Positions 1 through 64,000 of a DNA stretch of 64,000 bases are shown piece by piece; position 1 is the stretch's first letter, and the number at the start of each line of letters is the position of its first letter. Position numbers and translations under genes: made by a program. Under the pieces are notes generated by a model. That model searched no databases. It was not told the origin of the DNA and saw only the letters and a list, made by a program, of their open reading frames with translations. Source of the stretch: Alphaproteobacteria bacterium MedPE-SWcel (GTDB lineage: Bacteria; Pseudomonadota; Alphaproteobacteria; Rhodobacterales; Rhodobacteraceae); assembly GCA_001874255.1 (NCBI GenBank), contig MPDC01000016.1:1-64000 (forward strand), given 5' to 3'.

Positions 1-7
1 GGTCTGG

Positions 8-58
8 CGAGGGGCGCTGCCCCTCGCGCTCCCCGAGGTATTTTTCAAAAGATGAAAA
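8..58 (-). repeat. Dispersed intergenic repeat with hairpin, copy 1
   Basis: Read on the minus strand, this stretch has TTTCATCTTTT, then AAATACCTCGGGG, then a short GC hairpin (8-bp stem at positions 8-15 and 19-26, 3-base loop). The same elements in the same order recur on the plus strand at 29833-29877. It lies just downstream of the polyphosphate kinase gene, so the hairpin might also end its transcript. No gene is visible in positions 1-86. Confidence 0.6.
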
Positions 59-86
59 AGGATGTATTCTGCTGAGGTGAAGGCGC

Positions 87-1004
87 TCAGTAGATCTTTG
101 GCACGTAGAGCTCGTCCGGCAGCACCCGACGTTCATAGTCGGGATTATATTCCCGATCCGGCAGTGCGACCTTTTCGCTGGGCACATCATGGTAGGGAAT
201 GCGCGTCAGCAGATGTTCGATGCAGTTCAGCCGCTCGCGCTTCTTGTCATTGCCTTCAACGATATACCATGGCGCCTCGGGGATGTTCGTGCGGAAGAAC
301 ATATCCTCCTTGGCCTTGGTATACTGTTCCCAGCGGATGCGGGATTCCAGATCCATTGGCGAGAGTTTCCACTGTTTCATTGGGTCGTGGATGCGCATCA
401 GAAAGCGTAATTGCTGTTCTTCGTCGGTGATCGAGAACCAGTATTTCAACAGAATGATGCCGGACCGTGCCAGCATTCGTTCAAATTCCGGAACGTCCTG
501 GAAGAACTGTTCGACCTGATCATCGGTGGCAAAGCCCATCACACGTTCGACACCCGCGCGATTGTACCAGGACCGGTCGAAGAGAACAATTTCGCCCGCG
601 GCCGGCAGATGCGGCACGTAGCGCTGGAAATACCATTGGCTTTGTTCACGGCGGCTGGGGGCAGGCAGGGCAACCACACGGGCCACCCGGGGATTCAGCC
701 GCTGCGTGATGCGCTTGATGACGCCTCCCTTGCCGGCACTGTCGCGCCCCTCGAACAGGATGCAGACCTTGGCACCTGTGTGCTGGACCCAATCCTGGAC
801 CTTTATCAGCTCGGCCTGCAGGCGCAGAAGGTTGCGAAAATACACCTCGCGGTCCAGCATCTCCGGGTGCTGGGCGCGATAGATCTTGCGCAGCTCCATC
901 GACAGCATGGGTTCGGCGAATTCAATTTCGAAATCTTCGTCCAGCGTGTCCTGCAGCTCGGCTTCCAGCCATTCGAAGGATGTATTTTCCTGATCGCTGC
1001 TCAC
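87..1004 (-). CDS. ppk2: Polyphosphate kinase 2 (PPK2 family)
   Basis: Cytoplasmic phosphotransferase that uses polyphosphate to phosphorylate nucleoside diphosphates or monophosphates. The 305-residue product has the PPK2 core: a Walker A-like motif FEGRDSAGKGG, and the Walker B/lid motif FDRSWYNRAGVERVMGF further on. The length is typical of single-domain PPK2 enzymes. I chose the GTG start at 1004 because AAAGGAGAAAC lies directly upstream; the frame stays open to 1040, but those upstream residues look unrelated to the family. It stands alone, with no ppk1 or ppx neighbour in the window. A CHAD-domain protein, a polyphosphate-linked family, lies far away at 56531. The preferred nucleotide cannot be read from the sequence. 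Confidence 0.9.
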   Translation of the reverse strand: MSSDQENTSFEWLEAELQDTLDEDFEIEFAEPMLSMELRKIYRAQHPEMLDREVYFRNLLRLQAELIKVQDWVQHTGAKVCILFEGRDSAGKGGVIKRITQRLNPRVARVVALPAPSRREQSQWYFQRYVPHLPAAGEIVLFDRSWYNRAGVERVMGFATDDQVEQFFQDVPEFERMLARSGIILLKYWFSITDEEQQLRFLMRIHDPMKQWKLSPMDLESRIRWEQYTKAKEDMFFRTNIPEAPWYIVEGNDKKRERLNCIEHLLTRIPYHDVPSEKVALPDREYNPDYERRVLPDELYVPKIY

Positions 1005-1232
1005 ACTGTTTCTCCTTTGACTGTAACAGGTTTGGACCATCGCATAGCGACGGCATGTAATTCTTTGGTGTCAGATCACACCTCACGGGTCGAAAAGCGC
1101 AATAGTGATCGGCCCTGCCATGCTGTCTGGCCCCATTATGCCGCCCAAGCCGCCTGTTGGGCAAGCATCAGGCGACTAAAACCACGCCCACACGACCAAA
1201 AGATGCATAGCGCACCCACCGGTTTCGCGCCT

Positions 1233-1694
1233 TCAGGGGATCGGCAGCGCCGTGGTCTTGAAGACCGTGCGCAATGCGAAACTGCTCTGCATTTGCGCCA
1301 CCCCCGGCAGCCGCGTCAGATGCTGCCTGTGGATGCGGGCGAAATCATCGGTGTTTTCGGCGACAACCTTGAGAATATAGTCCGCCGTACCCGCCATCAG
1401 ATGGCATTCCAATACATCCGGTATTCGCGCCACCGCCTTCTCAAAGGCGTCCAGCACTTCGTCAGCCTGAGTTTGCAGAGTGATTTCCACGAATACCGTC
1501 GTCGGCACCCCCATCTTGCGGGCGTCCAGAAGGGCGACGTATTTGCGGATGTAGCCCTCGCTTTCCAGCCTTTGCACCCGTCGATGGCAGGCCGATGCCG
1601 AGAGGCTCACGGCCTCGCTCAGCTCTGCGTTCGAGATCCGGCCCTGCTTTTGCAGAACCGCCAGGATTCGACGATCCAACTGATCCAGTGCCAT
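1233..1694 (-). CDS. Lrp/AsnC-family regulator, probable regulator of ald
   Basis: A 153-residue Lrp/AsnC protein. It has an N-terminal winged helix-turn-helix (about residues 3-60, beginning LDQLDRRILAVLQ, with recognition helix SASACHRRVQRLESEG) and a C-terminal RAM ligand-binding domain containing CHLMAGTADYILKVV. The internal ATG at 1694 is chosen because Lrp proteins start this close to the first helix; the longer frame to 1751 adds unrelated residues. It is divergent from alanine dehydrogenase, the classic arrangement for an amino-acid-responsive activator of ald. An inverted repeat lies 4 bp upstream of the start codon. The ligand is probably L-alanine or another small amino acid, by analogy. 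Confidence 0.88.
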   Translation of the reverse strand: MALDQLDRRILAVLQKQGRISNAELSEAVSLSASACHRRVQRLESEGYIRKYVALLDARKMGVPTTVFVEITLQTQADEVLDAFEKAVARIPDVLECHLMAGTADYILKVVAENTDDFARIHRQHLTRLPGVAQMQSSFALRTVFKTTALPIP

Positions 1695-1697
1695 TCC

Positions 1698-1718
1698 ATA
1701 CACCTTTATTGCGTGTAT
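1698..1718. promoter_or_regulatory. Candidate Lrp-type operator between lrp and ald
   Basis: Perfect inverted repeat ATACAC, 9-base AT-rich spacer, GTGTAT. It lies just upstream of the regulator's start codon, in the divergent promoter region shared with ald. The position suits autoregulation. It does not closely match the enterobacterial Lrp consensus, so assignment to this regulator is inferred. Confidence 0.45.
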
Positions 1719-1834
1719 CAAGCGTATAATCGAAGATCCTCCCGATGTCACCGCTCACATATGACCAAAGAAGCAGCACATTTGAAATCAACTCTGCGAC
1801 ACTCTGTCGGGACGTCACCCGAGGAGACAGGTCC

Positions 1835-2950
1835 ATGAAAATCGGCTGCCCTACAGAAATCAAACCACAGGAATTTCGCGTCGGGATGACGCCCGATGCC
1901 GCGCGCGAGGCGGTCGCCCACGGTCATCAGGTCATGATCCAGTCCGGTGCGGGACAGGGGGCGGGATTCTCCGATGAGGATTACATCGCGGCAGGCGCTG
2001 CACTCTTGGAGACGGCCAAAGAGATATTTGCCGGCGCCGACATGATCGTGAAGGTCAAGGAGCCACAGGCGGTGGAACGCGAGATACTGCGCGACGGGCA
2101 GGTGCTGTTCACCTATCTGCATCTGGCGCCCGATCCGCAGCAGACCCGGGATTTGCTGGCGTCAGGCGCCACCTGCATTGCCTATGAGACCGTCACCGAC
2201 GATCGCGGTGGATTGCCCCTGCTCGCGCCGATGTCAGAGGTCGCCGGCAGGCTCGCGCCGCAGATGGGGGCCTGGACCTTGCAAAAGGCCAATGGCGGTC
2301 TCGGCGTGCTGATGGGCGGGGTTCCGGGGGTGGCGCCCGCGCGGGTTGTCGTGCTGGGCGGCGGCGTTGTCGGCACCCATGCGGCACGGATCGCCGCCGG
2401 CATGGGCGCGGATGTCACCGTTCTGGATCGTTCGCTGCCGCGCCTGCGATATCTCGACGATGCCTTTGGCAGGACCTTCAGGAACCGCTACTCTACCACC
2501 GGTGCCACGGCCGAGCTGATCCGCCAGGCCGATATGGTGATTGGCGCGGTTCTGATCCCCGGCGCTGCCGCTCCGAAACTGGTCTCGCGCGCAGATCTTG
2601 CCGACATGAAGCCCGGTGCGGCGCTGGTCGATGTGGCGATCGATCAGGGTGGCTGTTTTGAAACCTCCCGCGCCACCACCCATGCGGACCCGATCTACGA
2701 GGTCGATGGCATCCTGCACTACTGTGTCGCGAATATGCCGGGGGCAGTCGCGCGCACCGCGACCCAGGCGCTTGGCAACGCCACCCTGCCCTTCCTGCTC
2801 GCGCTGGCGGACAAAGGCTGGAAACAGGCCTGCGCGGAGGATGCGCATCTGTTGAACGGCCTGAACATCCACGCGGGACAGCTCACCTATGCGGCGGTCG
2901 GCGCAGCCCTCGGGATCGATGTGACCGCCCCCCGCAGCCTGATCTCCTGA
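1835..2950 (+). CDS. ald: Alanine dehydrogenase
   Basis: NAD-dependent enzyme interconverting L-alanine with pyruvate and ammonia. The 371 residues equal the usual family length. Visible features are N-terminal MKIGCPTEIKPQEFRVGMTP with the substrate-binding Arg, KVKEP with the binding Lys, YLHLAPD with the catalytic His, a Rossmann motif VVVLGGGVVGTHAA, and the late motif LVDVAIDQGG with the catalytic Asp. The ATG at 1835 follows GAGGAG at 1821. In this window the enzyme could regenerate pyruvate from the alanine that Tpa makes during taurine breakdown, although it lies about 14 kb from that island. Transcription probably depends on the divergent Lrp-type protein. Confidence 0.95.
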   Translation: MKIGCPTEIKPQEFRVGMTPDAAREAVAHGHQVMIQSGAGQGAGFSDEDYIAAGAALLETAKEIFAGADMIVKVKEPQAVEREILRDGQVLFTYLHLAPDPQQTRDLLASGATCIAYETVTDDRGGLPLLAPMSEVAGRLAPQMGAWTLQKANGGLGVLMGGVPGVAPARVVVLGGGVVGTHAARIAAGMGADVTVLDRSLPRLRYLDDAFGRTFRNRYSTTGATAELIRQADMVIGAVLIPGAAAPKLVSRADLADMKPGAALVDVAIDQGGCFETSRATTHADPIYEVDGILHYCVANMPGAVARTATQALGNATLPFLLALADKGWKQACAEDAHLLNGLNIHAGQLTYAAVGAALGIDVTAPRSLIS

Positions 2951-3147
2951 CGGCGGCATCCGGGGGGGCTGTCCGGCCGTCTGGCGCCACCGGCCAGGAC
3001 GAGAGAATCGGCCCCCTTTCCCTTGCGGAAACGCCACTTGCCAGGTGTTTTTCCCCCTACCGTTTCCTGAACGGCGCAAATATCAGCGTTTACAGGACAT
3101 TTTGCCGCACATAGGCTGCGGTAGGGACAGAGGAAAGGGAAACTTCG

Positions 3148-3576
3148 ATGTTTAACGAATTCAAGGAATTCATTGCCAAGGGCAATGTCATGGATATGGC
3201 CGTCGGCATCATTATCGGTGCCGCATTCACCGCAATCGTGAAATCCATGGTCGGCGATCTGCTCAATCCGATCATCGGCCTCTTTACCGGCGGGCTGGAC
3301 TTTACCAACAATTTCGTCGTGCTGGCGGGCGAAGGCCCCTATGCCTCGCTCGAAGCTGCCCGCGAAGCCGGTGCCGCCGTTTTTGCCTACGGGGCCTTCC
3401 TGATGGCCGTGATCAACTTCCTGATCATCGCCTTTGTCGTCTTCATGCTGGTGCGCTACGTCAACAAGGTCAAAGCCTCCATGGAAACGAAGGAAGAAGT
3501 GGTTGTAGAGGTCGCCCCCGCAGGGCCGAACGAGCTCGAAGTGCTGTTGGAAATCCGCGACGCGCTGAAGAAGTAA
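3148..3576 (+). CDS. mscL: Large-conductance mechanosensitive channel MscL
   Basis: Pentameric inner-membrane channel that opens under membrane tension to release osmolytes during hypo-osmotic shock. The 142 residues match the family. The N-terminal helix [19 protein letters not shown] runs into TM1 ([21 protein letters not shown]), followed by a periplasmic loop, TM2 near residues 90-115, and a charged C-terminal helix ending in [21 protein letters not shown] precedes the start. A second, MscS-type channel follows 68 bp downstream, with a possible terminator in the gap, so the two osmotic valves may be partly co-transcribed. Confidence 0.96.
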
Positions 3577-3596
3577 TCACCGCAGACTGACACCGG

Positions 3597-3623
3597 AACA
3601 GGGGCCCTGGCGGCTCCTGTTTT
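3597..3623 (+). terminator. Possible terminator between mscL and mscS
   Basis: A 10-bp stem (AACAGGGGCC with GGCTCCTGTT, one G-T pair) and 5-base loop, followed by a short run of T. Either mscS has its own promoter or read-through occurs. Confidence 0.5.
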
Positions 3624-3644
3624 CGCATTTCAAGGGAAAAAACC

Positions 3645-4451
3645 ATGGAAGAGTTCACCGCACAGGCCTATCTGTACTGGCCCTTGATCCTGAACGGAAT
3701 CAAGGCGCTGGTGGTGTTGATCCTCGGCTGGATCGGGGCCGGGCTGATCGCCAGCGCCGTCCGCACCCGGATCAACAAGACACCGCAAATCGACGAAACC
3801 CTCGGCAGCTTTGTTGCCAGCATGGTGCGCTGGGTATTGCTGGCGATCGTCCTGGTTGCCGTGCTCGGCATCTTTGGCATCGAGGCGACCAGCCTTGTCG
3901 CCATGCTTGGCGCTGCGACCCTGGCCATCGGTCTGGCGCTGCAGGGCACGCTCAGCAATCTGGCGGCCGGCTTCATGCTGATCCTGTTCCGTCCCTACAA
4001 GCTGGGTCAATACGTCGACATCGGCGGGACGGCCGGCACGGTCAAGGATCTGAACCTGTTCTTCACCGAACTGGTCACCCCTGACAACGTGCAGCTGATT
4101 GTCCCCAATGGCGAGGCCTGGGGCGCGATCATCACCAATTTCTCGGCCCATGCGACCCGTCGTCTGGATATCACCTTTGGCATCGATTACGGCGACAATA
4201 TCGAACAGGCCAAGGCTGTCATCCTGCGTCTGGCCGAGGCCGACTCCCGCGTGCTGACCACCCCGGAGCCCTGGGTGCGTGTCACCAACCTCGGCGACAG
4301 TTCCGTCGATATTTCCACCCGCCTGTGGTGCAATGCCGAGGACTACTGGGAACTGAAATGGGCGATGATCCAGGGCGTCAAGGAAGCCTTTGATTCAGAA
4401 GGCATTTCCATCCCCTATCCGCATAGCGTGGAAATCCAGAAAGACGGCTGA
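3645..4451 (+). CDS. mscS: Small-conductance mechanosensitive channel, MscS family
   Basis: Minimal MscS-type channel of 268 residues. There are three N-terminal membrane segments (about residues 8-35, 55-75 and 80-105). The pore helix contains MLGAATLAIGLALQGTLSNLAAG, the Gly/Ala-patterned TM3 diagnostic of MscS. A beta domain with YVDIGGTAGTVKDL and a C-terminal alpha/beta domain ending in ISIPYPHSVEIQ follow. An AAGGGA ribosome site lies upstream of the ATG. It follows mscL in the same direction, so both probably serve hypo-osmotic protection. A small hairpin (GGCTGAG at 4446-4452 with CTCAGCC at 4462-4468) spans the junction with the convergent gene. Confidence 0.95.
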   Translation: MEEFTAQAYLYWPLILNGIKALVVLILGWIGAGLIASAVRTRINKTPQIDETLGSFVASMVRWVLLAIVLVAVLGIFGIEATSLVAMLGAATLAIGLALQGTLSNLAAGFMLILFRPYKLGQYVDIGGTAGTVKDLNLFFTELVTPDNVQLIVPNGEAWGAIITNFSAHATRRLDITFGIDYGDNIEQAKAVILRLAEADSRVLTTPEPWVRVTNLGDSSVDISTRLWCNAEDYWELKWAMIQGVKEAFDSEGISIPYPHSVEIQKDG

Positions 4452-4462
4452 GCCGCTCCGCC

Positions 4463-5038
4463 TCAGCCCCCGAAAGCTGTTCCCTGCCGCAAGGCGGGGG
4501 ACACTGCGGCCGCGGCGTAGACGCCGTTTTCCGAGGTCGGGGCCGCTTGAACCGTTTCGACCTTTTTCGCGGGCAAACGCGCCGCCGTGCCATAGTTCAG
4601 CACCCTGCCATCGTGCCCCTGAAACCCCCACCGAGCGACCATGAATTGCATGCTACGGGTTTCCTGCCCCCGTTCATCGCGCTCGATCCGCGCCCGCCAG
4701 GCCCCTTCGCATTGCACCGGCAACTGGATTGAATTCACGTCGCGCATCTTGATCCCGCGCCGCTCATCCGCCTGCTGCGCCTGGGCGTACATGTAGCGCA
4801 GCTGGCTATAGAGCGCCTGGAAATGCGGGCGGCGGCGGCCTGCGAAAATCACTGTGACATCGGTGCCTTCGGCCGTGAACGCGCGCGCCGTACAATCCCC
4901 GCGCGACGTGGCGCCAAAGACGGGCACCAACGCCAGCTGTACTTGGACAATGCCGCCCTTGAACAGACCGCTGTCTTCGTATTCCGGGGTGATCTTTCCG
5001 CGTGCGCGGCGTTCTATTCTTGGGATTTTTGGCAGCAT
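4463..5038 (-). CDS. Uncharacterised protein, tandem paralogue A
   Basis: I do not recognise a named family. The 191-residue protein is soluble, with no signal peptide or membrane segment. Residues from about 8 to 155 align with the next gene upstream on this strand (5282-5749), sharing TPE-ED-GLFK, LVP-F, RGD, TVIFAGRR, VNSIQL, EGAWR-R-ER, QF and ARWGF. By eye roughly half the positions match. Paralogue A alone has an Ala-rich C-terminal tail of about 35 residues. The ATG at 5038 is chosen because it matches the start of the paralogue; no strong ribosome site is visible and the frame remains open to 5269. It converges on mscS. Confidence 0.7.
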   Translation of the reverse strand: MLPKIPRIERRARGKITPEYEDSGLFKGGIVQVQLALVPVFGATSRGDCTARAFTAEGTDVTVIFAGRRRPHFQALYSQLRYMYAQAQQADERRGIKMRDVNSIQLPVQCEGAWRARIERDERGQETRSMQFMVARWGFQGHDGRVLNYGTAARLPAKKVETVQAAPTSENGVYAAAAVSPALRQGTAFGG

Positions 5039-5281
5039 GGCATCAAAATTTGTTCGGCTGAAAGGAAAAGTAACGCAAAAACGCTGTCTCCGACTATCCG
5101 ACTGATGTCTTAACAAACGGTAGCGATCACAAGAATTCCCGCCGCCGCTCCGCCCCACACTGCGCCGCATGGCGACTCCAGATCTGCAGTCATGCGGGAC
5201 TTGCGTAACACCACAACGCGAGGCACCTGCGGGGCAGAAACATCCGGCACCGCAGCCGACGCCAGACACCGTCCGGGTCTG

Positions 5282-5749
5282 TCAGTAAAGGGCGCGTTTG
5301 CCGCTGGTAATGGTTTTGCCGTTGCGATCAGTAAAGCCCCAGCGGGCGGCCAGAAATTGCAGCACCCGTATGTCGTCGCCTGTCGTGCTGCGCTCAAACC
5401 GGACGCGCCAGGCCCCCTCGATCTGAGCCCCCAGCTGAATGCTGTTAACGGCGGGAGGGTCCTTGCGCGACCGCGCCGCAGAGTAATTTGCTTCGGTCAG
5501 AAGTCGCCGCAGCTCCTCGTGCAGAGGTCCAAATTGCTGAATGCGCCGCCCGGCAAAAATGACGGTGATTTCTTCCCCGTCGCCGACGAAGGCGCGCACC
5601 GCGATATCGCCACGCGGCGTTTTCGAAAAGGCAGGAACCAATGTCGCGGCGATCTGCGTCACGCCGCGCTTGAACAGGCCCCGATCTTCACTTTCGGGGG
5701 TAACCTGAAAACGGGATCTCCTGCGGTCTTGTTTGGGAGTATCGGTCAT
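5282..5749 (-). CDS. Uncharacterised protein, tandem paralogue B
   Basis: A 155-residue soluble protein of unknown function, homologous to the product of 4463-5038 and in the same orientation, about 240 bp upstream of it. The conserved core runs from RRRSRFQVTPESEDRGLFK to FLAARWGF. Alternating hydrophobic stretches (ITVIFAGRR, NSIQLGAQIEGAWRVRFE, VLQFLAARW) suggest a beta-rich fold, possibly a small beta barrel; this is only a guess from pattern. The N terminus is charged. The 240-bp spacer between the two copies has no convincing gene, so each copy may have its own promoter. Confidence 0.75.
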   Translation of the reverse strand: MTDTPKQDRRRSRFQVTPESEDRGLFKRGVTQIAATLVPAFSKTPRGDIAVRAFVGDGEEITVIFAGRRIQQFGPLHEELRRLLTEANYSAARSRKDPPAVNSIQLGAQIEGAWRVRFERSTTGDDIRVLQFLAARWGFTDRNGKTITSGKRALY

Positions 5750-5905
5750 GGAACCACAAGTCTATTTTCTGACAGGGACAACGCTTCTTGCGTATCACCC
5801 TCAGCAATAGCAAGCACACCGTTAAAAAACTCCTTATTCAGGGCCGCCCATTGGGTGCTGCTGGCCAGATACCGGATCGCTCCTGCAGCAAAAGAGCCGC
5901 GACAA

Positions 5906-6355
5906 TCAGGTCGGCAGTCGTCCCGTCAGCACATATGTCAGGATCTCCACCACCTGCCGCGGCTCCTCGGCGACCGCAAGCGCGGCGGCATGAACCTCCT
6001 TCAGCGCGTGGCCATGCTCCGGGCCGCTCAGGACGATGATCGATTTCCCCAGCGCCGCTGCGTAGCCCGCATCAAAGGCGGCATTCCACTGTTTGTACTT
6101 GTCGCCAAAGCGCACCACGACCACATCCGCCTCTTCGAGGCCCTTGCGGGTGCGGATGGCATTCAGCTTGGCGCCCTTGTGATCATGCCAGACCTTGTGG
6201 TCCTCGGCGCCGAGAATCGCCACGCCACAATCATCACTCGCCCCGTGGTCCGTCACCGGGCTGTCGAACCGCACATCAAGGCCTGCGGCCCCGTCGATGA
6301 TCTGATCCCGCCAGTCGGTGTGGATTTCTCCGGAAAGATATACGGTCAATGTCAT
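5906..6355 (-). CDS. ytoQ: YtoQ-family protein
   Basis: A 149-residue protein of the YtoQ family, whose biochemical role is not established. It opens with TLTVYLSGEIHTDWR and continues with GAEDHKVWHDHKGAKLNAIRT and ADVVVVRFGDKYKQWNAAFDAGYA, which resemble the nucleoside 2-deoxyribosyltransferase-like fold (parallel strands, and a D-AGYA motif). The ATG at 6355 is preferred over upstream in-frame codons because GGAGG lies at the right distance. The pheT terminator lies upstream, so the gene needs its own promoter in the 140-bp gap. Possible role in nucleotide handling is inferred from fold only. Confidence 0.85.
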   Translation of the reverse strand: MTLTVYLSGEIHTDWRDQIIDGAAGLDVRFDSPVTDHGASDDCGVAILGAEDHKVWHDHKGAKLNAIRTRKGLEEADVVVVRFGDKYKQWNAAFDAGYAAALGKSIIVLSGPEHGHALKEVHAAALAVAEEPRQVVEILTYVLTGRLPT

Positions 6356-6495
6356 TGAAAAACCTCCTGCCTCTGCGGGGGCTGCGCTGGTGCGGTCCCC
6401 GGTCGCCCCAGACCTAGCGGGTCCTGGCGCGCAGGCCAACCCGCAGCGAGGGCGGCGCCTGCCCGCCATTGCCCTCACAGGGCGTTACGAGACGT

Positions 6496-6530
6496 AAAAA
6501 ACGCGCCCTGACATCAGGATCAGGGCGCGT
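6496..6530 (-). terminator. Intrinsic terminator after pheT
   Basis: Perfect 10-bp stem (ACGCGCCCTG with CAGGGCGCGT) and 10-base loop. On the minus strand it is followed by a run of T (A run at 6496-6500 on the plus strand). It lies 30 bp after the pheT stop codon. Confidence 0.85.
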
Positions 6531-6559
6531 TTCTTCTATCCGGGCGTGGAGGAGGCAGC

Positions 6560-8956
6560 TCAGCCGCGCAGCGTGCCGCCGGTGGCCCTGGTCACTTTGG
6601 CGACGATTTTCTCGCTGACCGCCTCGATGTCCTTTTCGGTCAGCGTCTGCCCCTTGGGCTGCAGACGCACGGCAAGCGCCAGCGATTTCTTGCCCTCGCC
6701 CAGCGAGCCGCCGATGAATTCGTCAAAGACACGCACGTCCGCGATCAGCCCCTTGTCCGCACCGGCAGCGGCATTGACCAGCGTCAGCGCCTCGACCTCT
6801 GCGTCGACCACGAAGGCAAAGTCCCGCTCCACCGCCTGCAGGTCGCTGATCACCAGCGCCGCACGGGTGGCGCCGCCCTTGCGGGGCAGCGGGATTTCCT
6901 CGGGGTAGAGCGTGAAGGCCACCGCCGTGCCCTTGATCCCGAGCGCGTTCAGCACCTTGGGATGCAGCTCGCCGAACACGCCGAGGGTCTTTTTCGGCCC
7001 AAGGCAGATCCGGCCATGGCGCCCCGGATGCCACCAGACATCGCCTTCCCGCAGGATCTGCACCTTGGCGGGCGCGCCGATTGCGGCCAGCACCGCCTCG
7101 GCGTCGGCCTTGGCGTCGAATGCATCCATCACCCGCGATGCCCCATGCACGTCCTTCGGCCCGTCCCGGTTCACCATCAGCCCGGAGATCTGGATCCGCT
7201 CCTCGCCGGGCTCACCGCCGGTGAAGGCAGGACCCACCTCGAAGAGCGCCACATCCGATATGCCCCGCGCCTGATTGCGCGCGGCGGCCTGCAACAGCCC
7301 CGGCAGCAGGTCGGGTCGCAGGTGCGACATTTCCGACGAGATCGGATTGGCAAGCATGGTCGCATCGGTGCCGCCACCAAAGAGCCCGGCCGCCGCCTGA
7401 TCGATGAACGTATAGCTCACCACCTCATTGTAGCCCAGAGCAGCACAGCTGCGCCGCGCCATCTGTAACCGGCGTTGCTGCGGTGTCATCACCGGGGCCG
7501 GAATACCCGAGGTGAGACGCGGCAGCGGCCTGCCCTCGAGTTTGGTCAAAGAGGCAATCCGCGCCACTTCCTCGACCAGATCGGCCTCGCCCTGCACGTC
7601 CGGACGCCAGCTGGGCACATGCGCCATGTTGCCCTCCAGCCGGAATCCCAGACGGGTCAGCGTCTGGCGCTGCTCGCTTTCGGGAATGTCCATGCCGACC
7701 AATGATTGCACCCGCTCGGCATTCAGCCGGTAGGTCCGCCCGTGATCGGGCACATCGCCCGCCGTGACCACCTCGGACGGCTCACCGCCGCAGAGATCCA
7801 GAATCATCTGCGTGGCGCGTTCCAGCCCCTCGTAGGTGAATTCCGGGTCCACGCCGCGTTCGAACCGGTATCGCGCATCGGAGTTGATCTTCAGCGCACG
7901 CCCGGTTGTGGCGATCTGGATATGATCCCAAAAGGCGCTCTCAAGAAAGACATCTACGGTATCCTCGGTACAGCCGGTCTCAGCGCCGCCCATGATGCCC
8001 GCGATGCTCTCGACGCCGCGGTCATCCGAGATCACCATCTGGCCCGGCTGCATCACATATGTCTTTTCGTCCAGCGCCAGGATCTCTTCGCCACCGGCTG
8101 CACGATGCACCAGCAGATTGCCCGCTACCCTGGCCGCGTCAAAGACATGCAGCGGGCGGTTCTGGTCGAAGGTGAAGAAGTTGGTGATATCCACCAGCGC
8201 CGAAATCGGGCGCAGGCCAATGGCGACCAGCCGGTCCTGCAACCATTTCGGGCTGGGGCCGTTGGTGACGCCACGGATCAGACGACCGGTGAACAACGGA
8301 CAGCCGTCCTGCGTGTCTTCGTCGATGGTGACCTTGAGCGGGCTGGCATATTGGCCCTCGACGGGGCTGTAGTCGGTGGTCTTCAGCGTCCCGAGCCCGC
8401 GCGCGGCCAGATCCCGCGCAATGCCGTAGACACCGAGCGCATCGGGACGGTTCGGGGTGATCGCAATGTCGATCACCGGATCGACCTTGGCCGGGTCATG
8501 CGCCGCCAGCCAGTCCACCAGCCTGTCGCCCACCTCGCCCGAAGGCAGCTCCACGATGCCATCATGGTCTTCGCCCAGTTCCAGTTCTTTCCACGAAGCC
8601 ATCATGCCGTGGCTTTCCACGCCCCGGATCTTGCCGACAGACAGGGTGAAATCCAGCCCCGGCACGTAATCGCCCGGCTTGCACAGCACCACGGTGATGC
8701 CCTCGCGCGCGTTGGGCGCGCCGCAGACGATCTGTTTCTCGCCCTCGTCGGTCAGCACCCTGCAGACCCGCAAGCGATCCGCGTCCGGGTGCTGCTCGGC
8801 GCCCACCACCTTGGCCAGGGTAAAGGCCTTGAGGCTGTCGGCGGGGTTCACCACCTCTTCGACCTCCAGCCCGAGGTCGGTCAGGGTTTCGGTGATCTCC
8901 TCGACGGTCGCTTCGGTGTCGAGGTGGTCCTTCAACCAGGAGAGGGTGAATTTCAT
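6560..8956 (-). CDS. pheT: Phenylalanyl-tRNA synthetase beta subunit
   Basis: Beta chain of the alpha2-beta2 enzyme that charges tRNA-Phe. The 798 residues match full-length bacterial PheT. The start MKFTLSWLKDHLD is typical. A tRNA-binding (EMAP-like) domain occupies about residues 40-150 with HPDADRLRVCRV. The B3/B4 editing region, a B5 domain, the core with SDARYRFERGVDPE, and a C-terminal ferredoxin-fold anticodon-binding domain (about 705-798) follow. AAAAGGAT precedes the ATG and lies inside the 3' end of the upstream gene. PheT is separated from pheS by one unrelated gene (8961-9578), although all three are on one strand and tightly packed. Confidence 0.98.
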   Translation of the reverse strand: MKFTLSWLKDHLDTEATVEEITETLTDLGLEVEEVVNPADSLKAFTLAKVVGAEQHPDADRLRVCRVLTDEGEKQIVCGAPNAREGITVVLCKPGDYVPGLDFTLSVGKIRGVESHGMMASWKELELGEDHDGIVELPSGEVGDRLVDWLAAHDPAKVDPVIDIAITPNRPDALGVYGIARDLAARGLGTLKTTDYSPVEGQYASPLKVTIDEDTQDGCPLFTGRLIRGVTNGPSPKWLQDRLVAIGLRPISALVDITNFFTFDQNRPLHVFDAARVAGNLLVHRAAGGEEILALDEKTYVMQPGQMVISDDRGVESIAGIMGGAETGCTEDTVDVFLESAFWDHIQIATTGRALKINSDARYRFERGVDPEFTYEGLERATQMILDLCGGEPSEVVTAGDVPDHGRTYRLNAERVQSLVGMDIPESEQRQTLTRLGFRLEGNMAHVPSWRPDVQGEADLVEEVARIASLTKLEGRPLPRLTSGIPAPVMTPQQRRLQMARRSCAALGYNEVVSYTFIDQAAAGLFGGGTDATMLANPISSEMSHLRPDLLPGLLQAAARNQARGISDVALFEVGPAFTGGEPGEERIQISGLMVNRDGPKDVHGASRVMDAFDAKADAEAVLAAIGAPAKVQILREGDVWWHPGRHGRICLGPKKTLGVFGELHPKVLNALGIKGTAVAFTLYPEEIPLPRKGGATRAALVISDLQAVERDFAFVVDAEVEALTLVNAAAGADKGLIADVRVFDEFIGGSLGEGKKSLALAVRLQPKGQTLTEKDIEAVSEKIVAKVTRATGGTLRG

Positions 8957-8960
8957 GGTT

Positions 8961-9578
8961 TTATCCTTTTTCCAAGCGCATCACGGGGTAAAGTTTGCGC
9001 TTTAGACTGTCCATCGCTTTGCGTTGCAGCACGTCTATCTTGTCGCCATCTTTTTTACGGACGAGACTTCTCAGGTCTCTGTAAAATTCAATCGTTTCTT
9101 GGTCCATGCCATAAGTAGTGTCCGGTTCATGCCCTTGAAGCGTCAGTAGTGTTGCCTGAGTTTCGCCAAGGGCCTTTAGAAGCTGTTCGACATCACTCAG
9201 CACGTCTTCATCATCAAAAAATGCTTCAGCTTTTGGCCTCATATCTTGAAGGCGCGTAATTTTATCCCAACCGTCGTCGTACTTCTTCCAACGCGCAAAA
9301 ATTTGTTCTGCGTAGGACGATTTAGGTTCTATCCTGAGGTAAACGTTGCGCACGGAATTCAAGAGATCATCTACGACCAAAGCGCTACTCATAATTGTTT
9401 CAGCAATTTCAGCTCTTTTAAGCGCAACCTTTTCACGCCGCCAAGTTCCGAGCTGATACAACCCAACCCAGACTCCTACCGGAATAGCCAAGTTGCGAAG
9501 CCATTCCGTGACGGGCAGAACCCACGCAAAGTCCCGGCACACATTCTCGCATGCCGTGATCAACTCTGCTGACGTCAC
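8961..9578 (-). CDS. Unknown membrane-anchored protein inserted between pheS and pheT
   Basis: A 205-residue protein I do not recognise. A single membrane segment lies near residues 20-42 ([20 protein letters not shown]), followed by a basic stretch ([11 protein letters not shown]) and a long, mostly helical, charged cytoplasmic region rich in Lys, Asp and Glu. The GTG start at 9578 overlaps the pheS stop as GTGA, and its stop is 4 bp before pheT, so it is translationally embedded in the operon. Codons are visibly AT-richer than the neighbours (many AAA, TTT, GAA), which suggests recent acquisition. No catalytic motif is visible. It could be an accessory or defence-type cargo gene, but nothing proves that. 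Confidence 0.8.
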
Positions 9579-10648
9579 CGGCTCAGGCCACCATGCAGCG
9601 TCGGCACGTCGAGACAGCTGAACCCATAGTGGCGCAGCCAGCGCAGGTCGCTCTCGAAGAAGGCGCGCAGGTCGGGGATGCCGTATTTCAGCATCGCCAG
9701 ACGGTCGATCCCGATCCCGAAGGCAAAGCCCTGATATATGTCCGGGTCAATGCCACCGGCGGCGATCACCTTCGGGTGCACCATGCCGGAGCCGAGGATC
9801 TCGAGCCAGTCATCGCCCTCGCCGATCTTCAGCGTGCCGCCTTCCCAGCTGCAGCGGATGTCGACCTCGGCCGAGGGTTCGGTGAAGGGGAAATGCGAAG
9901 CGCGGAAGCGCAGCTCCACATCGTCCACCTCGAAGAAGGATTTGACGAATTCCTCCAGCACCCATTTCAGGTTCGCCATGGAGATATCGGTGTCCAGCGC
10001 CAGACCCTCGACCTGGTGGAACATCGGCGTGTGGGTCTGGTCATAATCGGCACGGTACACGCCACCCGGGCAGATGATGCGCAGCGGCGCGCCCATTTTC
10101 TCCATCGAGCGGATCTGCACCGGCGACGTATGAGTGCGCAGCACATGCGGCGGCCGGTTGTCGCCCTCGGCGCGGTGCATGTAGAATGTATCCATCTCGG
10201 CCCGCGCGGGGTGGTGGCCGGGGATGTTCAGCGCGTCGAAATTGTACCAGTCGGTATCCACACGCGGCCCTTCAGCCACCGAGAATCCCATTTCGGCAAA
10301 GATCGCGGTCAGCTCTTCCGAGGCCTGGCTGATCGGATGCAGGCTCCCCTGACGGCGCGGCCGCGTCGGCAGCGTCACATCCAGCCACTCGGACCGCAGC
10401 CGCTCGTCCAGCGCGGCGTCGCCCAAGGCGGCCTTCTTGGCGGCAAGGGCGGAATTTATTTCATCCTTCAGCGCGTTCAACGCCGGACCTGCCACCTGAC
10501 GTTCCTCGGGGCTCATCTTGCCCAGTTCGCGCATCTTCAGGGCAACCTCGCCCTTTTTGCCAACCGCGGCGAGGCGCACGGCCTCCAATGCGTTTTCATC
10601 ACCTGCCTCGGCGATCTGCGCCAGGTATTTTGCTTTAAGATCGTCCAT
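9575..10648 (-). CDS. pheS: Phenylalanyl-tRNA synthetase alpha subunit
   Basis: Catalytic subunit of phenylalanyl-tRNA synthetase, 357 residues, the usual length. An N-terminal coiled-coil arm (about residues 1-85) is followed by the class II catalytic core: [20 protein letters not shown], motif 2 region [13 protein letters not shown] and [16 protein letters not shown], and motif 3 [18 protein letters not shown]. The protein ends in the common alphaproteobacterial tail [11 protein letters not shown]. It is the first gene of the pheS / unknown / pheT set, and its stop overlaps the next start (GTGA). The promoter should lie in the 200-bp gap shared with the divergent cyclase gene. Confidence 0.98.
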
Positions 10649-10849
10649 GACGGCCCCTCACGTCTCGCTTTGTGCCCTGCTACCACACGAGGCGTCGAAA
10701 GCAAGCGTCGGCGTCCCCTGAGCGCCCCCAACTGTCGCCCTGCGCCCAGCGTCGCCCGCCCTGGCGCGGCAATCGCGACAATCGCCGCTCTTGCATGCGG
10801 CGCCGCAAAAGCCCACCTTAGCGACAGACCTTGCATGGGGCCGGATTTC

Positions 10850-11896
10850 ATGACCGAACGCATTACACGCAAACTGACCACTATTCTGGCTGCGGATGCA
10901 GAACAGTTCAGCACCGCCATGACAGCGGATGAGGTCGGCACCTTCACCGAACTTCAGGCCGCAAGGGATGTGTTCTTCAAACTGATTGCCCACCATGGCG
11001 GCCGGGTCGCCAATACTGCGGGCGACGGGCTGATCGCGGACTTTCCCTCCGTGGTGGAGGCCGTGCAATGCGCCATTGAGGTGCAACAGGAACTCGCCGC
11101 CAAGGACACGGCCCTGTCGTTTCGCATTGGCGTGCATTTGGGCGATGTGATCTGCGACGGGGACGATCTGATTGGCGAAGGCGTCAATCTGGCCGCCCGG
11201 CTGCAAACCATGGCAGAACCCGGCGGGGTGCTGATCTCGCAGCAAGTCTACGATCACGTGAAGAACAAGCTCACCATCGGGTTCGAATATATCGGCGACC
11301 GCCGCCCGCGCAATATGCCCGAGGATATTCCCGTTTACCGGATCGCCCTCGGGGCGCCCCGGCGCAGCAAGACCGCACAGGTCTGGCAAGACCCCGATCC
11401 GTTCTCCGATGCCCCGCAGCGCAGCTTCAACGGGGGGGGCGCCCAACCCAATCCCCGCCAGACCGATGCCCGCAAGCCCGTTCCTCGCCAGACCGAGGCT
11501 GAGGGCCCCGAGACTGGCAATACCCCGGACCGCCGCGCAAGGGGCCTTTTTGCGCGCAGATGTGACGGCAACCCGCAACCGCTGAGCTTTGGCCGGGCGG
11601 GTGCGACGCTGGCGCTGATTGCGGGGGCGCTGTTCATTGTCGACATCGCGACCGGACCCGGCGTCTGGTCCCATTGGCTGCTGCTGGTGGTGGCGACCCT
11701 GTTCGGGCTGCGCAATGCCGAGAGATTGTTTGGCCGCTCAGAAATCTTGGCGCTGCCGATCCGGCTCTGGGTGATTGCCGGGTTTCTGCTGTGTCTCAAT
11801 CTGTTCAGCTGGAGCGGCTACGCCTGGTCCATGTGGCCGATCGGCGCCTTGGTGATCGCCTCGCTGGCGCGGCGGATTTCGTCACAACCGGAATAG
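10850..11896 (+). CDS. Class III adenylate/guanylate cyclase with C-terminal membrane segments
   Basis: Predicted nucleotide cyclase, 348 residues. The catalytic domain is N-terminal (about residues 8-165): metal-binding Asp in TTILAADAEQF (residue 16) and in NTAGDGLIADF (residue 59), plus GVNLAARLQTMAEPGG. A Pro/Arg-rich linker (about 180-250) leads to a C-terminal region with four hydrophobic stretches, including LLLVVATLFGLRNAERLF and LWVIAGFLLCLNLFSW, resembling 2TM-type tails. The substrate-specifying residues are not certain by eye, so ATP versus GTP is open. The ATG at 10850 matches the family start; an in-frame ATG at 10835 is an alternative. It is divergent from pheS. Confidence 0.85.
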   Translation: MTERITRKLTTILAADAEQFSTAMTADEVGTFTELQAARDVFFKLIAHHGGRVANTAGDGLIADFPSVVEAVQCAIEVQQELAAKDTALSFRIGVHLGDVICDGDDLIGEGVNLAARLQTMAEPGGVLISQQVYDHVKNKLTIGFEYIGDRRPRNMPEDIPVYRIALGAPRRSKTAQVWQDPDPFSDAPQRSFNGGGAQPNPRQTDARKPVPRQTEAEGPETGNTPDRRARGLFARRCDGNPQPLSFGRAGATLALIAGALFIVDIATGPGVWSHWLLLVVATLFGLRNAERLFGRSEILALPIRLWVIAGFLLCLNLFSWSGYAWSMWPIGALVIASLARRISSQPE

Positions 11897-12028
11897 GCCA
11901 CATCACAGGGGGGGCTCCGGCTGTCGCCCCGACCTCAGCTCCGGTGTGGCACTGCACCTATTACGGGGGGCACCTATTGCAACGGGCATGACGGCGGCCC
12001 GAACCACGGCCCCAAAAAATACGGCACG

Positions 12029-12060
12029 AAAAAACCCGCCGGATTGCACCGACGGGTTTC
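12029..12060 (-). terminator. Terminator after rplT
   Basis: On the minus strand, AACCCGTCGG pairs with CCGGCGGGTT (one G-T pair) around a 6-base loop, followed by a T run. It sits about 60 bp after the rplT stop. The rest of the gap 11897-12115 holds nothing I can name. Confidence 0.75.
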
Positions 12061-12115
12061 AATCAGTTCGCGTTGACCGGGCTGACTATGACCAGCTCGA
12101 CCTCGCAGGCAGCCC

Positions 12116-12481
12116 TCAGGCCGCCAGCGCGTCCTGAGCCTGACGCACGATGGCGCCAAAGGCTTCGGGTTCGTGCACGGCGAGGTCCGCCAGAACTTTC
12201 CGGTCCACTTCGATACCGGCCAGGTTCAGACCGTTGATGAAGCGGGAGTAGGTCAGCGCTTCGTCGTGACCCCGGACCGCGGCGTTGATACGCTGGATCC
12301 ACAGAGCGCGGAAGTTGCGCTTGCGGTTCTTGCGGTCACGGGTTGCATATTGATTCGCCTTGTCGACGGCCTGACGGGCGACCTTGAAGGTGCTCTTGCG
12401 GCGGCCATAGTAACCTTTGGCGGCCTTGATGACCTTCTTGTGACGGGCGTGAGTTGTGGTACCACCTTTAACGCGGGACAT
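12116..12481 (-). CDS. rplT: 50S ribosomal protein L20
   Basis: Primary 23S rRNA-binding protein needed early in large-subunit assembly. The 121 residues include the characteristic basic N terminus [28 protein letters not shown] and the IQRINAAVR segment. It follows rpmI by 15 bp and ends in a terminator, so the two form the usual L35-L20 pair. infC, which often precedes rpmI, is not adjacent; instead a small membrane-protein gene and pyk lie upstream. Confidence 0.98.
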
Positions 12482-12496
12482 ATCTCTTATCTCCTC

Positions 12497-12697
12497 TTAG
12501 CGGTCGTAGGGCATGTAGCCCTTGACGATCTTTGCGTCGGGGGCGGACAGGGTCGTGCTGCCACGGGCATCACGAATGAATTTCTTGTGACGTTTGATCA
12601 TGCCGTGGCGTTTGCCGGCCTGACCTGCCAGGACCTTGCCTGTCGCAGTCACCTTAAAGCGCTTCTTGGCGCTCGATTTTGTCTTCATCTTGGGCAT
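12497..12697 (-). CDS. rpmI: 50S ribosomal protein L35
   Basis: Small basic ribosomal protein of 66 residues, the standard length. It begins [22 protein letters not shown] and contains [15 protein letters not shown]. The ATG at 12697 is chosen from the family start, with AAGGAGA upstream. It is paired with rplT downstream. The 117 bp upstream separates it from the small membrane-protein gene and may carry its promoter. Confidence 0.98.
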
Positions 12698-12814
12698 TTC
12701 CGTCTCCTTATTCGTAGGTTCGCTACACACGCGACTCGGCATGCCACTTTGGCCGGTCCCGCGATCAGACGTGCCCTTTACGGCAGCTCCGCCGCAAGAG
12801 CAAGCCCATTTTGC

Positions 12815-13042
12815 CTAGAGAAGACGACCAATGACGTGGAAAAACACATCGGGCACATCAAAGAGCGCATAGCCGCCGGGGTGGGTCACCACGGCCCAGG
12901 CCACGCAGCCCCCGCCCAGCACGACCATAAGCGCCGCAGCCAGAGGGCTGCGGCGACTTGCATAGGCGGAAAAGAAAGACGGGATCCCGAGCCAGATCAG
13001 GACCAGCCCGACCACCAACACCGCATCCGTATCCGTATCCAT
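12815..13042 (-). CDS. Small membrane protein next to pyk
   Basis: A 75-residue protein of unknown function with two membrane segments: about residues 7-25 (AVLVVGLVLIWLGIPSFF) and 34-52 (LAAALMVVLGGGCVAWAVV). A short basic loop (YASRRSP) joins them, and the N terminus is acidic. AAGGGGA precedes the ATG by about 9 bases. It starts 39 bp after pyk on the same strand and is probably co-transcribed with it. The coding assignment rests on the ribosome site, the membrane pattern and the operon position. Confidence 0.7.
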   Translation of the reverse strand: MDTDTDAVLVVGLVLIWLGIPSFFSAYASRRSPLAAALMVVLGGGCVAWAVVTHPGGYALFDVPDVFFHVIGRLL

Positions 13043-13081
13043 CGCGCGCGATCCCCTTTTATACGGTCGGGGGGCAGCCTA

Positions 13082-14527
13082 TTATTCCGGGTCAGTGTTG
13101 TAAATCAGGCGCTCGTCGCAGGGGGCGATGCGCAGGATATTGGTGGTGCCGGGAACATTGAACGGCACACCGGCGGTCACCACCACCTGATCGGTCTCGG
13201 TCGCAAACCCGCCAGACCGCGCCGCGCGCGCCGCCGAGACGACCGCCCCCTTGAACCGGTCCACCCGTGCCGTCACCACACAGTTGCAGCCCCAGCTGAG
13301 CGCCAGCCGGCGGGCCGTTCCCTGCAGATGGGTCATGGCAATGATCGGCACATTGGGCCGTTCCCGCGCGGTCAGCAGCGCAGTGGTGCCCGATTGGGTG
13401 AAACAGCAGATCGCCTTGATCTCCGTCTTCTCGGCGATTTCACGGGCGGCGGCGACGATACCGTCGGCGATGGTATCCCCCTTGGACGAGCGCGACGCGG
13501 AGATGATCTCGCGGTAGGTCGGGTCCTGCTCCACCTCGGTCGCGACCCGGTCCATGGTCTGCACCGCCTCGATCGGGTATTGGCCCGCGGCGGATTCAGC
13601 GCTGAGCATGATTGCGTCGGTGCCCTCGTAGATGGCAGTCGCCACGTCCGAGACTTCGGCCCGGGTCGGCATCGGGCTCTCGATCATGCTTTCCAGCATC
13701 TGGGTGGCGACGATCACCGGCTTGGCCGCTGCGCGACATTTCCGGATGAGACGTTTCTGGATCGGCGGCACGGCGGCCACCGGCAGCTCGACCCCGAGAT
13801 CGCCCCGCGCCACCATGATACCATCCGAGGCATCGAGGATTTCGGCAAAGTTGTCCACCGCAGAGGGTTTTTCGATTTTCGACAGCACCGCCGCCCGGCC
13901 ATCGGCCAGCTGCCGGGCCTCAAAGACATCCTTGGCCCGCTGCACGAAGGACAGCGCCAGCCAGTCGACCCCGAGGTTGCAGACGAATTCCAGATCAGCG
14001 CGGTCCTTTTCCGACAGCGCCGCCAGCGGCAGGATCACGTCCGGCACGTTGACACCCTTGCGGTTGGAGATCGTACCCCCGGTGATCACCACGCAATTGG
14101 CGAAATCACCGCCGCAGTCCTCGACCTTGAGCCGGATCTTGCCGTCGTTGACCAGCAGATGCGACCCCGGCTCCAGAGCCTGAAAGATCTCGGGGTGGGG
14201 CAGGCAAACGCGGTTGAGGTCGCCCTCGGCGGGATCCAGATCAAGGCGGAACTTCGCGCCTTCGACCAATTCCTCGGATCCGCTGGCAAAGACGCCGACG
14301 CGCAGCTTCGGCCCTTGCAGGTCGGCCAGGATGGCGATGGTCGAATCAAGGTCGGCTTCGATCTGGCGGATGATCTTGTGCTTGGACGCGATTTCCTCGT
14401 GGCTGCCGTGGGACATGTTCAGGCGGAACACATCGGCACCGGCCTCATGCAGGGCACGGATCGTCTCGTAGGTTTCGGATGCCGGGCCGAGAGTGGCCAC
14501 GATCTTGACGTTGCGTGTACGTTTCAT
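13082..14527 (-). CDS. pyk: Pyruvate kinase
   Basis: Glycolytic enzyme converting phosphoenolpyruvate and ADP to pyruvate and ATP. The 481 residues start MKRTRNVKIVATLGPAS, a canonical N terminus. Other motifs are FRLNMSHGSHEE, the active-site segment LSKIEKPSAVDN, MVARGDLGVELP, KPVIVATQMLESMI, and a C-terminal domain with CCFTQSGTTALLTARERP. The in-frame extension to 14686 is rejected because family members begin at MKRTRN. A small membrane-protein gene follows, then rpmI-rplT. The 224-bp gap upstream is shared with the divergent amidohydrolase gene. Confidence 0.97.
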   Translation of the reverse strand: MKRTRNVKIVATLGPASETYETIRALHEAGADVFRLNMSHGSHEEIASKHKIIRQIEADLDSTIAILADLQGPKLRVGVFASGSEELVEGAKFRLDLDPAEGDLNRVCLPHPEIFQALEPGSHLLVNDGKIRLKVEDCGGDFANCVVITGGTISNRKGVNVPDVILPLAALSEKDRADLEFVCNLGVDWLALSFVQRAKDVFEARQLADGRAAVLSKIEKPSAVDNFAEILDASDGIMVARGDLGVELPVAAVPPIQKRLIRKCRAAAKPVIVATQMLESMIESPMPTRAEVSDVATAIYEGTDAIMLSAESAAGQYPIEAVQTMDRVATEVEQDPTYREIISASRSSKGDTIADGIVAAAREIAEKTEIKAICCFTQSGTTALLTARERPNVPIIAMTHLQGTARRLALSWGCNCVVTARVDRFKGAVVSAARAARSGGFATETDQVVVTAGVPFNVPGTTNILRIAPCDERLIYNTDPE

Positions 14528-14751
14528 GGGCTCTTTATATCCTCCGGCTATCGGCTGCGAACTATCGGGTGTGAACGGCATGGGGCCGCTGTTGTGTCCT
14601 GCGTTTTTCGCATTGGCGGCCCCTGTCCCATCCAGGAGCGCCCGGTGCATGTTAACGCAAACATCGCTGTCGGTCTTATGGCTCAATTCACATTATGCCG
14701 CAACTCTTCTAAAGCTGCGCTATCAAATGACGACAGGCCCGTGACAGATCC

Positions 14752-15495
14752 ATGACATACACAGCTTATTTCACCCACGGCCAACCCGGCAACAGCCGCT
14801 GGCTCATTACCTGCGATCATGCGACCAATGTGGTGCCTCCGGTGGTCCCTGGCGCGGATCTGGGCCTGCCCGAGGCGGATATGACGCGCCATATTGCCTT
14901 TGATCCCGGGGCCTATGGCCTGGCCCGTGCCCTTGGGGAGGCGTTGAACGCGCCGGTGGTGGCCTCGAATTTCTCGCGGCTGGTGATCGATCCGAACCGC
15001 GGCGAAGACGACCCGACCCTGCTGATGAAACTGTATGACGGCACCATCATTCCGGCAAACCGCCATGCGGCGGCGGCCGACCGCACCGCCCGTCTGGAAG
15101 CCTGCTATCGCCCCTACCACCGCGCAGTCGCAGAGATGGCAGCGGCGCAGGGGCCGGAGGTGGTCATCGTGTCGGTCCACAGCTTCACCCGGCAATTGCG
15201 CGGTCGGCCACCCCGCCCCTGGGAGATCGGCATCCTCTACCCCGAGGCCGAGCGGTTCTCACCGGAAGTGATCCGCGCCCTGAAGGCCTCCGGCGATCTG
15301 ACCGTGGGCGACAATGCCCCCTACACCGGCTATCTGCCGGGGGACGCGATCGACACCCATGCCACGGCCCGGGGGCGGCCCAATACGCTGATCGAGCTTC
15401 GCAACGATCTGATTGCCACCGAAGTACAGCAACGCAATTGGGCCCACCGCCTTGCCCCGACGCTGCAGGAGGCACTCGAACGGTCGGGCCTTTGA
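14752..15495 (+). CDS. N-formylglutamate amidohydrolase-family protein
   Basis: A 247-residue member of the N-formylglutamate deformylase family, a zinc-dependent hydrolase group that includes HutG. Visible motifs are LITCDHATNVVPP near the N terminus with its metal-site residues, RLVIDPNRGEDDP, VVIVSVHSFTRQLRGRPRP-type sequence around residue 145, and IELRNDLI near the end. No histidine-utilisation gene is nearby, so the true substrate may differ from N-formylglutamate. It is divergent from pyk. Confidence 0.85.
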   Translation: MTYTAYFTHGQPGNSRWLITCDHATNVVPPVVPGADLGLPEADMTRHIAFDPGAYGLARALGEALNAPVVASNFSRLVIDPNRGEDDPTLLMKLYDGTIIPANRHAAAADRTARLEACYRPYHRAVAEMAAAQGPEVVIVSVHSFTRQLRGRPPRPWEIGILYPEAERFSPEVIRALKASGDLTVGDNAPYTGYLPGDAIDTHATARGRPNTLIELRNDLIATEVQQRNWAHRLAPTLQEALERSGL

Positions 15496-15564
15496 ACGTG
15501 GTGAAGATGGCCACGACGGGGGGCTCCCGCCCGGCTCGATTGCATGGCACATGCAACCTCGCCC

Positions 15565-15592
15565 GTTGGGCCGGGCGCCGCTGACGCGGCGC
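15565..15592. repeat. Palindromic repeat, copy 1
   Basis: GTTGGGC, three bases, then GCGCCGC TGAC GCGGCGC. The same layout with TGTC as the loop recurs at 46383-46410. It lies in the gap 15496-15770, downstream of the amidohydrolase gene. It may be a REP-like element or may act as an RNA hairpin. Confidence 0.45.
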
Positions 15593-15770
15593 AGTCCCGC
15601 CCGGTATCAGCGCTGCGGGCAGAATATCAGGGGGGGGTGACTGGCGCGGCTGTGCAGCCCCGGCCCGCGCGGCCGGCCCGCCCTTGGTCGCCTGTTCCCT
15701 TGCTCCCTGGGCCCTGCGTTGCTACCTCTCTCGGTGTTATCTCCGCAGGCCGCGGACACAGGAGCCAGAC

Positions 15771-16109
15771 ATGACCTCTCAGCCGGATATCGACGCCCAG
15801 ACCCAGATCGAACTGGAGGCAGCCGCCTTTCGTCGCCTGCGCCAACATCTGATGCAAGATCGCACTGACGTGCAGAATATCGACATGATGAACCTCACCG
15901 GTTTTTGCCGCAATTGCCTGAGCCGCTGGTACCAGGAAGCGGCAAATGCGCGTGGCATCGACCTCGGCAAGGACGCCGCACGCGAGTTTTTTTATGGAAT
16001 GAGCATGAGCGACTGGAAAGCCAACTTCCAGACGGAAGCCACGGCCGACAGCCAGAGCGCGTTCAAGCAGGCCTTCGCCGAGAACGCGGGAACCGACAAG
16101 AAGGGCTAG
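15771..16109 (+). CDS. DUF1244 family protein
   Basis: A 112-residue protein of the small DUF1244 family, common in alphaproteobacteria and without an assigned function. The signature is DRTDVQNIDMMNLTGFCRNCLSRWY, with two Cys (FCRNC) and a Trp/Tyr, followed by GKDAAREFFYGMSMSDWKA. GGAG lies 8 bases before the ATG at 15771, which is preferred over an upstream ATG of the same frame. The protein is soluble and helical, with a charged C-terminal tail unlike the conserved core. The neighbours give no functional clue. Confidence 0.88.
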   Translation: MTSQPDIDAQTQIELEAAAFRRLRQHLMQDRTDVQNIDMMNLTGFCRNCLSRWYQEAANARGIDLGKDAAREFFYGMSMSDWKANFQTEATADSQSAFKQAFAENAGTDKKG

Positions 16110-16303
16110 CGCCCTTCGCCTGCGCAATCGGCGACAGGGGCACACGCGTTCGCGAACCGGCCCGAACCGGCGCGGGCTGACGAGGGGCGGCGCGTGCCGA
16201 ACCGATCCCGCCCGGAGCGGCACTGGACCCGCGCAGCCATATGCGTGATTATTGCATCCCCGACTGTGGTGGCAAATCGATCAGGCCCCCCCCTCCAACG
16301 GGA

Positions 16304-16336
16304 TTGGCCTCAAATTCCGAACGGATCTGGACCTAT
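16304..16336 (+). promoter_or_regulatory. Candidate TauR operator upstream of tpa
   Basis: Direct repeats TTGGCCTCAA (16304-16313) and CTGGACCTAT (16327-16336), spaced 23 bp, about 100 bp before the tpa start. The second matches the CTGGAC-YTAA-type motif known for TauR; the first is degenerate. Similar pairs lie before tauR and xsc. The rest of the 328-bp gap 16110-16437 shows no gene. Confidence 0.55.
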
Positions 16337-16437
16337 CTCGCCGAGGCAAATTATCATTTGCTCGCATATGACAGAGTCCGTGCGCCATCCGGCGACGACC
16401 GAGGTTTCAAACAACACGCAAGAAGAAAGGACATGTC

Positions 16438-17835
16438 ATGCACGGCACGTTCACCGACAACGACCTCAGCCATGTGGTTTCCGCCGACAAAGCACATGTC
16501 TGGCACCATCTTGTGCAGCACAAGCCCTTTGAAAGCACCGATCCGCGCATCATCGTCGAGGGCAAGGGCATGCGGGTCTGGGATCAGAACGGCAAGGAGT
16601 GGCTGGATGCGGTCTCGGGCGCAGTCTGGACCGTCAATGTAGGCTATGGCCGCGAAAGCATCGCCAAGGCGGTCTACGACCAGACTCTGAAGATGTGCTA
16701 TTTCGCCCAGGCCGCAGGCTCGGTCCCGGCGGCGCTCTTTGCCGAGAAGCTGATCGAAAAGATGCCGGGCATGAGCCGGGTCTACTATTGCAACTCCGGC
16801 TCCGAGGCGAATGAAAAGGCGTTCAAGCTGGTGCGCCAGATCGCGCACAAGAAATACGGCGGCAAAAAGACCAAGATCCTCTACCGCGACCGCGACTACC
16901 ACGGCTCGACGCTCGCTGCGATGTCCGCCGGCGGTCAGGAAGAGCGCAATATGCAATATGGTCCCTTCGCGCCCGATTTCATCAAGGTTCCCCACTGCAT
17001 GGAATACCGCAAGCACGAGCTGGGGCTGGAGGACCTCTCCGGCGAGGCCTTCGGCATTGCGGCTGCCAATCTCATCGAGGAGGTGATTCTGCGCGAAGGC
17101 CCCGAGACCGTCGGTGCGCTCTGCCTGGAGCCGGTGACGGCCGGTGGCGGTGTCATCGAGGCGCCCGAAGGCTATTGGCCGCGCGTGCAGGAGATCTGCA
17201 AGCAATATGACATCCTGCTGCACATCGACGAAGTGGTCTGTGGCCTTGGGCGCACCGGGACATGGTTCGGCTATCAGCACTACGGCATCAAGCCGGATTT
17301 CGTGACCATGGCCAAAGGTGTGGCCTCCGGCTATGCCGCCATTGCCTGCATGGTCGCCACCGAAGAGGTCTTTGACCTGTTCAAGGATGACCCCTCGGAC
17401 AAGCTGAACTACTTCCGCGACATCTCCACCTTTGGGGGCTGCACGGCAGGGCCTGCGGCGGCGCTGGAAAACATGCGCATCATAGAAGATGAAAACCTGC
17501 TCGAGAACTGTACCGCCATGGGCGCCCGGATGATGGCGAACCTCGCGGCGCTGAAAGAAAAGCATGCCGTGATCGGGGATGTCCGTGGCAAGGGGTTGTT
17601 CATCGGGGCCGAGTTGGTCAGCGATCGCGACAGCAAGGAGCCGGTGGACGAGGCTCTGGCCATGAAAGTCGTCGCCGAGGCGGGCAATCACGGCGTCATC
17701 ATCGGCGTCACCAACCGCTCCGTGCCGGGGCGCAACAACACCTTGTGCTTCAGCCCTGCGCTGATCGCCACCGCCGATGACATCGACAAGATCACCGATG
17801 CCGTGGACAAGGCCCTGACGACCGTCTTCGGCTGA
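16438..17835 (+). CDS. tpa: Taurine--pyruvate aminotransferase
   Basis: Class III PLP aminotransferase of 465 residues that transfers the amino group of taurine to pyruvate, giving sulfoacetaldehyde and L-alanine, the first step of taurine dissimilation. Visible motifs are AVSGAVWTVNVGYGRESIAKAV, VYYCNSGSEANEKAFKL for cofactor phosphate binding, DYHGSTLAAMSAGG, the Asp of LHIDEVVCGLGRTG, and the PLP lysine in VTMAKGVASGYA. The sequence style is that of Tpa rather than omega-amino acid:pyruvate enzymes, and TauR and Xsc downstream support this. AAGAAAGGA precedes the start. Candidate TauR boxes lie upstream and a hairpin follows. GNAT and arsR-permease genes separate it from tauR and xsc. Confidence 0.93.
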   Translation: MHGTFTDNDLSHVVSADKAHVWHHLVQHKPFESTDPRIIVEGKGMRVWDQNGKEWLDAVSGAVWTVNVGYGRESIAKAVYDQTLKMCYFAQAAGSVPAALFAEKLIEKMPGMSRVYYCNSGSEANEKAFKLVRQIAHKKYGGKKTKILYRDRDYHGSTLAAMSAGGQEERNMQYGPFAPDFIKVPHCMEYRKHELGLEDLSGEAFGIAAANLIEEVILREGPETVGALCLEPVTAGGGVIEAPEGYWPRVQEICKQYDILLHIDEVVCGLGRTGTWFGYQHYGIKPDFVTMAKGVASGYAAIACMVATEEVFDLFKDDPSDKLNYFRDISTFGGCTAGPAAALENMRIIEDENLLENCTAMGARMMANLAALKEKHAVIGDVRGKGLFIGAELVSDRDSKEPVDEALAMKVVAEAGNHGVIIGVTNRSVPGRNNTLCFSPALIATADDIDKITDAVDKALTTVFG

Positions 17836-17854
17836 CGCCCATATCACGACCCAC

Positions 17855-17882
17855 AGTCGCCGCAGTGCCATCTGCGGCGACT
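17855..17882 (+). terminator. Hairpin after tpa, possible terminator
   Basis: Perfect 10-bp stem (AGTCGCCGCA with TGCGGCGACT) and 8-base loop, 20 bp after the tpa stop. The T run is weak, so termination may be partial. Confidence 0.5.
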
Positions 17883-18062
17883 TGAATGTGCACCAGGTCC
17901 CTGACAACAGGCAGGACCTGCCTGCACGCGCCTTTTGCGCATCGCCTGACCGAGTGATATCACGCCAGATTGGTCTGGCCGTATTGTTGTCAATTGGCCC
18001 TTTTGACAGATCCGGCATTGCCCCATTGAGGCGGCTCAAAGCGATCTTGAAAGGCCCTTTCC

Positions 18063-18647
18063 ATGTGGATGACTCCAACCGAATTGCGCAGCGCCCGCGT
18101 GACGCTGGCGCCTCTCTCGCAGGATCATTGCGCTGACCTGACGGAGGCTGCCGCCGATGGGGACCTCCATCGCCTGTGGTATACGACCGTCCCGACACCC
18201 GACACCATCGCACAAGAGATCACCCGCCGTCTGGCCCTTCAAGCGGAGGGCAGCATGGTGGCCTTTGCAATCCTGGACGCAGGAGGCCGCGCGGTTGGGA
18301 TGACCACCTATATGAATATCGACCAGAGCAACCAGCGAGTCGAAATCGGCTCCACCTGGTACCGAAAATCCGTACAGCGCACCGGTCTCAATACCGCTGC
18401 AAAGCAGTTGATGCTCGCACATGCGTTTGAGGTCAAAGACGCCATTGCCGTCGAATTTCGCACCCATGTGCTCAACCGGCAAAGCCGGATGGCAATCGAG
18501 CACCTCGGAGCCAAGCTGGACGGTGTTCTGCGGGCTCATAGCCGTATGCCAAACGGGACCATTCGCGACACGGCAGTCTATTCCATCACCGCCCCCGAAT
18601 GGCCGATGGTGCGGGCCAATCTGGATTTCTTGCAGGCCCGCCGCTGA
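18063..18647 (+). CDS. GNAT-family N-acetyltransferase (RimJ/RimL type)
   Basis: A 194-residue acetyltransferase of the type that modifies protein N termini or small amines. It begins with PTELRSARVTLAPLSQDH, typical of the RimJ/RimL group. It continues with VGMTTYMNIDQSNQRVEIGSTWYRKSVQRTGLNTAAKQLML, where the acetyl-CoA pyrophosphate loop lies, and VEFRTHVLNRQSRMAIEHLGAKLDG, the classic asparagine-containing helix. It sits between tpa and the permease-arsR pair; a role in taurine metabolism is not evident. The 227-bp gap upstream holds the tpa hairpin. The substrate is unknown. Confidence 0.85.
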   Translation: MWMTPTELRSARVTLAPLSQDHCADLTEAAADGDLHRLWYTTVPTPDTIAQEITRRLALQAEGSMVAFAILDAGGRAVGMTTYMNIDQSNQRVEIGSTWYRKSVQRTGLNTAAKQLMLAHAFEVKDAIAVEFRTHVLNRQSRMAIEHLGAKLDGVLRAHSRMPNGTIRDTAVYSITAPEWPMVRANLDFLQARR

Positions 18648-18816
18648 TCTCTGCCGCCCCTGCAGACCGTGTCAGCTCCCGGGTGGAGTTCGCACGGGTT
18701 GCATCCAGTGTCATGGGCCGTTCATGCGGAAATTGCCTCTGCACCCGATGAAAGGTGCAGAGGTTCGTCGGACCCAAGGCGCCGAGGCAGGCACCTTGCC
18801 TCAGCGAAGACAGGTG

Positions 18817-19863
18817 TCACAGCATCTGGAACACCACTCCCGACAGGATCGCACCCGACACGCCCAGCCCCAGATAGGTGGCAAAGACCCGGGGTTTGAC
18901 CAGCGACCAGACGGCGGCCATGGCGGGAATGGAGCTGACGGCGCCGGCGATCATGAAGGCCAGCGCAGCCCCGGCGCTCATGCCCTGGGTCATCAGACCG
19001 GCAAGCAGGGGCGGGGCAACATAGGAGTTCAGATAGGCGGGCATGCCGACCACGGCGGCGATGGCGATCGGCACAATGCCGTCTCCGCCGACCAATGCCG
19101 CGATCCACTCCGGTTTGACATAATGCACCAGCAGCGATTCCAGAACATAGGCGAAGGCGAGCCATTTGAGCAAAAACAGACCGTTGGTGACGAACTCTCT
19201 GCGGAAGGTCGCCCGGCGTTCTTCCTCCTGCCAGAACCGCCAGTTCGGACGCTCGTCCGTCTTGGACGGGCCGCAGCCGCAACAGCTTTTGACCGGTTCC
19301 TTGCGCAGGGGTTGGGCAAACATTCCGCCACTGCGCAGGGCTTTGATCACGAAACCTCCGAAGAGGCCCAGCGATACCGCGCTCACGGCTTTGGCGATGG
19401 CAAAAGGCCAGCCCAGGGCCGCGGCAGTAATCAGCAGCGTCGGCGGATCGATCAGGGGCGAGGACAGCCAGAACGCCATGACCGCCGACAGGGGGGCGCC
19501 AAGCGCCAGTAGACCGGCGATGAACGGAATGACTTCGCAGGAGCAAAAAGGAGCCAGCCCGCCCAAAAGGGCCGCGAAAAAGATCATCCGCATTTCGCGC
19601 CCGACAAAGGCGCGGGCGACCATGGCCTCGGCTCCGGTGGCCTTGAGAAAGGCCAGAAGGGTCACCGCGAAGAGGATGTATTTCGATGTGGTCGCCAGCG
19701 CCTGCGCGGTAAAGGACAGCACGGACCGGATATTGTCCGGATCGATCAGCGCCACCGCCGCAAGGATCAGCAGGCCGATGGTCCATGGGCTTTGCAGCCA
19801 GTCCAGGGCCACCCGCACGGCCCCCGGCATCCGAGAGCGGGGAGAATGGGAGACATCAGCCAT
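18817..19863 (-). CDS. ArsP/SO_0444-type permease (metal or organoarsenical efflux)
   Basis: A 348-residue inner-membrane permease of the PF03773-like group, with about eight membrane segments. Diagnostic motifs are GLAPFCSCEVIPFIAGLLALGAP with the C-x-C pair, WLSSPLIDPPTLL, and in the second half GMPAYLNSYVAPPLLAGLMTQGMS. A cytoplasmic loop in the middle carries a cysteine cluster (KSCCGCGPSK), suggestive of metal binding. Family members export trivalent organoarsenicals or Cu/Zn; the substrate here is undecided. The ATG at 19863 overlaps the arsR stop by 8 bases, giving a two-gene operon. A TTG at 19872 is a less likely start. Confidence 0.85.
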   Translation of the reverse strand: MADVSHSPRSRMPGAVRVALDWLQSPWTIGLLILAAVALIDPDNIRSVLSFTAQALATTSKYILFAVTLLAFLKATGAEAMVARAFVGREMRMIFFAALLGGLAPFCSCEVIPFIAGLLALGAPLSAVMAFWLSSPLIDPPTLLITAAALGWPFAIAKAVSAVSLGLFGGFVIKALRSGGMFAQPLRKEPVKSCCGCGPSKTDERPNWRFWQEEERRATFRREFVTNGLFLLKWLAFAYVLESLLVHYVKPEWIAALVGGDGIVPIAIAAVVGMPAYLNSYVAPPLLAGLMTQGMSAGAALAFMIAGAVSSIPAMAAVWSLVKPRVFATYLGLGVSGAILSGVVFQML

Positions 19864-20179
19864 CGTTGGCAACTTTCGATTTGAGCCCGCCGTCCGCGTC
19901 CTGACAGCATTCGCTGAGGATAAAACCCGCGAGACGTTCGAGGTGTGTGAAACTGGCCCGGCAGACGATGGTCCGGCCGACTTTTTCCTGCGAGACCACC
20001 TCGGCCGCAGACAGGAATTTCAGATGATGGGCCAAGGTTGACGCGGCAATTCCGGTGCGGTCGCGGATTTCGCCCACCGTGAGCCCGCCTTCGCCCGCCC
20101 GGACCAGTTTCCGCAGCACGTCGAGTCGCGCCTCGGACCCCATGGCCGCAAAGCCCTGTGCAGCAAGAGATGGATTCAT
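19856..20179 (-). CDS. ArsR-family metalloregulator
   Basis: A 107-residue winged helix-turn-helix repressor. The core AAMGSEARLDVLRKLVRAGEGGLTVGEIRDRTGIAASTLAHHLKFLSAAEVV contains the HTH with the THxHHLK-type recognition helix. Near the C terminus is an ECCQD cysteine pair that could bind metal, although the classical CVC motif in the recognition helix is absent. The ATG at 20179 follows GGAGG. It is coupled to the permease and probably represses the pair, binding the palindrome at 20201-20216. Expression should rise when the effluxed metal or metalloid is present. Confidence 0.88.
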   Translation of the reverse strand: MNPSLAAQGFAAMGSEARLDVLRKLVRAGEGGLTVGEIRDRTGIAASTLAHHLKFLSAAEVVSQEKVGRTIVCRASFTHLERLAGFILSECCQDADGGLKSKVANDG

Positions 20180-20200
20180 GTTTGCCTCCACTTTGATTCG

Positions 20201-20216
20201 ATAAAACTAGTTATAT
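20201..20216. promoter_or_regulatory. Candidate ArsR operator
   Basis: Near-perfect 16-bp palindrome ATAAAACTAGTTATAT (one mismatched pair), 22 bp upstream of the arsR start. AT-rich ATA...TAT dyads are typical operators for this family. Its position fits autorepression. Confidence 0.55.
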
Positions 20217-20325
20217 GGTTTATTATGATCTCTCGCAAGGGGCCAGACGCGCAGGCCCCGCTTCAGGTTTAACCTCTTATTCTACCGGGGCAAAAAAGGG
20301 CATTTCAGAAATCCTTCGCCGAGGA

Positions 20326-20357
20326 CACGGTCCAGATTGCCTTTGGGATAAGTCCAG
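20326..20357 (-). promoter_or_regulatory. Candidate TauR operator upstream of tauR, reversed
   Basis: On the minus strand, CTGGACTTAT (20357-20348) is followed 22 bp later by CTGGACCGTG (20335-20326). The spacing equals that of the pair upstream of xsc. The nearer box is only 14 bp from the tauR start codon, a position suited to autorepression. The orientation points left, toward arsR. Confidence 0.65.
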
Positions 20358-20371
20358 AATACCCTCCCGGC

Positions 20372-21838
20372 ATGGCAATCTCCGTGGAAACCTTCTTTCT
20401 CAATCCTGATGCCCAGGGCACGCTGCAGGCGCAGATCCAGGAAATGATCGCTGGCGGTATTCTGTCGGGTCGATTTCGGGCCGAGGAAAAACTGCCCTCC
20501 TCGCGCAAACTGGCCGCCCACCTGGGGGTCAGCCGCATCACGGTGACCCTCGCCTATACGGAACTGGTCGCGAATGACTACCTTGCCGCCCGCGGCAGGT
20601 CCGGTTTTTTCGTGTCCGGGACTGCGCCGGTGCCGCCGTCCTTTTCGCCGACGGAAAAGGTCGAAGAGACGGTCGACTGGGACCGCACCATTACCCGGAC
20701 CTTCACCGGAGGAGACACACCACGCAAACCGCAGGACTGGCGCAGCTATCGGTATCCGTTCATCTACGGACAGGCCGATGCCACCCTGTTTGACCACGCC
20801 AATTGGCGGCTCTGTGCGCTGCGGGCGTTGGGCCAGAAGGATTTCGCCGCCATGACCGGGGACTACTTCGACCAGGATGATCCTCTTCTGATCGAATACA
20901 TCGCCCGGCATACCCTGCCCCGCCGCGGGATCATTGCGCGCCCCGAAGAGATCCTCATCACGCTGGGCGCCCAGAACGCGCTGTGGATCGTGGGGCAGCT
21001 GCTGTTGCAAGAGGGCCGCAAGGCCGCGATCGAGGACCCGTCCTATTATACGCTTCGCGATCAGCTGGGCCACACAGGCTGTGCCCTGGATGTCATCGGG
21101 GTGGACAGCGACGGCCTGCCACCGGACCAGATCGCAGGTGACACCGATGTGATCTTCACCACCCCGAGCCATCAGAGCCCGACCACCGCCACTATGCCGA
21201 TGGCCCGGCGCAAAGCTCTGCTGGCGCGCGCACATGATATCGGCGCTCTGGTGGTCGAGGATGACTACGAGTTCGAAATGTCATTTCGCGCCCCGCCCTC
21301 TCCTGCGCTGAAATCCATCGATAGCGAGGGTCGGGTGATCTATCTCGGCAGCTTCTCGAAATCGCTGTTTCCAGGTCTGCGGCTGGGGTATCTGGTCGGC
21401 TCCGAGCCGTTTATCCGGCAGGCTCGGGCCCTGCGCGCAAATGTGCTGCGGCACCCGCCCGGCCATATTCAGCGTACGGTTGCATATTTCCTGTCGCTTG
21501 GTCACTACGACGCCCAAATTCGCCGCATGGCGCGGGTCCTTCAGGAACGCCGCGGGGTTCTGGAGGAGGCGATATCGACACACGGGCTCTCGCCTGCTAA
21601 CAGCAGCCTCTATGGCGGCTCGTCGCTTTGGATGAAAGCGCCAGAGCATGTGGATATGGGCCGGGTCGGCACGGCACTCCGTGCCCAAGGTGTGCTGATA
21701 GAGCCCGGCGCGCCATTTTTTGCGGCACAGACCCGGCAGCATAATTTCTACCGGCTGGGATATTCGTCCATCGCCAGTGAACGTATACCTCAAGGCGCCG
21801 CACATGTGGCAAACGCCATTCGCGCTGCGCGTCCCTGA
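20372..21838 (+). CDS. tauR: TauR-type MocR/GntR transcriptional regulator
   Basis: A 488-residue MocR protein. The N-terminal GntR winged helix is at about residues 15-80 (LPSSRKLAAHLGVSRITVTLAYTELVANDYL). A fold-I aminotransferase-like domain follows, with IEDPSYYTLRDQLG, VVEDDYEFEM and the PLP lysine in YLGSFSKSLFPGLRLG. In Rhodobacter capsulatus, TauR activates tpa in response to taurine. Location next to tpa and xsc, plus repeat pairs upstream of tpa, tauR and xsc, support the same role here. It reads in the same direction as its targets. The 193-bp gap to xsc carries a further operator pair. Confidence 0.9.
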   Translation: MAISVETFFLNPDAQGTLQAQIQEMIAGGILSGRFRAEEKLPSSRKLAAHLGVSRITVTLAYTELVANDYLAARGRSGFFVSGTAPVPPSFSPTEKVEETVDWDRTITRTFTGGDTPRKPQDWRSYRYPFIYGQADATLFDHANWRLCALRALGQKDFAAMTGDYFDQDDPLLIEYIARHTLPRRGIIARPEEILITLGAQNALWIVGQLLLQEGRKAAIEDPSYYTLRDQLGHTGCALDVIGVDSDGLPPDQIAGDTDVIFTTPSHQSPTTATMPMARRKALLARAHDIGALVVEDDYEFEMSFRAPPSPALKSIDSEGRVIYLGSFSKSLFPGLRLGYLVGSEPFIRQARALRANVLRHPPGHIQRTVAYFLSLGHYDAQIRRMARVLQERRGVLEEAISTHGLSPANSSLYGGSSLWMKAPEHVDMGRVGTALRAQGVLIEPGAPFFAAQTRQHNFYRLGYSSIASERIPQGAAHVANAIRAARP

Positions 21839-21913
21839 AACCAGAGAACCCGGACCTCGCATCGGCGGTGGCGCTCCCCTCCTGCGGTCTCTGCACATTG
21901 AACCAAAGGCACA

Positions 21914-21945
21914 CTGGCCCTACCGGGCAGACAAACTGGCCCTAA
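21914..21945 (+). promoter_or_regulatory. Candidate TauR operator upstream of xsc
   Basis: Two nearly identical direct repeats, CTGGCCCTAC (21914-21923) and CTGGCCCTAA (21936-21945), spaced 22 bp and ending 86 bp before the xsc start. They match the repeat unit seen upstream of tpa and tauR with one substitution (A to C at position 5). Confidence 0.65.
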
Positions 21946-22031
21946 CGTTGCGACGAACCGCCGCCTAAACCGGACCAAAGACGATCAGAAGCCGTCGGCA
22001 TTCTCCGCGACTTCAAACGGGAGCCCCCAAC

Positions 22032-23810
22032 ATGCGCATGACCACTGAAGAAGCCTTTGTCAAAACCCTGCAAATGCACGGTATCGAACACGCCTTTGGC
22101 ATCATCGGATCCGCCATGATGCCCATCTCCGACCTCTTTCCCAAGGCGGGCATCACCTTCTGGGACTGCGCCCACGAAGGCTCTGCCGGCATGATGGCCG
22201 ACGGCTACACCCGCGCCACCGGCAAGATGTCGATGATGATCGCCCAGAACGGCCCCGGCATCACCAATTTCGTGACCGCCGTCAAAACCGCCTATTGGAA
22301 CCACACGCCCCTCCTGCTGGTGACGCCCCAGGCCGCCAACAAGACCATCGGTCAGGGCGGTTTCCAAGAAGTCGAACAGATGAAACTGTTCGAAGACATG
22401 GTCGCCTATCAGGAAGAGGTCCGCGACCCCTCTCGTGTCTGTGAAGTGCTGAACCGCGTCATCATGCAGGCAAAACGCGCCTCGGCCCCGGCGCAACTCA
22501 ACATCCCACGCGACATGTGGACCCAGATCATCGATGTCGCGATGCCCGCCGTCGTCGAATTCGAGCGCCCCGCCGGCGGTGAGACCGCCCTGGCCCAGGC
22601 CGCCGAGCTGCTGTCGGACGCCAAGAACCCGGTCATCCTCAACGGTGCCGGTGTGGTTCTGTCAAAAGGCGGCATCGACGCCTCCATGGCGCTGGCGGAA
22701 CGGCTCGATGCGCCGGTCTGTGTCGGCTACCAGCACAATGACGCCTTTCCGGGCTCCCATCCCCTGTTCGCAGGCCCCCTCGGCTACAACGGCTCCAAGG
22801 CGGGCATGGACCTGATCCGGGACGCCGATGTGGTGCTGTGCCTCGGCACAAGGCTGAACCCCTTCTCCACCCTGCCCGGCTACGGAATGGAATACTGGCC
22901 CGCGGACGCCAAGATCATTCAGGTCGACATCAACCCCGACCGCATCGGCCTGACCAAGACCGTCTCTGTCGGCATCGTCGGGGACGCAGCCAAGGTGGCA
23001 CTGGGCATCCTCGGCCAGCTCTCGGATAGCGCTGGCGACGCGGGACGTGACGCCCGCAAAGCAAAAATCGCCGATACCAAATCCCGCTGGGCGCAGCAGC
23101 TGGCCTCCATGGACCACGAAGACGACGATCCGGGCACCAGCTGGAACCAGCGCGCCCGCGATGACAAGCCTGACTGGATGAGCCCCCGCATGGCCTGGCG
23201 CGCAATTCAGGCGGCGCTGCCGAAGGAGGCAATCATCTCCTCCGACATCGGCAACAACTGCGCCATCGGCAATGCCTATCCCTCGTTCGAGGCCGGTCGG
23301 AAATATCTGGCGCCCGGTCTGTTCGGTCCCTGCGGATACGGTCTGCCCGCGATCATGGGCGCCAAGATCGGCTGCCCGGACACCCCCGTGGTGGGCTTTG
23401 CCGGCGATGGTGCCTTTGGTATCGCCGTGAACGAGCTGACCGCCATCGGTCGCGAGGAATGGCCCGCGATCACGCAAGTGGTGTTCCGCAACTATCAATG
23501 GGGCGCGGAAAAGCGCAACTCGACGCTCTGGTTCGACGACAATTTCGTCGGCACCGAGCTGGACCAGCAGGTATCCTATGCTGGCATCGCCAACGCCTGT
23601 GGCCTCAAGGGCGTCGTTGCCCGTACCATGGAAGAGCTCACCACCGCCCTCCATCAGGCCATTGAGGACCAGAAGAACGGCACTACCACCCTGATCGAGG
23701 CGCTGATCAATCAGGAGCTGGGTGAACCCTTCCGCCGCGACGCAATGAAGAAGCCCGTCGAGGTCGCCGGAATTTCCGCCGATGACATGCGGCCACAGGA
23801 AGGCGCCTGA
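22032..23810 (+). CDS. xsc: Sulfoacetaldehyde acetyltransferase
   Basis: Thiamine diphosphate enzyme of 592 residues that cleaves sulfoacetaldehyde with phosphate to acetyl phosphate and sulfite, the desulfonation step of taurine and related C2 sulfonates. The ThDP family core is plain: FGIIGSAMMPISDLFPKAGITFWDCAHEGSAGMMADGYTRATG near the N terminus, QNGPGITNFVTAV, and the cofactor-binding segment VVGFAGDGAFGIAVNELTAIGREEWP with NYQWGAEKRN. The sequence is much closer to Xsc than to acetolactate synthase. GGGAG precedes the ATG at 22032. tauE starts 5 bp after the stop and ackA overlaps tauE, so these three genes form an operon. TauR boxes lie upstream. Confidence 0.96.
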   Translation: MRMTTEEAFVKTLQMHGIEHAFGIIGSAMMPISDLFPKAGITFWDCAHEGSAGMMADGYTRATGKMSMMIAQNGPGITNFVTAVKTAYWNHTPLLLVTPQAANKTIGQGGFQEVEQMKLFEDMVAYQEEVRDPSRVCEVLNRVIMQAKRASAPAQLNIPRDMWTQIIDVAMPAVVEFERPAGGETALAQAAELLSDAKNPVILNGAGVVLSKGGIDASMALAERLDAPVCVGYQHNDAFPGSHPLFAGPLGYNGSKAGMDLIRDADVVLCLGTRLNPFSTLPGYGMEYWPADAKIIQVDINPDRIGLTKTVSVGIVGDAAKVALGILGQLSDSAGDAGRDARKAKIADTKSRWAQQLASMDHEDDDPGTSWNQRARDDKPDWMSPRMAWRAIQAALPKEAIISSDIGNNCAIGNAYPSFEAGRKYLAPGLFGPCGYGLPAIMGAKIGCPDTPVVGFAGDGAFGIAVNELTAIGREEWPAITQVVFRNYQWGAEKRNSTLWFDDNFVGTELDQQVSYAGIANACGLKGVVARTMEELTTALHQAIEDQKNGTTTLIEALINQELGEPFRRDAMKKPVEVAGISADDMRPQEGA

Positions 23811-23815
23811 GCCGA

Positions 23816-24583
23816 ATGACGCCTGACCTGCCCTTCTTTGATATGCCGTTTGACATATCGGCAGGTCAGGGCGGATTTCTTGCCGTCGCGCTTTTGGGCG
23901 CGGCGACCATCCGGGGGTATTCCGGGTTCGGCTTCTCGGCGATCTTTATCGTGCTGGCCGCGCTCATGACCAACCCGCTGCCGCTGATCCCGGTGGTCTT
24001 CACCTGCGAGATCGCCATGACAGCGTTCCAGGCCCGCGGGATCCGGTCCCATGTGGACTGGCGCCGTGCGGGCGCACTGCTGGCGGGCGCGGCGCTCGCC
24101 ATCCTGCCCGCCGTCGCGCTGATGGCCCGGCTTGATCCCGGTCAGGCACGGTTGGCGGTCTCGGGTCTGATCCTCTGCCTCAGCCTGTTTCTCCTCAGTG
24201 GCTGGCAGATCCGGCGGCCGATGGGCCCGGTGGGTCATGCCGGGGTCGGAGTGCTGTCCGGCACCGCGAATGCCGCCGGTGTCGGCGGCCTGCCGACAGC
24301 CGCGTTTCTGGCAGCGCAGGGCATGCCGCCCGAGACATTCCGCGCCACGATGATCGTCTTTCTCACCGGGATCGACCTGATGGCGCTGCCGGCCATGTCC
24401 GGGCACGGGCTGGTCACCGGCGAGACCGTGACGGCGGCGATCCTGGCCTTTCCCATTCTCGCCATTGGCGTATGGCTCGGCAGTCGTGGCTTTGCCCGCG
24501 CCGCGCCCTCGGGATTTCGGCGCAAGGTGGTGATCCTGCTGGCGACGCTCGCATGTCTCAATATCGTCAAGGTCCTGGCATGA
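23816..24583 (+). CDS. tauE: TauE/SafE-family anion exporter
   Basis: Integral membrane protein of 255 residues from the TSUP (TauE/SafE) family, with about seven to eight membrane segments. The family's first-repeat motif is visible as AATIRGYSGFGFSAIFIVLAAL, and the second repeat begins HAGVGVLSGTANAAGVGGLPTAAFLAAQ. In this position, directly after xsc, it most likely exports sulfite or a related sulfur compound that would otherwise build up. Its start is 5 bp after xsc and its stop overlaps ackA (ATGA). The transported anion is inferred from context. Confidence 0.88.
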   Translation: MTPDLPFFDMPFDISAGQGGFLAVALLGAATIRGYSGFGFSAIFIVLAALMTNPLPLIPVVFTCEIAMTAFQARGIRSHVDWRRAGALLAGAALAILPAVALMARLDPGQARLAVSGLILCLSLFLLSGWQIRRPMGPVGHAGVGVLSGTANAAGVGGLPTAAFLAAQGMPPETFRATMIVFLTGIDLMALPAMSGHGLVTGETVTAAILAFPILAIGVWLGSRGFARAAPSGFRRKVVILLATLACLNIVKVLA

Positions 24584-25740
24584 CGTCCGGGCGCGATATA
24601 CTGGTCCTGAACACCGGGTCCTCGTCGGTAAAATTCGCCGTATTCGACGCCCAGCTGCGCCCGCGCCTCAGTGGCGTTGCGGAGGGGATCGGCGGCGTAG
24701 GGGCGCTGCGGATTGGCACCACGGAAATGCGCCTCGCACTGCCCGACCATGAGCACGCCCTGTCGGCTGTGCTCTCCAGACTGGCCGCCGAAGGCGCCGG
24801 GCCGGATCAGCTTTTGGCCGTGGCGCATCGGGTGGTGCACGGAGGCATGGAGCTGACGGCGCCCACGGCTCTGACCACGCAGGTGCGCGCCGAAATCGAG
24901 GCCTGCGTGCCCCTGGCGCCGCTCCACAATCCCCACGCATTGTCGGCGATCGACGCGCTCGGCCAACTGGCCCCCGACCTGCCGCAATATGCGAGCTTCG
25001 ACACCGCCTTTCACGCGGATGCACCGGAGGTGGCCCGCCGTTATGCCCTCCCGCCCGAAGCCGAGGCGCTGGGGCTGCGCCGCTACGGCTTTCACGGGCT
25101 GTCCTATGCCGCCTTGTGCCGTCGCCTGCCCGAACTCTCAGAAATGCCCCTGCCCGGTCGACTATTGGCCTTTCATCTGGGCAATGGCGCATCGATCTGC
25201 GCAATCAGGGACGGCCGATCCACCGCCACCACCATGGGCTATTCGCCGCTCGAAGGGCTGACCATGGGCACCCGCGTCGGGAGTATCGACGCGAATGCGG
25301 CGCTCCGGCTGGTCGAGGAACTGGGGCTATCGCGCACCAAGACCCTCTTGAACAAACATTCCGGCCTTGCGGGCCTGTCTGGCGGGATATCCGACATGCG
25401 CGCGTTGGAGCAGGCAGGCACCCCGGAGGCACACTTCGCCATCGATCACTTTTGCTATTGGGCCATACGCCATGGGCACAGCCTGATCGGAGCCCTCGGC
25501 GGTGTGGATGCAATTGCCTTCACCGGGGGCATCGGCGAGCATTCCCGGTTGGTGCGGGCGCGCATTCTCGACGGTTTTGCCTGGCTGGGTGCCACTCTGG
25601 ATGCGGACCGCAACGCGGCAAACGCATCCTGTGTCACCCGCGACGCAGCCCCTGTTCCGGCCTGGGTCATCCCGGCGGAAGAAGAGCGTCAGATCGCCAT
25701 GGATACCCGTGCATTGATTGCCATTAGCAGAGGAGAGTGA
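24580..25740 (+). CDS. ackA: Acetate kinase
   Basis: Cytoplasmic kinase interconverting acetyl phosphate and ADP with acetate and ATP. The 386 residues carry the family signatures ILVLNTGSSSVKFAVFD, VAHRVVHGG, PLAPLHNPHAL, FDTAFH, RRYGFHGLSY, FHLGNGASICAI, LEGLTMGTRVGSID, and AFTGGIGEHSRLVR. Its ATG overlaps the tauE stop. The location implies that acetyl phosphate made by Xsc is used here for substrate-level ATP formation. In many taurine clusters phosphotransacetylase (Pta) takes this place; none is visible in the window. Acetate would then need acetyl-CoA synthetase or a Pta encoded elsewhere. Confidence 0.95.
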   Translation: MTSGRDILVLNTGSSSVKFAVFDAQLRPRLSGVAEGIGGVGALRIGTTEMRLALPDHEHALSAVLSRLAAEGAGPDQLLAVAHRVVHGGMELTAPTALTTQVRAEIEACVPLAPLHNPHALSAIDALGQLAPDLPQYASFDTAFHADAPEVARRYALPPEAEALGLRRYGFHGLSYAALCRRLPELSEMPLPGRLLAFHLGNGASICAIRDGRSTATTMGYSPLEGLTMGTRVGSIDANAALRLVEELGLSRTKTLLNKHSGLAGLSGGISDMRALEQAGTPEAHFAIDHFCYWAIRHGHSLIGALGGVDAIAFTGGIGEHSRLVRARILDGFAWLGATLDADRNAANASCVTRDAAPVPAWVIPAEEERQIAMDTRALIAISRGE

Positions 25741-25823
25741 AGAAACGAATGTCCTGTCATTTTCCAGATTTGCGGAACATACTCACCGCATGAGGCCCAC
25801 AAAAAAGAGAATTGTTTCACCTT

Positions 25824-25870
25824 GCGGGAAATGGGAGAATTGATACACAAATGATGCACGTATTTCCCGC
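25824..25870. promoter_or_regulatory. Long inverted repeat upstream of the YeiH gene
   Basis: GCGGGAAAT (25824-25832) and ATTTCCCGC (25862-25870) form a perfect 9-bp inverted repeat, 29 bases apart. They lie in the 192-bp gap between ackA and the YeiH-family gene. It could be a regulator site or a cruciform; no regulator is assigned. Confidence 0.35.
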
Positions 25871-25932
25871 CACCATATGCGGTCCCTGCGCGGCCCCGTA
25901 AAACCCAGTCAAACCCAGTCAAAGGCCCCCCG

Positions 25933-26982
25933 TTGACCGACAGCACCATAGACGCCCGCCTCAAAGCCCGACTGACCGAGAAGACCACCGCGCTCCGCGC
26001 CCGGAGCAGGGATTTGTTCCCCGGTGTCGCTGTCTCTGTCATCGTGGCGGTGACGGCCCAGTTCCTTGCGGAACATTATGCGACTCCTGCCATGCTGCTG
26101 GCGCTGCTGCTGGGCATCGCCGTCAGTTTTCTCGGCGAAGAAGGCCGCACGGTGACGGGGGTTGCGTTTTCGGCCCGCGCGCTGCTGCGGCTGGGCGTCG
26201 CACTCCTCGGGGTGCGGGTGTCGATGATGGTGCTGGCGGGCCTGGGGCTGCCGCTGATCCTGCTGACTGTCGGGGGCGTGGTGGCGACCATCGCATTCGG
26301 CCTGCTGGTGGCGCGGCTGTTTGGCCACAAGTGGCGATTTGCCCTGCTGACGGCCGGATCGGTCGCGATTTGCGGAGCCTCGGCGGCGATGGCCATCGGT
26401 GCCATCCTGCCCCGCGACGAGAAATCCGAGGAACGGTTGATTTTCACCGTCATGGGGGTCACCGTATTGTCGACCATCGCCATGATCGCCTACCCCATTC
26501 TCGCCCGGTTCATGGAGTTCGACCACATTCAGGCCGGCGTATTTCTCGGCGGTACCATTCATGACGTGGCACAGGTGGTCGGCGCCGGCTTTTCGATCTC
26601 GGAGGAGACCGGCGATACCGCAACGCTGGTGAAACTGATCCGCGTGTCGATGTTGGCCCCGGTTGTGCTTGTGGCCTCGCTGGTGATCCGCGCCCGGATC
26701 AAGGCCCCGACCGAGGGCAAACAGCCGCCGCTGCTCCCCGGCTTCGTCATCGCCTTCATCGCGCTTGCCGCGCTCAACTCCTTCGGCCTGATTCCACAGG
26801 CCCTCAGCGGCTTTCTCAGCACCTGCTCACGCTGGCTGTTGCTGGTCGCCATCGCCGCAGTCGGCATGAAGAGCAACCTGAAGCAGGTGCTCTCGGTCGG
26901 CGGTGCCGCCATCGCGCTGATCGTCATTGAAACGCTGTTTATCGCCACAGTCATACTTGCGGGGATCACGCTCTTGACCTGA
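25933..26982 (+). CDS. YeiH-family (UPF0324) membrane protein, putative sulfate exporter
   Basis: Membrane protein of about 349 residues with roughly ten hydrophobic segments. The family motif region is ARALLRLGVALLGVRVS, followed by AGSVAICGASAAMAIGAIL and FLGGTIHDVAQVVGAGF, all typical of YeiH-like proteins. Some members are annotated as putative sulfate exporters; location between the taurine genes and soeABC agrees with export of sulfate or sulfite. The TTG start at 25933 is uncertain, as no strong ribosome site is visible. The soeA ribosome site lies immediately after the stop, suggesting co-transcription. Confidence 0.85.
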   Translation: MTDSTIDARLKARLTEKTTALRARSRDLFPGVAVSVIVAVTAQFLAEHYATPAMLLALLLGIAVSFLGEEGRTVTGVAFSARALLRLGVALLGVRVSMMVLAGLGLPLILLTVGGVVATIAFGLLVARLFGHKWRFALLTAGSVAICGASAAMAIGAILPRDEKSEERLIFTVMGVTVLSTIAMIAYPILARFMEFDHIQAGVFLGGTIHDVAQVVGAGFSISEETGDTATLVKLIRVSMLAPVVLVASLVIRARIKAPTEGKQPPLLPGFVIAFIALAALNSFGLIPQALSGFLSTCSRWLLLVAIAAVGMKSNLKQVLSVGGAAIALIVIETLFIATVILAGITLLT

Positions 26983-27007
26983 GGCAGAACGATTTAAGGG
27001 AGGCCAG

Positions 27008-29830
27008 ATGACATTCCAGCAACCCGAGGTGGACACCTCGCCGCCGGTCTCGGATGAGATCCGCAAGACGACCTGTTACATGTGCGCCTGCCGCTGCGGC
27101 ATCAACGTGCATATGAAGGACGGCAAAGTTGCCTATATCGAGGGCAACCGCGATCACCCGGTAAACAAGGGCGTGCTCTGCGCCAAGGGTTCTGCGGGCA
27201 TCATGCAGCACAACGCCCCCTCCCGCCTGCGCGCGCCGCTGAAACGGGTCGGGCCGCGCGGCTCCGGCGAATTTGAGGAAATCTCCTGGGAGGACGCGCT
27301 CGACATCGCCCAGGGCTGGCTGCAGCCCCTGCGCAAGGATCACCCGGAAAAGCTCGCCTTTTTCACCGGCCGCGATCAGTCGCAGTCCTTCACCAGTTTC
27401 TGGGCGCAGAATTTCGGCACCTGCAACTATGCAGCCCATGGCGGGTTCTGCTCCGTCAACATGGCCACCGCAGGCATCTACACCATGGGCGGCGCCTTCT
27501 GGGAATTCGGCCAGCCCGACTGGGACCATACCAAACTGTTCCTGCTGTTCGGCGTCGCCGAGGATCACGACAGCAATCCGATCAAGATGGGGCTGGGCAA
27601 GATCAAGGCCCGAGGCACCCGGGTCATCGGCATCAACCCGATCCGCACCGGCTATAACGCAGTGGCCGACGATTGGGTCGGCATCACGCCGGGCACAGAC
27701 GGGCTGTTCATCCTGTCGCTGGTGCATGTGCTGATGAAGGCCGGCAAGATCGACCTCGACTACCTCAGCCGCTATACCAATGCGCCGGTGCTGGTCAATC
27801 AGGACAAGACCAGCCCCGATTATGGCCTGTTCCTGCGCGATGACCATGGCGCGCCGCTGGTGATCAACCGCAAGACGGGCAAGCTGGCCCCCTTTGACAT
27901 GTACGGCGTGCGCCCCGATCTGAACGGCACGCTGGCAATGGGCGAGATCACCCATGTTTCCGTCTTCCGGCTGATGGCGGATCAGTATCTGGACGACGGC
28001 TACGCCCCCGAGGCCGTCGCCGAACGCTGTGGCATCCCCGCCCCGCGCATCCGCGCCATCGCGGCTGAAATCGCCCGCGTCGCCTTTGACGAGTCCTTTG
28101 AGCTGGACCGCGAATGGACCGATTTCCGCGGCGAAACCCACAAGACTATGCGCGGCCGCCCGGTCTCGATGCATGCCATGCGCGGTGTGTCTGCCCACGC
28201 CAACGGGTTTCAGACCTGCCGCGCCCTGCACGTGCTGCAGATCCTCCTCGGCACGGTCGAGGTCCCCGGCGGCTTTCGCTTCAAACCGCCCTACCCGAAG
28301 CCCGCCACCGCGCATCCGCCCCCCCATTGCCGCGTCACCCCCGGCAAACCGCTGGACGGCCCGCACCTGGGGTTCGTTCAGGGCCCGGAGCATCTGGCGC
28401 TCCTCAATGACGGCAGCCCCGCCCGCATCGACAAGGCCTTCACCTGGGAAAACCCGATGTCCAGCCACGGGCTGATGCATATGGTGATTTCGAATGCCCA
28501 TGCCGGTGATCCCTACCGGATCGACACGCTGTTTCTCTACATGGCGAACATGGCGTGGAACTCCTCGATGAACACGCGCGGCGTCATGGACATGCTGACC
28601 GACACCGACGACAACGGCGACTATGTGATCCCGCGCATCATCTACTCGGACGCCTACAGCTCCGAGATGGTCGCCTATGCGGACCTGATCCTGCCGGACA
28701 CGACCTATCTGGAACGGCACGACTGTATCTCGCTGCTCGACCGGCCGATCTGCGAGGCCGATGGCGCGGCGGATGCGATCCGCTGGCCCGTCGTAGAGCC
28801 CGACCGCGACGTGCGCGGGTTCCAGTCGGTGCTGGTCGAGCTCGCCAATCGCATGGCACTGCCCGGCTTCACCCATGCAGATGGCAGCCCGAAGTGGCAG
28901 GATTACGCAGACTATATCGTCAACCACGAACGCAAACCCGGTATCGGCCCGCTGGCCGGGTTCCGGGGCGACGGCAGCGCGGCCGGGCGCGGCGCCCCCA
29001 ATCCGGCGCAGCTGGACAGATACATCGAGAACGGCGGCTTCTTCCTCAAACACATTCCCGAAGAGGCCAGCTACTACAAACCCTGGAACAGGGCCTATCA
29101 GGACTGGGCCGTGGATCTGGGCCTGTTCGACACGCCGCAGCCATATCTGTTCCAGCTCTACGTCGAACCGATGCGCAAATTCCAGCTCGCCGCCGAAGGC
29201 CACGGCGACCGCCAGCCCCCCGACCACCTGCGTCAGCAGATCAAGGACCGCATGCATCCGCTGCCCGTCTGGTACGAGACTGCACCCCATGGTGACACGA
29301 AATTCACCGTCCACGCCCTCACCCAGCGCCCGATGGCCATGTATCACAGCTGGGGCAGCCAGAACGCCTGGCTCCGGCAGTTGCACGGCCATAACCCGCT
29401 CTACGTCCCGACAAAACTGATGCGCGAAACCGGCCTCCAGGATGGCGACTGGGCCCGCGTCACCTCCCCGCACGGCGCGATCACCGTCCCGGTGCTGGAG
29501 ATGGCGGCGCTGAATGAAAACACCGTCTGGACCTGGAACGCCATCGGCAAACGGAAAGGCGCCTGGGCGCTGTCTCCCGACGCGCCCGAAGCCACCCGCG
29601 GCTTCCTGCTCAACCACCTCATCCACGAACTGCTCCCGCCAAAGGGCGACGGTCTGCGCTGGGCCAATTCCGACCCCATCACCGGACAGGCGGCCTGGTT
29701 CGATCTGAAGGTGCGTATTGAGAAGACATCGCCGCCCAAAGACAGGCCGCAAAGCGCCCCCGATCTGCCCGAGATGAAATCCCCCGTCCCTCCCCCCTCG
29801 CAGGATCTTGCATGGAAGGTCGGCTCATGA
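27008..29830 (+). CDS. soeA: Sulfite dehydrogenase SoeA, molybdopterin subunit
   Basis: Molybdopterin-guanine-dinucleotide oxidoreductase of 940 residues. An N-terminal 4Fe-4S site is formed by Cys 23, 26, 30 and 58 (CYMCACRC, then VNKGVLCAKG). The domain order is that of the DMSO reductase family, with a C-terminal dinucleotide-binding domain. No twin-arginine signal is present, so the protein should stay in the cytoplasm, as SoeA does and DmsA-type reductases do not. Followed by an iron-sulfur subunit and a DmsC-like anchor, it forms a SoeABC unit oxidising sulfite to sulfate with electrons to quinone. GGGAGG precedes the ATG. Polysulfide or thiosulfate reductase relatives are possible; the Xsc context favours sulfite. 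Confidence 0.87.
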   Translation: MTFQQPEVDTSPPVSDEIRKTTCYMCACRCGINVHMKDGKVAYIEGNRDHPVNKGVLCAKGSAGIMQHNAPSRLRAPLKRVGPRGSGEFEEISWEDALDIAQGWLQPLRKDHPEKLAFFTGRDQSQSFTSFWAQNFGTCNYAAHGGFCSVNMATAGIYTMGGAFWEFGQPDWDHTKLFLLFGVAEDHDSNPIKMGLGKIKARGTRVIGINPIRTGYNAVADDWVGITPGTDGLFILSLVHVLMKAGKIDLDYLSRYTNAPVLVNQDKTSPDYGLFLRDDHGAPLVINRKTGKLAPFDMYGVRPDLNGTLAMGEITHVSVFRLMADQYLDDGYAPEAVAERCGIPAPRIRAIAAEIARVAFDESFELDREWTDFRGETHKTMRGRPVSMHAMRGVSAHANGFQTCRALHVLQILLGTVEVPGGFRFKPPYPKPATAHPPPHCRVTPGKPLDGPHLGFVQGPEHLALLNDGSPARIDKAFTWENPMSSHGLMHMVISNAHAGDPYRIDTLFLYMANMAWNSSMNTRGVMDMLTDTDDNGDYVIPRIIYSDAYSSEMVAYADLILPDTTYLERHDCISLLDRPICEADGAADAIRWPVVEPDRDVRGFQSVLVELANRMALPGFTHADGSPKWQDYADYIVNHERKPGIGPLAGFRGDGSAAGRGAPNPAQLDRYIENGGFFLKHIPEEASYYKPWNRAYQDWAVDLGLFDTPQPYLFQLYVEPMRKFQLAAEGHGDRQPPDHLRQQIKDRMHPLPVWYETAPHGDTKFTVHALTQRPMAMYHSWGSQNAWLRQLHGHNPLYVPTKLMRETGLQDGDWARVTSPHGAITVPVLEMAALNENTVWTWNAIGKRKGAWALSPDAPEATRGFLLNHLIHELLPPKGDGLRWANSDPITGQAAWFDLKVRIEKTSPPKDRPQSAPDLPEMKSPVPPPSQDLAWKVGS

Positions 29831-29832
29831 CG

Positions 29833-29877
29833 TTTCATCTTTTCTCAAATACCTCGGGGTCCGGGGCAGCGCCCCGG
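29833..29877 (+). repeat. Dispersed intergenic repeat with hairpin, copy 2
   Basis: TTTCATCTTTT, AAATACCTCGGGG and a 7-bp GC hairpin with AGC loop (29861-29877), the same elements as the minus-strand copy at 8-58. It fills the 82-bp gap between soeA and soeB and might modulate the ratio of the two subunits. Confidence 0.6.
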
Positions 29878-29912
29878 TCCCACCCGCGACCCCCAAGCGC
29901 AGGATCATCCCG

Positions 29913-30689
29913 ATGACCGACCTTCCCAGCGCCACCCAGCGCCAGATGGGCCTGGTCATCGACCTCGACACCTGCGTCGGCTGCCAGGCCTGCGTGATCT
30001 CCTGCAAAGGCTGGAACACCGAAAACTATGGCGCGCCCCTGTCGGATCAGGACGCCTATGGCGCAGATCCCGCGGGCACCTTCCTCAACCGGGTGCATTC
30101 CTACGAGGTGCAGCCGGACCATGGCCCGGCCCAACTGATCCATTTCCCGAAATCCTGCCTCCATTGCGAGGACGCGCCCTGCGTCACCGTCTGCCCCACC
30201 GGCGCCAGCTACAAACGCGTCGAGGACGGCATCGTTCTGGTCAACGAAAGCGACTGCATCGGCTGCGGCCTCTGTGCCTGGTCCTGCCCCTACGGCGCCC
30301 GCGAACTGGATCTCGCCGCCGGCGTGATGAAAAAATGCACCCTCTGCGTCGACCGGATCTACAACGAGAACCTCCCCGAAGAAGACCGCATCCCCTCCTG
30401 CGTGCGCACCTGCCCGTCGGGTGCCCGGCATTTCGGGGATCTCGGCGACCCGACCTCCGAGGTCTCGGGGCTGGTCGCCGACCGCGGCGGCATGGACCTG
30501 ATGCCGGAGATGGGAACCAAACCGGTGAACAAATACCTGCCACCAAGACCAAAGGACGGGCTCGCGGCGCAAGGCCATGGCGATATCGACCTCCTCGCGC
30601 CGTTGCTTTCACCCGTTGCGACGGATGCGACCGGGTTCCTAGGATGGCTTGATCGGGCTTTGGACAAACTGCCCGGAGGGGACCACTGA
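29913..30689 (+). CDS. soeB: Sulfite dehydrogenase SoeB, iron-sulfur subunit
   Basis: Electron-transfer subunit of 258 residues with four 4Fe-4S cluster motifs: CVGCQACVISC (Cys 21, 24, 27, 31), CLHCEDAPCVTVCP, CIGCGLCAWSCP, and CTLC with a later CVRTCP. This matches the DmsB/PsrB/SoeB family. No signal peptide is present, consistent with a cytoplasmic catalytic dimer bound to the membrane anchor. The ATG at 29913 is chosen from the family start; an upstream ATG in frame at 29808 would read through the dispersed repeat. The stop overlaps the soeC start (TGATG). Confidence 0.9.
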   Translation: MTDLPSATQRQMGLVIDLDTCVGCQACVISCKGWNTENYGAPLSDQDAYGADPAGTFLNRVHSYEVQPDHGPAQLIHFPKSCLHCEDAPCVTVCPTGASYKRVEDGIVLVNESDCIGCGLCAWSCPYGARELDLAAGVMKKCTLCVDRIYNENLPEEDRIPSCVRTCPSGARHFGDLGDPTSEVSGLVADRGGMDLMPEMGTKPVNKYLPPRPKDGLAAQGHGDIDLLAPLLSPVATDATGFLGWLDRALDKLPGGDH

Positions 30690-31579
30690 TGCATCCAGCG
30701 CCCTCTGTCATTGCCTTCACCACCCTCTCGGGGCTCGGCTTTGGCCTCCTGTTCTTTCTCGGCCTCGGCATGCCCGCGGCGCGCGGCCTGGTCGCCTTCG
30801 TGTTCTATGCGATCGCCTTTGGACTGGCCGTCGGGGGGCTGCTGGCCTCGACCTTTCACCTCGGGCACCCCGAACGCGCTTGGAAAGCGTTTTCACAGTG
30901 GCGCAGCAGCTGGCTCTCGCGCGAGGGATGCTGTGCCGTGGCCGCGCTGCTGACCATGGCGGTCCATGCTGTCGGAGTGATCTTTTTCGACCACCGGCTG
31001 CGTCTCGTCGGGGGTGCGGGCGCTATGCTCAGCCTCGGCACGGTTTTCACCACCTCCATGATCTATGCGCAATTGAAGACCGTGCCACGCTGGAACATGT
31101 TCCCCCTGACGCCTGCGCTCTTCCTGTCTCTGTCGCTGGCCGGCGGGGCACTGCTCGCCGGCCAGGACGGCAAGGCCAGCGGCTTCCTGGTCCTCGCAGG
31201 CGTCACTTTGCTGGCCTATTGGTATCAGGGCGACTTTGCCTTCGACGACTCGGAAACCACGTTGGCGACGGCCACCGGGCTCGGTGCGCGAGGACAGGTG
31301 CGCGCCTTTGAACCCCCGCATACGGGCAGCAATTACCTGCTCCGCGAAATGGTGCATGAGGTGGGGCGCAAACATTCCAAACGGCTGCGCTGGATCGGTT
31401 TCAGCCTCGCCATCGTGGTGCCGTTGCTCTGCCTGCTGATCCCGGTCGAGGGGCTGGCCCTGAAACATGCTCTGGCGGGGGTGGCGGTGCTGTCGCATAT
31501 CGCCGGGGTGGCCTGCACTCGCTGGCTGTTCTTTGCCGAAGCGGAACATGTTGTCGGATTGTACTACGGCAAACGCTAG
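30689..31579 (+). CDS. soeC: Sulfite dehydrogenase SoeC, membrane anchor
   Basis: DmsC-like inner-membrane subunit of 296 residues with about eight membrane segments, anchoring SoeAB and passing electrons to the quinone pool. It starts PSVIAFTTLSGLGFGLLFFLG, has the conserved ASTFHLGHPERAWKAFSQWRSSWLSRE segment, and ends SHIAGVACTRWLFFAEAEHVVGLYYGKR, both typical of the family. GGAGGG precedes the ATG, which overlaps the soeB stop by one base. It closes the taurine/sulfite island; a hairpin shared with the convergent dapA follows. Confidence 0.9.
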   Translation: MHPAPSVIAFTTLSGLGFGLLFFLGLGMPAARGLVAFVFYAIAFGLAVGGLLASTFHLGHPERAWKAFSQWRSSWLSREGCCAVAALLTMAVHAVGVIFFDHRLRLVGGAGAMLSLGTVFTTSMIYAQLKTVPRWNMFPLTPALFLSLSLAGGALLAGQDGKASGFLVLAGVTLLAYWYQGDFAFDDSETTLATATGLGARGQVRAFEPPHTGSNYLLREMVHEVGRKHSKRLRWIGFSLAIVVPLLCLLIPVEGLALKHALAGVAVLSHIAGVACTRWLFFAEAEHVVGLYYGKR

Positions 31580-31624
31580 GGGCTGCCGCGCGGGGGATCT
31601 GAGGGGGGATCTGACGCTTGGGCA

Positions 31625-31656
31625 CGAAAAAGCCCCGCGCAGAACTGGCGGGGCTT
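31625..31656 (-). terminator. Terminator after dapA, possibly bidirectional
   Basis: Stem AAGCCCCGC with GCGGGGCTT and 9-base loop. On the minus strand it is followed by TTTTT, a classical terminator for dapA. On the plus strand it could also end the soeC transcript, though the T run there is weak. Confidence 0.8.
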
Positions 31657-31684
31657 GGTCCGTTTTACCTCGATGGGCCCTGTG

Positions 31685-32557
31685 TCAGAGCAGGCCCGCG
31701 TGCACCATGGCCGCATCGATTTTTGCCTTGGTCGCGTCCTCGAGCCCCGTCAGCGGCGACCGGACCTCTTCTGCGCAAAGCCCCAGTCTGGACAAACCGT
31801 ATTTCGCCCCCACCAGACCCGGCTCGATGAAGATTGCTTCGTGCAACGGCATCAGACGGTCCTGATAGGCCAATGCCGTCTTGTAATCCCCGGCAAGCAT
31901 CGCTGCCTGAAACGCCGCACATAGCTTTGGAGCAACGTTGGCCGTGACCGAGATGCAGCCCACACCGCCATGCGCGTTGAAGCCCAGCGCCGTCGCGTCT
32001 TCGCCCGACAGCTGGATGAAATCGGCTCCACAGGACGCCCGCTGCTGGCTCACCCGCTCCAGTTTGCCAGTGGCATCCTTCACGCCGATGATCCGTGGCA
32101 GCTTTGCCAGCTCGCCCATGGTGGCGGGGGACATGTCCACGACCGACCGCGGAGGAATATTGTAGATGATGATGGGAATATCGGCACAGTCATGCACCGC
32201 AGTGAAATGCGCGGCCAGGCCACGCTGGGTTGGCCGGTTGTAATAGGGCGTCACAACCAGAGCCGCATCGGCGCCGACCTTCTTGGCGAATTCAACAAAG
32301 CGAATCGCCTCGACGGTATTGTTTGAGCCGGCGCCCGCGATCACCGGGACGCGCCCGGCAGAGGTTTCGACCACCACCTCGATGACGCGCTCATGCTCTT
32401 CATGCGTCAACGTCGGGCTTTCGCCGGTTGTCCCGACCGGAACCAGACCCGTGGATCCTTCGGCAATGTGCCATTCAACCAAGTGTTTGAGCGTATCCAG
32501 ATCCAACTCACCATTGCGAAACGGGGTGACGAGGGCTGGCATAGAGCCTTTGAACAT
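31685..32557 (-). CDS. dapA: 4-hydroxy-tetrahydrodipicolinate synthase
   Basis: First committed enzyme of lysine and diaminopimelate synthesis, condensing pyruvate with aspartate semialdehyde. The 290 residues begin [19 protein letters not shown]. Active-site features are [14 protein letters not shown], the Tyr of [10 protein letters not shown], and the Schiff-base Lys of GVKDATG. The ATG at 32557 fits the family start. It is divergent from the lytic transglycosylase gene, and both products feed peptidoglycan turnover. Confidence 0.97.
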
Positions 32558-32687
32558 GGGAACGCTCCAGTTAAGTGTTTTCTGCGCAGGCAATTCCTTG
32601 CCCGGACCGGCGCGATGCCAGGGAATTGAGTTGCACCCGGTTCGTCACGCACTATCGTCACAGCCTCTATCCCCGGATGACTGGAAA

Positions 32688-34673
32688 ATGCAAGAGATGA
32701 CACGCAGACTTGCCTGCTTCGTGCTGATTTTCACGACCTTTTGGAACGCGCCTCTGCTGGCGCGTGGTCTCGACACAGCCCTGCCCTTGATGCGCGACGC
32801 GCATTGGGCCGAAGCCCTGATCGAGGCAGGGGACGACGGCTCCGTTGCGCGCGATGTGATCGAATGGCACCGCTTGCGCGCAGGCGAAGGACGTCCGCAG
32901 GATATCATGGCCTTTCTCGACCGGCGCGCGGACTGGCCGGGACTGGACTATCTGCGCCGCCAATCCGAGGAGATCATCGCCACCGCAGGCGACGCCACGG
33001 TCCTGGCTTTTTACCGGGGTGCAGGCGCGCTCCGGCCCGCTCAGACACCCGAGGGCGCATTGAGCCTCGGCGACGCCCTGATCCGCAGTGGTCGCACGGA
33101 CGAGGGACGGGCCGAAATCCTGCGTGCATGGCAGAGCATGGCGATGCCTGCGGACACACAGGCCGCCTATCTGGCCCGTCACGCCTCCCTGCTGGCCGCC
33201 CATCACGAGACCCGCCTGTCGCGCCTGCTGTGGGATGGCCACAGGGCATCCAGTCGCCGGATGCTGGATCTGGTGGGCGACGGAGCGCAAAAACTGGCCG
33301 AGGCCCGCATCGCATTGCAGGAGCAGGCAAACGGCGTCGATGCGGCGATTGCTGCGGTGCCAGCCCGGCTCAGGGACGACGCCGGTCTGGCCTATGACCG
33401 ATTTGCCTGGCGCGATGCGAAACGGCGGCAGGACGATGCCATCGCGATGATGCTGGAACGGTCCACCTCGGCTGCGGCTCTGGGGGCGCCCGAAAAATGG
33501 CTGCGGCGGCGGGCCGATTTTGCCCGTCAGCTGATGCGGGACAATGACAACACCCGGGCCTACAGGCTTGCGGCCAATCACTTTGCGACGCCCGACGTCG
33601 GCTATGGCTATGCCGACAACGAATGGATCGCGGGCTACGTCGCGCTGCGCAAGCTGGATGATGCGGATCTGGCGGTCTATCATTTCACCCGCTTTCTGGC
33701 CGCCGTGAAAAGCCCCATTTCCGTCGGCCGCGCGGGCTATTGGCTCGGTCGGGCCTATGCCCGGATGGGTGAGATCGACAAGGCCCATGCCGCCTACCGG
33801 TTGGGCGCAAAATACCAAAGTTCCTACTATGGCCTGTTGTCCGCCCAGGCGCTGGGGCGCGGTCTGGACCCGGTGCTGGCGACCCCGGACAAGCCGGACT
33901 GGCGCGGGGCTGCGTTTCTCGTCTCCTCCGTCTACAAGGCCGGGATGGAGTTGCTGGAGGCAGGAGAGATCCCTCTGGCAGAGCGCTTCCTGACCCATCT
34001 GGTCGAAAGCCTGTCCCCCGATGACGCCCTGAAGCTCGGTCAGATGGCGGTCGACATCGCGCAGCCGCATCTGGCGGTGATGATCTCCAAGCGGGCGGCG
34101 CAGGACGGGCTGGAGCTGGCGGGCGCCTATTATCCGCTGCATCCGGTAACCGAACTGGACCTGCCGATGGCGCGGGACATGATCCTGGCGATTGCCCGGC
34201 GCGAGAGCGAATTCGACCCGGTGGTCATCAGCCACGCAGGCGCCCGGGGTCTGATGCAGGTGATGCCCGCCACGGCCGAGCTGGTCGCACGCGAGCTGGA
34301 CATTCTGGACGCGCACAAACTGTCCCGGCTGACGGGCGAATGGCGCTACAATGCCAAGCTTGGCGCACAGTATCTTTCCCGGCTGGCCGGGGAATTCGGC
34401 GGCAATGTGGTACTGATGGCGGCGGGCTACAACGCAGGCCCCCACCGCCCCATCGCCTGGATGGAGCGGTACGGCGACCCCCGCGACGCCGCCATCGACG
34501 TGATCGATTGGGTCGAGCACATTCCCTTCAACGAGACCCGAAACTATGTGATGCGCGTCACCGAAAGCCTGCCGGTCTATCGCGCCCGACTCGGGCAGAC
34601 CCCGCTGCCGGTGCCTTTCACCCGGGAGCTATCGGGCCGCACGCTTGATGTTTTCGCGCCAAAAAGTGAATAG
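32688..34673 (+). CDS. Soluble lytic transglycosylase (Slt family)
   Basis: Periplasmic murein hydrolase of 661 residues that cleaves glycan strands with 1,6-anhydro product. An N-terminal signal peptide (LACFVLIFTTFWNAPLLARG) precedes a long helical superhelix domain (about residues 40-440). The C-terminal SLT domain has the catalytic Glu in AIARRESEFDP, GARGLMQVMPATA, and AAGYNAGPHRP. Two ATGs, 32688 and 32697, are both possible starts; the first is used. The last 45 bases overlap the convergent EamA gene. Confidence 0.93.
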   Translation: MQEMTRRLACFVLIFTTFWNAPLLARGLDTALPLMRDAHWAEALIEAGDDGSVARDVIEWHRLRAGEGRPQDIMAFLDRRADWPGLDYLRRQSEEIIATAGDATVLAFYRGAGALRPAQTPEGALSLGDALIRSGRTDEGRAEILRAWQSMAMPADTQAAYLARHASLLAAHHETRLSRLLWDGHRASSRRMLDLVGDGAQKLAEARIALQEQANGVDAAIAAVPARLRDDAGLAYDRFAWRDAKRRQDDAIAMMLERSTSAAALGAPEKWLRRRADFARQLMRDNDNTRAYRLAANHFATPDVGYGYADNEWIAGYVALRKLDDADLAVYHFTRFLAAVKSPISVGRAGYWLGRAYARMGEIDKAHAAYRLGAKYQSSYYGLLSAQALGRGLDPVLATPDKPDWRGAAFLVSSVYKAGMELLEAGEIPLAERFLTHLVESLSPDDALKLGQMAVDIAQPHLAVMISKRAAQDGLELAGAYYPLHPVTELDLPMARDMILAIARRESEFDPVVISHAGARGLMQVMPATAELVARELDILDAHKLSRLTGEWRYNAKLGAQYLSRLAGEFGGNVVLMAAGYNAGPHRPIAWMERYGDPRDAAIDVIDWVEHIPFNETRNYVMRVTESLPVYRARLGQTPLPVPFTRELSGRTLDVFAPKSE

Positions 34674-35516
34674 CCCCGCCGCGACCACCAGCCCGGCGCC
34701 AATCACCACATTGGTCCGCATGCTCTCGCCAAAGACCATGAGCCCGATCATCGCAGCCCAGGGCAGTTGCATATAGGCAAACGGCTGCACGGCGCTGGCC
34801 TCGGCCATCTCGTAGCATTTGATCAGCAGCCAATGCCCCAGCGCGCCGGTCACACAGAGTGTCGCCATCCAGCCCCAGTCCGGGGCCGTCATCGGCTCCC
34901 AATACCAAAGCCCCAGCGGCGTGATGAAGATCATGCCGTAGACGCCCGTGTAGAAAAAGCTGGTCGCAGTCGTATCCCGCCGCGCCACATAGCGCGTCAG
35001 CAATCCGTAGAGCGCGAACATCAGCGCCGACACCAACGGTATCAGCGCCGCCACCTGAAACACCCCCGACCCCGGCTGCAGGATGATCAACACCCCCAGA
35101 AAACCAACTCCGATCGCCGACCAGCGCCGCCAGCCGACCTGCTCGCCCAGAATGGGGCCGGACAATGCCGCGATCAGCAGCGGATAGCAGACAAAAACCG
35201 CATGGCTTTCAACCAGCCCCAGCACCGTGAAGGCGAGCACCATGACGCAGATCTCGGCCACCAGCACAAAGGCGCGAAAGATCTGCACCGCTTTCTGGCT
35301 GGTCCGGGCCGCCATGCGCAGGCTGCCGGTCTGTTTCAATGCCACCGAGATCACAAAGGCCGCAAAGAACCAGTATCGGATCATGATCACCATGAACACG
35401 TTGTACTCACTGGCCAGATGTCGCGAAATCCCGTCCTGAAAGGCAAACACGATGGTCGCCCCGATCATCAGCAGGATGCCCATTCTGGTGTCGTTTTTTG
35501 CCATGACCTGATCCAT
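34629..35516 (-). CDS. EamA/DMT-family permease
   Basis: Inner-membrane transporter of 295 residues with ten predicted membrane segments in two EamA repeats. It begins RMGILLMIGATIVFAFQDGISRHLA and ends FGESMRTNVVIGAGLVVAAGLFTFWRE, typical of drug/metabolite exporters of the RhaT/YdcZ type. The substrate cannot be told. It starts 3 bp after the mnmD stop on the same strand, so the two are co-transcribed; an alternative ATG is at 35504. Its 3' end overlaps the lytic transglycosylase gene by 45 bases on the opposite strand. Confidence 0.88.
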   Translation of the reverse strand: MDQVMAKNDTRMGILLMIGATIVFAFQDGISRHLASEYNVFMVIMIRYWFFAAFVISVALKQTGSLRMAARTSQKAVQIFRAFVLVAEICVMVLAFTVLGLVESHAVFVCYPLLIAALSGPILGEQVGWRRWSAIGVGFLGVLIILQPGSGVFQVAALIPLVSALMFALYGLLTRYVARRDTTATSFFYTGVYGMIFITPLGLWYWEPMTAPDWGWMATLCVTGALGHWLLIKCYEMAEASAVQPFAYMQLPWAAMIGLMVFGESMRTNVVIGAGLVVAAGLFTFWRENIKRAAR

Positions 35517-35519
35517 GCT

Positions 35520-36224
35520 TCAGTCTTTCACCGCCTGTGTCATTTTCACTGCCTGTGTCATTTTCACTGCCCGTGTCATATGTCTTTTGCGGCCGAAGCC
35601 CGGCGCTCTGTTTACGTCGAACCCGGCCTCCTGCAGCCCCCGGCGGACAAATCCGGCCGCCGTATAGGTCGCAGCCGTGCCGCCTCGAACGGTGTGATCC
35701 GCCACCGCCTGCAACAGGTCCTGCTGCCACAACTCCGGGTTCTTGGCTGGCGAGAACCCGTCCAGAAACCAGGCATCAGCCTGCCCGGTCCACGCCGGCA
35801 CCGACACCCGGGCGTCGTCGATGACCACCTCAAGGCGCAGCGTGCCGAGGTCACAGAGACCGCCACCCGTCCAATGGCTCAGGAACCGCTCCGCCCAGGG
35901 CAGGATCTGCGGGAAAGCCTGCAAGGCGCGGGCCATGTCGTCGACGGCCATCGGGTAGGCCTCGAAGCTGGTGAAATGCAACGCGCCTTTCTGGCCGCTC
36001 TGTTCCCAGGCCCGCCAGGCCGCCAGCATGTTGAGCCCGGTCCCGAACCCCAGCTCTGCGATCTGAAACCCCGCGGCATAGCGCGCGGGCAGATCATTCC
36101 CTGCGAGGAAAACATGCTCGGTCTCCAGAAGACCGTTCTGGAGCGAGAAATAGGGGTCGTCGAACTGATCGGAGACCGGCAACATGCCGTCCCGCCAACT
36201 CAGCCGGGCCTGCTGGTCTGCCAT
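35520..36224 (-). CDS. mnmD: tRNA 5-methylaminomethyl-2-thiouridine methyltransferase, MnmD type
   Basis: SAM-dependent methyltransferase of 234 residues, corresponding to the N-terminal (MnmC1/DUF752) half of E. coli MnmC, which methylates the wobble uridine of certain tRNAs. Motifs are ELGFGTGLNMLAAWRAW for SAM binding, LHFTSFEAYPM, DAWFLDGFSPAKNPELW with the DGF catalytic region, and GGTAATYTAAGFVRRGL. The ATG at 36224 follows AGAGGAAA. The last residues are three copies of a hexapeptide related to AVKMTQ, encoded by an 18-bp tandem repeat, an odd tail outside the enzyme fold. The oxidoreductase half of MnmC lies divergently next door. Confidence 0.9.
   Translation of the reverse strand: MADQQARLSWRDGMLPVSDQFDDPYFSLQNGLLETEHVFLAGNDLPARYAAGFQIAELGFGTGLNMLAAWRAWEQSGQKGALHFTSFEAYPMAVDDMARALQAFPQILPWAERFLSHWTGGGLCDLGTLRLEVVIDDARVSVPAWTGQADAWFLDGFSPAKNPELWQQDLLQAVADHTVRGGTAATYTAAGFVRRGLQEAGFDVNRAPGFGRKRHMTRAVKMTQAVKMTQAVKD
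35527..35580. repeat. 18-bp tandem repeat, three copies, inside mnmD
   Basis: Three consecutive 18-bp units (27-44, 45-62 and 63-80 after 35500) such as TTCACTGCCTGTGTCATT, with one to two base differences. They encode the C-terminal hexapeptide repeat of mnmD in frame, immediately before its stop. Confidence 0.8.
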
Positions 36225-36283
36225 GGGGATTTCCTCTAGAGAGACGTCCGGAGACAGGGCGAACCTGACGAAAGGGTATGGAA

Positions 36284-37324
36284 ATGGCAACTCCCGAAAT
36301 CACGGTGCGCGGCGCGGGTATCTTTGGCCTCTCGATCGCCTGGATCTGTCACCGTCGCGGCGCCCGCGTCCGGATCGTCGATCCCAATGGCCCCGGCGCC
36401 GGATCAAGTGGTGGTATCGTCGGCGCCCTGGCGCCGCACGTGCCGGAGAACTGGAACCCGAAAAAGGGCTTTCAACTGGACAGCCTGCTGATGGCAGAGC
36501 GTTTCTGGAGAGAGGTCGAGGGCGAGGGCGGGGTTTCGCCGGGGTACGGGCGGCTGGGACGGCTACAACCGATTGCGGATGACCATGCCCTGCACCTCGC
36601 CCTGCAGCGCTGTGACACTGCGGCCGACCTCTGGCAAGACCGCGCCGTTTGGCAAGTCCGCCCGGCCGCAGAGTTTGGAGATTGGCACCCGCCCAGCGCC
36701 ACGGGGATGGTCATCCACGACACGCTATCGGCCCGCATCCACCCACGGCGGGCCTGCGCGGCATTGGTCGCAGCCTTGCGGGAGGGCGGCGTCGAGATCG
36801 TGCAGGACGCGCCCGACCTCGGGCTGGTTCTGCATGCGACCGGCTATCAGGGGCTTCTGGAGATGAATTCCCATGCCACCCGAAGTGTGGGAAATGGCGT
36901 CAAGGGTCAGGCCGCCCTGTTGCAGTTCGACGCAGGCAGGGTGCCGCAACTCTATGCCGACGGGCTGCATATCATTCCGCATGCGGACGGGACCCTTGCC
37001 ATCGGATCAACCAGCGAACGGGACTTCACCCGCCCGGCCGACACCGACACCCAGCTGGACGAGGTCATCGCCCGCGCCCGCCGCGCGGTGCCGCAGCTTG
37101 AGGGCGCCCCCATCCTGAGCCGCTGGGCCGGGGTTCGCCCGCGCGCCCGGACCCGGGCGCCGATGTTGGGCGAATGGCCCGGACGCCGCAATCATTTCAT
37201 TGCCAATGGCGGCTTCAAGATCGGCTTTGGCATGGCCCCCAAAATCGCTGATGTCATGGCCGATCTGCTGATTGACGGGCGCGACGCGATCCCCGCCGGT
37301 TTCAGGGTCACCGACAATATGTGA
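36284..37324 (+). CDS. FAD-dependent oxidoreductase, MnmC2-like
   Basis: A DAO-fold flavoprotein of 346 residues. It has the dinucleotide motif VRGAGIFGLSIAW, a central substrate domain, and the C-terminal FAD motif ILSRWAGVRPRARTRAPMLGEW with FIANGGFKIGFGMAPKIADVMADLL. It is divergent from mnmD, 60 bp away. In E. coli both activities sit in one MnmC protein, so this gene probably supplies the second step, oxidative removal of the carboxymethyl group from tRNA wobble uridine. Other amino-acid oxidases share the fold, so the role is inferred from location. The ATG at 36284 has better ribosome-site spacing than the ATG 6 bases earlier. Confidence 0.8.
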   Translation: MATPEITVRGAGIFGLSIAWICHRRGARVRIVDPNGPGAGSSGGIVGALAPHVPENWNPKKGFQLDSLLMAERFWREVEGEGGVSPGYGRLGRLQPIADDHALHLALQRCDTAADLWQDRAVWQVRPAAEFGDWHPPSATGMVIHDTLSARIHPRRACAALVAALREGGVEIVQDAPDLGLVLHATGYQGLLEMNSHATRSVGNGVKGQAALLQFDAGRVPQLYADGLHIIPHADGTLAIGSTSERDFTRPADTDTQLDEVIARARRAVPQLEGAPILSRWAGVRPRARTRAPMLGEWPGRRNHFIANGGFKIGFGMAPKIADVMADLLIDGRDAIPAGFRVTDNM

Positions 37325-37453
37325 TCTTGCGGTCCGGTGGCCGACCAGTGGCCGACCGATCGCCGCCTCTGCGGAAACAGCACGACCTGATACGGCGCGG
37401 TCCACAGCGCCGGGACCCGCAGGGCGCCGCAACCGGCACAGATACCCGCCATG

Positions 37454-37480
37454 AAAAAGGCCACGCAGATGGCGTGGCCT
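37454..37480 (-). terminator. Terminator downstream of the OmpA lipoprotein gene
   Basis: Stem AGGCCACGC with GCGTGGCCT and 5-base loop, with a T run on the minus strand. It lies about 80 bp past the stop of the minus-strand OmpA gene. The rest of the gap 37325-37561 shows no gene. Confidence 0.7.
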
Positions 37481-37561
37481 TTCGGGGAATGTGGGCTGTT
37501 TCCGCCCAGCGTTTTTCCCAGTATTCTACGCAGTATTGCCCAGTGTTCTGACCTGAGCCGG

Positions 37562-38227
37562 TCAGCTGGCCTGCGGGATAATCACGATCTCGACGCGCCG
37601 GTTGCGCGCCTTGCCCTCGACGGTCAGATTGCTGGCCACAGGCGCATCTTCGCCGCGACCGATAATGCGCATGCGCCCATAGGACACGCCGCCCGCGGCG
37701 ATCTCATCCGCGACTGCATTGGCACGGCGCTCGGACAGCGAATAGTTGTAGGACGCGGCTCCGTCACTGTCGGTATGGCCGATCACCTGAACGATGCTGC
37801 CCGGATAGCGCTGCAGGCTGCCCGCCACCTTACGCAGATCGCTGCGGACCACGGAGGAGATCGACGCGCTGTCGGTGGCGAAGGTCAGATCGTTTGGCAG
37901 CGACACGATCAGACGGTCACCAGTGTTGACGATGGAAATCGAACTGTTGTCGAGGCTCTGCCGCAACTCGGCTTCCTGCTTGTCCAGCTCGCGACCAACG
38001 AGGCCACCGGCCAGGGCGCCCAGCGCAGCTGACCCGATAACGGTATCGAGCTTGTCGTCATCCGAGGTCGCTGCACCGATGCCCGCACCGATCAGGCCCC
38101 CAATGATCGCCCCGTTCTGAGAACGGTTCGTGCCACCGGGAGCGCCATAGGACGCCGGATCATCACAAGCGCTCAGCGCGACGGCTGCGGTCAGAACACC
38201 AACAACGGGGAGTTTCGCAAAAGACAT
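37562..38227 (-). CDS. OmpA-family lipoprotein with glycine zipper
   Basis: Outer-membrane lipoprotein of 221 residues. The signal peptide ends in the lipobox LSAC (Cys near residue 21). A glycine-zipper segment (IIGGLIGAGIGAA and LGALAGGLVGREL, about residues 40-80) follows, then a C-terminal OmpA peptidoglycan-binding domain with VIGHTDSDGAASYNYSLSERRANAV and RNRRVEIVI. This YiaD-like arrangement tethers the outer membrane to the cell wall. It is monocistronic, with its own terminator. Confidence 0.92.
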   Translation of the reverse strand: MSFAKLPVVGVLTAAVALSACDDPASYGAPGGTNRSQNGAIIGGLIGAGIGAATSDDDKLDTVIGSAALGALAGGLVGRELDKQEAELRQSLDNSSISIVNTGDRLIVSLPNDLTFATDSASISSVVRSDLRKVAGSLQRYPGSIVQVIGHTDSDGAASYNYSLSERRANAVADEIAAGGVSYGRMRIIGRGEDAPVASNLTVEGKARNRRVEIVIIPQAS

Positions 38228-38421
38228 TCAGTCTACCTTTTCTCTGTCAAACCAGTCTCTCGCCATCCTTGGGATCAGGGCCTGAGCCACCTCACCCAGA
38301 CGCGGAGACGCTACGTATAGATATTGTGCCACATTGCCGCTGCAACAAGCGACAAGAGATGCGGTTCGGCGGATAGCCGCGCACGTTCTGCCGCTCCCCT
38401 ACCAAGGCTTTGCCAAGTGGC

Positions 38422-39111
38422 TCATGTTTTCACAACGAATAACTCGCGTTCTTGTTCCTGCCAAAGTTTGCGCAGCAGAGACGCCTCCGCCACGAAGTGG
38501 TCGTCAAGCAGATCCGCAGCCATGATCCGGTCGGTTCGGAAATGGCGAAACCCGGCGCGCAGCTCGCACCAGGCGGCCAGAAGCGTACAGTCCACATGGT
38601 ATATCAGCGCCAGTGGCCGCAGCACTCGTTCGCTCTGTTCGCCGCCCTCCTTGACATAGGACAGGCGCAGCTTCTGGGCACTGCGCACCGCCTGCCGCAA
38701 CAGGGCGATGGACACGCAGCCGCAGTCCGGGTTGTCCTGTGGCGCCCCATACGGAGCCACCTGCAGCCAGTCGGCGCTCTTGTGAACGTCGCAGATCTTG
38801 CGCCCCACCCGGGCTGCCGCCTGCTGCAGCGCGCCATCGCCGGTGCGGATCAACATCGCCAGCCCCACATGCAATGCCTCGATCTCTTCCTCGTCGAAAT
38901 TGAGCGGCGGCAGATCGTAGCCCTTGCGCAGCACATACCCGACCCCGGCCTCGCCCTCGACCGGGGTTCGCATCGCCTGCAACGCCCCGATGTCGCGATA
39001 GACGGTGCGCTTGGAGACCTCCAGCTGCGCGGCAAGGTCTTCGGCGCGCAATGGCGCATTGGCCGCGCGCAGGATCTGGATCAATTCAAACAGCCGGTCG
39101 CTGCGGGACAT
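38422..39111 (-). CDS. YafY-family HTH/WYL regulator
   Basis: Transcription regulator of 229 residues with an N-terminal DeoR-like helix-turn-helix (MSRSDRLFELIQILRAANAPLRAEDLAAQLEVSKRTVYRDIGAL). A WYL-type ligand domain (about residues 130-210; VRPLALIYHVDCTLLAAWCELR-like stretch) completes it. GGAGG precedes the ATG at 39111, and the upstream open frame to 39204 is not needed. It is divergent from a small open frame at 39267, which might be its target. The ligand is unknown. Confidence 0.88.
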   Translation of the reverse strand: MSRSDRLFELIQILRAANAPLRAEDLAAQLEVSKRTVYRDIGALQAMRTPVEGEAGVGYVLRKGYDLPPLNFDEEEIEALHVGLAMLIRTGDGALQQAAARVGRKICDVHKSADWLQVAPYGAPQDNPDCGCVSIALLRQAVRSAQKLRLSYVKEGGEQSERVLRPLALIYHVDCTLLAAWCELRAGFRHFRTDRIMAADLLDDHFVAEASLLRKLWQEQERELFVVKT

Positions 39112-39266
39112 AGACGCCTCCGGAAATTTACGGGCCGCGCGACGCACACAGGTGCGGGCCATGAAATGACAACCTGCTGCCATCCTAGCACAGCCCACTG
39201 ACAACAGGATGTCAGCAGTGATCTGGTTCTCTGGGGGCGACCATAGCAGCCAGAAGGAGAGTCCAA

Positions 39267-39527
39267 ATGCTGTCCCACGAATGGATCACCCTCATCACCC
39301 TCGGCCACGACCGATGGGACACCCAAAGCGGCCGCGCTCGCACCTCCTACGAGATCGAACGGGAGGAAGCCTGGCGAGAGTTGGAGGCGCATCTGGTCGC
39401 AAGTCGCCGGGCCCGCCGCCGGGCAGTCATTGTCCAGATCCGGACCCTGCTGGCACGTCTGGTCACGCTCCGGCCTCGGAAGCAGCCTCCGCACGCGCGG
39501 CCTCGAACGCGAGCATGGCGCGTTTGA
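39267..39527 (+). CDS. Possible small basic protein
   Basis: An 86-residue open frame preceded by AAGGAGAG at the right distance from its ATG and divergent from the YafY-type gene. The product is very rich in Arg in its second half, and its last 65 bases overlap the 3' end of the methyltransferase gene on the other strand. The N-terminal part (LSHEWITLITLGHDRWDTQSG) looks protein-like; the tail may be fortuitous. I do not recognise a family. Confidence 0.35.
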   Translation: MLSHEWITLITLGHDRWDTQSGRARTSYEIEREEAWRELEAHLVASRRARRRAVIVQIRTLLARLVTLRPRKQPPHARPRTRAWRV

Positions 39528-40314
39528 CCGGGAGCCCCCAATGGTAGCCACCGATCGCACCGCCCTTGCGCAGCACCCTGTGGCAGGGAATGAGCCAGCT
39601 GAGAGGGTTCTTGCCCACGGCGGTGCCCACCGCACGCACCGCGGTGGGCACCTCTGCAAGGGTGGCGATTTCTCCGTAGGTGGCGGCCGTCCCTTCGGGG
39701 ATGCTGAGCAGCGCCTCCCAGACCTTTATCTGCAGCGGCGCGCCAATCAGATGCAGCATCGTCTCTCCTCTGCGCGAAAAAGCGGCCTCGGCCTGTGGCC
39801 TGAGCGCCGCCGGGTCCTCGACAAAGGTCGCCTTGGGCCAACGGGCAGACATATCGGCGAGCGCGGCGTCGGTACCGACTTCGCCGCCGAATGCCAGTCC
39901 GCACAGCCCCTTGTCGGTCCCCATGACCAAGGCCGGACCAAACGGGCTGTCGAACCAGCCCCAGCGCACGGTCAGGCCTGCGCCCCTGCGCGCGTATTCT
40001 CCCGGGCTCATCGCTTCCCAGCGCAGGAACAGATCATGCAGACGCCCGGAGCCCGACAGGCCCACCGCATGCGCCGTATCAAGAAGCGGCGTATCTGCCC
40101 GCAACAGGGATTTGGCATGACCGAGCCGCAGATATTGCTGATAGCGTTTCGGCGACACCCCGACCCAGGAGGAGAACACGCGCTGGAAATGCGCGGGGCT
40201 CATCTCCATCCGGGCCGCCAGGGCGTCCAGCGTGAGATCCGCGCCGCCTTCGTCGATGACTTCGATCGCACGGCGGATCACCCCATAGTGGTACGCCTGT
40301 TCATCACGCTGCAT
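39463..40314 (-). CDS. Ada-like AraC/methylated-DNA cysteine methyltransferase
   Basis: Two-domain protein of 283 residues. An N-terminal AraC helix-turn-helix (about residues 10-100; LDALAARMEMSPAHFQRVFSSWVGVSPKRYQQ) is joined to a C-terminal O6-methylguanine-DNA methyltransferase with the acceptor Cys in LIPCHRVLRKGGAIGGYHWG. The N-terminal zinc methyl-phosphotriester domain of E. coli Ada, with its sensor cysteines, is absent, so the way it would sense alkylation is unclear. The ATG at 40314 follows AAGGGG; a GTG lies two codons upstream. It is divergent from nth, another DNA-repair gene. Confidence 0.92.
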   Translation of the reverse strand: MQRDEQAYHYGVIRRAIEVIDEGGADLTLDALAARMEMSPAHFQRVFSSWVGVSPKRYQQYLRLGHAKSLLRADTPLLDTAHAVGLSGSGRLHDLFLRWEAMSPGEYARRGAGLTVRWGWFDSPFGPALVMGTDKGLCGLAFGGEVGTDAALADMSARWPKATFVEDPAALRPQAEAAFSRRGETMLHLIGAPLQIKVWEALLSIPEGTAATYGEIATLAEVPTAVRAVGTAVGKNPLSWLIPCHRVLRKGGAIGGYHWGLPVKRAMLAFEAARAEAASEAGA

Positions 40315-40596
40315 GGTCACGGCCCCTTGCTCTCCGGTTCGGCAGAAGCCCGTCTTCTCGCCTGATCAGACAGTAACGGGGGCGCTTGCAGCGCGCGACC
40401 CGAATCCTGCGATTTCAGATCGCATCTGCGCCCAGACGACACGCCCCGCACAGCACATCGGGCGGCCCGGGCATTGGGCGGGCAGGAATCAGTTGTCTCC
40501 GGAAGCGCGGCATATGCACCGCACAGGCGGCGGCAAGACAAATGCAGCGCGTTTTTAATTTGCACCATCGATGTCCAGCAGGCAATACAGCGCGCG

Positions 40597-41241
40597 ATGG
40601 CCAAACAACTCGATTATCATACGCTCCGCGAGATCTTTACGCGGTTTCAGGACGCCGAGGCGGAACCCAAGGGGGAGCTCGATCACGTCAATGTCTACAC
40701 CCTGCTTGTCGCCGTTGCCCTGTCGGCGCAAGCAACAGATGCGGGCGTGAACCGCGCGACCAAATCTCTGTTCAAGATTGCCGATACACCGCAGAAGATG
40801 CTCGACCTTGGCGAGGAACAGGTCATCGACCATATCAAGACCATCGGCCTCTATCGCAACAAAGCCAAGAACGTCATCAAGCTCTCGCGTATTCTGGTCG
40901 ATCAATACGGCGGCGAAGTTCCCTGTTCCCGGGCCGCCCTCGAGAGCCTGCCAGGCGTTGGCCGCAAGACGGCCAATGTCGTTCTGAACATGTGGTGGCG
41001 CCATCCGGCACAGGCGGTAGACACCCATATCTTTCGGGTCGGGAACCGGTCCGGCATTGCTCCGGGGAAAGATGTGGACGCCGTAGAGCGCGCCATCGAA
41101 GACAATATCCCCGTCGACTTTCAACTCCACGCCCACCACTGGCTGATCCTGCACGGCCGCTATCACTGCAAGGCGCGCAAACCTCTTTGCCCCACTTGTA
41201 TCATCCGAGACCTTTGTCAGTTTGAGGACAAGACACAATGA
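40597..41241 (+). CDS. nth: Endonuclease III
   Basis: Base-excision repair DNA glycosylase/AP lyase of 214 residues acting on oxidised pyrimidines. The helix-hairpin-helix LPGVGRKTANVVLN carries the catalytic Lys, VDTHIFRVGNR the catalytic Asp, and the C-terminal 4Fe-4S loop has the spacing C-x6-C-x2-C-x5-C (CKARKPLCPTC, then C). The ATG at 40597 fits the family start. Its stop overlaps the adenosine kinase start (ATGA). The 276-bp gap upstream is shared with the Ada-like gene and shows no other gene. Confidence 0.96.
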   Translation: MAKQLDYHTLREIFTRFQDAEAEPKGELDHVNVYTLLVAVALSAQATDAGVNRATKSLFKIADTPQKMLDLGEEQVIDHIKTIGLYRNKAKNVIKLSRILVDQYGGEVPCSRAALESLPGVGRKTANVVLNMWWRHPAQAVDTHIFRVGNRSGIAPGKDVDAVERAIEDNIPVDFQLHAHHWLILHGRYHCKARKPLCPTCIIRDLCQFEDKTQ

Positions 41242-42236
41242 CCAAGACCTATCAGCTCGTCGGCATCGGCAATGCCGTTGTCGATGTGATCGCACAGTGC
41301 GACGACAGTTTCCTCGACCATATGGGGATTGAAAAAGGCATCATGCAGCTCGTGGAACGCGATCGCAGCGAAGTCCTTTTTGCCGCCATGAAAGAGCGCG
41401 TGCAAACGCCCGGCGGCTCTGTCGCCAATACGATCGCAGGTGCCGGCGCTCTGGGGCTCAGTTCTGCGTTTATCGGCCGGGTCCATGATGATGCCATCGG
41501 CCGGTTTTATGCCAAGGCGATGCAGGACGAAGGCGTCGATTTCGTCAACGCCCCCGTTGCCGAGGGGGAATTGCCGACCTCGCGCACGATGATTTTCGTC
41601 TCGCCCGATGGTGAGCGGTCAATGAATACCTATCTCGGTATTTCCTCCGAACTCAGCTCCGAGGACGTGCCGGCAATGGTTGCCGAGCGTTCGCAAATCA
41701 TGTTCCTGGAGGGCTACCTCTTCGACAAGGACAAGGGCAAGACCGCCTTCATGGAGGCCGCACGCGATTGCACCAGAGGTGGCGGCAAGGCCGGGATCGC
41801 GATTTCAGATCCATTCTGCGTTGAACGGCACCGCGACGATTTCCTGCGTCTGATCGAAAACGATCTGGATTTCGTGCTTGGCAACGAAGACGAAATCCGG
41901 TCCCTGTTTGAAACCGACGATCTGGAAGAGGCGCTGGCGAAAACGGCTGCGATTTGTCCGCTGGTGGTCTGCACCCGCTCGGGGGATGGCGTCACCGTGG
42001 TCAGCGAGGCAGGCCGGATCGACGTTCCGGTCACCAAGGTGGTCCCGGTGGATGCCACCGGAGCGGGAGATCAATTCGCAGCAGGGTTTCTCTTTGGTCT
42101 TGCCACATCGCGCGATCTCGAAACCTGCGCCCGTATGGGCAACGCCTGCGCCGCAGAAGTCATCAGCCACATCGGGCCACGCCCGCAGACGGATATGCGC
42201 GCGGTTCTGCGCAGCGCAGGCCTGTTGAACGACTGA
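41238..42236 (+). CDS. PfkB-family sugar kinase, probable adenosine kinase
   Basis: Ribokinase-fold kinase of 332 residues. The N terminus YQLVGIGNAVVDVIAQCDD and the first signature GGSVANTIAGAGALGLSSAFIGRV are typical. The second signature VVPVDATGAGDQFAAGFLFGL contains the anion hole and catalytic Asp. The sequence resembles alphaproteobacterial proteins annotated as adenosine kinases, which would salvage adenosine to AMP. Substrate is not proven. It is translationally coupled to nth by ATGA, and a hairpin follows. Confidence 0.88.
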   Translation: MTKTYQLVGIGNAVVDVIAQCDDSFLDHMGIEKGIMQLVERDRSEVLFAAMKERVQTPGGSVANTIAGAGALGLSSAFIGRVHDDAIGRFYAKAMQDEGVDFVNAPVAEGELPTSRTMIFVSPDGERSMNTYLGISSELSSEDVPAMVAERSQIMFLEGYLFDKDKGKTAFMEAARDCTRGGGKAGIAISDPFCVERHRDDFLRLIENDLDFVLGNEDEIRSLFETDDLEEALAKTAAICPLVVCTRSGDGVTVVSEAGRIDVPVTKVVPVDATGAGDQFAAGFLFGLATSRDLETCARMGNACAAEVISHIGPRPQTDMRAVLRSAGLLND

Positions 42237-42250
42237 TCATCCCACGGCGG

Positions 42251-42276
42251 GAGCTTCCTGATCACACAGGAAGCTC
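42251..42276. terminator. Hairpin between convergent genes
   Basis: Perfect 10-bp stem GAGCTTCCTG with CAGGAAGCTC around a 6-base loop, between the ends of the kinase gene and the minus-strand secreted-protein gene. The T run is short on both sides, so it may serve either direction weakly. Confidence 0.5.
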
Positions 42277-42339
42277 TCTCCCGGCCCCACCCGGCAATCA
42301 CTCCAGCCCAGACCAGAGCGCAGGCCGAAAGATCAGATG

Positions 42340-42864
42340 TCACTCACTGGCAGGGGGCGGGGCAACTGCGCCGTCCATATTGTCCGGAAGCTCGGAAGGG
42401 CACGCCCGCCCACGGTGGCATTGCAGAACGATATCGCCCGCCGAGCCGTCCTCAGCGTCGAAGAAAAACCCACCGCAGGGCTCCAGAATGGCGCGGACCC
42501 GGCCGTCGTGATTGCGGGCGAAGAACAGATATCTCTTGCCGGATTGCAGCTTGCCGCACCATGGACCGAGACAATGCGCGACCAGCGTGATCTCACCTTC
42601 GACGGGCTGATCGAACATCCGTTCGCCCAACAGAAGACCCGTTACCTGCGCCGGAATTTCTGTCGGCTCTTGCGTCGCTCCCGGAGCCTCATCTGAAGGA
42701 TAGGGCAAAAGCGACTCGTCAAAGGTGACCTGCCCCTCGATGATCACGAACGGGTCCTCGCTGTTTGCGACGATCCCGTAGACATCCCCGGGCCCCATCG
42801 GCAAGCAACTGAGCGCCTGCGCCTGAGCCGCGCAGGCCATGCTCGTCACCGCAGCCAGCAGCAT
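42340..42864 (-). CDS. Secreted protein of unknown function
   Basis: A 174-residue protein with a likely signal peptide (MLLAAVTSMACAAQAQA). The mature part starts LSCLPMGPGDVYGIVANSEDPFVIIEGQV and contains several Cys (CLGPWCGK, LEPCGG, LQCHRG) that could form periplasmic disulfides. I do not recognise a family. The start at 42864 lies 1 bp after the rppH stop on the same strand, which implies co-transcription. An alternative is a longer frame, but the signal peptide supports this start. Confidence 0.75.
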   Translation of the reverse strand: MLLAAVTSMACAAQAQALSCLPMGPGDVYGIVANSEDPFVIIEGQVTFDESLLPYPSDEAPGATQEPTEIPAQVTGLLLGERMFDQPVEGEITLVAHCLGPWCGKLQSGKRYLFFARNHDGRVRAILEPCGGFFFDAEDGSAGDIVLQCHRGRACPSELPDNMDGAVAPPPASE

Positions 42865-42865
42865 C

Positions 42866-43372
42866 CTAGAGATGCGCTTTGAATTCCTCCACCACACGGG
42901 CATAGACCTCTCGTTTGAAGGGCACGACTTTTTCCACCAGGTGCTCCACCGGTTGCCAGCACCAGGCAGAAAACTCCGGGTCCTCGGTTTCGATGTTGAT
43001 CTGCGCATCGGTGCCGAGGAAGCGAAGCAAATACCATTTCTGTTCCTGACCGCGGTATTTACCACCCCAGAAATGCGGCACCACCTCTGCCGGCAGGTCA
43101 TAGGGCAGCCATCCATCGCTTTCGGCGACAATCGCAACCATCTCGGCGGTGACACCGGTTTCTTCTTCCAGTTCGCGCAGGGCAGCGATCCGGGGATCCT
43201 CGTTCCTGTCGATCCCGCCCTGCGGCATCTGCCAGGCGTCCTTGTGGCGATCCCTGCGCTGACCGACCCAGACATCACCGGCCGCATTCAGCATCATCAC
43301 ACCGACATTGGGACGATACGGCAGCCGGGCGATCTGCTCTGCGCTCAGGGATTCCGGGCTGTCCTTGCTCAT
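42866..43372 (-). CDS. rppH: RNA pyrophosphohydrolase
   Basis: Nudix hydrolase of 168 residues that removes pyrophosphate from the 5' end of mRNA and so starts decay. The RppH-type N terminus [23 protein letters not shown] leads into WQMPQGGID and the Nudix box, which has GG, the conserved REL, and EEETGV in the right spacing. It continues [12 protein letters not shown] and KWYLLRF, family-specific for RppH. The ATG at 43372 fits family length. A small secreted-protein gene follows immediately. Confidence 0.93.
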
Positions 43373-43460
43373 TCTAGCGCTCCGCACTCTCTGTTCGTTG
43401 CCCCCCTTAGACCCTGTGCCGCCGGGGCACGCAAGAGGGTGACGCCGCGTTGACGGGTGA

Positions 43461-45542
<2,082 letters not shown>

Positions 45543-45622
45543 TCTGACACCCCGGCCACCGGTCCGGCACCGCCGGTATCCTGCCTCGGCGGCCGGGCCA
45601 TCTGCACGCGCCTCAATCCTGT

Positions 45623-45637
45623 TCGGAACATTTCCGA
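45623..45637. promoter_or_regulatory. Inverted repeat upstream of the PfpI gene
   Basis: TCGGAA CAT TTCCGA, a perfect 6-3-6 dyad about 75 bp before the PfpI start codon. It may be an operator; no regulator is assigned. Confidence 0.3.
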
Positions 45638-45713
45638 CAGGCGTTCGTTCTTGTATCGAACCGGCCCTGACACGGGGCCAAACGATCCACGAATGACAGG
45701 AAAGGGCGCCGAA

Positions 45714-46274
45714 ATGCCAAATATCCATGATGCCAAGATCCTCATTATTTCGACTCACGGATTTGAGCAATCCGAACTGGAAGTCCCGCGTGACCAGCTG
45801 CGCGCGGCAGGGGCAACGGTGGATGTTGCAACGCTGCACGGCAAAGCCATCCGGGGCTGGAACGACAACAATTGGGGCGACGAGGTCGAAGCCGATCTGA
45901 AGGTGTCAGATGTTGACACCTCCGACTATGATGCATTGGTGATCCCGGGCGGGCAGATAAACCCGGATCTGCTCCGCGTCGAGCCCGACGTTCTTTCCCG
46001 GGTCAAAGAGTTTCACAATCAGGGCAAGGTGATCGCCGCGGTCTGCCATGCGCCCTGGGTGCTGGCAGAAGCCGGTATCGTCAAAGGCCGCGAGATGACC
46101 TCTTACGGTTCGATCAAGACCGACCTGATCAACGCCGGCGCAAATTGGACCGATGCAGCGGCCGTGGCGGATGCCGGGCTGGTCACCAGCCGACAGCCCG
46201 ATGACCTCGAGGCCTTCGTGGCCAAGATCATCGAAGAAATCGAGGAAGGGTCGCACGAGCGAAAGGCCGCCTGA
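45714..46274 (+). CDS. PfpI/DJ-1 family protein (YhbO-like)
   Basis: A 186-residue type 1 glutamine amidotransferase-fold protein. It starts MPNIHDAKILIISTHGFEQSELEVP, has DYDALVIPGGQINPDLLR, and the nucleophile elbow AVCHAPW with the Cys-His pair. Relatives act as stress proteins, described as proteases, deglycases or glyoxalases. GGAAAGGG lies upstream of the ATG at 45714. The protein is soluble and cytoplasmic. The precise reaction is not settled for this family. Confidence 0.9.
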   Translation: MPNIHDAKILIISTHGFEQSELEVPRDQLRAAGATVDVATLHGKAIRGWNDNNWGDEVEADLKVSDVDTSDYDALVIPGGQINPDLLRVEPDVLSRVKEFHNQGKVIAAVCHAPWVLAEAGIVKGREMTSYGSIKTDLINAGANWTDAAAVADAGLVTSRQPDDLEAFVAKIIEEIEEGSHERKAA

Positions 46275-46382
46275 CCCGCGCTGTCCGGTGCAGGTTCTTT
46301 CCCCGGTTCCCGCTTGGGGCCTGAGCAAGGTGGCTCTCCCGCCGCCGCAGGTGCCCCGGCAGGGCCGGGAAACCTTGGCGGA

Positions 46383-46417
46383 GTTGGGCATAGCGCCGCT
46401 GTCGCGGCGCTATGCCC
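46383..46417. repeat. Palindromic repeat, copy 2
   Basis: GTTGGGC, then a 14-bp perfect stem (GGGCATAGCGCCGC and GCGGCGCTATGCCC, loop TGTC). It shares its core layout with the element at 15565-15592. It spans the stop codon of the minus-strand monooxygenase gene and can act as its transcript end or as that of the convergent PfpI gene. Confidence 0.55.
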
Positions 46418-46784
46418 CGGCCTCACCCGGCGGAACAGGGTCATCATGCAACATGCGGCTATCTGACGGGGCTTGATCCCGGTCGGACATGCCATAATCC
46501 CGAAGGACATTGGCCACCCGCAAGCGATAATCGGCAAAATACCCATCGCGCCCTTTCGACTGGGCTGCGCGGTGCTTTTCCATCTGTCGCCAACGTTGGA
46601 CTGCGACCTCATCGGTCCAGAAAGACAGCGACAGCAGCTTTCCCGGTTCTGTCAGGCTCTGAAACCGCTCGACCGAAATGAACCCCTCCAGTCCTTCGAA
46701 CAACGGCCGCAGGGATGCGGCATGATCAAGATACTGCGGCTGCATCCCCTCGGCCGGTTCCACTTCGAATATCACTGCAATCAC
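46410..46784 (-). CDS. Antibiotic biosynthesis monooxygenase (ABM) domain protein
   Basis: A 124-residue dimeric alpha/beta-barrel protein. Signature parts are [55 protein letters not shown] and [21 protein letters not shown]. The GTG at 46784 is chosen because AAGGAGA precedes it at a good distance, and it overlaps the preceding stop (GTGA). The C-terminal 25 residues are acidic and Pro-rich. Members act as heme-degrading or quinol monooxygenases, often without cofactors; the substrate here is unknown. It forms a pair with the NIPSNAP gene. Confidence 0.85.
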
Positions 46785-47131
46785 GAAAGATCTCCTTGCG
46801 GGCTGTGCGACGCCGCGGTCGCATGCGGGCTCGACGCCAGTGTGAGCCATGTTCTGTCCTCACGCAAAATGAACTTTTCCCGTTGGGCAAATTCATAGGT
46901 CTCGCGCCCCAGCGGATCTCTGGCAAGCCGCGCGCGGTATTGCTCGTAGGCGGCCAGAGACGGGGTCGAATAGATGCCATAGGCCAGTGAGGCCGAGCCT
47001 TCGTGCGGGGCAAAATACCCGATGAGCTCGGCCCCACAGCGCGGAATCGCCTGCCCCCAGTTCTGTGCATATTGCCGAAAGGCACCTTGTTTGGTCGGGT
47101 CGATCTGGTAGCGAATGATGCAGGTCAGCAT
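46781..47131 (-). CDS. NIPSNAP-family protein
   Basis: A 116-residue protein of the NIPSNAP family, another dimeric alpha/beta-barrel group. It starts [45 protein letters not shown] and continues [26 protein letters not shown], both characteristic. The ATG at 47131 follows AAAGGA. It overlaps the next gene by GTGA, so the two are a coupled pair, and is divergent from a LysR regulator that may control it. Function is unassigned. Confidence 0.88.
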
Positions 47132-47190
47132 ATGGCCAGTCCTTTGATGTGTTTCGACGTCGCTGATACCGCGCCGCCACGGCAAAAGGT

Positions 47191-47206
47191 TTCGCTCTGC
47201 AGCGAA
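47191..47206. promoter_or_regulatory. Candidate LysR operator
   Basis: Perfect inverted repeat TTCGCT CTGC AGCGAA between the divergent NIPSNAP and LysR genes, 60 bp upstream of the NIPSNAP start. Interrupted dyads in this position are typical targets of LysR-type regulators. Confidence 0.5.
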
Positions 47207-47341
47207 GTGTTCAAATTGTCTCGTTTCCACATCCCGAACGATTCTTCGAAAACCCTGCAATTATCCCAAGCCCGCCCCGTTGTTGCCTGATTTCCGGCGC
47301 AGAACAGTCGCTGCAAGACCCCGTGCAACAAGGAACGCAAA

Positions 47342-48247
47342 ATGGACCGACTGGCCGAAATGGAAGCCTTTGCCAATGTGGTGGATCAGGGTGGTTTCAC
47401 CGATGCCGCCAAGAAAATGGGCCTGTCCAAATCGGCTGTCTCCAAACATGTCTCGAGCCTCGAAGCGCGCCTCGGGGCGCGTCTGCTGAACCGGACCACG
47501 CGCCGGGTCTCGCCCACGGAAATCGGGCTGGCCTACTACGACCGGGCGCGCCGGGTGCTGAATGACGCGGGCGAAGCCGATGCGCTTGTCACCTCGATGC
47601 AGACCGCGCCCTCGGGGCTGTTGCGGATCTCGGTGGCGACGGATTTCGGCGTCAATCACCTGTCGCCGGTCCTGTCCGAGTTCCTGCGCGACTTTCCCGA
47701 CATCACGGTCAACATGGTGCTGAACAACCGCTTCGTCGAGCTGATCTCCGAAGGGTTTGACATGGCAGTGCGCATCGGGGAGCTGGAAGACAGCTCGCTG
47801 AGGGCGCGGAAACTGACCGAGACCACAAAGCGGATGATTGCCGCCCCGTCCTATCTGGAGCAATATGGCAGGCCGTCAAAGATTGACGATCTGAATGCCC
47901 ACAAGCTTCTGCATTACTCCAACCAATCCAGTGGCAACGTCTGGAAGATGACCGCCCCCTCGGGCGAGAAACGTCAGGTGCGGTCGACGGGATGGCTGTC
48001 GGTCAATGACGGGCAATCGCTGCTGAACGCCGCAATCTCCGGCCTCGGAATCGCCTATCTGCCCAGTTATCTCTATGCCGAAGCCATGGCAGAAGGATTG
48101 GTGGAAGACGTGATGCCCTCCCTTCCGATCGAGACGCTGGGGGTCTACGCAGTCTATCCCCCCGGGCGTTTCACCCAGCCCAAAGTGCGCGCGTTCATCG
48201 ACTTTCTCGTACACGCCTTTGCTGAAAAGGGCATGGAGACCTGGTAG
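47342..48247 (+). CDS. LysR-family transcriptional regulator
   Basis: A 301-residue LysR regulator. The helix-turn-helix is at about residues 5-65 (MEAFANVVDQGGFTDAAKKMGLSKSAVSKHVSSLEARLGARLLNRTTRR), followed by a two-lobe effector domain. The sequence resembles the group that regulates divergent small oxidoreductase or monooxygenase genes. AAGGAAC precedes the ATG. The divergent NIPSNAP/ABM pair is its likely target. The effector is unknown. Confidence 0.92.
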   Translation: MDRLAEMEAFANVVDQGGFTDAAKKMGLSKSAVSKHVSSLEARLGARLLNRTTRRVSPTEIGLAYYDRARRVLNDAGEADALVTSMQTAPSGLLRISVATDFGVNHLSPVLSEFLRDFPDITVNMVLNNRFVELISEGFDMAVRIGELEDSSLRARKLTETTKRMIAAPSYLEQYGRPSKIDDLNAHKLLHYSNQSSGNVWKMTAPSGEKRQVRSTGWLSVNDGQSLLNAAISGLGIAYLPSYLYAEAMAEGLVEDVMPSLPIETLGVYAVYPPGRFTQPKVRAFIDFLVHAFAEKGMETW

Positions 48248-48358
48248 CATCAGGCTTCCCCGTCTTGCATATCCGAAACCCATAGCCCCTGCCCCTCGTC
48301 GCCATGCGGGGGGCACTTGCGTCTTCAGCGATCGCCCGAAGGGTAGCGGCTGCGGCGG

Positions 48359-49402
48359 TCAGGGCGTGACCAGAACCACTTCGACACGGCGGTTTGTTTC
48401 GCGGCCCGCTTCAGTGGTGTTGGGGGCCAGAGGCGCCATGTATCCCGCCCCTGCGACCTCGATCCGCCCGGCTTCTATATCGTAGCCAGAGACAAGCCGT
48501 TCGCGGACACTGGCCGCGCGCCGCCGCGACAGGTTGATATTGGCATCGAGCCCGCCAACCGTGTCTGTGTGGCCGACCAACAGCACGCTGGCGGATGTGT
48601 TTTCCTGCAGAAATGCGGCCAGTTGGCGGAGCGTGTCAAACGGCCCCTCGCCCATGGTAGTGGAGCCCGATGCGAATTCGAGATCCAGCAGCGGCGCATG
48701 CCCCTGAAGAAGCAGAAGATCCGCCACCGCACCGGTCGACAAGGCGCCGCCCTTCTTGATGGCCTCTGCCAGAAAGCTGCTGACGCCCGCAACCTGGTCC
48801 GCACTGACCGGGGCTGGTGCTGCCTCGGGCTGTCCGTCATCGCCCTGTTCCGGCGCGGCATGCGGGCGCAGGGGCTCGTCCGGGTCATACCGCTCCAGAA
48901 CCTGTACATAGACCGAGCCGCCGGTTCTTGACACCAGGACCGCAACGGCAGCGCCGGTTTCCGGGTTTTGCGCCGAGAGGAATTCGTAATCTGACAGGTG
49001 CACCGCCATATCCGGGGCCGGTATGACTTCGATCCCGAACCGAAAGGCAAAACCGCCACAGGCGCGCGCGGTGCAGGCGTAGGTTTCCTCGAAGCCCTGC
49101 GCCTCCAGTGCGGACCGGATCGGAGCCAGAACCTGCAGCGTGCTCCATGTCCCGTTCACCCGCCAGCTGCGCCGATAGATCCGGCCTTCCAATGGTTCGC
49201 TCGGGACACGGTCACCCACCACCGGCCCCGTTGGCAACAGCAGCGTCGCAAGCGGTGTTTCCTGGTCGCGCAGCAGCTCCTCACCGGTCGGCAATGGCAC
49301 ATCGACCGGTGCGGCCTGCGCCATGGAGATGGCCGATCCGCAGACCCACAGGGCCGTCAGGACAGCGCATCGACCGCAGAAGACGCCGCGCGCTGGCCTC
49401 AT
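48359..49402 (-). CDS. OmpA-family protein, periplasmic
   Basis: A 347-residue exported protein. The signal peptide (about residues 1-30, ending AQA-AP) is followed by a domain of about 160 residues with VNGTWSTLQVLAPIRSALEAQGFEETYACTARACGGFAFRFG, which I do not recognise by name. The C-terminal OmpA domain has LLVGHTDTVGGLDANINLSRRRAASVRERL and TNRRVEVVLV. It probably binds peptidoglycan. The start overlaps the stop of the AhpD-like gene (ATGA), so they are co-transcribed. Confidence 0.88.
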   Translation of the reverse strand: MRPARGVFCGRCAVLTALWVCGSAISMAQAAPVDVPLPTGEELLRDQETPLATLLLPTGPVVGDRVPSEPLEGRIYRRSWRVNGTWSTLQVLAPIRSALEAQGFEETYACTARACGGFAFRFGIEVIPAPDMAVHLSDYEFLSAQNPETGAAVAVLVSRTGGSVYVQVLERYDPDEPLRPHAAPEQGDDGQPEAAPAPVSADQVAGVSSFLAEAIKKGGALSTGAVADLLLLQGHAPLLDLEFASGSTTMGEGPFDTLRQLAAFLQENTSASVLLVGHTDTVGGLDANINLSRRRAASVRERLVSGYDIEAGRIEVAGAGYMAPLAPNTTEAGRETNRRVEVVLVTP

Positions 49403-49971
49403 CTGAATTGCCCATGGTACTCGGCATTGGGCACCATCGCCGTGGCACTGGCCACCCGGTTCGTCATATTGAAGAACCCGGCAACATTGGCGATATCCCA
49501 GATGTCACGGTCCTCAAAACCGACCGCCCGCAGACCGGCCCGATCCGCTTCGTCGATCTCTGCGCTGGCGCGGGTCATCTTGGCGGCAAAATCAAGCATT
49601 GCCCGTTGGCGATCCTCAAGCGGTGCGACGCGGTAGTTCATCACCAGCATCTCACCCAATTGCGGGTTTCCGGACAGTTGGCGCACGGCGGCACCATGGG
49701 CCACAAGGCAGTAGAAACATTTGTTGATCGACGACACCACCACCGCGATCATTTCACGGTCGAGCTTTGACAGGTTGCTGTGTCCCAGCATCAGATCATT
49801 GTACATCGCCGTAAAGGCGTTCAGCTTGTCGATGTTGAACGCATAGGCCTGCAACACATTGGGCACCATACCCAGTTTGTCCTGGCAGATATCGAAATAC
49901 GTCTGCGTTTCCGGGGGCAGCGGATCCACCATCGGCAGGTCAAGCGCCGTCGGCTCCTGTGGTTTGGTCAT
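49399..49971 (-). CDS. AhpD-like, peroxidase-related protein
   Basis: A 190-residue helical protein of the carboxymuconolactone decarboxylase/AhpD fold, in the group annotated as peroxidase-related. The active-site motif is SSINKCFYCLVAHGAAVRQLSG (Cys-x-x-Cys with a nearby His). It continues ALLDFAAK-like and DIANVAGFFNMTNRVASATAM, typical of the group. Such proteins are expected to reduce peroxides with the CxxC pair, though direct evidence is sparse. It is coupled to the OmpA gene downstream. Confidence 0.88.
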   Translation of the reverse strand: MTKPQEPTALDLPMVDPLPPETQTYFDICQDKLGMVPNVLQAYAFNIDKLNAFTAMYNDLMLGHSNLSKLDREMIAVVVSSINKCFYCLVAHGAAVRQLSGNPQLGEMLVMNYRVAPLEDRQRAMLDFAAKMTRASAEIDEADRAGLRAVGFEDRDIWDIANVAGFFNMTNRVASATAMVPNAEYHGQFR

Positions 49972-50005
49972 GCTCTGTGCCCCTCCCAGGGCTGGCTTAT
50001 ATCTG

Positions 50006-50758
50006 TCAGCGTTTGATACGGTAGTGGTAGCCGCCTGCCTGGGTCATGCCCAGCCGGGCATAGAGCGCATTCGCCCCGGTGTTGGCCCGCGTGCACAGGA
50101 CGACCAGTTCCCGGGCACCTTCTGCCTCGGCCCAGCGCGCCGCCTGCCGCATGAGCCAGACCCCCATGCCCTTGCGGCGCTGATGCGACAGGATCTCCAG
50201 CGCATGCAGCATCGCGACATCTGCGTGGATCGCCACATAGGCGGTGCCCGCAGGCTTGTCATTCCAACGCCCCAGAAGACTGGTCTTTGCGACCTCCGCC
50301 CGCTCCATGATCGCCTGGCGCTCCGGGCCGATCCCGCCGGCCTGCCAGATCTCGCGCTGGATCGCCAATGGGGGCCAGGTGCAGAATGTGGTGACCCGAG
50401 GGATCTCTACATCGGTCAGCACGGTCGGAGGGCAGGTCCACAGAACAACGGGATCCATCACCTCATACCCCAGCCGGTCCAGCTGCGCATCGAGTTCATC
50501 CTGACCGTCGCGAACCATGAACAGGCGCGGCTGGTTCAGCGCCACCATCGCGGTCTCGGCCTCGGCGATCTGTGCATCAGAGAGCGCCGCCTCGGCGGTG
50601 GCGGCCGACACCCGGCTGCCACCGCCGCCCCCGACCCGCAACGTGATCGGGCCCAGACGGTCCTTGCGCAGGCAGGGCCATGTTGCCTCGACCACGTCAT
50701 AATATTTGGGATCCGTCATGGCAGGCACGGCGGGCGCGACCTCAACCGGGGCGGTCAC
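50006..50758 (-). CDS. GNAT-family N-acetyltransferase
   Basis: A 250-residue protein with a C-terminal GNAT domain: HALEILSHQRRKGMGVWLMRQAARWAEAEGARELVVLCTRANTGANALYARLGM, which contains the acetyl-CoA loop (QRRKGMG) and the Asn-containing helix. The N-terminal half (from YYDVVEATWPCLRKDRLG) is a degenerate second acetyltransferase lobe. The GTG start overlaps the stop of the CinA-like gene (GTGA), so the pair is an operon. Substrate unknown. Confidence 0.85.
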   Translation of the reverse strand: MTAPVEVAPAVPAMTDPKYYDVVEATWPCLRKDRLGPITLRVGGGGGSRVSAATAEAALSDAQIAEAETAMVALNQPRLFMVRDGQDELDAQLDRLGYEVMDPVVLWTCPPTVLTDVEIPRVTTFCTWPPLAIQREIWQAGGIGPERQAIMERAEVAKTSLLGRWNDKPAGTAYVAIHADVAMLHALEILSHQRRKGMGVWLMRQAARWAEAEGARELVVLCTRANTGANALYARLGMTQAGGYHYRIKR

Positions 50759-51477
50759 AGATCAAGATCCCGCGCCAATGCAGTGACGGCGGCGTCCACC
50801 TCGCCCCCATCGATGCCGCGCACCACGACATTGGCACCAAAGGCGCCGTTGACCTGAAACGGGTAGCAGCCAATAGATAGGTCCGGGTGTTTTTCCGCCA
50901 GCGCCGCCAGAGTGGAGGCGATCTCACCCTCGCCGCGATCCACCCGCAATGTCTGGCTCAGCAGAGGCGCCCCGCCCACCACGGTGGCCAGAACACTGGC
51001 AACCATCGCCTGAAAAACCGACGGCACGCCCGCCATGACATGCACGTTCTTCACCGTGAAACCGGGCGCCGAGGACACCGGGTTTTCAATCAATGTGGCG
51101 CCCTCCGGGATGCGGGCCATGCGCAGCCGTGCCGCATTGAGATCCGTACCGGTCGTTGCATAATGCGCCTCGAGAATGGCACGCGCATCATCGCGTACAT
51201 CAATCGTCATGCCAAAGGCCTGCGCGATACAATCGGCGGTGATGTCATCATGGGTCGGCCCGATCCCCCCCGAGGTAAAGACATGATCATGCCCCTGCGA
51301 CAGCGCCGTGACTGCGGATATGATCGCCTCCGGATCGTCGCTGACCACCCGCACTTCCCGAAGATCGACGCCGTGTTTGGCCAATTCACCCGCGAGATAG
51401 TACATATTGGCATCGCGGGTGCGCCCCGAGAGGATCTCGTCTCCGATCACAAGCATGGCGGCGGTGGGATTGGACAT
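50755..51477 (-). CDS. CinA-like molybdopterin-binding domain protein
   Basis: A 240-residue protein corresponding to the N-terminal MoaB/MogA-like (MPT-binding) domain of CinA, without the C-terminal PncC deamidase domain. It begins NPTAAMLVIGDEILSGRTRDANMYYLAGELAKHGVDL, and the MoaB signature TSGGIGPTHDDITAD is intact. Related domains hydrolyse ADP-ribose or FAD in CinA. The ATG at 51477 is the family start. The GNAT gene is coupled downstream, and sfsA is divergent. Confidence 0.9.
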   Translation of the reverse strand: MSNPTAAMLVIGDEILSGRTRDANMYYLAGELAKHGVDLREVRVVSDDPEAIISAVTALSQGHDHVFTSGGIGPTHDDITADCIAQAFGMTIDVRDDARAILEAHYATTGTDLNAARLRMARIPEGATLIENPVSSAPGFTVKNVHVMAGVPSVFQAMVASVLATVVGGAPLLSQTLRVDRGEGEIASTLAALAEKHPDLSIGCYPFQVNGAFGANVVVRGIDGGEVDAAVTALARDLDL

Positions 51478-51630
51478 GGCGCGACTCCTGTGGGTTTCGG
51501 TTTTGACCGGAGGATAGCCGTCCGGGCCGCCGGTGCAACCACGTAAGCGGTGCCCCCCCACGGCCAATCCGGTCGGGATTTCATCAGCGGCACTTTGACA
51601 CCTCCGTCAATCTGGCGCATCACCCCTGTC

Positions 51631-52332
51631 ATGAAGTTTCCCACCCCCCTGATCCCCGCCACCCTGATCAAACGCTACAAACGCTTCCTTGCCGATTGTC
51701 GTCTGGATGACGGGCGCGTGGTGACAGCCCATTGCGCCAATCCCGGCTCCATGATGGGGATGGCAGATCCGGGACTGCGGATTTGGCTGGAGCCAAATGA
51801 CGATCCGAAGAAAAAGCTGAATTTCGGCTGGAGATTGATCGAACTCGGCAATGGAGATTTCATCGGTGTGGACACCTCGGTGCCGAACCGCGCGTTGAAA
51901 GCGGCCCTCATGGCCCGCGATATCCCCGAGCTCGCCGCCTATACCTCCCTGCGCTCCGAGGTAAAATACGGCCAAAGCAGCCGCATCGACTTTCTGTTGA
52001 CGGGCGCAGGCCTGCCCGATTGCTACGTCGAAGTGAAAAGCGTGACACTGTCGCGCCGCCCCGGTCTGGCAGAGTTCCCCGACAGCGTCACCGCGCGCGG
52101 CACCAAACACCTGCGGGAATTGGCGGACATGGCGCGATCCGGTCATCGTGCGGTGATGCTCTATCTGGTCCAACGCACCGATTGCGATCGGTTCGCGCTG
52201 GCCGCAGATATAGACCCAGCCTACGCGGCAGAGTTTGAACGCGCGCAGGCCGAAGGGGTCGAACGGTTGATTTATTCTACATCAATCACCCCATGCGATA
52301 TTGCAATCAGCAGCAGAATTGCCTGCGATTGA
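51631..52332 (+). CDS. sfsA: SfsA-family protein
   Basis: A 233-residue SfsA protein. Family markers are LIKRYKRFLADCRLDDGRVVTAHCANPGSMMGM, LIELGNGDFIGVDTSVPN and the restriction endonuclease-like core RIDFLLTGAGLPDCYVEVKSVTLSRR, with Asp, Glu and Lys spaced like a nuclease site. Named for a sugar-fermentation effect in E. coli; the fold suggests nucleic-acid binding or cleavage. The ATG at 51631 matches the family. map follows on the same strand after about 90 bp. Confidence 0.93.
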   Translation: MKFPTPLIPATLIKRYKRFLADCRLDDGRVVTAHCANPGSMMGMADPGLRIWLEPNDDPKKKLNFGWRLIELGNGDFIGVDTSVPNRALKAALMARDIPELAAYTSLRSEVKYGQSSRIDFLLTGAGLPDCYVEVKSVTLSRRPGLAEFPDSVTARGTKHLRELADMARSGHRAVMLYLVQRTDCDRFALAADIDPAYAAEFERAQAEGVERLIYSTSITPCDIAISSRIACD

Positions 52333-52421
52333 CTGGCAAAACACTGCTGCCTCTGGTCCTCGGGGCCAAGAGCGCATAGATAAACGCCCAAACGACACGA
52401 CTTTTGCCGGAGCATGCCCCG

Positions 52422-53240
52422 ATGAGATCCAAGAACGGCCGCACCACCAAGGACGGTATCCGCATCTACGAGCAGGCCGATTTTGCCGGGATGCATGCGG
52501 CTGGCGCTTTGGCTGCGCAGATCCTGGACGATATTGCCGCCCATGTTTTCGTGGGTCAGACCACCGGCGAGATCGACAGGCTGATTACCGCCATGGTCGA
52601 AGAGGCTGGCGCGACCTCGGCAACCATCGGCTACAAAGGCTATCAGCATGCCAGCTGCATCTCCATCAACCACGTCGTCTGCCATGGCATTCCCGGCGAC
52701 AAGAAGCTGAAAGACGGCGATATCCTGAATATCGATGTCACCGTCATTGTCGACGGCTGGTTTGGCGATACCAGCCGCATGTATGTGGCGGGGAAATTGC
52801 CGCGCAAGGCGGAGCGGCTGATCCAGATCACCCATGATGCCCTGATGAAAGGCATCGAGGTGGTGAAGCCGGGAAATACGTTCGGCGACATCGGCCACGC
52901 AATCCAGAGCTATGCCGAAGGGCAGCGCGTCAGCGTCGTGCGCGACTTCTGCGGCCATGGTCTGGGTCAGGTGTTTCACGCGCCGCCGAATGTGTTGCAC
53001 TATGGCCGTCCGGGCACCGGCCCGACTTTGGAAGAGGGCATGTTCTTCACCATCGAGCCGATGCTCAACCTCGGTCGCCCGGAAACCAAGGTGCTGGCCG
53101 ACGACTGGACTGCCGTGACCCGCGACAAATCATTGTCCGCGCAGTTCGAGCATTCGGTCGGCGTGACGGCAGATGGGGTGGAGATCTTCACCCTGTCTCC
53201 GGGCGGTCTCTTTCATCCCACATACAACACAGAGTCCTGA
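52422..53240 (+). CDS. map: Methionine aminopeptidase, type I
   Basis: Metal-dependent peptidase of 272 residues that removes the initiator methionine from new proteins. The metal ligands are visible: Asp in ILNIDVTVIVDGWFGDTSRMY, His in FCGHGLGQVFH, Glu in FFTIEPML and Glu in QFEHSVGVTADG. The His of HGIPGDKKLKDGD also fits the active site. The ATG at 52422 is preferred over a TTG at 52404. A GC hairpin follows the stop. Confidence 0.96.
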   Translation: MRSKNGRTTKDGIRIYEQADFAGMHAAGALAAQILDDIAAHVFVGQTTGEIDRLITAMVEEAGATSATIGYKGYQHASCISINHVVCHGIPGDKKLKDGDILNIDVTVIVDGWFGDTSRMYVAGKLPRKAERLIQITHDALMKGIEVVKPGNTFGDIGHAIQSYAEGQRVSVVRDFCGHGLGQVFHAPPNVLHYGRPGTGPTLEEGMFFTIEPMLNLGRPETKVLADDWTAVTRDKSLSAQFEHSVGVTADGVEIFTLSPGGLFHPTYNTES

Positions 53241-53278
53241 GAACCGGACCGGCGGCAGCGCTCGGATCGAGCAGCCGC

Positions 53279-53301
53279 GCGGGGCTGACTGCAGCCCCCG
53301 C
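53279..53301 (+). terminator. Hairpin after map
   Basis: Stem GGGGCTG with CAGCCCC and a 4-base loop, extended by a further GC pair on each side with one bulge. It lies about 40 bp past the map stop. There is no T run, so its role as terminator is uncertain. Confidence 0.35.
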
Positions 53302-53350
53302 AGGTCGGTCCGGCCACAAGAAACCGCGTCAGATCAGGCGGCTAGTCAGA

Positions 53351-54016
53351 TCAGGGCGCCAGGCCGAGGCGTCTGGGCAGATCTGCCATGTCGTGAAAGA
53401 CTTCGGCGGCCTCGGCGGCCAGCAGGGCCCCATCATCATGCGCCGCATAGCCGAAACACTGCATGCCCGCCCGCGAGGCGCCGCGTGCCCCGGTGGCACT
53501 GTCTTCGATCACAACGCAATCACGCGCCTGCACGTCGAAATGCGCCGCCGCCGCCAGGAAAAGCCCGGGGTCCGGCTTGGCCACCCGAAGCGTATGCGCC
53601 GAGAACATTGCACCGGGATGAAAGCGGTCCCACAGGCCGTGAGGGCCAAGCGTGATCCGCATTTTATCTTCGCTGCCGTTGGAGACAACGCAGCACGGCA
53701 GCCCTTCCTGATCCAGCCGGGCGATCACATCCGCAACGCCAGAGATCATCGGCACACCCGCCGCCAGCGTCCTGTATGCCTCGGCATAGACTTCCTCGAT
53801 CCATGTCTGCGGCAGTGCCGCGCCCAGGTCTTGTGCCTTTGTCGCCACTTCCGGCATCGCCAGCCCGGCAAAAAGACGCATGCTGTCCTCTGTTGACAAG
53901 GGCAAGCCATGAGACGTGAGGTTGTCAGCCACGACCGCATTGAACACCCGTTCGCTGTCAACCAGAACGCCGTCGCAATCAAAGATGACCAAGGCGGGTC
54001 TCGGGTAGGTCTTCAT
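53351..54016 (-). CDS. HAD-superfamily phosphatase (phosphoglycolate phosphatase-like)
   Basis: A 221-residue HAD hydrolase of the beta-phosphoglucomutase/phosphoglycolate phosphatase subgroup. Motif I is LVIFDCDGVLVDSERV (nucleophile Asp), motif II CCVVSNGSEDK, motif III Lys in RVAKPDPGLFL, and motif IV VVIEDSATGARGASRAGM. The helical cap domain lies between motifs I and II. The ATG at 54016 is the family start. It is 62 bp from rsmD on the same strand. The physiological substrate is not deducible. Confidence 0.9.
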   Translation of the reverse strand: MKTYPRPALVIFDCDGVLVDSERVFNAVVADNLTSHGLPLSTEDSMRLFAGLAMPEVATKAQDLGAALPQTWIEEVYAEAYRTLAAGVPMISGVADVIARLDQEGLPCCVVSNGSEDKMRITLGPHGLWDRFHPGAMFSAHTLRVAKPDPGLFLAAAAHFDVQARDCVVIEDSATGARGASRAGMQCFGYAAHDDGALLAAEAAEVFHDMADLPRRLGLAP

Positions 54017-54078
54017 CTGTGATCTCCGGTTCGGGGTATATGCCACAGGCCGGACAGTCGCCGCAGCAGGCCTGCAGG

Positions 54079-54660
54079 TCAATCCTTGGGCAACGGCGCC
54101 TGCGCATCATCCTCGGCCCATAGCAGTGTGATATGGGTATCGCCGTATTTTCGGGCCTCCTGCAGAGTGAACCCGGCAGGGGCCTCCATCGGACTGCTCT
54201 CCTCCCAGACCACCAGCGCGCCCGGTGCAATCCATCCGCCCGCACTGATGACGCTCAGCGCCGTCTGGCCGAGGGATTTGCCATAGGGCGGATCAAGAAA
54301 GACAACATCAAAGGGCGCAGCCGGCGCGGCGCCCAGTTTCAGGGCCGAGCGCCGGAGAAGCTGACATCGCGGTTGCGCCCGGCAGATCTCGATGTTTTTG
54401 GCAATCAACCGCTGTGCGGCGCGGCCGTCATCGACAAAACAGACCTCAGCGGCGCCGCGGGACAAGGCCTCCAGCCCCAGCGCCCCGGTGCCCGCAAACA
54501 GATCAAGCACCCTGACCCCATCAAGGTCGATCTGATGGGCCAGCACGTTGAACAAACTCTCGCGGACCCGGTCGGTGGTCGGGCGCAAATGCGCGGCCGC
54601 ATCGCCTTTTCCCAGCGCAGCAAGCGCACGTCCCCGAAACTCTCCGGCAATGATCCTCAC
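54079..54660 (-). CDS. rsmD: 16S rRNA (guanine-966 N2)-methyltransferase
   Basis: SAM-dependent rRNA methyltransferase of 193 residues. The family N terminus RIIAGEFRGRALAAL is intact. LRPTTDRVRESLFNVLAH, the SAM motif VLDLFAGTGALGLEALSRGA and the catalytic DPPY in VVFLDPPYGKSLG follow. The GTG start overlaps the stop of the upstream flavoprotein gene as GTGA. Coupling to a ferredoxin reductase-type gene has no obvious functional meaning. Confidence 0.95.
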   Translation of the reverse strand: MRIIAGEFRGRALAALGKGDAAAHLRPTTDRVRESLFNVLAHQIDLDGVRVLDLFAGTGALGLEALSRGAAEVCFVDDGRAAQRLIAKNIEICRAQPRCQLLRRSALKLGAAPAAPFDVVFLDPPYGKSLGQTALSVISAGGWIAPGALVVWEESSPMEAPAGFTLQEARKYGDTHITLLWAEDDAQAPLPKD

Positions 54661-55868
54661 GCTTTGAGCAACGGTTTCAGATCCGCCTCCGGGTTGGCAA
54701 CAACCGTCTTATCCGCAGTTTTTCCCGCCTCGATCAGGCGCTTGGCCACCATATAGGCCCGTGGATCATTCATCGCATCCACCGCGACCAACTGGTCACC
54801 GATATAGTACCAAAAGGACGTGGTCGCGCCGTCGCCCCTGCGGGTGACCACGGTATCATAGCCGGAATTCAGACCTGCGATCTGCAGCTTCACATCGTAT
54901 TGGTCGGACCAGAACCACGGCGTGGCCACATAGGTGTGAGCGGCCCCCAGCATGTTCCGAGCCACGGTTTCGGCCTGATCGATCGCGTTTGGCACGCTTT
55001 CCAGCCGGATGCGCTGGCCCTTGTAGGGGAAGGACGCACAATCCCCGGCCGCCCAGATCGACGGATCGGACGTGCGGCCCGTCTCGTCGGTCCGAATGCC
55101 GTTGTCGATGGCAAGCCCCGCAGCTTCTGCCAGGTCACAGGCCGGGGTGATGCCGACGCCGACCACCACGAAATCCACCTCCAGCGTGGTGCCATCGCTC
55201 AGCACCGCGCGCTGCACCCGCCCGGCGTCGCCTTCGAGATGATCCAGCCCGACCCCCTCGCGGATGTCGACACCGTTCGCCCGGTGCAACGCCCGGAAGT
55301 AGGCCGAGGTCTCCGGCGCAGCAACGCGCTGCAGAATGCGGTCGGACATTTCCACCAATGTGACGGCAACGCCGCGTTTGGCGCAGACGGCCGCGGCCTC
55401 CAGCCCGATATAGCCGCCCCCCACGATCAGGGCGCGCGCGCCTTCGCGCACCGCCGGGGCCATCTCGTCAACGTCCCGCAGGTCGCGGACCACATGAACC
55501 CCACCCAGGTCGCCGCCGATCGAGGCCGGAAGGTGGCGGGGCTTTGATCCGGTGGTGAGCGCGAGCTGATCATAGGGGATCGCCTCATCCCCGATGATGA
55601 TTTCCTGTCGCTGCGGATCAATGGCATCGACCCGCGTTCCCAACCGCAAGGTGATGTTTTGCTCGGCATAAAAACTCTCGGGACGCAGGAACAGCCGCTC
55701 AAGCTGCATCTCCCCCAGCAGATACGCCTTGGAGAGCGGCGGCCGCTGATAGGGCAGCGCATCCTCGGCCCCGATCAGGGTAATATCGCCCTCAAATCCG
55801 CTGTTTCGCAACTTTGCCACCAGGGAGGCCCCCGCCTGACCTGCGCCGATCACCGCGATATGAGTCAT
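54657..55868 (-). CDS. Ferredoxin reductase-type FAD/NAD oxidoreductase
   Basis: A 403-residue flavoprotein of the putidaredoxin/rhodocoxin reductase group. FAD motif HIAVIGAGQAGASLVAKLR at the N terminus, NAD motif ALIVGGGYIGLEAAAVCAKRGV near residue 150, and the FAD-binding IWAAGDCASFP near residue 275 are clear. A C-terminal reductase domain follows, with WFWSDQYDVKLQIAGL. Such enzymes pass electrons from NADH to a 2Fe-2S ferredoxin serving a P450 or dioxygenase; no partner ferredoxin is nearby. It is divergent from the peroxiredoxin gene. Confidence 0.9.
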   Translation of the reverse strand: MTHIAVIGAGQAGASLVAKLRNSGFEGDITLIGAEDALPYQRPPLSKAYLLGEMQLERLFLRPESFYAEQNITLRLGTRVDAIDPQRQEIIIGDEAIPYDQLALTTGSKPRHLPASIGGDLGGVHVVRDLRDVDEMAPAVREGARALIVGGGYIGLEAAAVCAKRGVAVTLVEMSDRILQRVAAPETSAYFRALHRANGVDIREGVGLDHLEGDAGRVQRAVLSDGTTLEVDFVVVGVGITPACDLAEAAGLAIDNGIRTDETGRTSDPSIWAAGDCASFPYKGQRIRLESVPNAIDQAETVARNMLGAAHTYVATPWFWSDQYDVKLQIAGLNSGYDTVVTRRGDGATTSFWYYIGDQLVAVDAMNDPRAYMVAKRLIEAGKTADKTVVANPEADLKPLLKA

Positions 55869-55992
55869 GTGCCCTCTTGTCTCCTGATGCAGTTCTTCTA
55901 ACGTCTGGACTGGACCCTACATGCAGGGCCCGTTGCGACGCAATTGCACATACCTGTCGCAACGCCATTCGAAAATCAAAAAGGACTGCGTG

Positions 55993-56478
55993 ATGATTTC
56001 CGTAGGAGACAAGTTGCCCGCCGCCACCCTGATCCGCATGGGAGAAAACGGTCCCGAGCCGGTCGAGATTGCGGAGCTCGCCAAGGGGCGCAAGCTGGCG
56101 ATCTTTGCCGTTCCCGGTGCCTATACGCCCACCTGCCATTCCGCGCATGTTCCAAGTTTCATCCGCACCAAGGATCAATTTGCCGCCAAAGGCGTCGATG
56201 AAATCATCTGTATCGCAGGCAATGACCCATTTGTCATGGCAGCCTGGGGCGATGCGACCGGCGCCACCGAGGCCGGTATCGCCATGCTGGCAGACCCCGA
56301 ATGCGCCTTCACTGATGCCATTGGCATGCGGTTTGATGCCCCGCCTGCCGGTCTGATCGGCCGATCCAAACGCTATGCGATGATTGTCGAAGAGGGTGAG
56401 GTAAAAATCCTGCACCTCGAAGAAAGTCCGGGGACTTGTGAAGTGTCTGCTGGCGAAGGTTTGCTGGATGCGCTGTAA
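55993..56478 (+). CDS. Peroxiredoxin, Prx5 type
   Basis: A 161-residue thiol peroxidase reducing hydrogen peroxide and organic peroxides. The peroxidatic Cys lies in FAVPGAYTPTCHSAHVPSF, the Prx5 motif. It continues VDEIICIAGNDPFVMAAWGDATGA and RSKRYAMIVEEGEVKILHLEE. A second Cys near the C terminus (SPGTCEVS) could form the resolving disulfide. The ATG at 55993 matches the family start; a GTG lies one codon upstream. The gene is divergent from the flavoprotein. Confidence 0.94.
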   Translation: MISVGDKLPAATLIRMGENGPEPVEIAELAKGRKLAIFAVPGAYTPTCHSAHVPSFIRTKDQFAAKGVDEIICIAGNDPFVMAAWGDATGATEAGIAMLADPECAFTDAIGMRFDAPPAGLIGRSKRYAMIVEEGEVKILHLEESPGTCEVSAGEGLLDAL

Positions 56479-56530
56479 TCAGGCAACGCAATCGATCCGC
56501 TGGAACGGCTAAACTTTTGAACGAAGATGT

Positions 56531-57400
56531 ATGACTGACGCGCTCAATCCCGTGAAACACCCCGCCACCATCATGGCGGAGGTTATGGACGAAATCGACT
56601 CTGCCCGTGCCTTTGTGGCGCGGGACAATGCGTTCGACAGTGCGCAGCAGATGCGCGTTGCGCTCCGACGATTGCGCAGCGCGCTGACATTGTTTCGACC
56701 GTTGCTGCCAGCAGATCACAACAAGGCCCTGCTCGAAGACGCCCGGTGGCTGAGTGCCCAGGTGACGCGGCTGCGTGACCTGTATCTGTTGTGGCAGGAT
56801 ACGCTCACGCCGGCCCGGGTGGCGCTGCCGGACAATGCCGCACTGCAACGGCTGGAAGAACAGGTCCTGGCCCGGATCGACAGCGAGCGCGAGACACTGA
56901 GGCAGCAGCTGGACAGCGCGCGGGTGAATGAGTTGATCGCCCGGGGGCGTGATCTGGCGCAACAGGAGTTTTGGCGCCCGGCCGCCGAAAGTCGCGAGAA
57001 ACTGGAAAACCTGTGTCACGAGACGTTGGACCTCCGGTTGAGCCAAGCGCTGAAACATGGCGAGACGCTCAAACGGCTGGACAATCACGCGCGGGACAGC
57101 TTCCGCAAGAGCCTGCGCAAACTGCGGGCGACGGCGGAATTTTCGCAGCTGATGTTCGCGTCGAAAAAGACCAAAGCCTTTCTCAAGCAGTTGAAAAAAC
57201 TGCTTGAATCCATGATGGCCGCGCGCGACGCAAGTGCCGTGCGGGAACGGCTCGAAGATCTGATGCGAGACATGGAAGAGGGCTCGGCAGAACGCCACAT
57301 CGCGCAGGAGCTGATCAAGGCAAAAGAGGCCGGTGTCGGGCTTGATCACAAACGCCTGCAGAAGCTGTGGCGCGCGACGGTCGCCTTGCCGCCCTACTGA
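56531..57400 (+). CDS. CHAD-domain protein
   Basis: A 289-residue, highly helical and basic protein of the CHAD family, which binds inorganic polyphosphate. Conserved His and Arg/Lys residues are seen in VKHPATIMAEVMDEIDSARAFVARDNAFDSAQQMRVALRRLRSALTLFRPLLP and later RDSFRKSLRKLRATAEFSQL. No adjoining CYTH (triphosphatase) domain is present, unlike many members. The start follows closely after the peroxiredoxin gene. A link to the polyphosphate kinase at 87-1004 is possible in function but not by operon. Confidence 0.88.
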   Translation: MTDALNPVKHPATIMAEVMDEIDSARAFVARDNAFDSAQQMRVALRRLRSALTLFRPLLPADHNKALLEDARWLSAQVTRLRDLYLLWQDTLTPARVALPDNAALQRLEEQVLARIDSERETLRQQLDSARVNELIARGRDLAQQEFWRPAAESREKLENLCHETLDLRLSQALKHGETLKRLDNHARDSFRKSLRKLRATAEFSQLMFASKKTKAFLKQLKKLLESMMAARDASAVRERLEDLMRDMEEGSAERHIAQELIKAKEAGVGLDHKRLQKLWRATVALPPY

Positions 57401-57443
57401 TCAGACACCCCCGCCTGCCGGCTGTGTTCTCCTCACCTGTGTT

Positions 57444-57485
57444 CTGCCGCCTGCACTCTGCCGCCTGCACTCTGCCGCCTGCACT
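57444..57485. repeat. 14-bp tandem repeat, three copies
   Basis: Three perfect copies of CTGCCGCCTGCACT (57444-57457, 57458-57471, 57472-57485), followed by partial CTGTCCCTG. It fills part of the 174-bp gap between the CHAD and pterin dehydratase genes. No gene is visible there. Confidence 0.8.
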
Positions 57486-57574
57486 CTGTCCCTGTCTCTT
57501 CGCCCGTATCGCTTCTGACAGCCAATACCGCCAGCCAGACCTATCAACCGAGTGGCCTGACAGGGCGTCTGTGG

Positions 57575-57868
57575 TCACGCCAGACTGTCCATTTTTCGCG
57601 CCAGCTTGGCATCCAGTGCGCTCAGCCCGTCCACATCATGGGTGGTCAGGACCACGGTCACACGGCTGTAGATATTGCTCCATTCCGGATGATGGTTCCA
57701 TTTCTCCGCCCAGATCGCAGCTCTGGTCATGAACCCCATGGCCTCGACGAAATCTGCAAATTTGAAGGTCTTGCGAATCGCATCCCGCTCCGCGTCCATT
57801 TCCCACCCGGTGGCAAACAGCGGCTGCAGCAACGGCCCGCGCGTCTCGGTCGAGAGTTTCTCGCTCAT
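57575..57868 (-). CDS. phhB: 4a-hydroxytetrahydrobiopterin dehydratase
   Basis: Pterin-4-alpha-carbinolamine dehydratase of 97 residues, recycling the pterin cofactor of aromatic amino acid hydroxylases. The family core is [52 protein letters not shown], with the paired His in NHHPEW that forms the active site. It shares an ATGA overlap with the acetyltransferase gene upstream on this strand. No phenylalanine hydroxylase is nearby, so it may work on a molybdopterin-type or other substrate. Confidence 0.95.
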
Positions 57869-59052
57869 TCCTGTTCCTCCACATGTGTTTTCCTGAACGG
57901 CCCGTAGCTGGTCAGGATCTCGATCTCCTCATCCACGGTGGCCGCCTCTGCCTTGAGATACTGCTCAATCGCGGCCCGAAACCCCGCGTCGGCGATCCAA
58001 TGCAGGCTGTGGGTCTCCGTTGGCAGATAGCCCCGCGCCAGCTTGTGCTCCCCCTGCGCCCCGGCCTCGACCCGGTCGAGCCCCATTTCAATGGCCAGAT
58101 CGATGGCCTGATAATAACACAACTCGAAATGCAGGCAGGGATGATGTTCGGTGCAGCCCCAATAGCGCCCTAAAAGCGCCGAAGCCCCGATGAAGTTCAA
58201 AGCCCCCGCCACCGGACTTCCGTCCCGCTCTGCCAGAACCAGGGCGACGTCATCGGCCATGGTCTCATGCACGATGTCGAAGAATTGCCGCGTCAGATAG
58301 GGCGTGCCCCACTTGCGGCTGCCGGTATCCTGATAGAACTGCCAGAACGCGTCCCAATGCTCGGGCTTCAGGTCAGCGCCGGTGTAGGTCTCGATACGCC
58401 CACCAAACGCCTGCGCCTGTCGCCGCTCCTTGCGCAGGGTCTTGCGCTTGCGCGAGGACAGCGCCGCAAGGAAATCGTCAAAGCTCCGATAGTCCTCATT
58501 CAACCAGTGGAACTGCTGGGTCCTGCGCGGCAAAAGCCCGAGTTCGCGGCCGATCTGCGCCTCCGTCTCGGTGCAGAAGGTCACATGCAGCGAGGACAGG
58601 TGATTGTCCGCCGCGAACTGGACCGCCCCCTGCACCAGCGCCGAGATCCCGACCTCCTCGTACCCCGGACGGGTCAGGAACCGCCGCCCGCCTGCAGGGG
58701 TGAAGGGAACCGCCATCTGCAGCTTGGGGTAATACCGTCCGCCTGCCCGCTCGTAGGCGTGGGCCCAATTGTGATCGAAGATATATTCGCCCTGACTGTG
58801 GCCCTTCGCATAGAGCGGCGCGCAGGCCACCAGTTGACCGTCAAGGTAGCAGGTCAGATATTGCGGCTGCCATCCGGTGCCGGGGCCGACCGATCCGCTC
58901 TCTTCCAGCGCAGTCAGAAAGCGATGCGTGGTAAACGGGTCCTCGGGGCGCCCACCAGCCCCTGTTTCAGGACAGGCGCAGGCGTCCCATGCCGCTTCGT
59001 CGATCTGCGAAAGTGCACTGAGCACTTGGATTTCTATCTGTGCCTGATCCAT
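57865..59052 (-). CDS. GNAT/FemAB-like acyltransferase (DUF482 type)
   Basis: A 395-residue protein of the large-GNAT group once named DUF482, also likened to FemAB peptidoglycan-related transferases. Motifs are [79 protein letters not shown], and [48 protein letters not shown]. The ATG at 59052 is chosen because family members begin at this point and GAGAGG precedes it. It overlaps the pterin dehydratase start by ATGA. Substrate is unknown. Confidence 0.88.
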
Positions 59053-59099
59053 TCTGCCTCTCTGCGCCCCCTCATTATTTGGGCGCACGCCGCCCCCGA

Positions 59100-59876
59100 T
59101 CAAGCCGGAAGCGACGAAAGGTATCCCTCGAAGGTGACGTTGTCGGCGCCCTGGCGCACCTTTGCCTCTTCGGCGGGCGATCTGATCGTCCAGCTCAGGA
59201 CCGGAACCCCGGATGCACGCAGGGCCTGCACCCTCTCCCGCAAGATATCGCTCGCCTGGTGGCTGATGAAACAGGCGCCCACCCGGTCGAAATCCGGGAT
59301 GTCGCGCAGCTCGTTGCACCGCCCGGCATCAAGCGGGGACCAGACCGCGGGATCAAAGGCACTGGTGGTCAGCCCGCGCGGCAGATCCGGTGCCAGACGC
59401 GCGACCTCGGCCACGCTGTGGGGGTTGAACGACATCAGTGCCACCGGCCCCGAATACCCCTGCAGGTCGGCCACGGCCGCCGCTTCCAGCGGGCCGACGT
59501 CGGGCCCCATTGCACCGTCCTGATCCTTGATCTCCACCAGAAGCGGCACCTGACCGGCCACGATGTCCAGCACCTCGGCAAAGGTCGGAATGCCCTCGCC
59601 ATCGCCATTTCTCAGCGCGATGGAGCCGAACTCCGCCGCGCTGCGGGACCGGGTCGGCCCGGTCTGATCCGTCAGCCGGTCGAGGGTGTCATCGTGAAAG
59701 ACCATCGCCTGCCCATCGGCCGAGAGCTGAAGGTCGATTTCGATCCCGTAGCCCGCGTCAATCGCCGCACGGATGGCGGCGCGGCTGTTCTCGGGGCAGT
59801 TGTCGTGTTGCCCATGCAGCGCCCGATGCGTGATCGGGCGCGACAGGAATACCGCTGGCAGAGCGGGACGCGCCAT
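59100..59876 (-). CDS. Glycerophosphodiester phosphodiesterase-family protein
   Basis: A 258-residue GDPD-fold enzyme releasing an alcohol and glycerol 3-phosphate from glycerophosphodiesters. THRALHGQHDNCPENSRAAIRAAIDAGYGIEIDLQLSADGQAMVFHDDTLDRLTD contains the catalytic His pair and metal-binding Glu and Asp of the GDPD motif. LLVEIKDQDG holds another metal ligand. No signal peptide is visible, so a cytoplasmic location is expected. It starts 6 bp after the RidA gene, in one operon. Confidence 0.93.
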   Translation of the reverse strand: MARPALPAVFLSRPITHRALHGQHDNCPENSRAAIRAAIDAGYGIEIDLQLSADGQAMVFHDDTLDRLTDQTGPTRSRSAAEFGSIALRNGDGEGIPTFAEVLDIVAGQVPLLVEIKDQDGAMGPDVGPLEAAAVADLQGYSGPVALMSFNPHSVAEVARLAPDLPRGLTTSAFDPAVWSPLDAGRCNELRDIPDFDRVGACFISHQASDILRERVQALRASGVPVLSWTIRSPAEEAKVRQGADNVTFEGYLSSLPA

Positions 59877-59882
59877 GACGGA

Positions 59883-60344
59883 TCAAAGCTCGATCTGGAA
59901 CACGCCGTCGATTTCGACCGCAACACCAAGCGGAAGCGAGGGCGAGCTGACGGCGGAGCGCGCATGCCGACCCGCGTCCCCCAGAACCTCGACCAACAGA
60001 TCGGAGGCGCCGTTCACCACCTGGGGCTGCTGGGTGAAATCAGCCGTGGAGTTCACAAAGGCCCCCAGTTTGACCACACGTTTCAACCGGGTCAGATCGC
60101 CTCCGCAGGCGGCCTTGATCTGCGCCAGCAACGACAGTGCGCAGCGCCGGGCGGCAGCCTGTCCGGCGGCCACATCGAGATCATCGCCCAGTGTTCCGGT
60201 GATCAACCCATCCTCATCCGCCGAGATCTGACCGGAGACATACACCATGTCCCCGCTCACCACATAGGGAACGTAGTTCGCGGCCGGAGCCGGGGCGTCA
60301 GGCAGGGTCAGGCCCAGGGATTGCAGTTTCGCATCAACACTCAT
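59883..60344 (-). CDS. RidA-family protein
   Basis: A 153-residue member of the RidA/YjgF family, which hydrolyses reactive enamine/imine intermediates. It has PAPAANYVPYVVSGDMVYVSGQISADEDG, LLAQIKAACGGDLTRLKRVVKLGAFVNSTADFTQQPQVVNGASDLLVEVLGDAGRHARSAVS, and VEIDGVF. The Arg of GRHARSAV corresponds to the substrate-binding Arg of active members. It belongs to the longer RidA subgroup and is upstream of the GDPD gene. Confidence 0.93.
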   Translation of the reverse strand: MSVDAKLQSLGLTLPDAPAPAANYVPYVVSGDMVYVSGQISADEDGLITGTLGDDLDVAAGQAAARRCALSLLAQIKAACGGDLTRLKRVVKLGAFVNSTADFTQQPQVVNGASDLLVEVLGDAGRHARSAVSSPSLPLGVAVEIDGVFQIEL

Positions 60345-60454
60345 GGTCGGGCTCCTTTGTCAGTAACCATCCGTCTTTGTCGCGGACGCTACAGCGGAAG
60401 GCCGCGCGCGGAAAGAGCCAATTCCACCCTGTTTTCAATGCGTGATCCAGCGCG

Positions 60455-61780
60455 TCAGTTTTCGCGGAAGGCCTTGACGAAATAATCGGCGAGCGGCTTC
60501 ACGAGATAGGCCAGCGGAGTCCGGTCGGCGGTGCGAATATAGCTTTCGACCGGCATGCCCGGGATCAGCACAGTGCCGGCAGGCAACCGGTTCATTTCGC
60601 CCGGATCCAGCTTGATCTCTGCGCGGTAGTAGGACTGACCGCTGGCCTCATCCTGGAATGCATCGGCCGAAAACAGGGTGACAGTGCCAAACAGTTCCGG
60701 CGTCTGACGCTGGTCCAGCGCCGGCAGCCGGATGGAGACCGCCTGGCCGACGTGGATCTGGTCGATATCCGTCGGTGCAACACGGGCCGCGATGACCAGC
60801 GGGCGGTCCTGCGGCACCAGAAACAGAACCGGATCGGCGGCCCGGATCACAGAACGTGGTGTGCGCACGGTCATGCCGTAGACGATACCGGACACGGGCG
60901 CCGTGATATCGAGACGCTCCAGCCGGTCGAGCAGCGAGCGCCGGGTTTCGACCAATTCCAGCTCCTGATAGCGCAGGTCCCGCAGCCGGGTAATCGCGTC
61001 TTCCCGACGCTGGGTCCCCAGTTTCAGCGTTTCGATCTCCAATTCGGTGATCCGCCCCCGCGCCTGCGCCTCGCTGGCGACCAACTCTCCCAGAGTGCCC
61101 TGCAGATTGGCCTTGTTGCGGCGCAGGTTCAGCACCACCGACGCCTGCGCCAGACCACGATCCAGAAGCGACTGCTGGTTGCTCAGCTCCTCATCGATCA
61201 GAAGCAATTGTTCGCGGGTAGCAGATTGTTGCGCGATGATGCCGATGATCTGGTCGTCGATCTGGGCGGCGCGCTTTTCCAGTTGCTCGACTTCACGCTC
61301 AACCGAGGCACGGCGCGCCCGAAACAGACGTTCCTGTCCCTGCACCAGATCCTCCACCTCGGGGCGTTCGATGGCCAGCTCTTTGAGCTGTGCATCGAAT
61401 TCGATGTCGCCAGCCTCGTCCCGCTCCGCCTCAAGACGGCCACGACGGGCCATCGTCTCGAACAATTGGCCTTCGGTGATTGTCAGCTCGGAGCGCAGAT
61501 CCGCCTCGTCCAGCCGCAAGAGGGTCTGGCCCTTTACGACCAGATCGCCTTCGTCAACAAGGATGTCAGCCACCACGCCGCCATCAATGTGCTGAACCAC
61601 TTGCCGGTTCCGGTCTACTTCGATCTGACCGGAGGCGACAACCGCACCCGCGATAGACGAGAACACCGCCCAGGTGCCGAACCCGCCCAGCAGAATACCG
61701 ATGCCAAGGGCGCCAAAAAGCATTGCCCCGCGGACCGACCAGGCCTGTTTGGGAGCAGGGGATGCGGTTGGGGCGCTCAT
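60455..61780 (-). CDS. Type I secretion membrane fusion protein, HlyD family
   Basis: Periplasmic adaptor of 441 residues linking the ABC exporter to an outer-membrane TolC-type channel. One N-terminal membrane segment (about residues 20-45; MLFGALGIGILLGGFGTWAVFS) follows a short cytoplasmic stretch. A lipoyl-like half (VEVDRNRQVVQHIDGGVVADILVDEGDLV-type), long coiled coil (about residues 100-290) and the second lipoyl and beta-barrel part (DITAPVSGIVYGMTV, LVIAARVAPTDIDQIHVGQAVSIRL) make the PrtE/HlyD layout. It overlaps the ABC gene (ATGA). No substrate gene is adjacent. Confidence 0.93.
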   Translation of the reverse strand: MSAPTASPAPKQAWSVRGAMLFGALGIGILLGGFGTWAVFSSIAGAVVASGQIEVDRNRQVVQHIDGGVVADILVDEGDLVVKGQTLLRLDEADLRSELTITEGQLFETMARRGRLEAERDEAGDIEFDAQLKELAIERPEVEDLVQGQERLFRARRASVEREVEQLEKRAAQIDDQIIGIIAQQSATREQLLLIDEELSNQQSLLDRGLAQASVVLNLRRNKANLQGTLGELVASEAQARGRITELEIETLKLGTQRREDAITRLRDLRYQELELVETRRSLLDRLERLDITAPVSGIVYGMTVRTPRSVIRAADPVLFLVPQDRPLVIAARVAPTDIDQIHVGQAVSIRLPALDQRQTPELFGTVTLFSADAFQDEASGQSYYRAEIKLDPGEMNRLPAGTVLIPGMPVESYIRTADRTPLAYLVKPLADYFVKAFREN

Positions 61781-63669
61781 GTCTTCGGGCCTTTGCTGCC
61801 GATCTCGCCGATTGTTCCGGTGATCTTTTGTCCGCCCGTCGGCGGCGAGGGTTGCCCTGCCTGGGGCGCTCCCGGCTGTGGTGAACCCGGCTGTGATGAA
61901 CCCGGCTTTGCTGTGCCCTGTTTTGCCGTGCCTGGCTGTCCCGCGGTCGGCTGGGGGGCGGGTTGGCGAATGTCGCGATGGTTGCTCACCATCTTGCGCA
62001 GCACCTCGTCCTTGGGCCCAAAGGCCGCCATTGTGCCTTGATCGATCACCAGGATCTTGTCGCATTCCTGAATGGCTGCAGGCCGGTGCGCCATGATCAG
62101 AACCGATTTGCCCTCCGCCTTCAGCCCTTTGATTGCATTGTTCAGGGCCACCGAACCATCGTTATCCAGGTTGGAATTGGGTTCATCCAGAATCACGATC
62201 ACCGGATCTCCATACAGTGCGCGGGCAAGTCCAATCCGCTGCATCTGGCCACCGGACAGCCGTCCGCCGCTGGATCGCACCGTCGTGTCATATCCATCCG
62301 GCAGCTTCACAATCATCTCATGCGCGGCCGCCTTTTTCGCGGCTTCAACCACCTGAGCCGCATCCGGTGCCGCGGCGAGCCGGGCGATGTTCTGCGCGAT
62401 GGTGCCGTCAAACAGTTGCACGCGCTGCGGCAGATAGCCGATATGATCCCCCAGAACCGAGGGAGCGTATTGCGACAGCGCCGCGCCGTCGAGCCGGACC
62501 GTCCCGGCCGCAGCACGCCAGGCGCCGGTCAGCACCCGCGCCAATGTGGATTTCCCCGACCCCGACGGACCAATCACACCGATTGCCTCACCCGGCTCGA
62601 CCCGAAAGGTGACATTGCGCAACAGAGGCCGGTTCTCACCCGGAGCGGTGGCGGCCAGCGACTCGACGTCCAGGATGGCGCGCGGCTTCGGCAATTCGGT
62701 ACGAAACGGTTCCGGCGGCGTTTTTCCCAACAGCTGTTCAAGGTTCAGCCACCCTTTGCGGGCGCGCTGCACCACGGGCCACTGCCCAAGACCCATCTCG
62801 ATCGGGGCAAGTGCGCGTCCCATCAGAATCGATCCTGCAATCATTGCGCCGGGGCTGACCTCGCCCTGCAAGGTCAGATAGGCGCCGAGCCCAAGCATCG
62901 CGGATTGCAAAAACAGCCGCAGCGTTTTGGTCAGCGTGCCGAACGACCCTGTCACATCCGCTGCGGTCACGGTGTCGACCAGCGCCTTGTCCCGTGATTG
63001 GTGCCAGCGCCGGAAGGCCGAATCGCGCATCCCCATGGCCTGAATCATCTCGGCCTCGTTGCGAATTTCCTCCGATTGCAGCATCGCCTGATGGCTGCTC
63101 ATCATTGCGGCCTTGCCGGGCGCCGCGCTCAGAACCTGATTGAGGACAGCGATCGAAATCAGCACCGTGCCGCCAATAACCGCCAGCAGACCAAGCCAGG
63201 GGTGGAACAGGGCTATCCCCATGAGAAAGATCGGCGTCCACGGCAAATCATAGGCCGCCAGCACAACCGGCGAGGAAATCAGCTTCTGAATGCTTTCCAA
63301 ATCGCTGAGCCCGGTTTGCGATTCGGCATCCCGAGAGACGGCCGCCCTGCGGATCATGGCGTCAAACACGCGTTGATCCAGATCGGCCTGAAACCTGGCC
63401 GCCACTCTGCGCATCACACGGCCACGTACGGCGTCCAGCAGCCCCATCATTCCGTAGAGAAACAGCACCAGAAGAGACAGCGCCACCAGCGTCGCCTCAG
63501 AGCGGCTGCCAAGCACACGGTCATAGACCTGCATCATGTACAGCGGTCCGGTCAGCATCAGCAAATTTACAAATGCGCTGAACAGAGCCACGCCCCAATA
63601 GAGGCTCCGACTCCGCCGCCGCACGGACAAAAGCTCGTCGCGCCCAGCAATTACAAAAGAATTTTTCAT
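61777..63669 (-). CDS. Type I secretion ABC transporter, PrtD family
   Basis: Permease-ATPase of 630 residues. Six membrane segments fill the first half (beginning RSLYWGVALFSAFVNLLMLTGPLYMMQVYDRVLGSRSEATLVALSLLVLFLYGMMGLL). The ATPase has Walker A GPSGSGKST, the Q-loop region YLPQRVQLFDGTIAQNI, signature LSGGQMQRIGLARAL, and Walker B VIVILDEPNSNLD. The PrtD class lacks the peptidase-like N-terminal domain of HlyB. After the ATPase comes an unusual low-complexity tail of about 60 residues rich in Pro, Gly, Gln and Ala. Its stop overlaps the HlyD gene. Confidence 0.93.
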   Translation of the reverse strand: MKNSFVIAGRDELLSVRRRSRSLYWGVALFSAFVNLLMLTGPLYMMQVYDRVLGSRSEATLVALSLLVLFLYGMMGLLDAVRGRVMRRVAARFQADLDQRVFDAMIRRAAVSRDAESQTGLSDLESIQKLISSPVVLAAYDLPWTPIFLMGIALFHPWLGLLAVIGGTVLISIAVLNQVLSAAPGKAAMMSSHQAMLQSEEIRNEAEMIQAMGMRDSAFRRWHQSRDKALVDTVTAADVTGSFGTLTKTLRLFLQSAMLGLGAYLTLQGEVSPGAMIAGSILMGRALAPIEMGLGQWPVVQRARKGWLNLEQLLGKTPPEPFRTELPKPRAILDVESLAATAPGENRPLLRNVTFRVEPGEAIGVIGPSGSGKSTLARVLTGAWRAAAGTVRLDGAALSQYAPSVLGDHIGYLPQRVQLFDGTIAQNIARLAAAPDAAQVVEAAKKAAAHEMIVKLPDGYDTTVRSSGGRLSGGQMQRIGLARALYGDPVIVILDEPNSNLDNDGSVALNNAIKGLKAEGKSVLIMAHRPAAIQECDKILVIDQGTMAAFGPKDEVLRKMVSNHRDIRQPAPQPTAGQPGTAKQGTAKPGSSQPGSPQPGAPQAGQPSPPTGGQKITGTIGEIGSKGPKT

Positions 63670-63868
63670 ACCGACCTAGTAGATCTTGCTTCGAACCCCT
63701 TTATAAGGGCTCGAATTCGTTTTGAAAGAGTGACGGGCATCTGTTCCAAATCTGCCACACAGCGTGGGTTTGCGAGGTACCGGACTGGGATCGCGGCCAG
63801 AGATCGCTAAGTGACACATAGTTTAGGATCCGCCCATCGGCGCCGCCACAAACTGGAAATTGGTAGGC

Positions 63869-64000
63869 ATGTTTGAATTGTTGAAAAAACCCGTACTCGT
63901 TGTCGCTCTCTCCTCGACCGTTTTGACGGCAGCCTGTGCGACACAGGATCCGGTCGCCCGTGCCAGCGGCGAGATCTTTGACCCCTATGAGAACACAAAC
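63869..64000 (+). CDS. mlaA: MlaA/VacJ-family lipoprotein, 5' end only
   Basis: The first 44 codons of a lipoprotein gene cut by the window edge. The signal peptide MFELLKKPVLVVALSSTVL ends in the lipobox TAAC (Cys at residue 23), followed by ASGEIFDPYENTN, which resembles the start of MlaA (VacJ): family members have a DPYE-type motif here. MlaA removes phospholipid from the outer leaflet of the outer membrane in the Mla pathway. GGTAGG precedes the ATG. It is divergent from the type I secretion genes; the 199-bp gap between them shows no gene. Confidence 0.65.
   Translation, partial: MFELLKKPVLVVALSSTVLTAACATQDPVARASGEIFDPYENTN

Follow-up and report, generated by a model that had tools for sequence, protein, structure and literature searches.

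Putative TauR operators at the tpa, tauR and xsc promoters of a Rhodobacteraceae taurine island

Introduction

Taurine is a common marine source of carbon, nitrogen and sulfur. In the window (the whole stretch of 64,000 nucleotides analysed here), tpa, tauR and xsc lie together in one island, and an earlier note read three pairs of 10-bp units before them as a TauR regulon inside that island. We asked whether the pairs are TauR operators, how they are placed at their promoters and whether the regulon ends with the island.

In Rhodobacter capsulatus, TauR is a MocR-type activator of taurine genes with the consensus CTGGACYTAA in direct repeats (Wiethaus et al. 2008, as cited in PMC5320631). TauR regulons with tauABC, tpa, xsc, ackA, tauE and tauZ have been predicted in alphaproteobacteria (Suvorova and Rodionov 2016, PMC5320631). 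As described there, the motif is conserved and the regulon content varies between close genomes; some regulons of Rhodobacterales include bisC, dmsC and hybA.

Results

Three spaced repeat pairs

All three pairs (Table 1) were found again by direct reading and by scan at the spacings claimed in the earlier note, 23 at tpa and 22 at tauR and xsc. In each, two units close to CTGGACYTAA repeat in the same direction at a distance of about two helical turns, and the pairs lie upstream of genes for taurine catabolism; xsc was assigned by TIGR03457, and tpa by its general family and a conserved context, as many relatives also have it close to tauR and xsc. The CTGGAC core had been said to fit TauR, and the word indeed equals the TauR consensus given in PMC5320631.

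Table 1. Predicted regulatory elements and genes of the taurine island (window positions).
Feature	Position	Strand	Basis or remark
tpa operator (putative), distal unit TTGGCCTCAA	16304..16313	+	direct reading, scan, R1
tpa operator (putative), proximal unit CTGGACCTAT	16327..16336	+	direct reading, scan; 111 bp before tpa start codon
promoter-like TGGACC-18-TATCAT	16328..16357	+	weak, predicted; first hexamer inside proximal tpa unit
tpa, taurine:pyruvate aminotransferase	16438..17835	+	name from earlier note and context; NCBIfam gives general aminotransferase models only
tauR operator (putative), outer unit CTGGACCGTG	20326..20335	-	direct reading, scan, R1
predicted tauR -35 hexamer TTGCCT	20337..20342	+	TTG here in 75 of 78 spacing-22 tauR promoters
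tauR operator (putative), inner unit CTGGACTTAT	20348..20357	-	direct reading, scan; inside spacer of predicted tauR promoter
predicted tauR -10 hexamer TACCCT	20360..20365	+	17 nt after -35, 6 nt before ATG
tauR, MocR-type regulator	20372..21838	+	GntR DNA-binding and aminotransferase-like domains
xsc operator (putative), distal unit CTGGCCCTAC	21914..21923	+	direct reading, scan, R1
xsc operator (putative), proximal unit CTGGCCCTAA	21936..21945	+	direct reading, scan
xsc, sulfoacetaldehyde acetyltransferase	22032..23810	+	TIGR03457, 917 bits (cut-off 676)
tauE, TauE/SafE-family sulfite exporter	23816..24583	+	PF01925
ackA, acetate kinase	24580..25740	+	TIGR00016, 301 bits (cut-off 293); start codon overlaps tauE stop
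YeiH-family putative sulfate exporter	25933..26982	+	PF03601; TIGR00698 below cut-off
soeA, molybdopterin oxidoreductase	27008..29830	+	name from earlier note; NCBIfam gives general relatives only, below cut-off

The pairs might be a functionless similarity, due to chance or shared descent, and single units were indeed only about twofold above chance (5 matches with at most one mismatch versus 2.4 expected). The pairing, in contrast, was far above chance: the top-scoring pair of each promoter with a spacing of 22 or 23 was equalled in 1 (tauR), 0 (xsc) and 0 (tpa) of 2000 dinucleotide shuffles. Window pairs scoring at least 16 of 20 peaked at these spacings, with two at 22, two at 23 and 0-1 at every other spacing from 11 to 44. 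The units also persist in relatives while most of the flanking upstream DNA cannot be aligned across the set, and they are specific at the level of the whole genome (below), so that we regard a functionless similarity as practically negligible. Score alone, with spacing ignored, does not set all three pairs apart, since the tauR pair scores 16, the tpa pair 17 and one spacing-34 pair in the window 18.

Specificity in the genome and the probable binding protein

A profile (R1) was built from 43 sites of relatives, excluding this genome and its closest relative. Its alignment (A1) used 43 of 48 sites; the tauR sites of G015, G002, G008, G017 and G024 were left out. A matrix scan of the genome had been proposed in the earlier note; over the whole 4.08-Mb genome, R1 returned exactly the tpa (15.9 bits), tauR (21.3 bits) and xsc (22.1 bits) pairs at E≤10, with 150 of the 903 candidates scored. 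Pattern scans of the genome gave a match without mismatches at spacing 22 only at xsc, and one with at most one mismatch at spacing 23 only at tpa. With a loose pattern, a backward-read control matched more often than the pattern itself (117 versus 38 at spacing 22, 123 versus 39 at spacing 23), so only its best matches are informative. Three further two-mismatch matches to the loose pattern were seen, on contigs C34 and C52 (spacing 22) and C20 (spacing 23).

TauR carries an N-terminal GntR domain (PF00392) at residues 19-81 and an aminotransferase class I/II domain (PF00155) at residues 164-466. Its K330 (GSFSKS) aligns with K312 of GabR (4n0b; GTFSKS), which we take to be the PLP-binding lysine. 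The protein also exceeds the cut-off of the PdxR model (NCBIfam NF052282, 329 versus 320 bits); gene context and motif speak against PdxR as its name. Judged by gene context and motif, it is probably orthologous to R. capsulatus TauR.

Another MocR-type paralogue could bind the pairs instead: the genome returns 11 matches to the TauR protein, and MocR motifs are frequently direct repeats (PMC5320631). However, the sites follow close TauR proteins (best protein match E 1e-170 or better) across 37 genomes: a site at E≤0.3 was found in 20 of 20 genomes with close TauR and in 3 of 17 without, the latter with one weak match each. Training sites came from 15 of those 20 genomes; in the five outside training, G000, G010, G015 and G020 gave three matches each and G018 two. 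Since the consensus is also the published one for TauR, we consider binding by a paralogue highly improbable and TauR the preferred candidate.

Conservation in relatives

Counting this genome, similarly placed pairs were found in 21 tauR, 13 xsc and 20 tpa promoters; one tauR start (G027) was moved by hand for the upstream alignment. The closest named relatives found belong to Tritonibacter, a group of marine bacteria. At tauR, one relative (G015) has a degenerate unit and three (G002, G008, G017) a spacing of 21. By hand comparison, 45 of the 52 matches in the 37-genome search lay at the three promoters and one between tauR and tauE of G001, a locus lacking xsc. The other six were elsewhere or unassigned: one in G018 before an aminotransferase gene, one in G020 after tauR, and one each in G017 (contig C52), G019, G041 and G048.

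Across 80 loci of Rhodobacteraceae the profile gave 186 matches, of which 175 lay at a tauR, xsc or tpa promoter; because the loci were chosen via tauR, nearness of pair and tauR is not independent evidence here. A match was present in 76 of 80 tauR, 61 of 62 xsc and 38 of 43 tpa promoters, and absent from the remaining 4, 1 and 5, respectively. All 20 tpa promoters, that of this genome among them, keep the CTGG of the proximal unit. In the proximal xsc unit, TGG (positions 2-4) and CCTA (positions 6-9) occur in 62 of 62. One relative, G011, has an xsc promoter with CTGGCCCTAA-23-CTGTCCCTAA; its upstream pair was set by hand although CTGGCCCTAA-23-CTGTCCCTAA scores higher.

The tauR promoter

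The tpa and xsc pairs differ in orientation from those at tauR and at a tauABC-like operon (below). The outer tauR unit agrees with the consensus in its first seven bases only (CTGGACC), and in 78 of 79 cases the inner unit lies at a distance of 13-15 bases from the ATG of tauR. At the predicted -10 position, 56 of 78 tauR promoters have TAnnnT and 19 more TATAAG. A Shine-Dalgarno-like word precedes 2 of 81 tauR starts, versus 62 of 63 for xsc and 44 of 44 for tpa, and the tauR transcript looks leaderless. The interleaving of the units with the predicted -35 and -10 hexamers points to autoregulation; these words, in or beside the operator, may themselves belong to it.

Just as the pairs at tpa and xsc point to the genes they precede, the tauR pair points to the divergent arsR, and it could chiefly activate the arsR-permease genes rather than autoregulate tauR. 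Of the 80 loci, 43 have a divergent arsR at most 450 bp from tauR, and all four tauR promoters that the profile missed belong to the 37 loci lacking one. Yet the pair is still present in 33 of these 37. The fixed distance to the tauR ATG and the lack of any conserved element in the ~65 aligned bp beyond the pair (the full interval to arsR is 147 bp here) also speak against this reading, which we think very unlikely; autoregulation of tauR is preferred.

The tpa and xsc promoters and the genes behind xsc

The promoter-like word at tpa scores 9 of 12, with 6 such matches in positions 15500-32000 against 2.8 expected. For an extra box, +24 from the proximal unit was the best offset at tpa (z 3.4) as well as at xsc (z 3.2). 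This signal stems from a conserved CCTAAA at xsc and from TTGTCC-like words at tpa. Because a promoter element accounts for it equally well, we do not claim a third TauR box lying 23-24 bp further downstream than the proximal unit; the xsc promoter of G011 (above) is the one exception.

As the earlier note had stated, the profile search of the window gave no TauR pair before the YeiH gene (which we take to be a candidate TauZ) or soeA. This is no argument against control by TauR, because both genes are co-directional behind xsc and a simple scan of the gaps between ackA and yeiH and between yeiH and soeA revealed nothing resembling a promoter or a terminator. The tauE gene is probably co-transcribed with xsc.

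A further pair at a tauABC-like operon

A tauABC-like operon on a separate contig is preceded by a reversed pair, weak by profile (6.3 bits) and located through the loose pattern. The gene there is only TauA-like (156 bits versus a curated cut-off of 304). The pair is conserved: among the 17 of 19 TauA-like matches examined, 10 upstream regions carried it, reversed in all 10, and 7 had no pair above chance. Six of the 17 upstream stretches are only roughly placed because the assumed start is not a start codon. These genes are likely a taurine importer with a fourth TauR site, and confinement of the regulon to the island, as first read, is unlikely because of this pair; the regulon is probably wider.

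Two possible kinds of half-site

The xsc pair has C at position 5 in both units, which had been taken to co-vary. In 62 xsc promoters the distal/proximal combinations were AC 41, CC 18, TC 1, CA 1 and AA 1; C is thus near-fixed in the proximal unit only (60 of 62). A recount with positions 5 and 7 unscored, so that the choice of pair could not favour the outcome, gave the same result, and co-variation within the pair was rejected. C at position 5 also occurs in the distal tpa unit (TTGGCC), absent from the earlier note. The idea of site classes survives in a weaker form: the proximal tpa and xsc units have CTGGMCC, the tauR units mostly CTGGACT. Tentatively, TauR half-sites might differ by role, with a near-invariant activating CTGGCCCTAA(C) beside target promoters and CTGGACTTA across the core promoter of leaderless tauR, a possibility we would not favour at present.

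Discussion

Judged from the DNA sequence, the three pairs are very probably TauR operators, activating at tpa and xsc and self-limiting at tauR, with a fourth, weaker one at the tauABC-like operon. A TauR dimer would bind two units of equal direction, separated by about two helical turns. The tpa and xsc pairs point to their genes, and the second unit of each (CTGGMCCTA) would border the promoter on its upstream side; from there TauR, carrying taurine that is perhaps joined to its PLP, would activate tpa and the run from xsc through tauE, ackA and yeiH to soeABC. The tauR pair points away from its gene and appears interleaved with the -35 and -10 of a leaderless promoter, an arrangement by which TauR would limit its own synthesis. 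The reversed pair at the tauABC-like operon would add taurine import to the regulon.

TauR control of this type is already known, and comparison of relatives adds detail. R. capsulatus TauR has the same direct repeats of CTGGACYTAA; here, tauR stands between tpa and xsc, co-directional with them, and a variant pair at the distant tauABC-like operon joins the three of the island. The conserved motif and the members tauABC, tpa, xsc, ackA, tauE and tauZ of the regulons in PMC5320631 match this locus, and bisC, dmsC and hybA, going by their names, are probably the soeABC genes here. The figures or supplementary tables of that paper may already contain sites from close relatives. Its taurine section makes no mention of a leaderless tauR, a promoter-interleaved operator or unit types split by role; the apparently leaderless tauR with its interleaved operator and the likely fourth site at the probable importer are the added detail.

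GabR of Bacillus subtilis shares the domain plan and the aligned lysine, and also has a direct-repeat operator with self-repression and target activation (PMC5320631). It differs in its ligand (GABA), its motif and its distant sequence (4n0b, 143 bits). TauR2 is closely homologous to TauR and its motif is similar; in contrast, the regulon given for it in PMC5320631 lists oppABCDF, TRAP transporters and others, with tpa and xsc not listed.

In these data the positions that vary in the published TauR consensus sort by promoter role. If the two role-specific half-sites were true, positions 5 and 7 would decide whether TauR activates or represses and with what strength, and the taurine response would have a built-in order. 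For the Rhodobacteraceae, the pairs offer a tight, testable map of TauR operators, with simple autoregulation predicted on the leaderless gene tauR.

Paired, probable TauR sites in the island

The three pairs of the earlier note were present at the positions it gave, by direct reading and by a scan of the window. Lone units occurred at about the chance rate (5 matches, 2.4 expected), and the observed pair score was reached by one of 2000 shuffles for tauR and by none of 2000 for xsc or tpa. Among relatives' promoters, a spacing excess was found at 22 for tauR (14/21) and at 23 for tpa (17/20). For xsc it was spread over 22, 23 and 24 (7/13, 12/13 and 8/13), partly because of an overlapping CCTAAA word downstream; spacings 29 and 34 came to 6/13.

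Features of the taurine island in the window
Feature	Position	Strand	Remark
tpa pair		+	TTGGCCTCAA-23-CTGGACCTAT
tauR pair		-	CTGGACTTAT-22-CTGGACCGTG
xsc pair		+	CTGGCCCTAC-22-CTGGCCCTAA
ArsR-type regulator and ArsP_1-family permease	18817-20179	-	divergent to tauR
TauR	20372-21838		
TGTC-N14-GACA	16350-16385		3′ of tpa pair; form kept in some relatives, TATC in the window

As the earlier note had proposed, the CTGGAC core fits TauR: the unit is identical to the consensus that PMC5320631 cites for TauR of R. capsulatus, and in that paper alphaproteobacterial TauR regulons predicted in 2016 comprise tauABC, tpa, xsc, ackA, tauE and tauZ. GntR and aminotransferase domains were found in the window's regulator, and one of its lysines aligned in register with GabR K312. 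Sites were detected in 20/20 genomes with a close TauR and, weakly, in 3/17 without one. This TauR scored 329 bits with the NCBIfam PdxR model (cut-off 320), so automatic annotation may label TauR proteins PdxR.

Genome-wide specificity

The profile R1 was built from 43 relatives' sites, excluding both this genome and G010, the relative closest to it; 15 of the 20 close-TauR genomes gave training sites, and G000, G010, G015, G018 and G020 gave none. On the whole genome (4,076,435 bases), with 150 of 903 first-look candidates scored, R1 gave exactly three matches at E≤10, a rough value, and these were the island pairs at xsc (22.1 bits), tauR (21.3) and tpa (15.9). Pattern scans (spacings 22 and 23, up to three mismatches) returned xsc as the sole zero-mismatch match and tauR among four two-mismatch matches at spacing 22, and tpa as the sole match with at most one mismatch at spacing 23. 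The loose matches are background, since the patterns read backward matched more often than the true ones (117 vs 38 at spacing 22, 123 vs 39 at 23).

Conservation in relatives

The best consensus-scored pair lay at a similar distance upstream of the gene in 21 cases for tauR, 13 for xsc and 20 for tpa, with this genome counted. Among the tauR pairs, G015 and G024 had weak ones, and G002, G008 and G017 had spacing 21. In alignments both units were conspicuous amid flanks largely unconserved across the set, the other conserved words being those for ribosome binding, the xsc CCTAAA and short ones flanking the tauR units. Across 80 Rhodobacteraceae loci, among them Tritonibacter, Phaeobacter, Leisingera, Ruegeria and Shimia (998,177 bases in all), R1 gave 186 matches at E≤5, covering 76/80 tauR, 61/62 xsc and 38/43 tpa promoters. 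Eleven matches lay elsewhere. Ten were just 3′ of tauR at contig ends, where by analogy xsc would come next; the eleventh was in the tauR-tauE gap of L101, where xsc is missing.

The contigs ending about 70-210 bp past tauR were L132, L139, L144, L146, L151, L159, L163, L164, L167 and L176, nine of them from Ruegeria; the assemblies may break at this point because xsc is a repeated gene. In L008, L037 and L101, as in G001, xsc was absent between tauR and tauE and a weakened TauR pair was left; L101 is probably the same contig as that of G001, the two being of equal length.

Unit types

C at position 5 in both xsc units, as the earlier note described, was true here and in 17 further genomes out of 62 but not for the remaining xsc promoters. 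Over these 62, the proximal xsc unit read C 60 times and A twice, and the distal unit A 42 times, C 19 times and T once; the proximal tpa unit had C in 27 and A in 17, and each tauR unit A in 70/79. Position 7 separated the unit types better, being C in all proximal units (62/62 xsc, 44/44 tpa) and T in 65/79 and 73/79 of the two tauR units. These counts are not independent, because the sequences share descent. A role-linked split of unit types is better supported than a both-units rule.

The tauR promoter

The tauR pair points away from its gene, with the inner unit 13-15 bases 5′ of the ATG in 78/79. Among tauR promoters with spacing 22, TTG, opening the predicted −35 hexamer, followed the outer unit in 75/78; 17 nt past this hexamer stood TAnnnT (56/78) or TATAAG (19/78), and the word at this position ended 5-7 nt 5′ of the ATG in 78/78. 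Shine-Dalgarno-like words preceded tauR in 2/81 loci vs 62/63 for xsc and 44/44 for tpa. These −35- and −10-like words near the ATG and the scarcity of Shine-Dalgarno-like words suggest that the tauR transcript would be leaderless and that bound TauR would cover the core promoter, leading to autoregulation. This would accord with PMC5320631, which states that MocR-type regulators repress their own genes. This promoter geometry was not described in the TauR and roseobacter-taurine literature searched (titles and abstracts, few subscription papers).

In 43/80 loci, tauR had a divergent ArsR-type regulator gene less than 450 bp away. This hints that the arsR-permease genes are tied to the handling of taurine or sulfite, a link absent from the taurine section of PMC5320631.

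Candidate sites outside the island

The earlier note placed the TauR regulon in the island; the tpa, tauR and xsc pairs are there, but a candidate pair was also found on contig C23. This two-mismatch match, CTGGCCCCAA-22-CTGGGCTTAT (R1 score low, 6.3 bits), lies 134 bp 5′ of a TauA-like gene (156 bits, below the family cut-off of 304) that is followed, as read by eye, by ABC ATPase and permease genes, and points away from it. Of 19 TauA-like upstream regions found, 17 were examined; ten had a pair whose score was reached by 0-6 of 300 shuffles, and all ten pairs were reversed. Units were better kept than most flanks in a seven-sequence alignment. The tpa site of G022 stands in the interval from which tpa and tauA-like genes diverge, and such a layout may account for the reversed direction.

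In L191 (about 6490-6510) an extra unit-like word, CTGGTCTTAA, stands about 40 bp 5′ of the tauABC-like pair and is retained with small changes in close relatives. In L185 (G018), R1 matched at 2199-2232 on the − strand, directly 5′ of an aminotransferase with 29% identity to tpa; this resembles the COG161 protein, related to Tpa, that PMC5320631 lists as a regulon member.

The tpa and xsc promoters

Both pairs point at their gene; among the distances listed, the first unit lies about 90-145 bp 5′ of the start codon. Past the tpa pair, TGTC-N14-GACA was kept in some relatives (alignment by eye), with both arms altered in a few and TATC in the window itself; it could be a promoter part or a site of another regulator. 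In a simple scan, neither the ackA-yeiH gap nor the yeiH-soeA gap showed a promoter-like or terminator-like site. As predicted from sequence, the xsc pair would activate xsc-tauE-ackA and, given these gaps, its reach probably extends to yeiH-soeABC.
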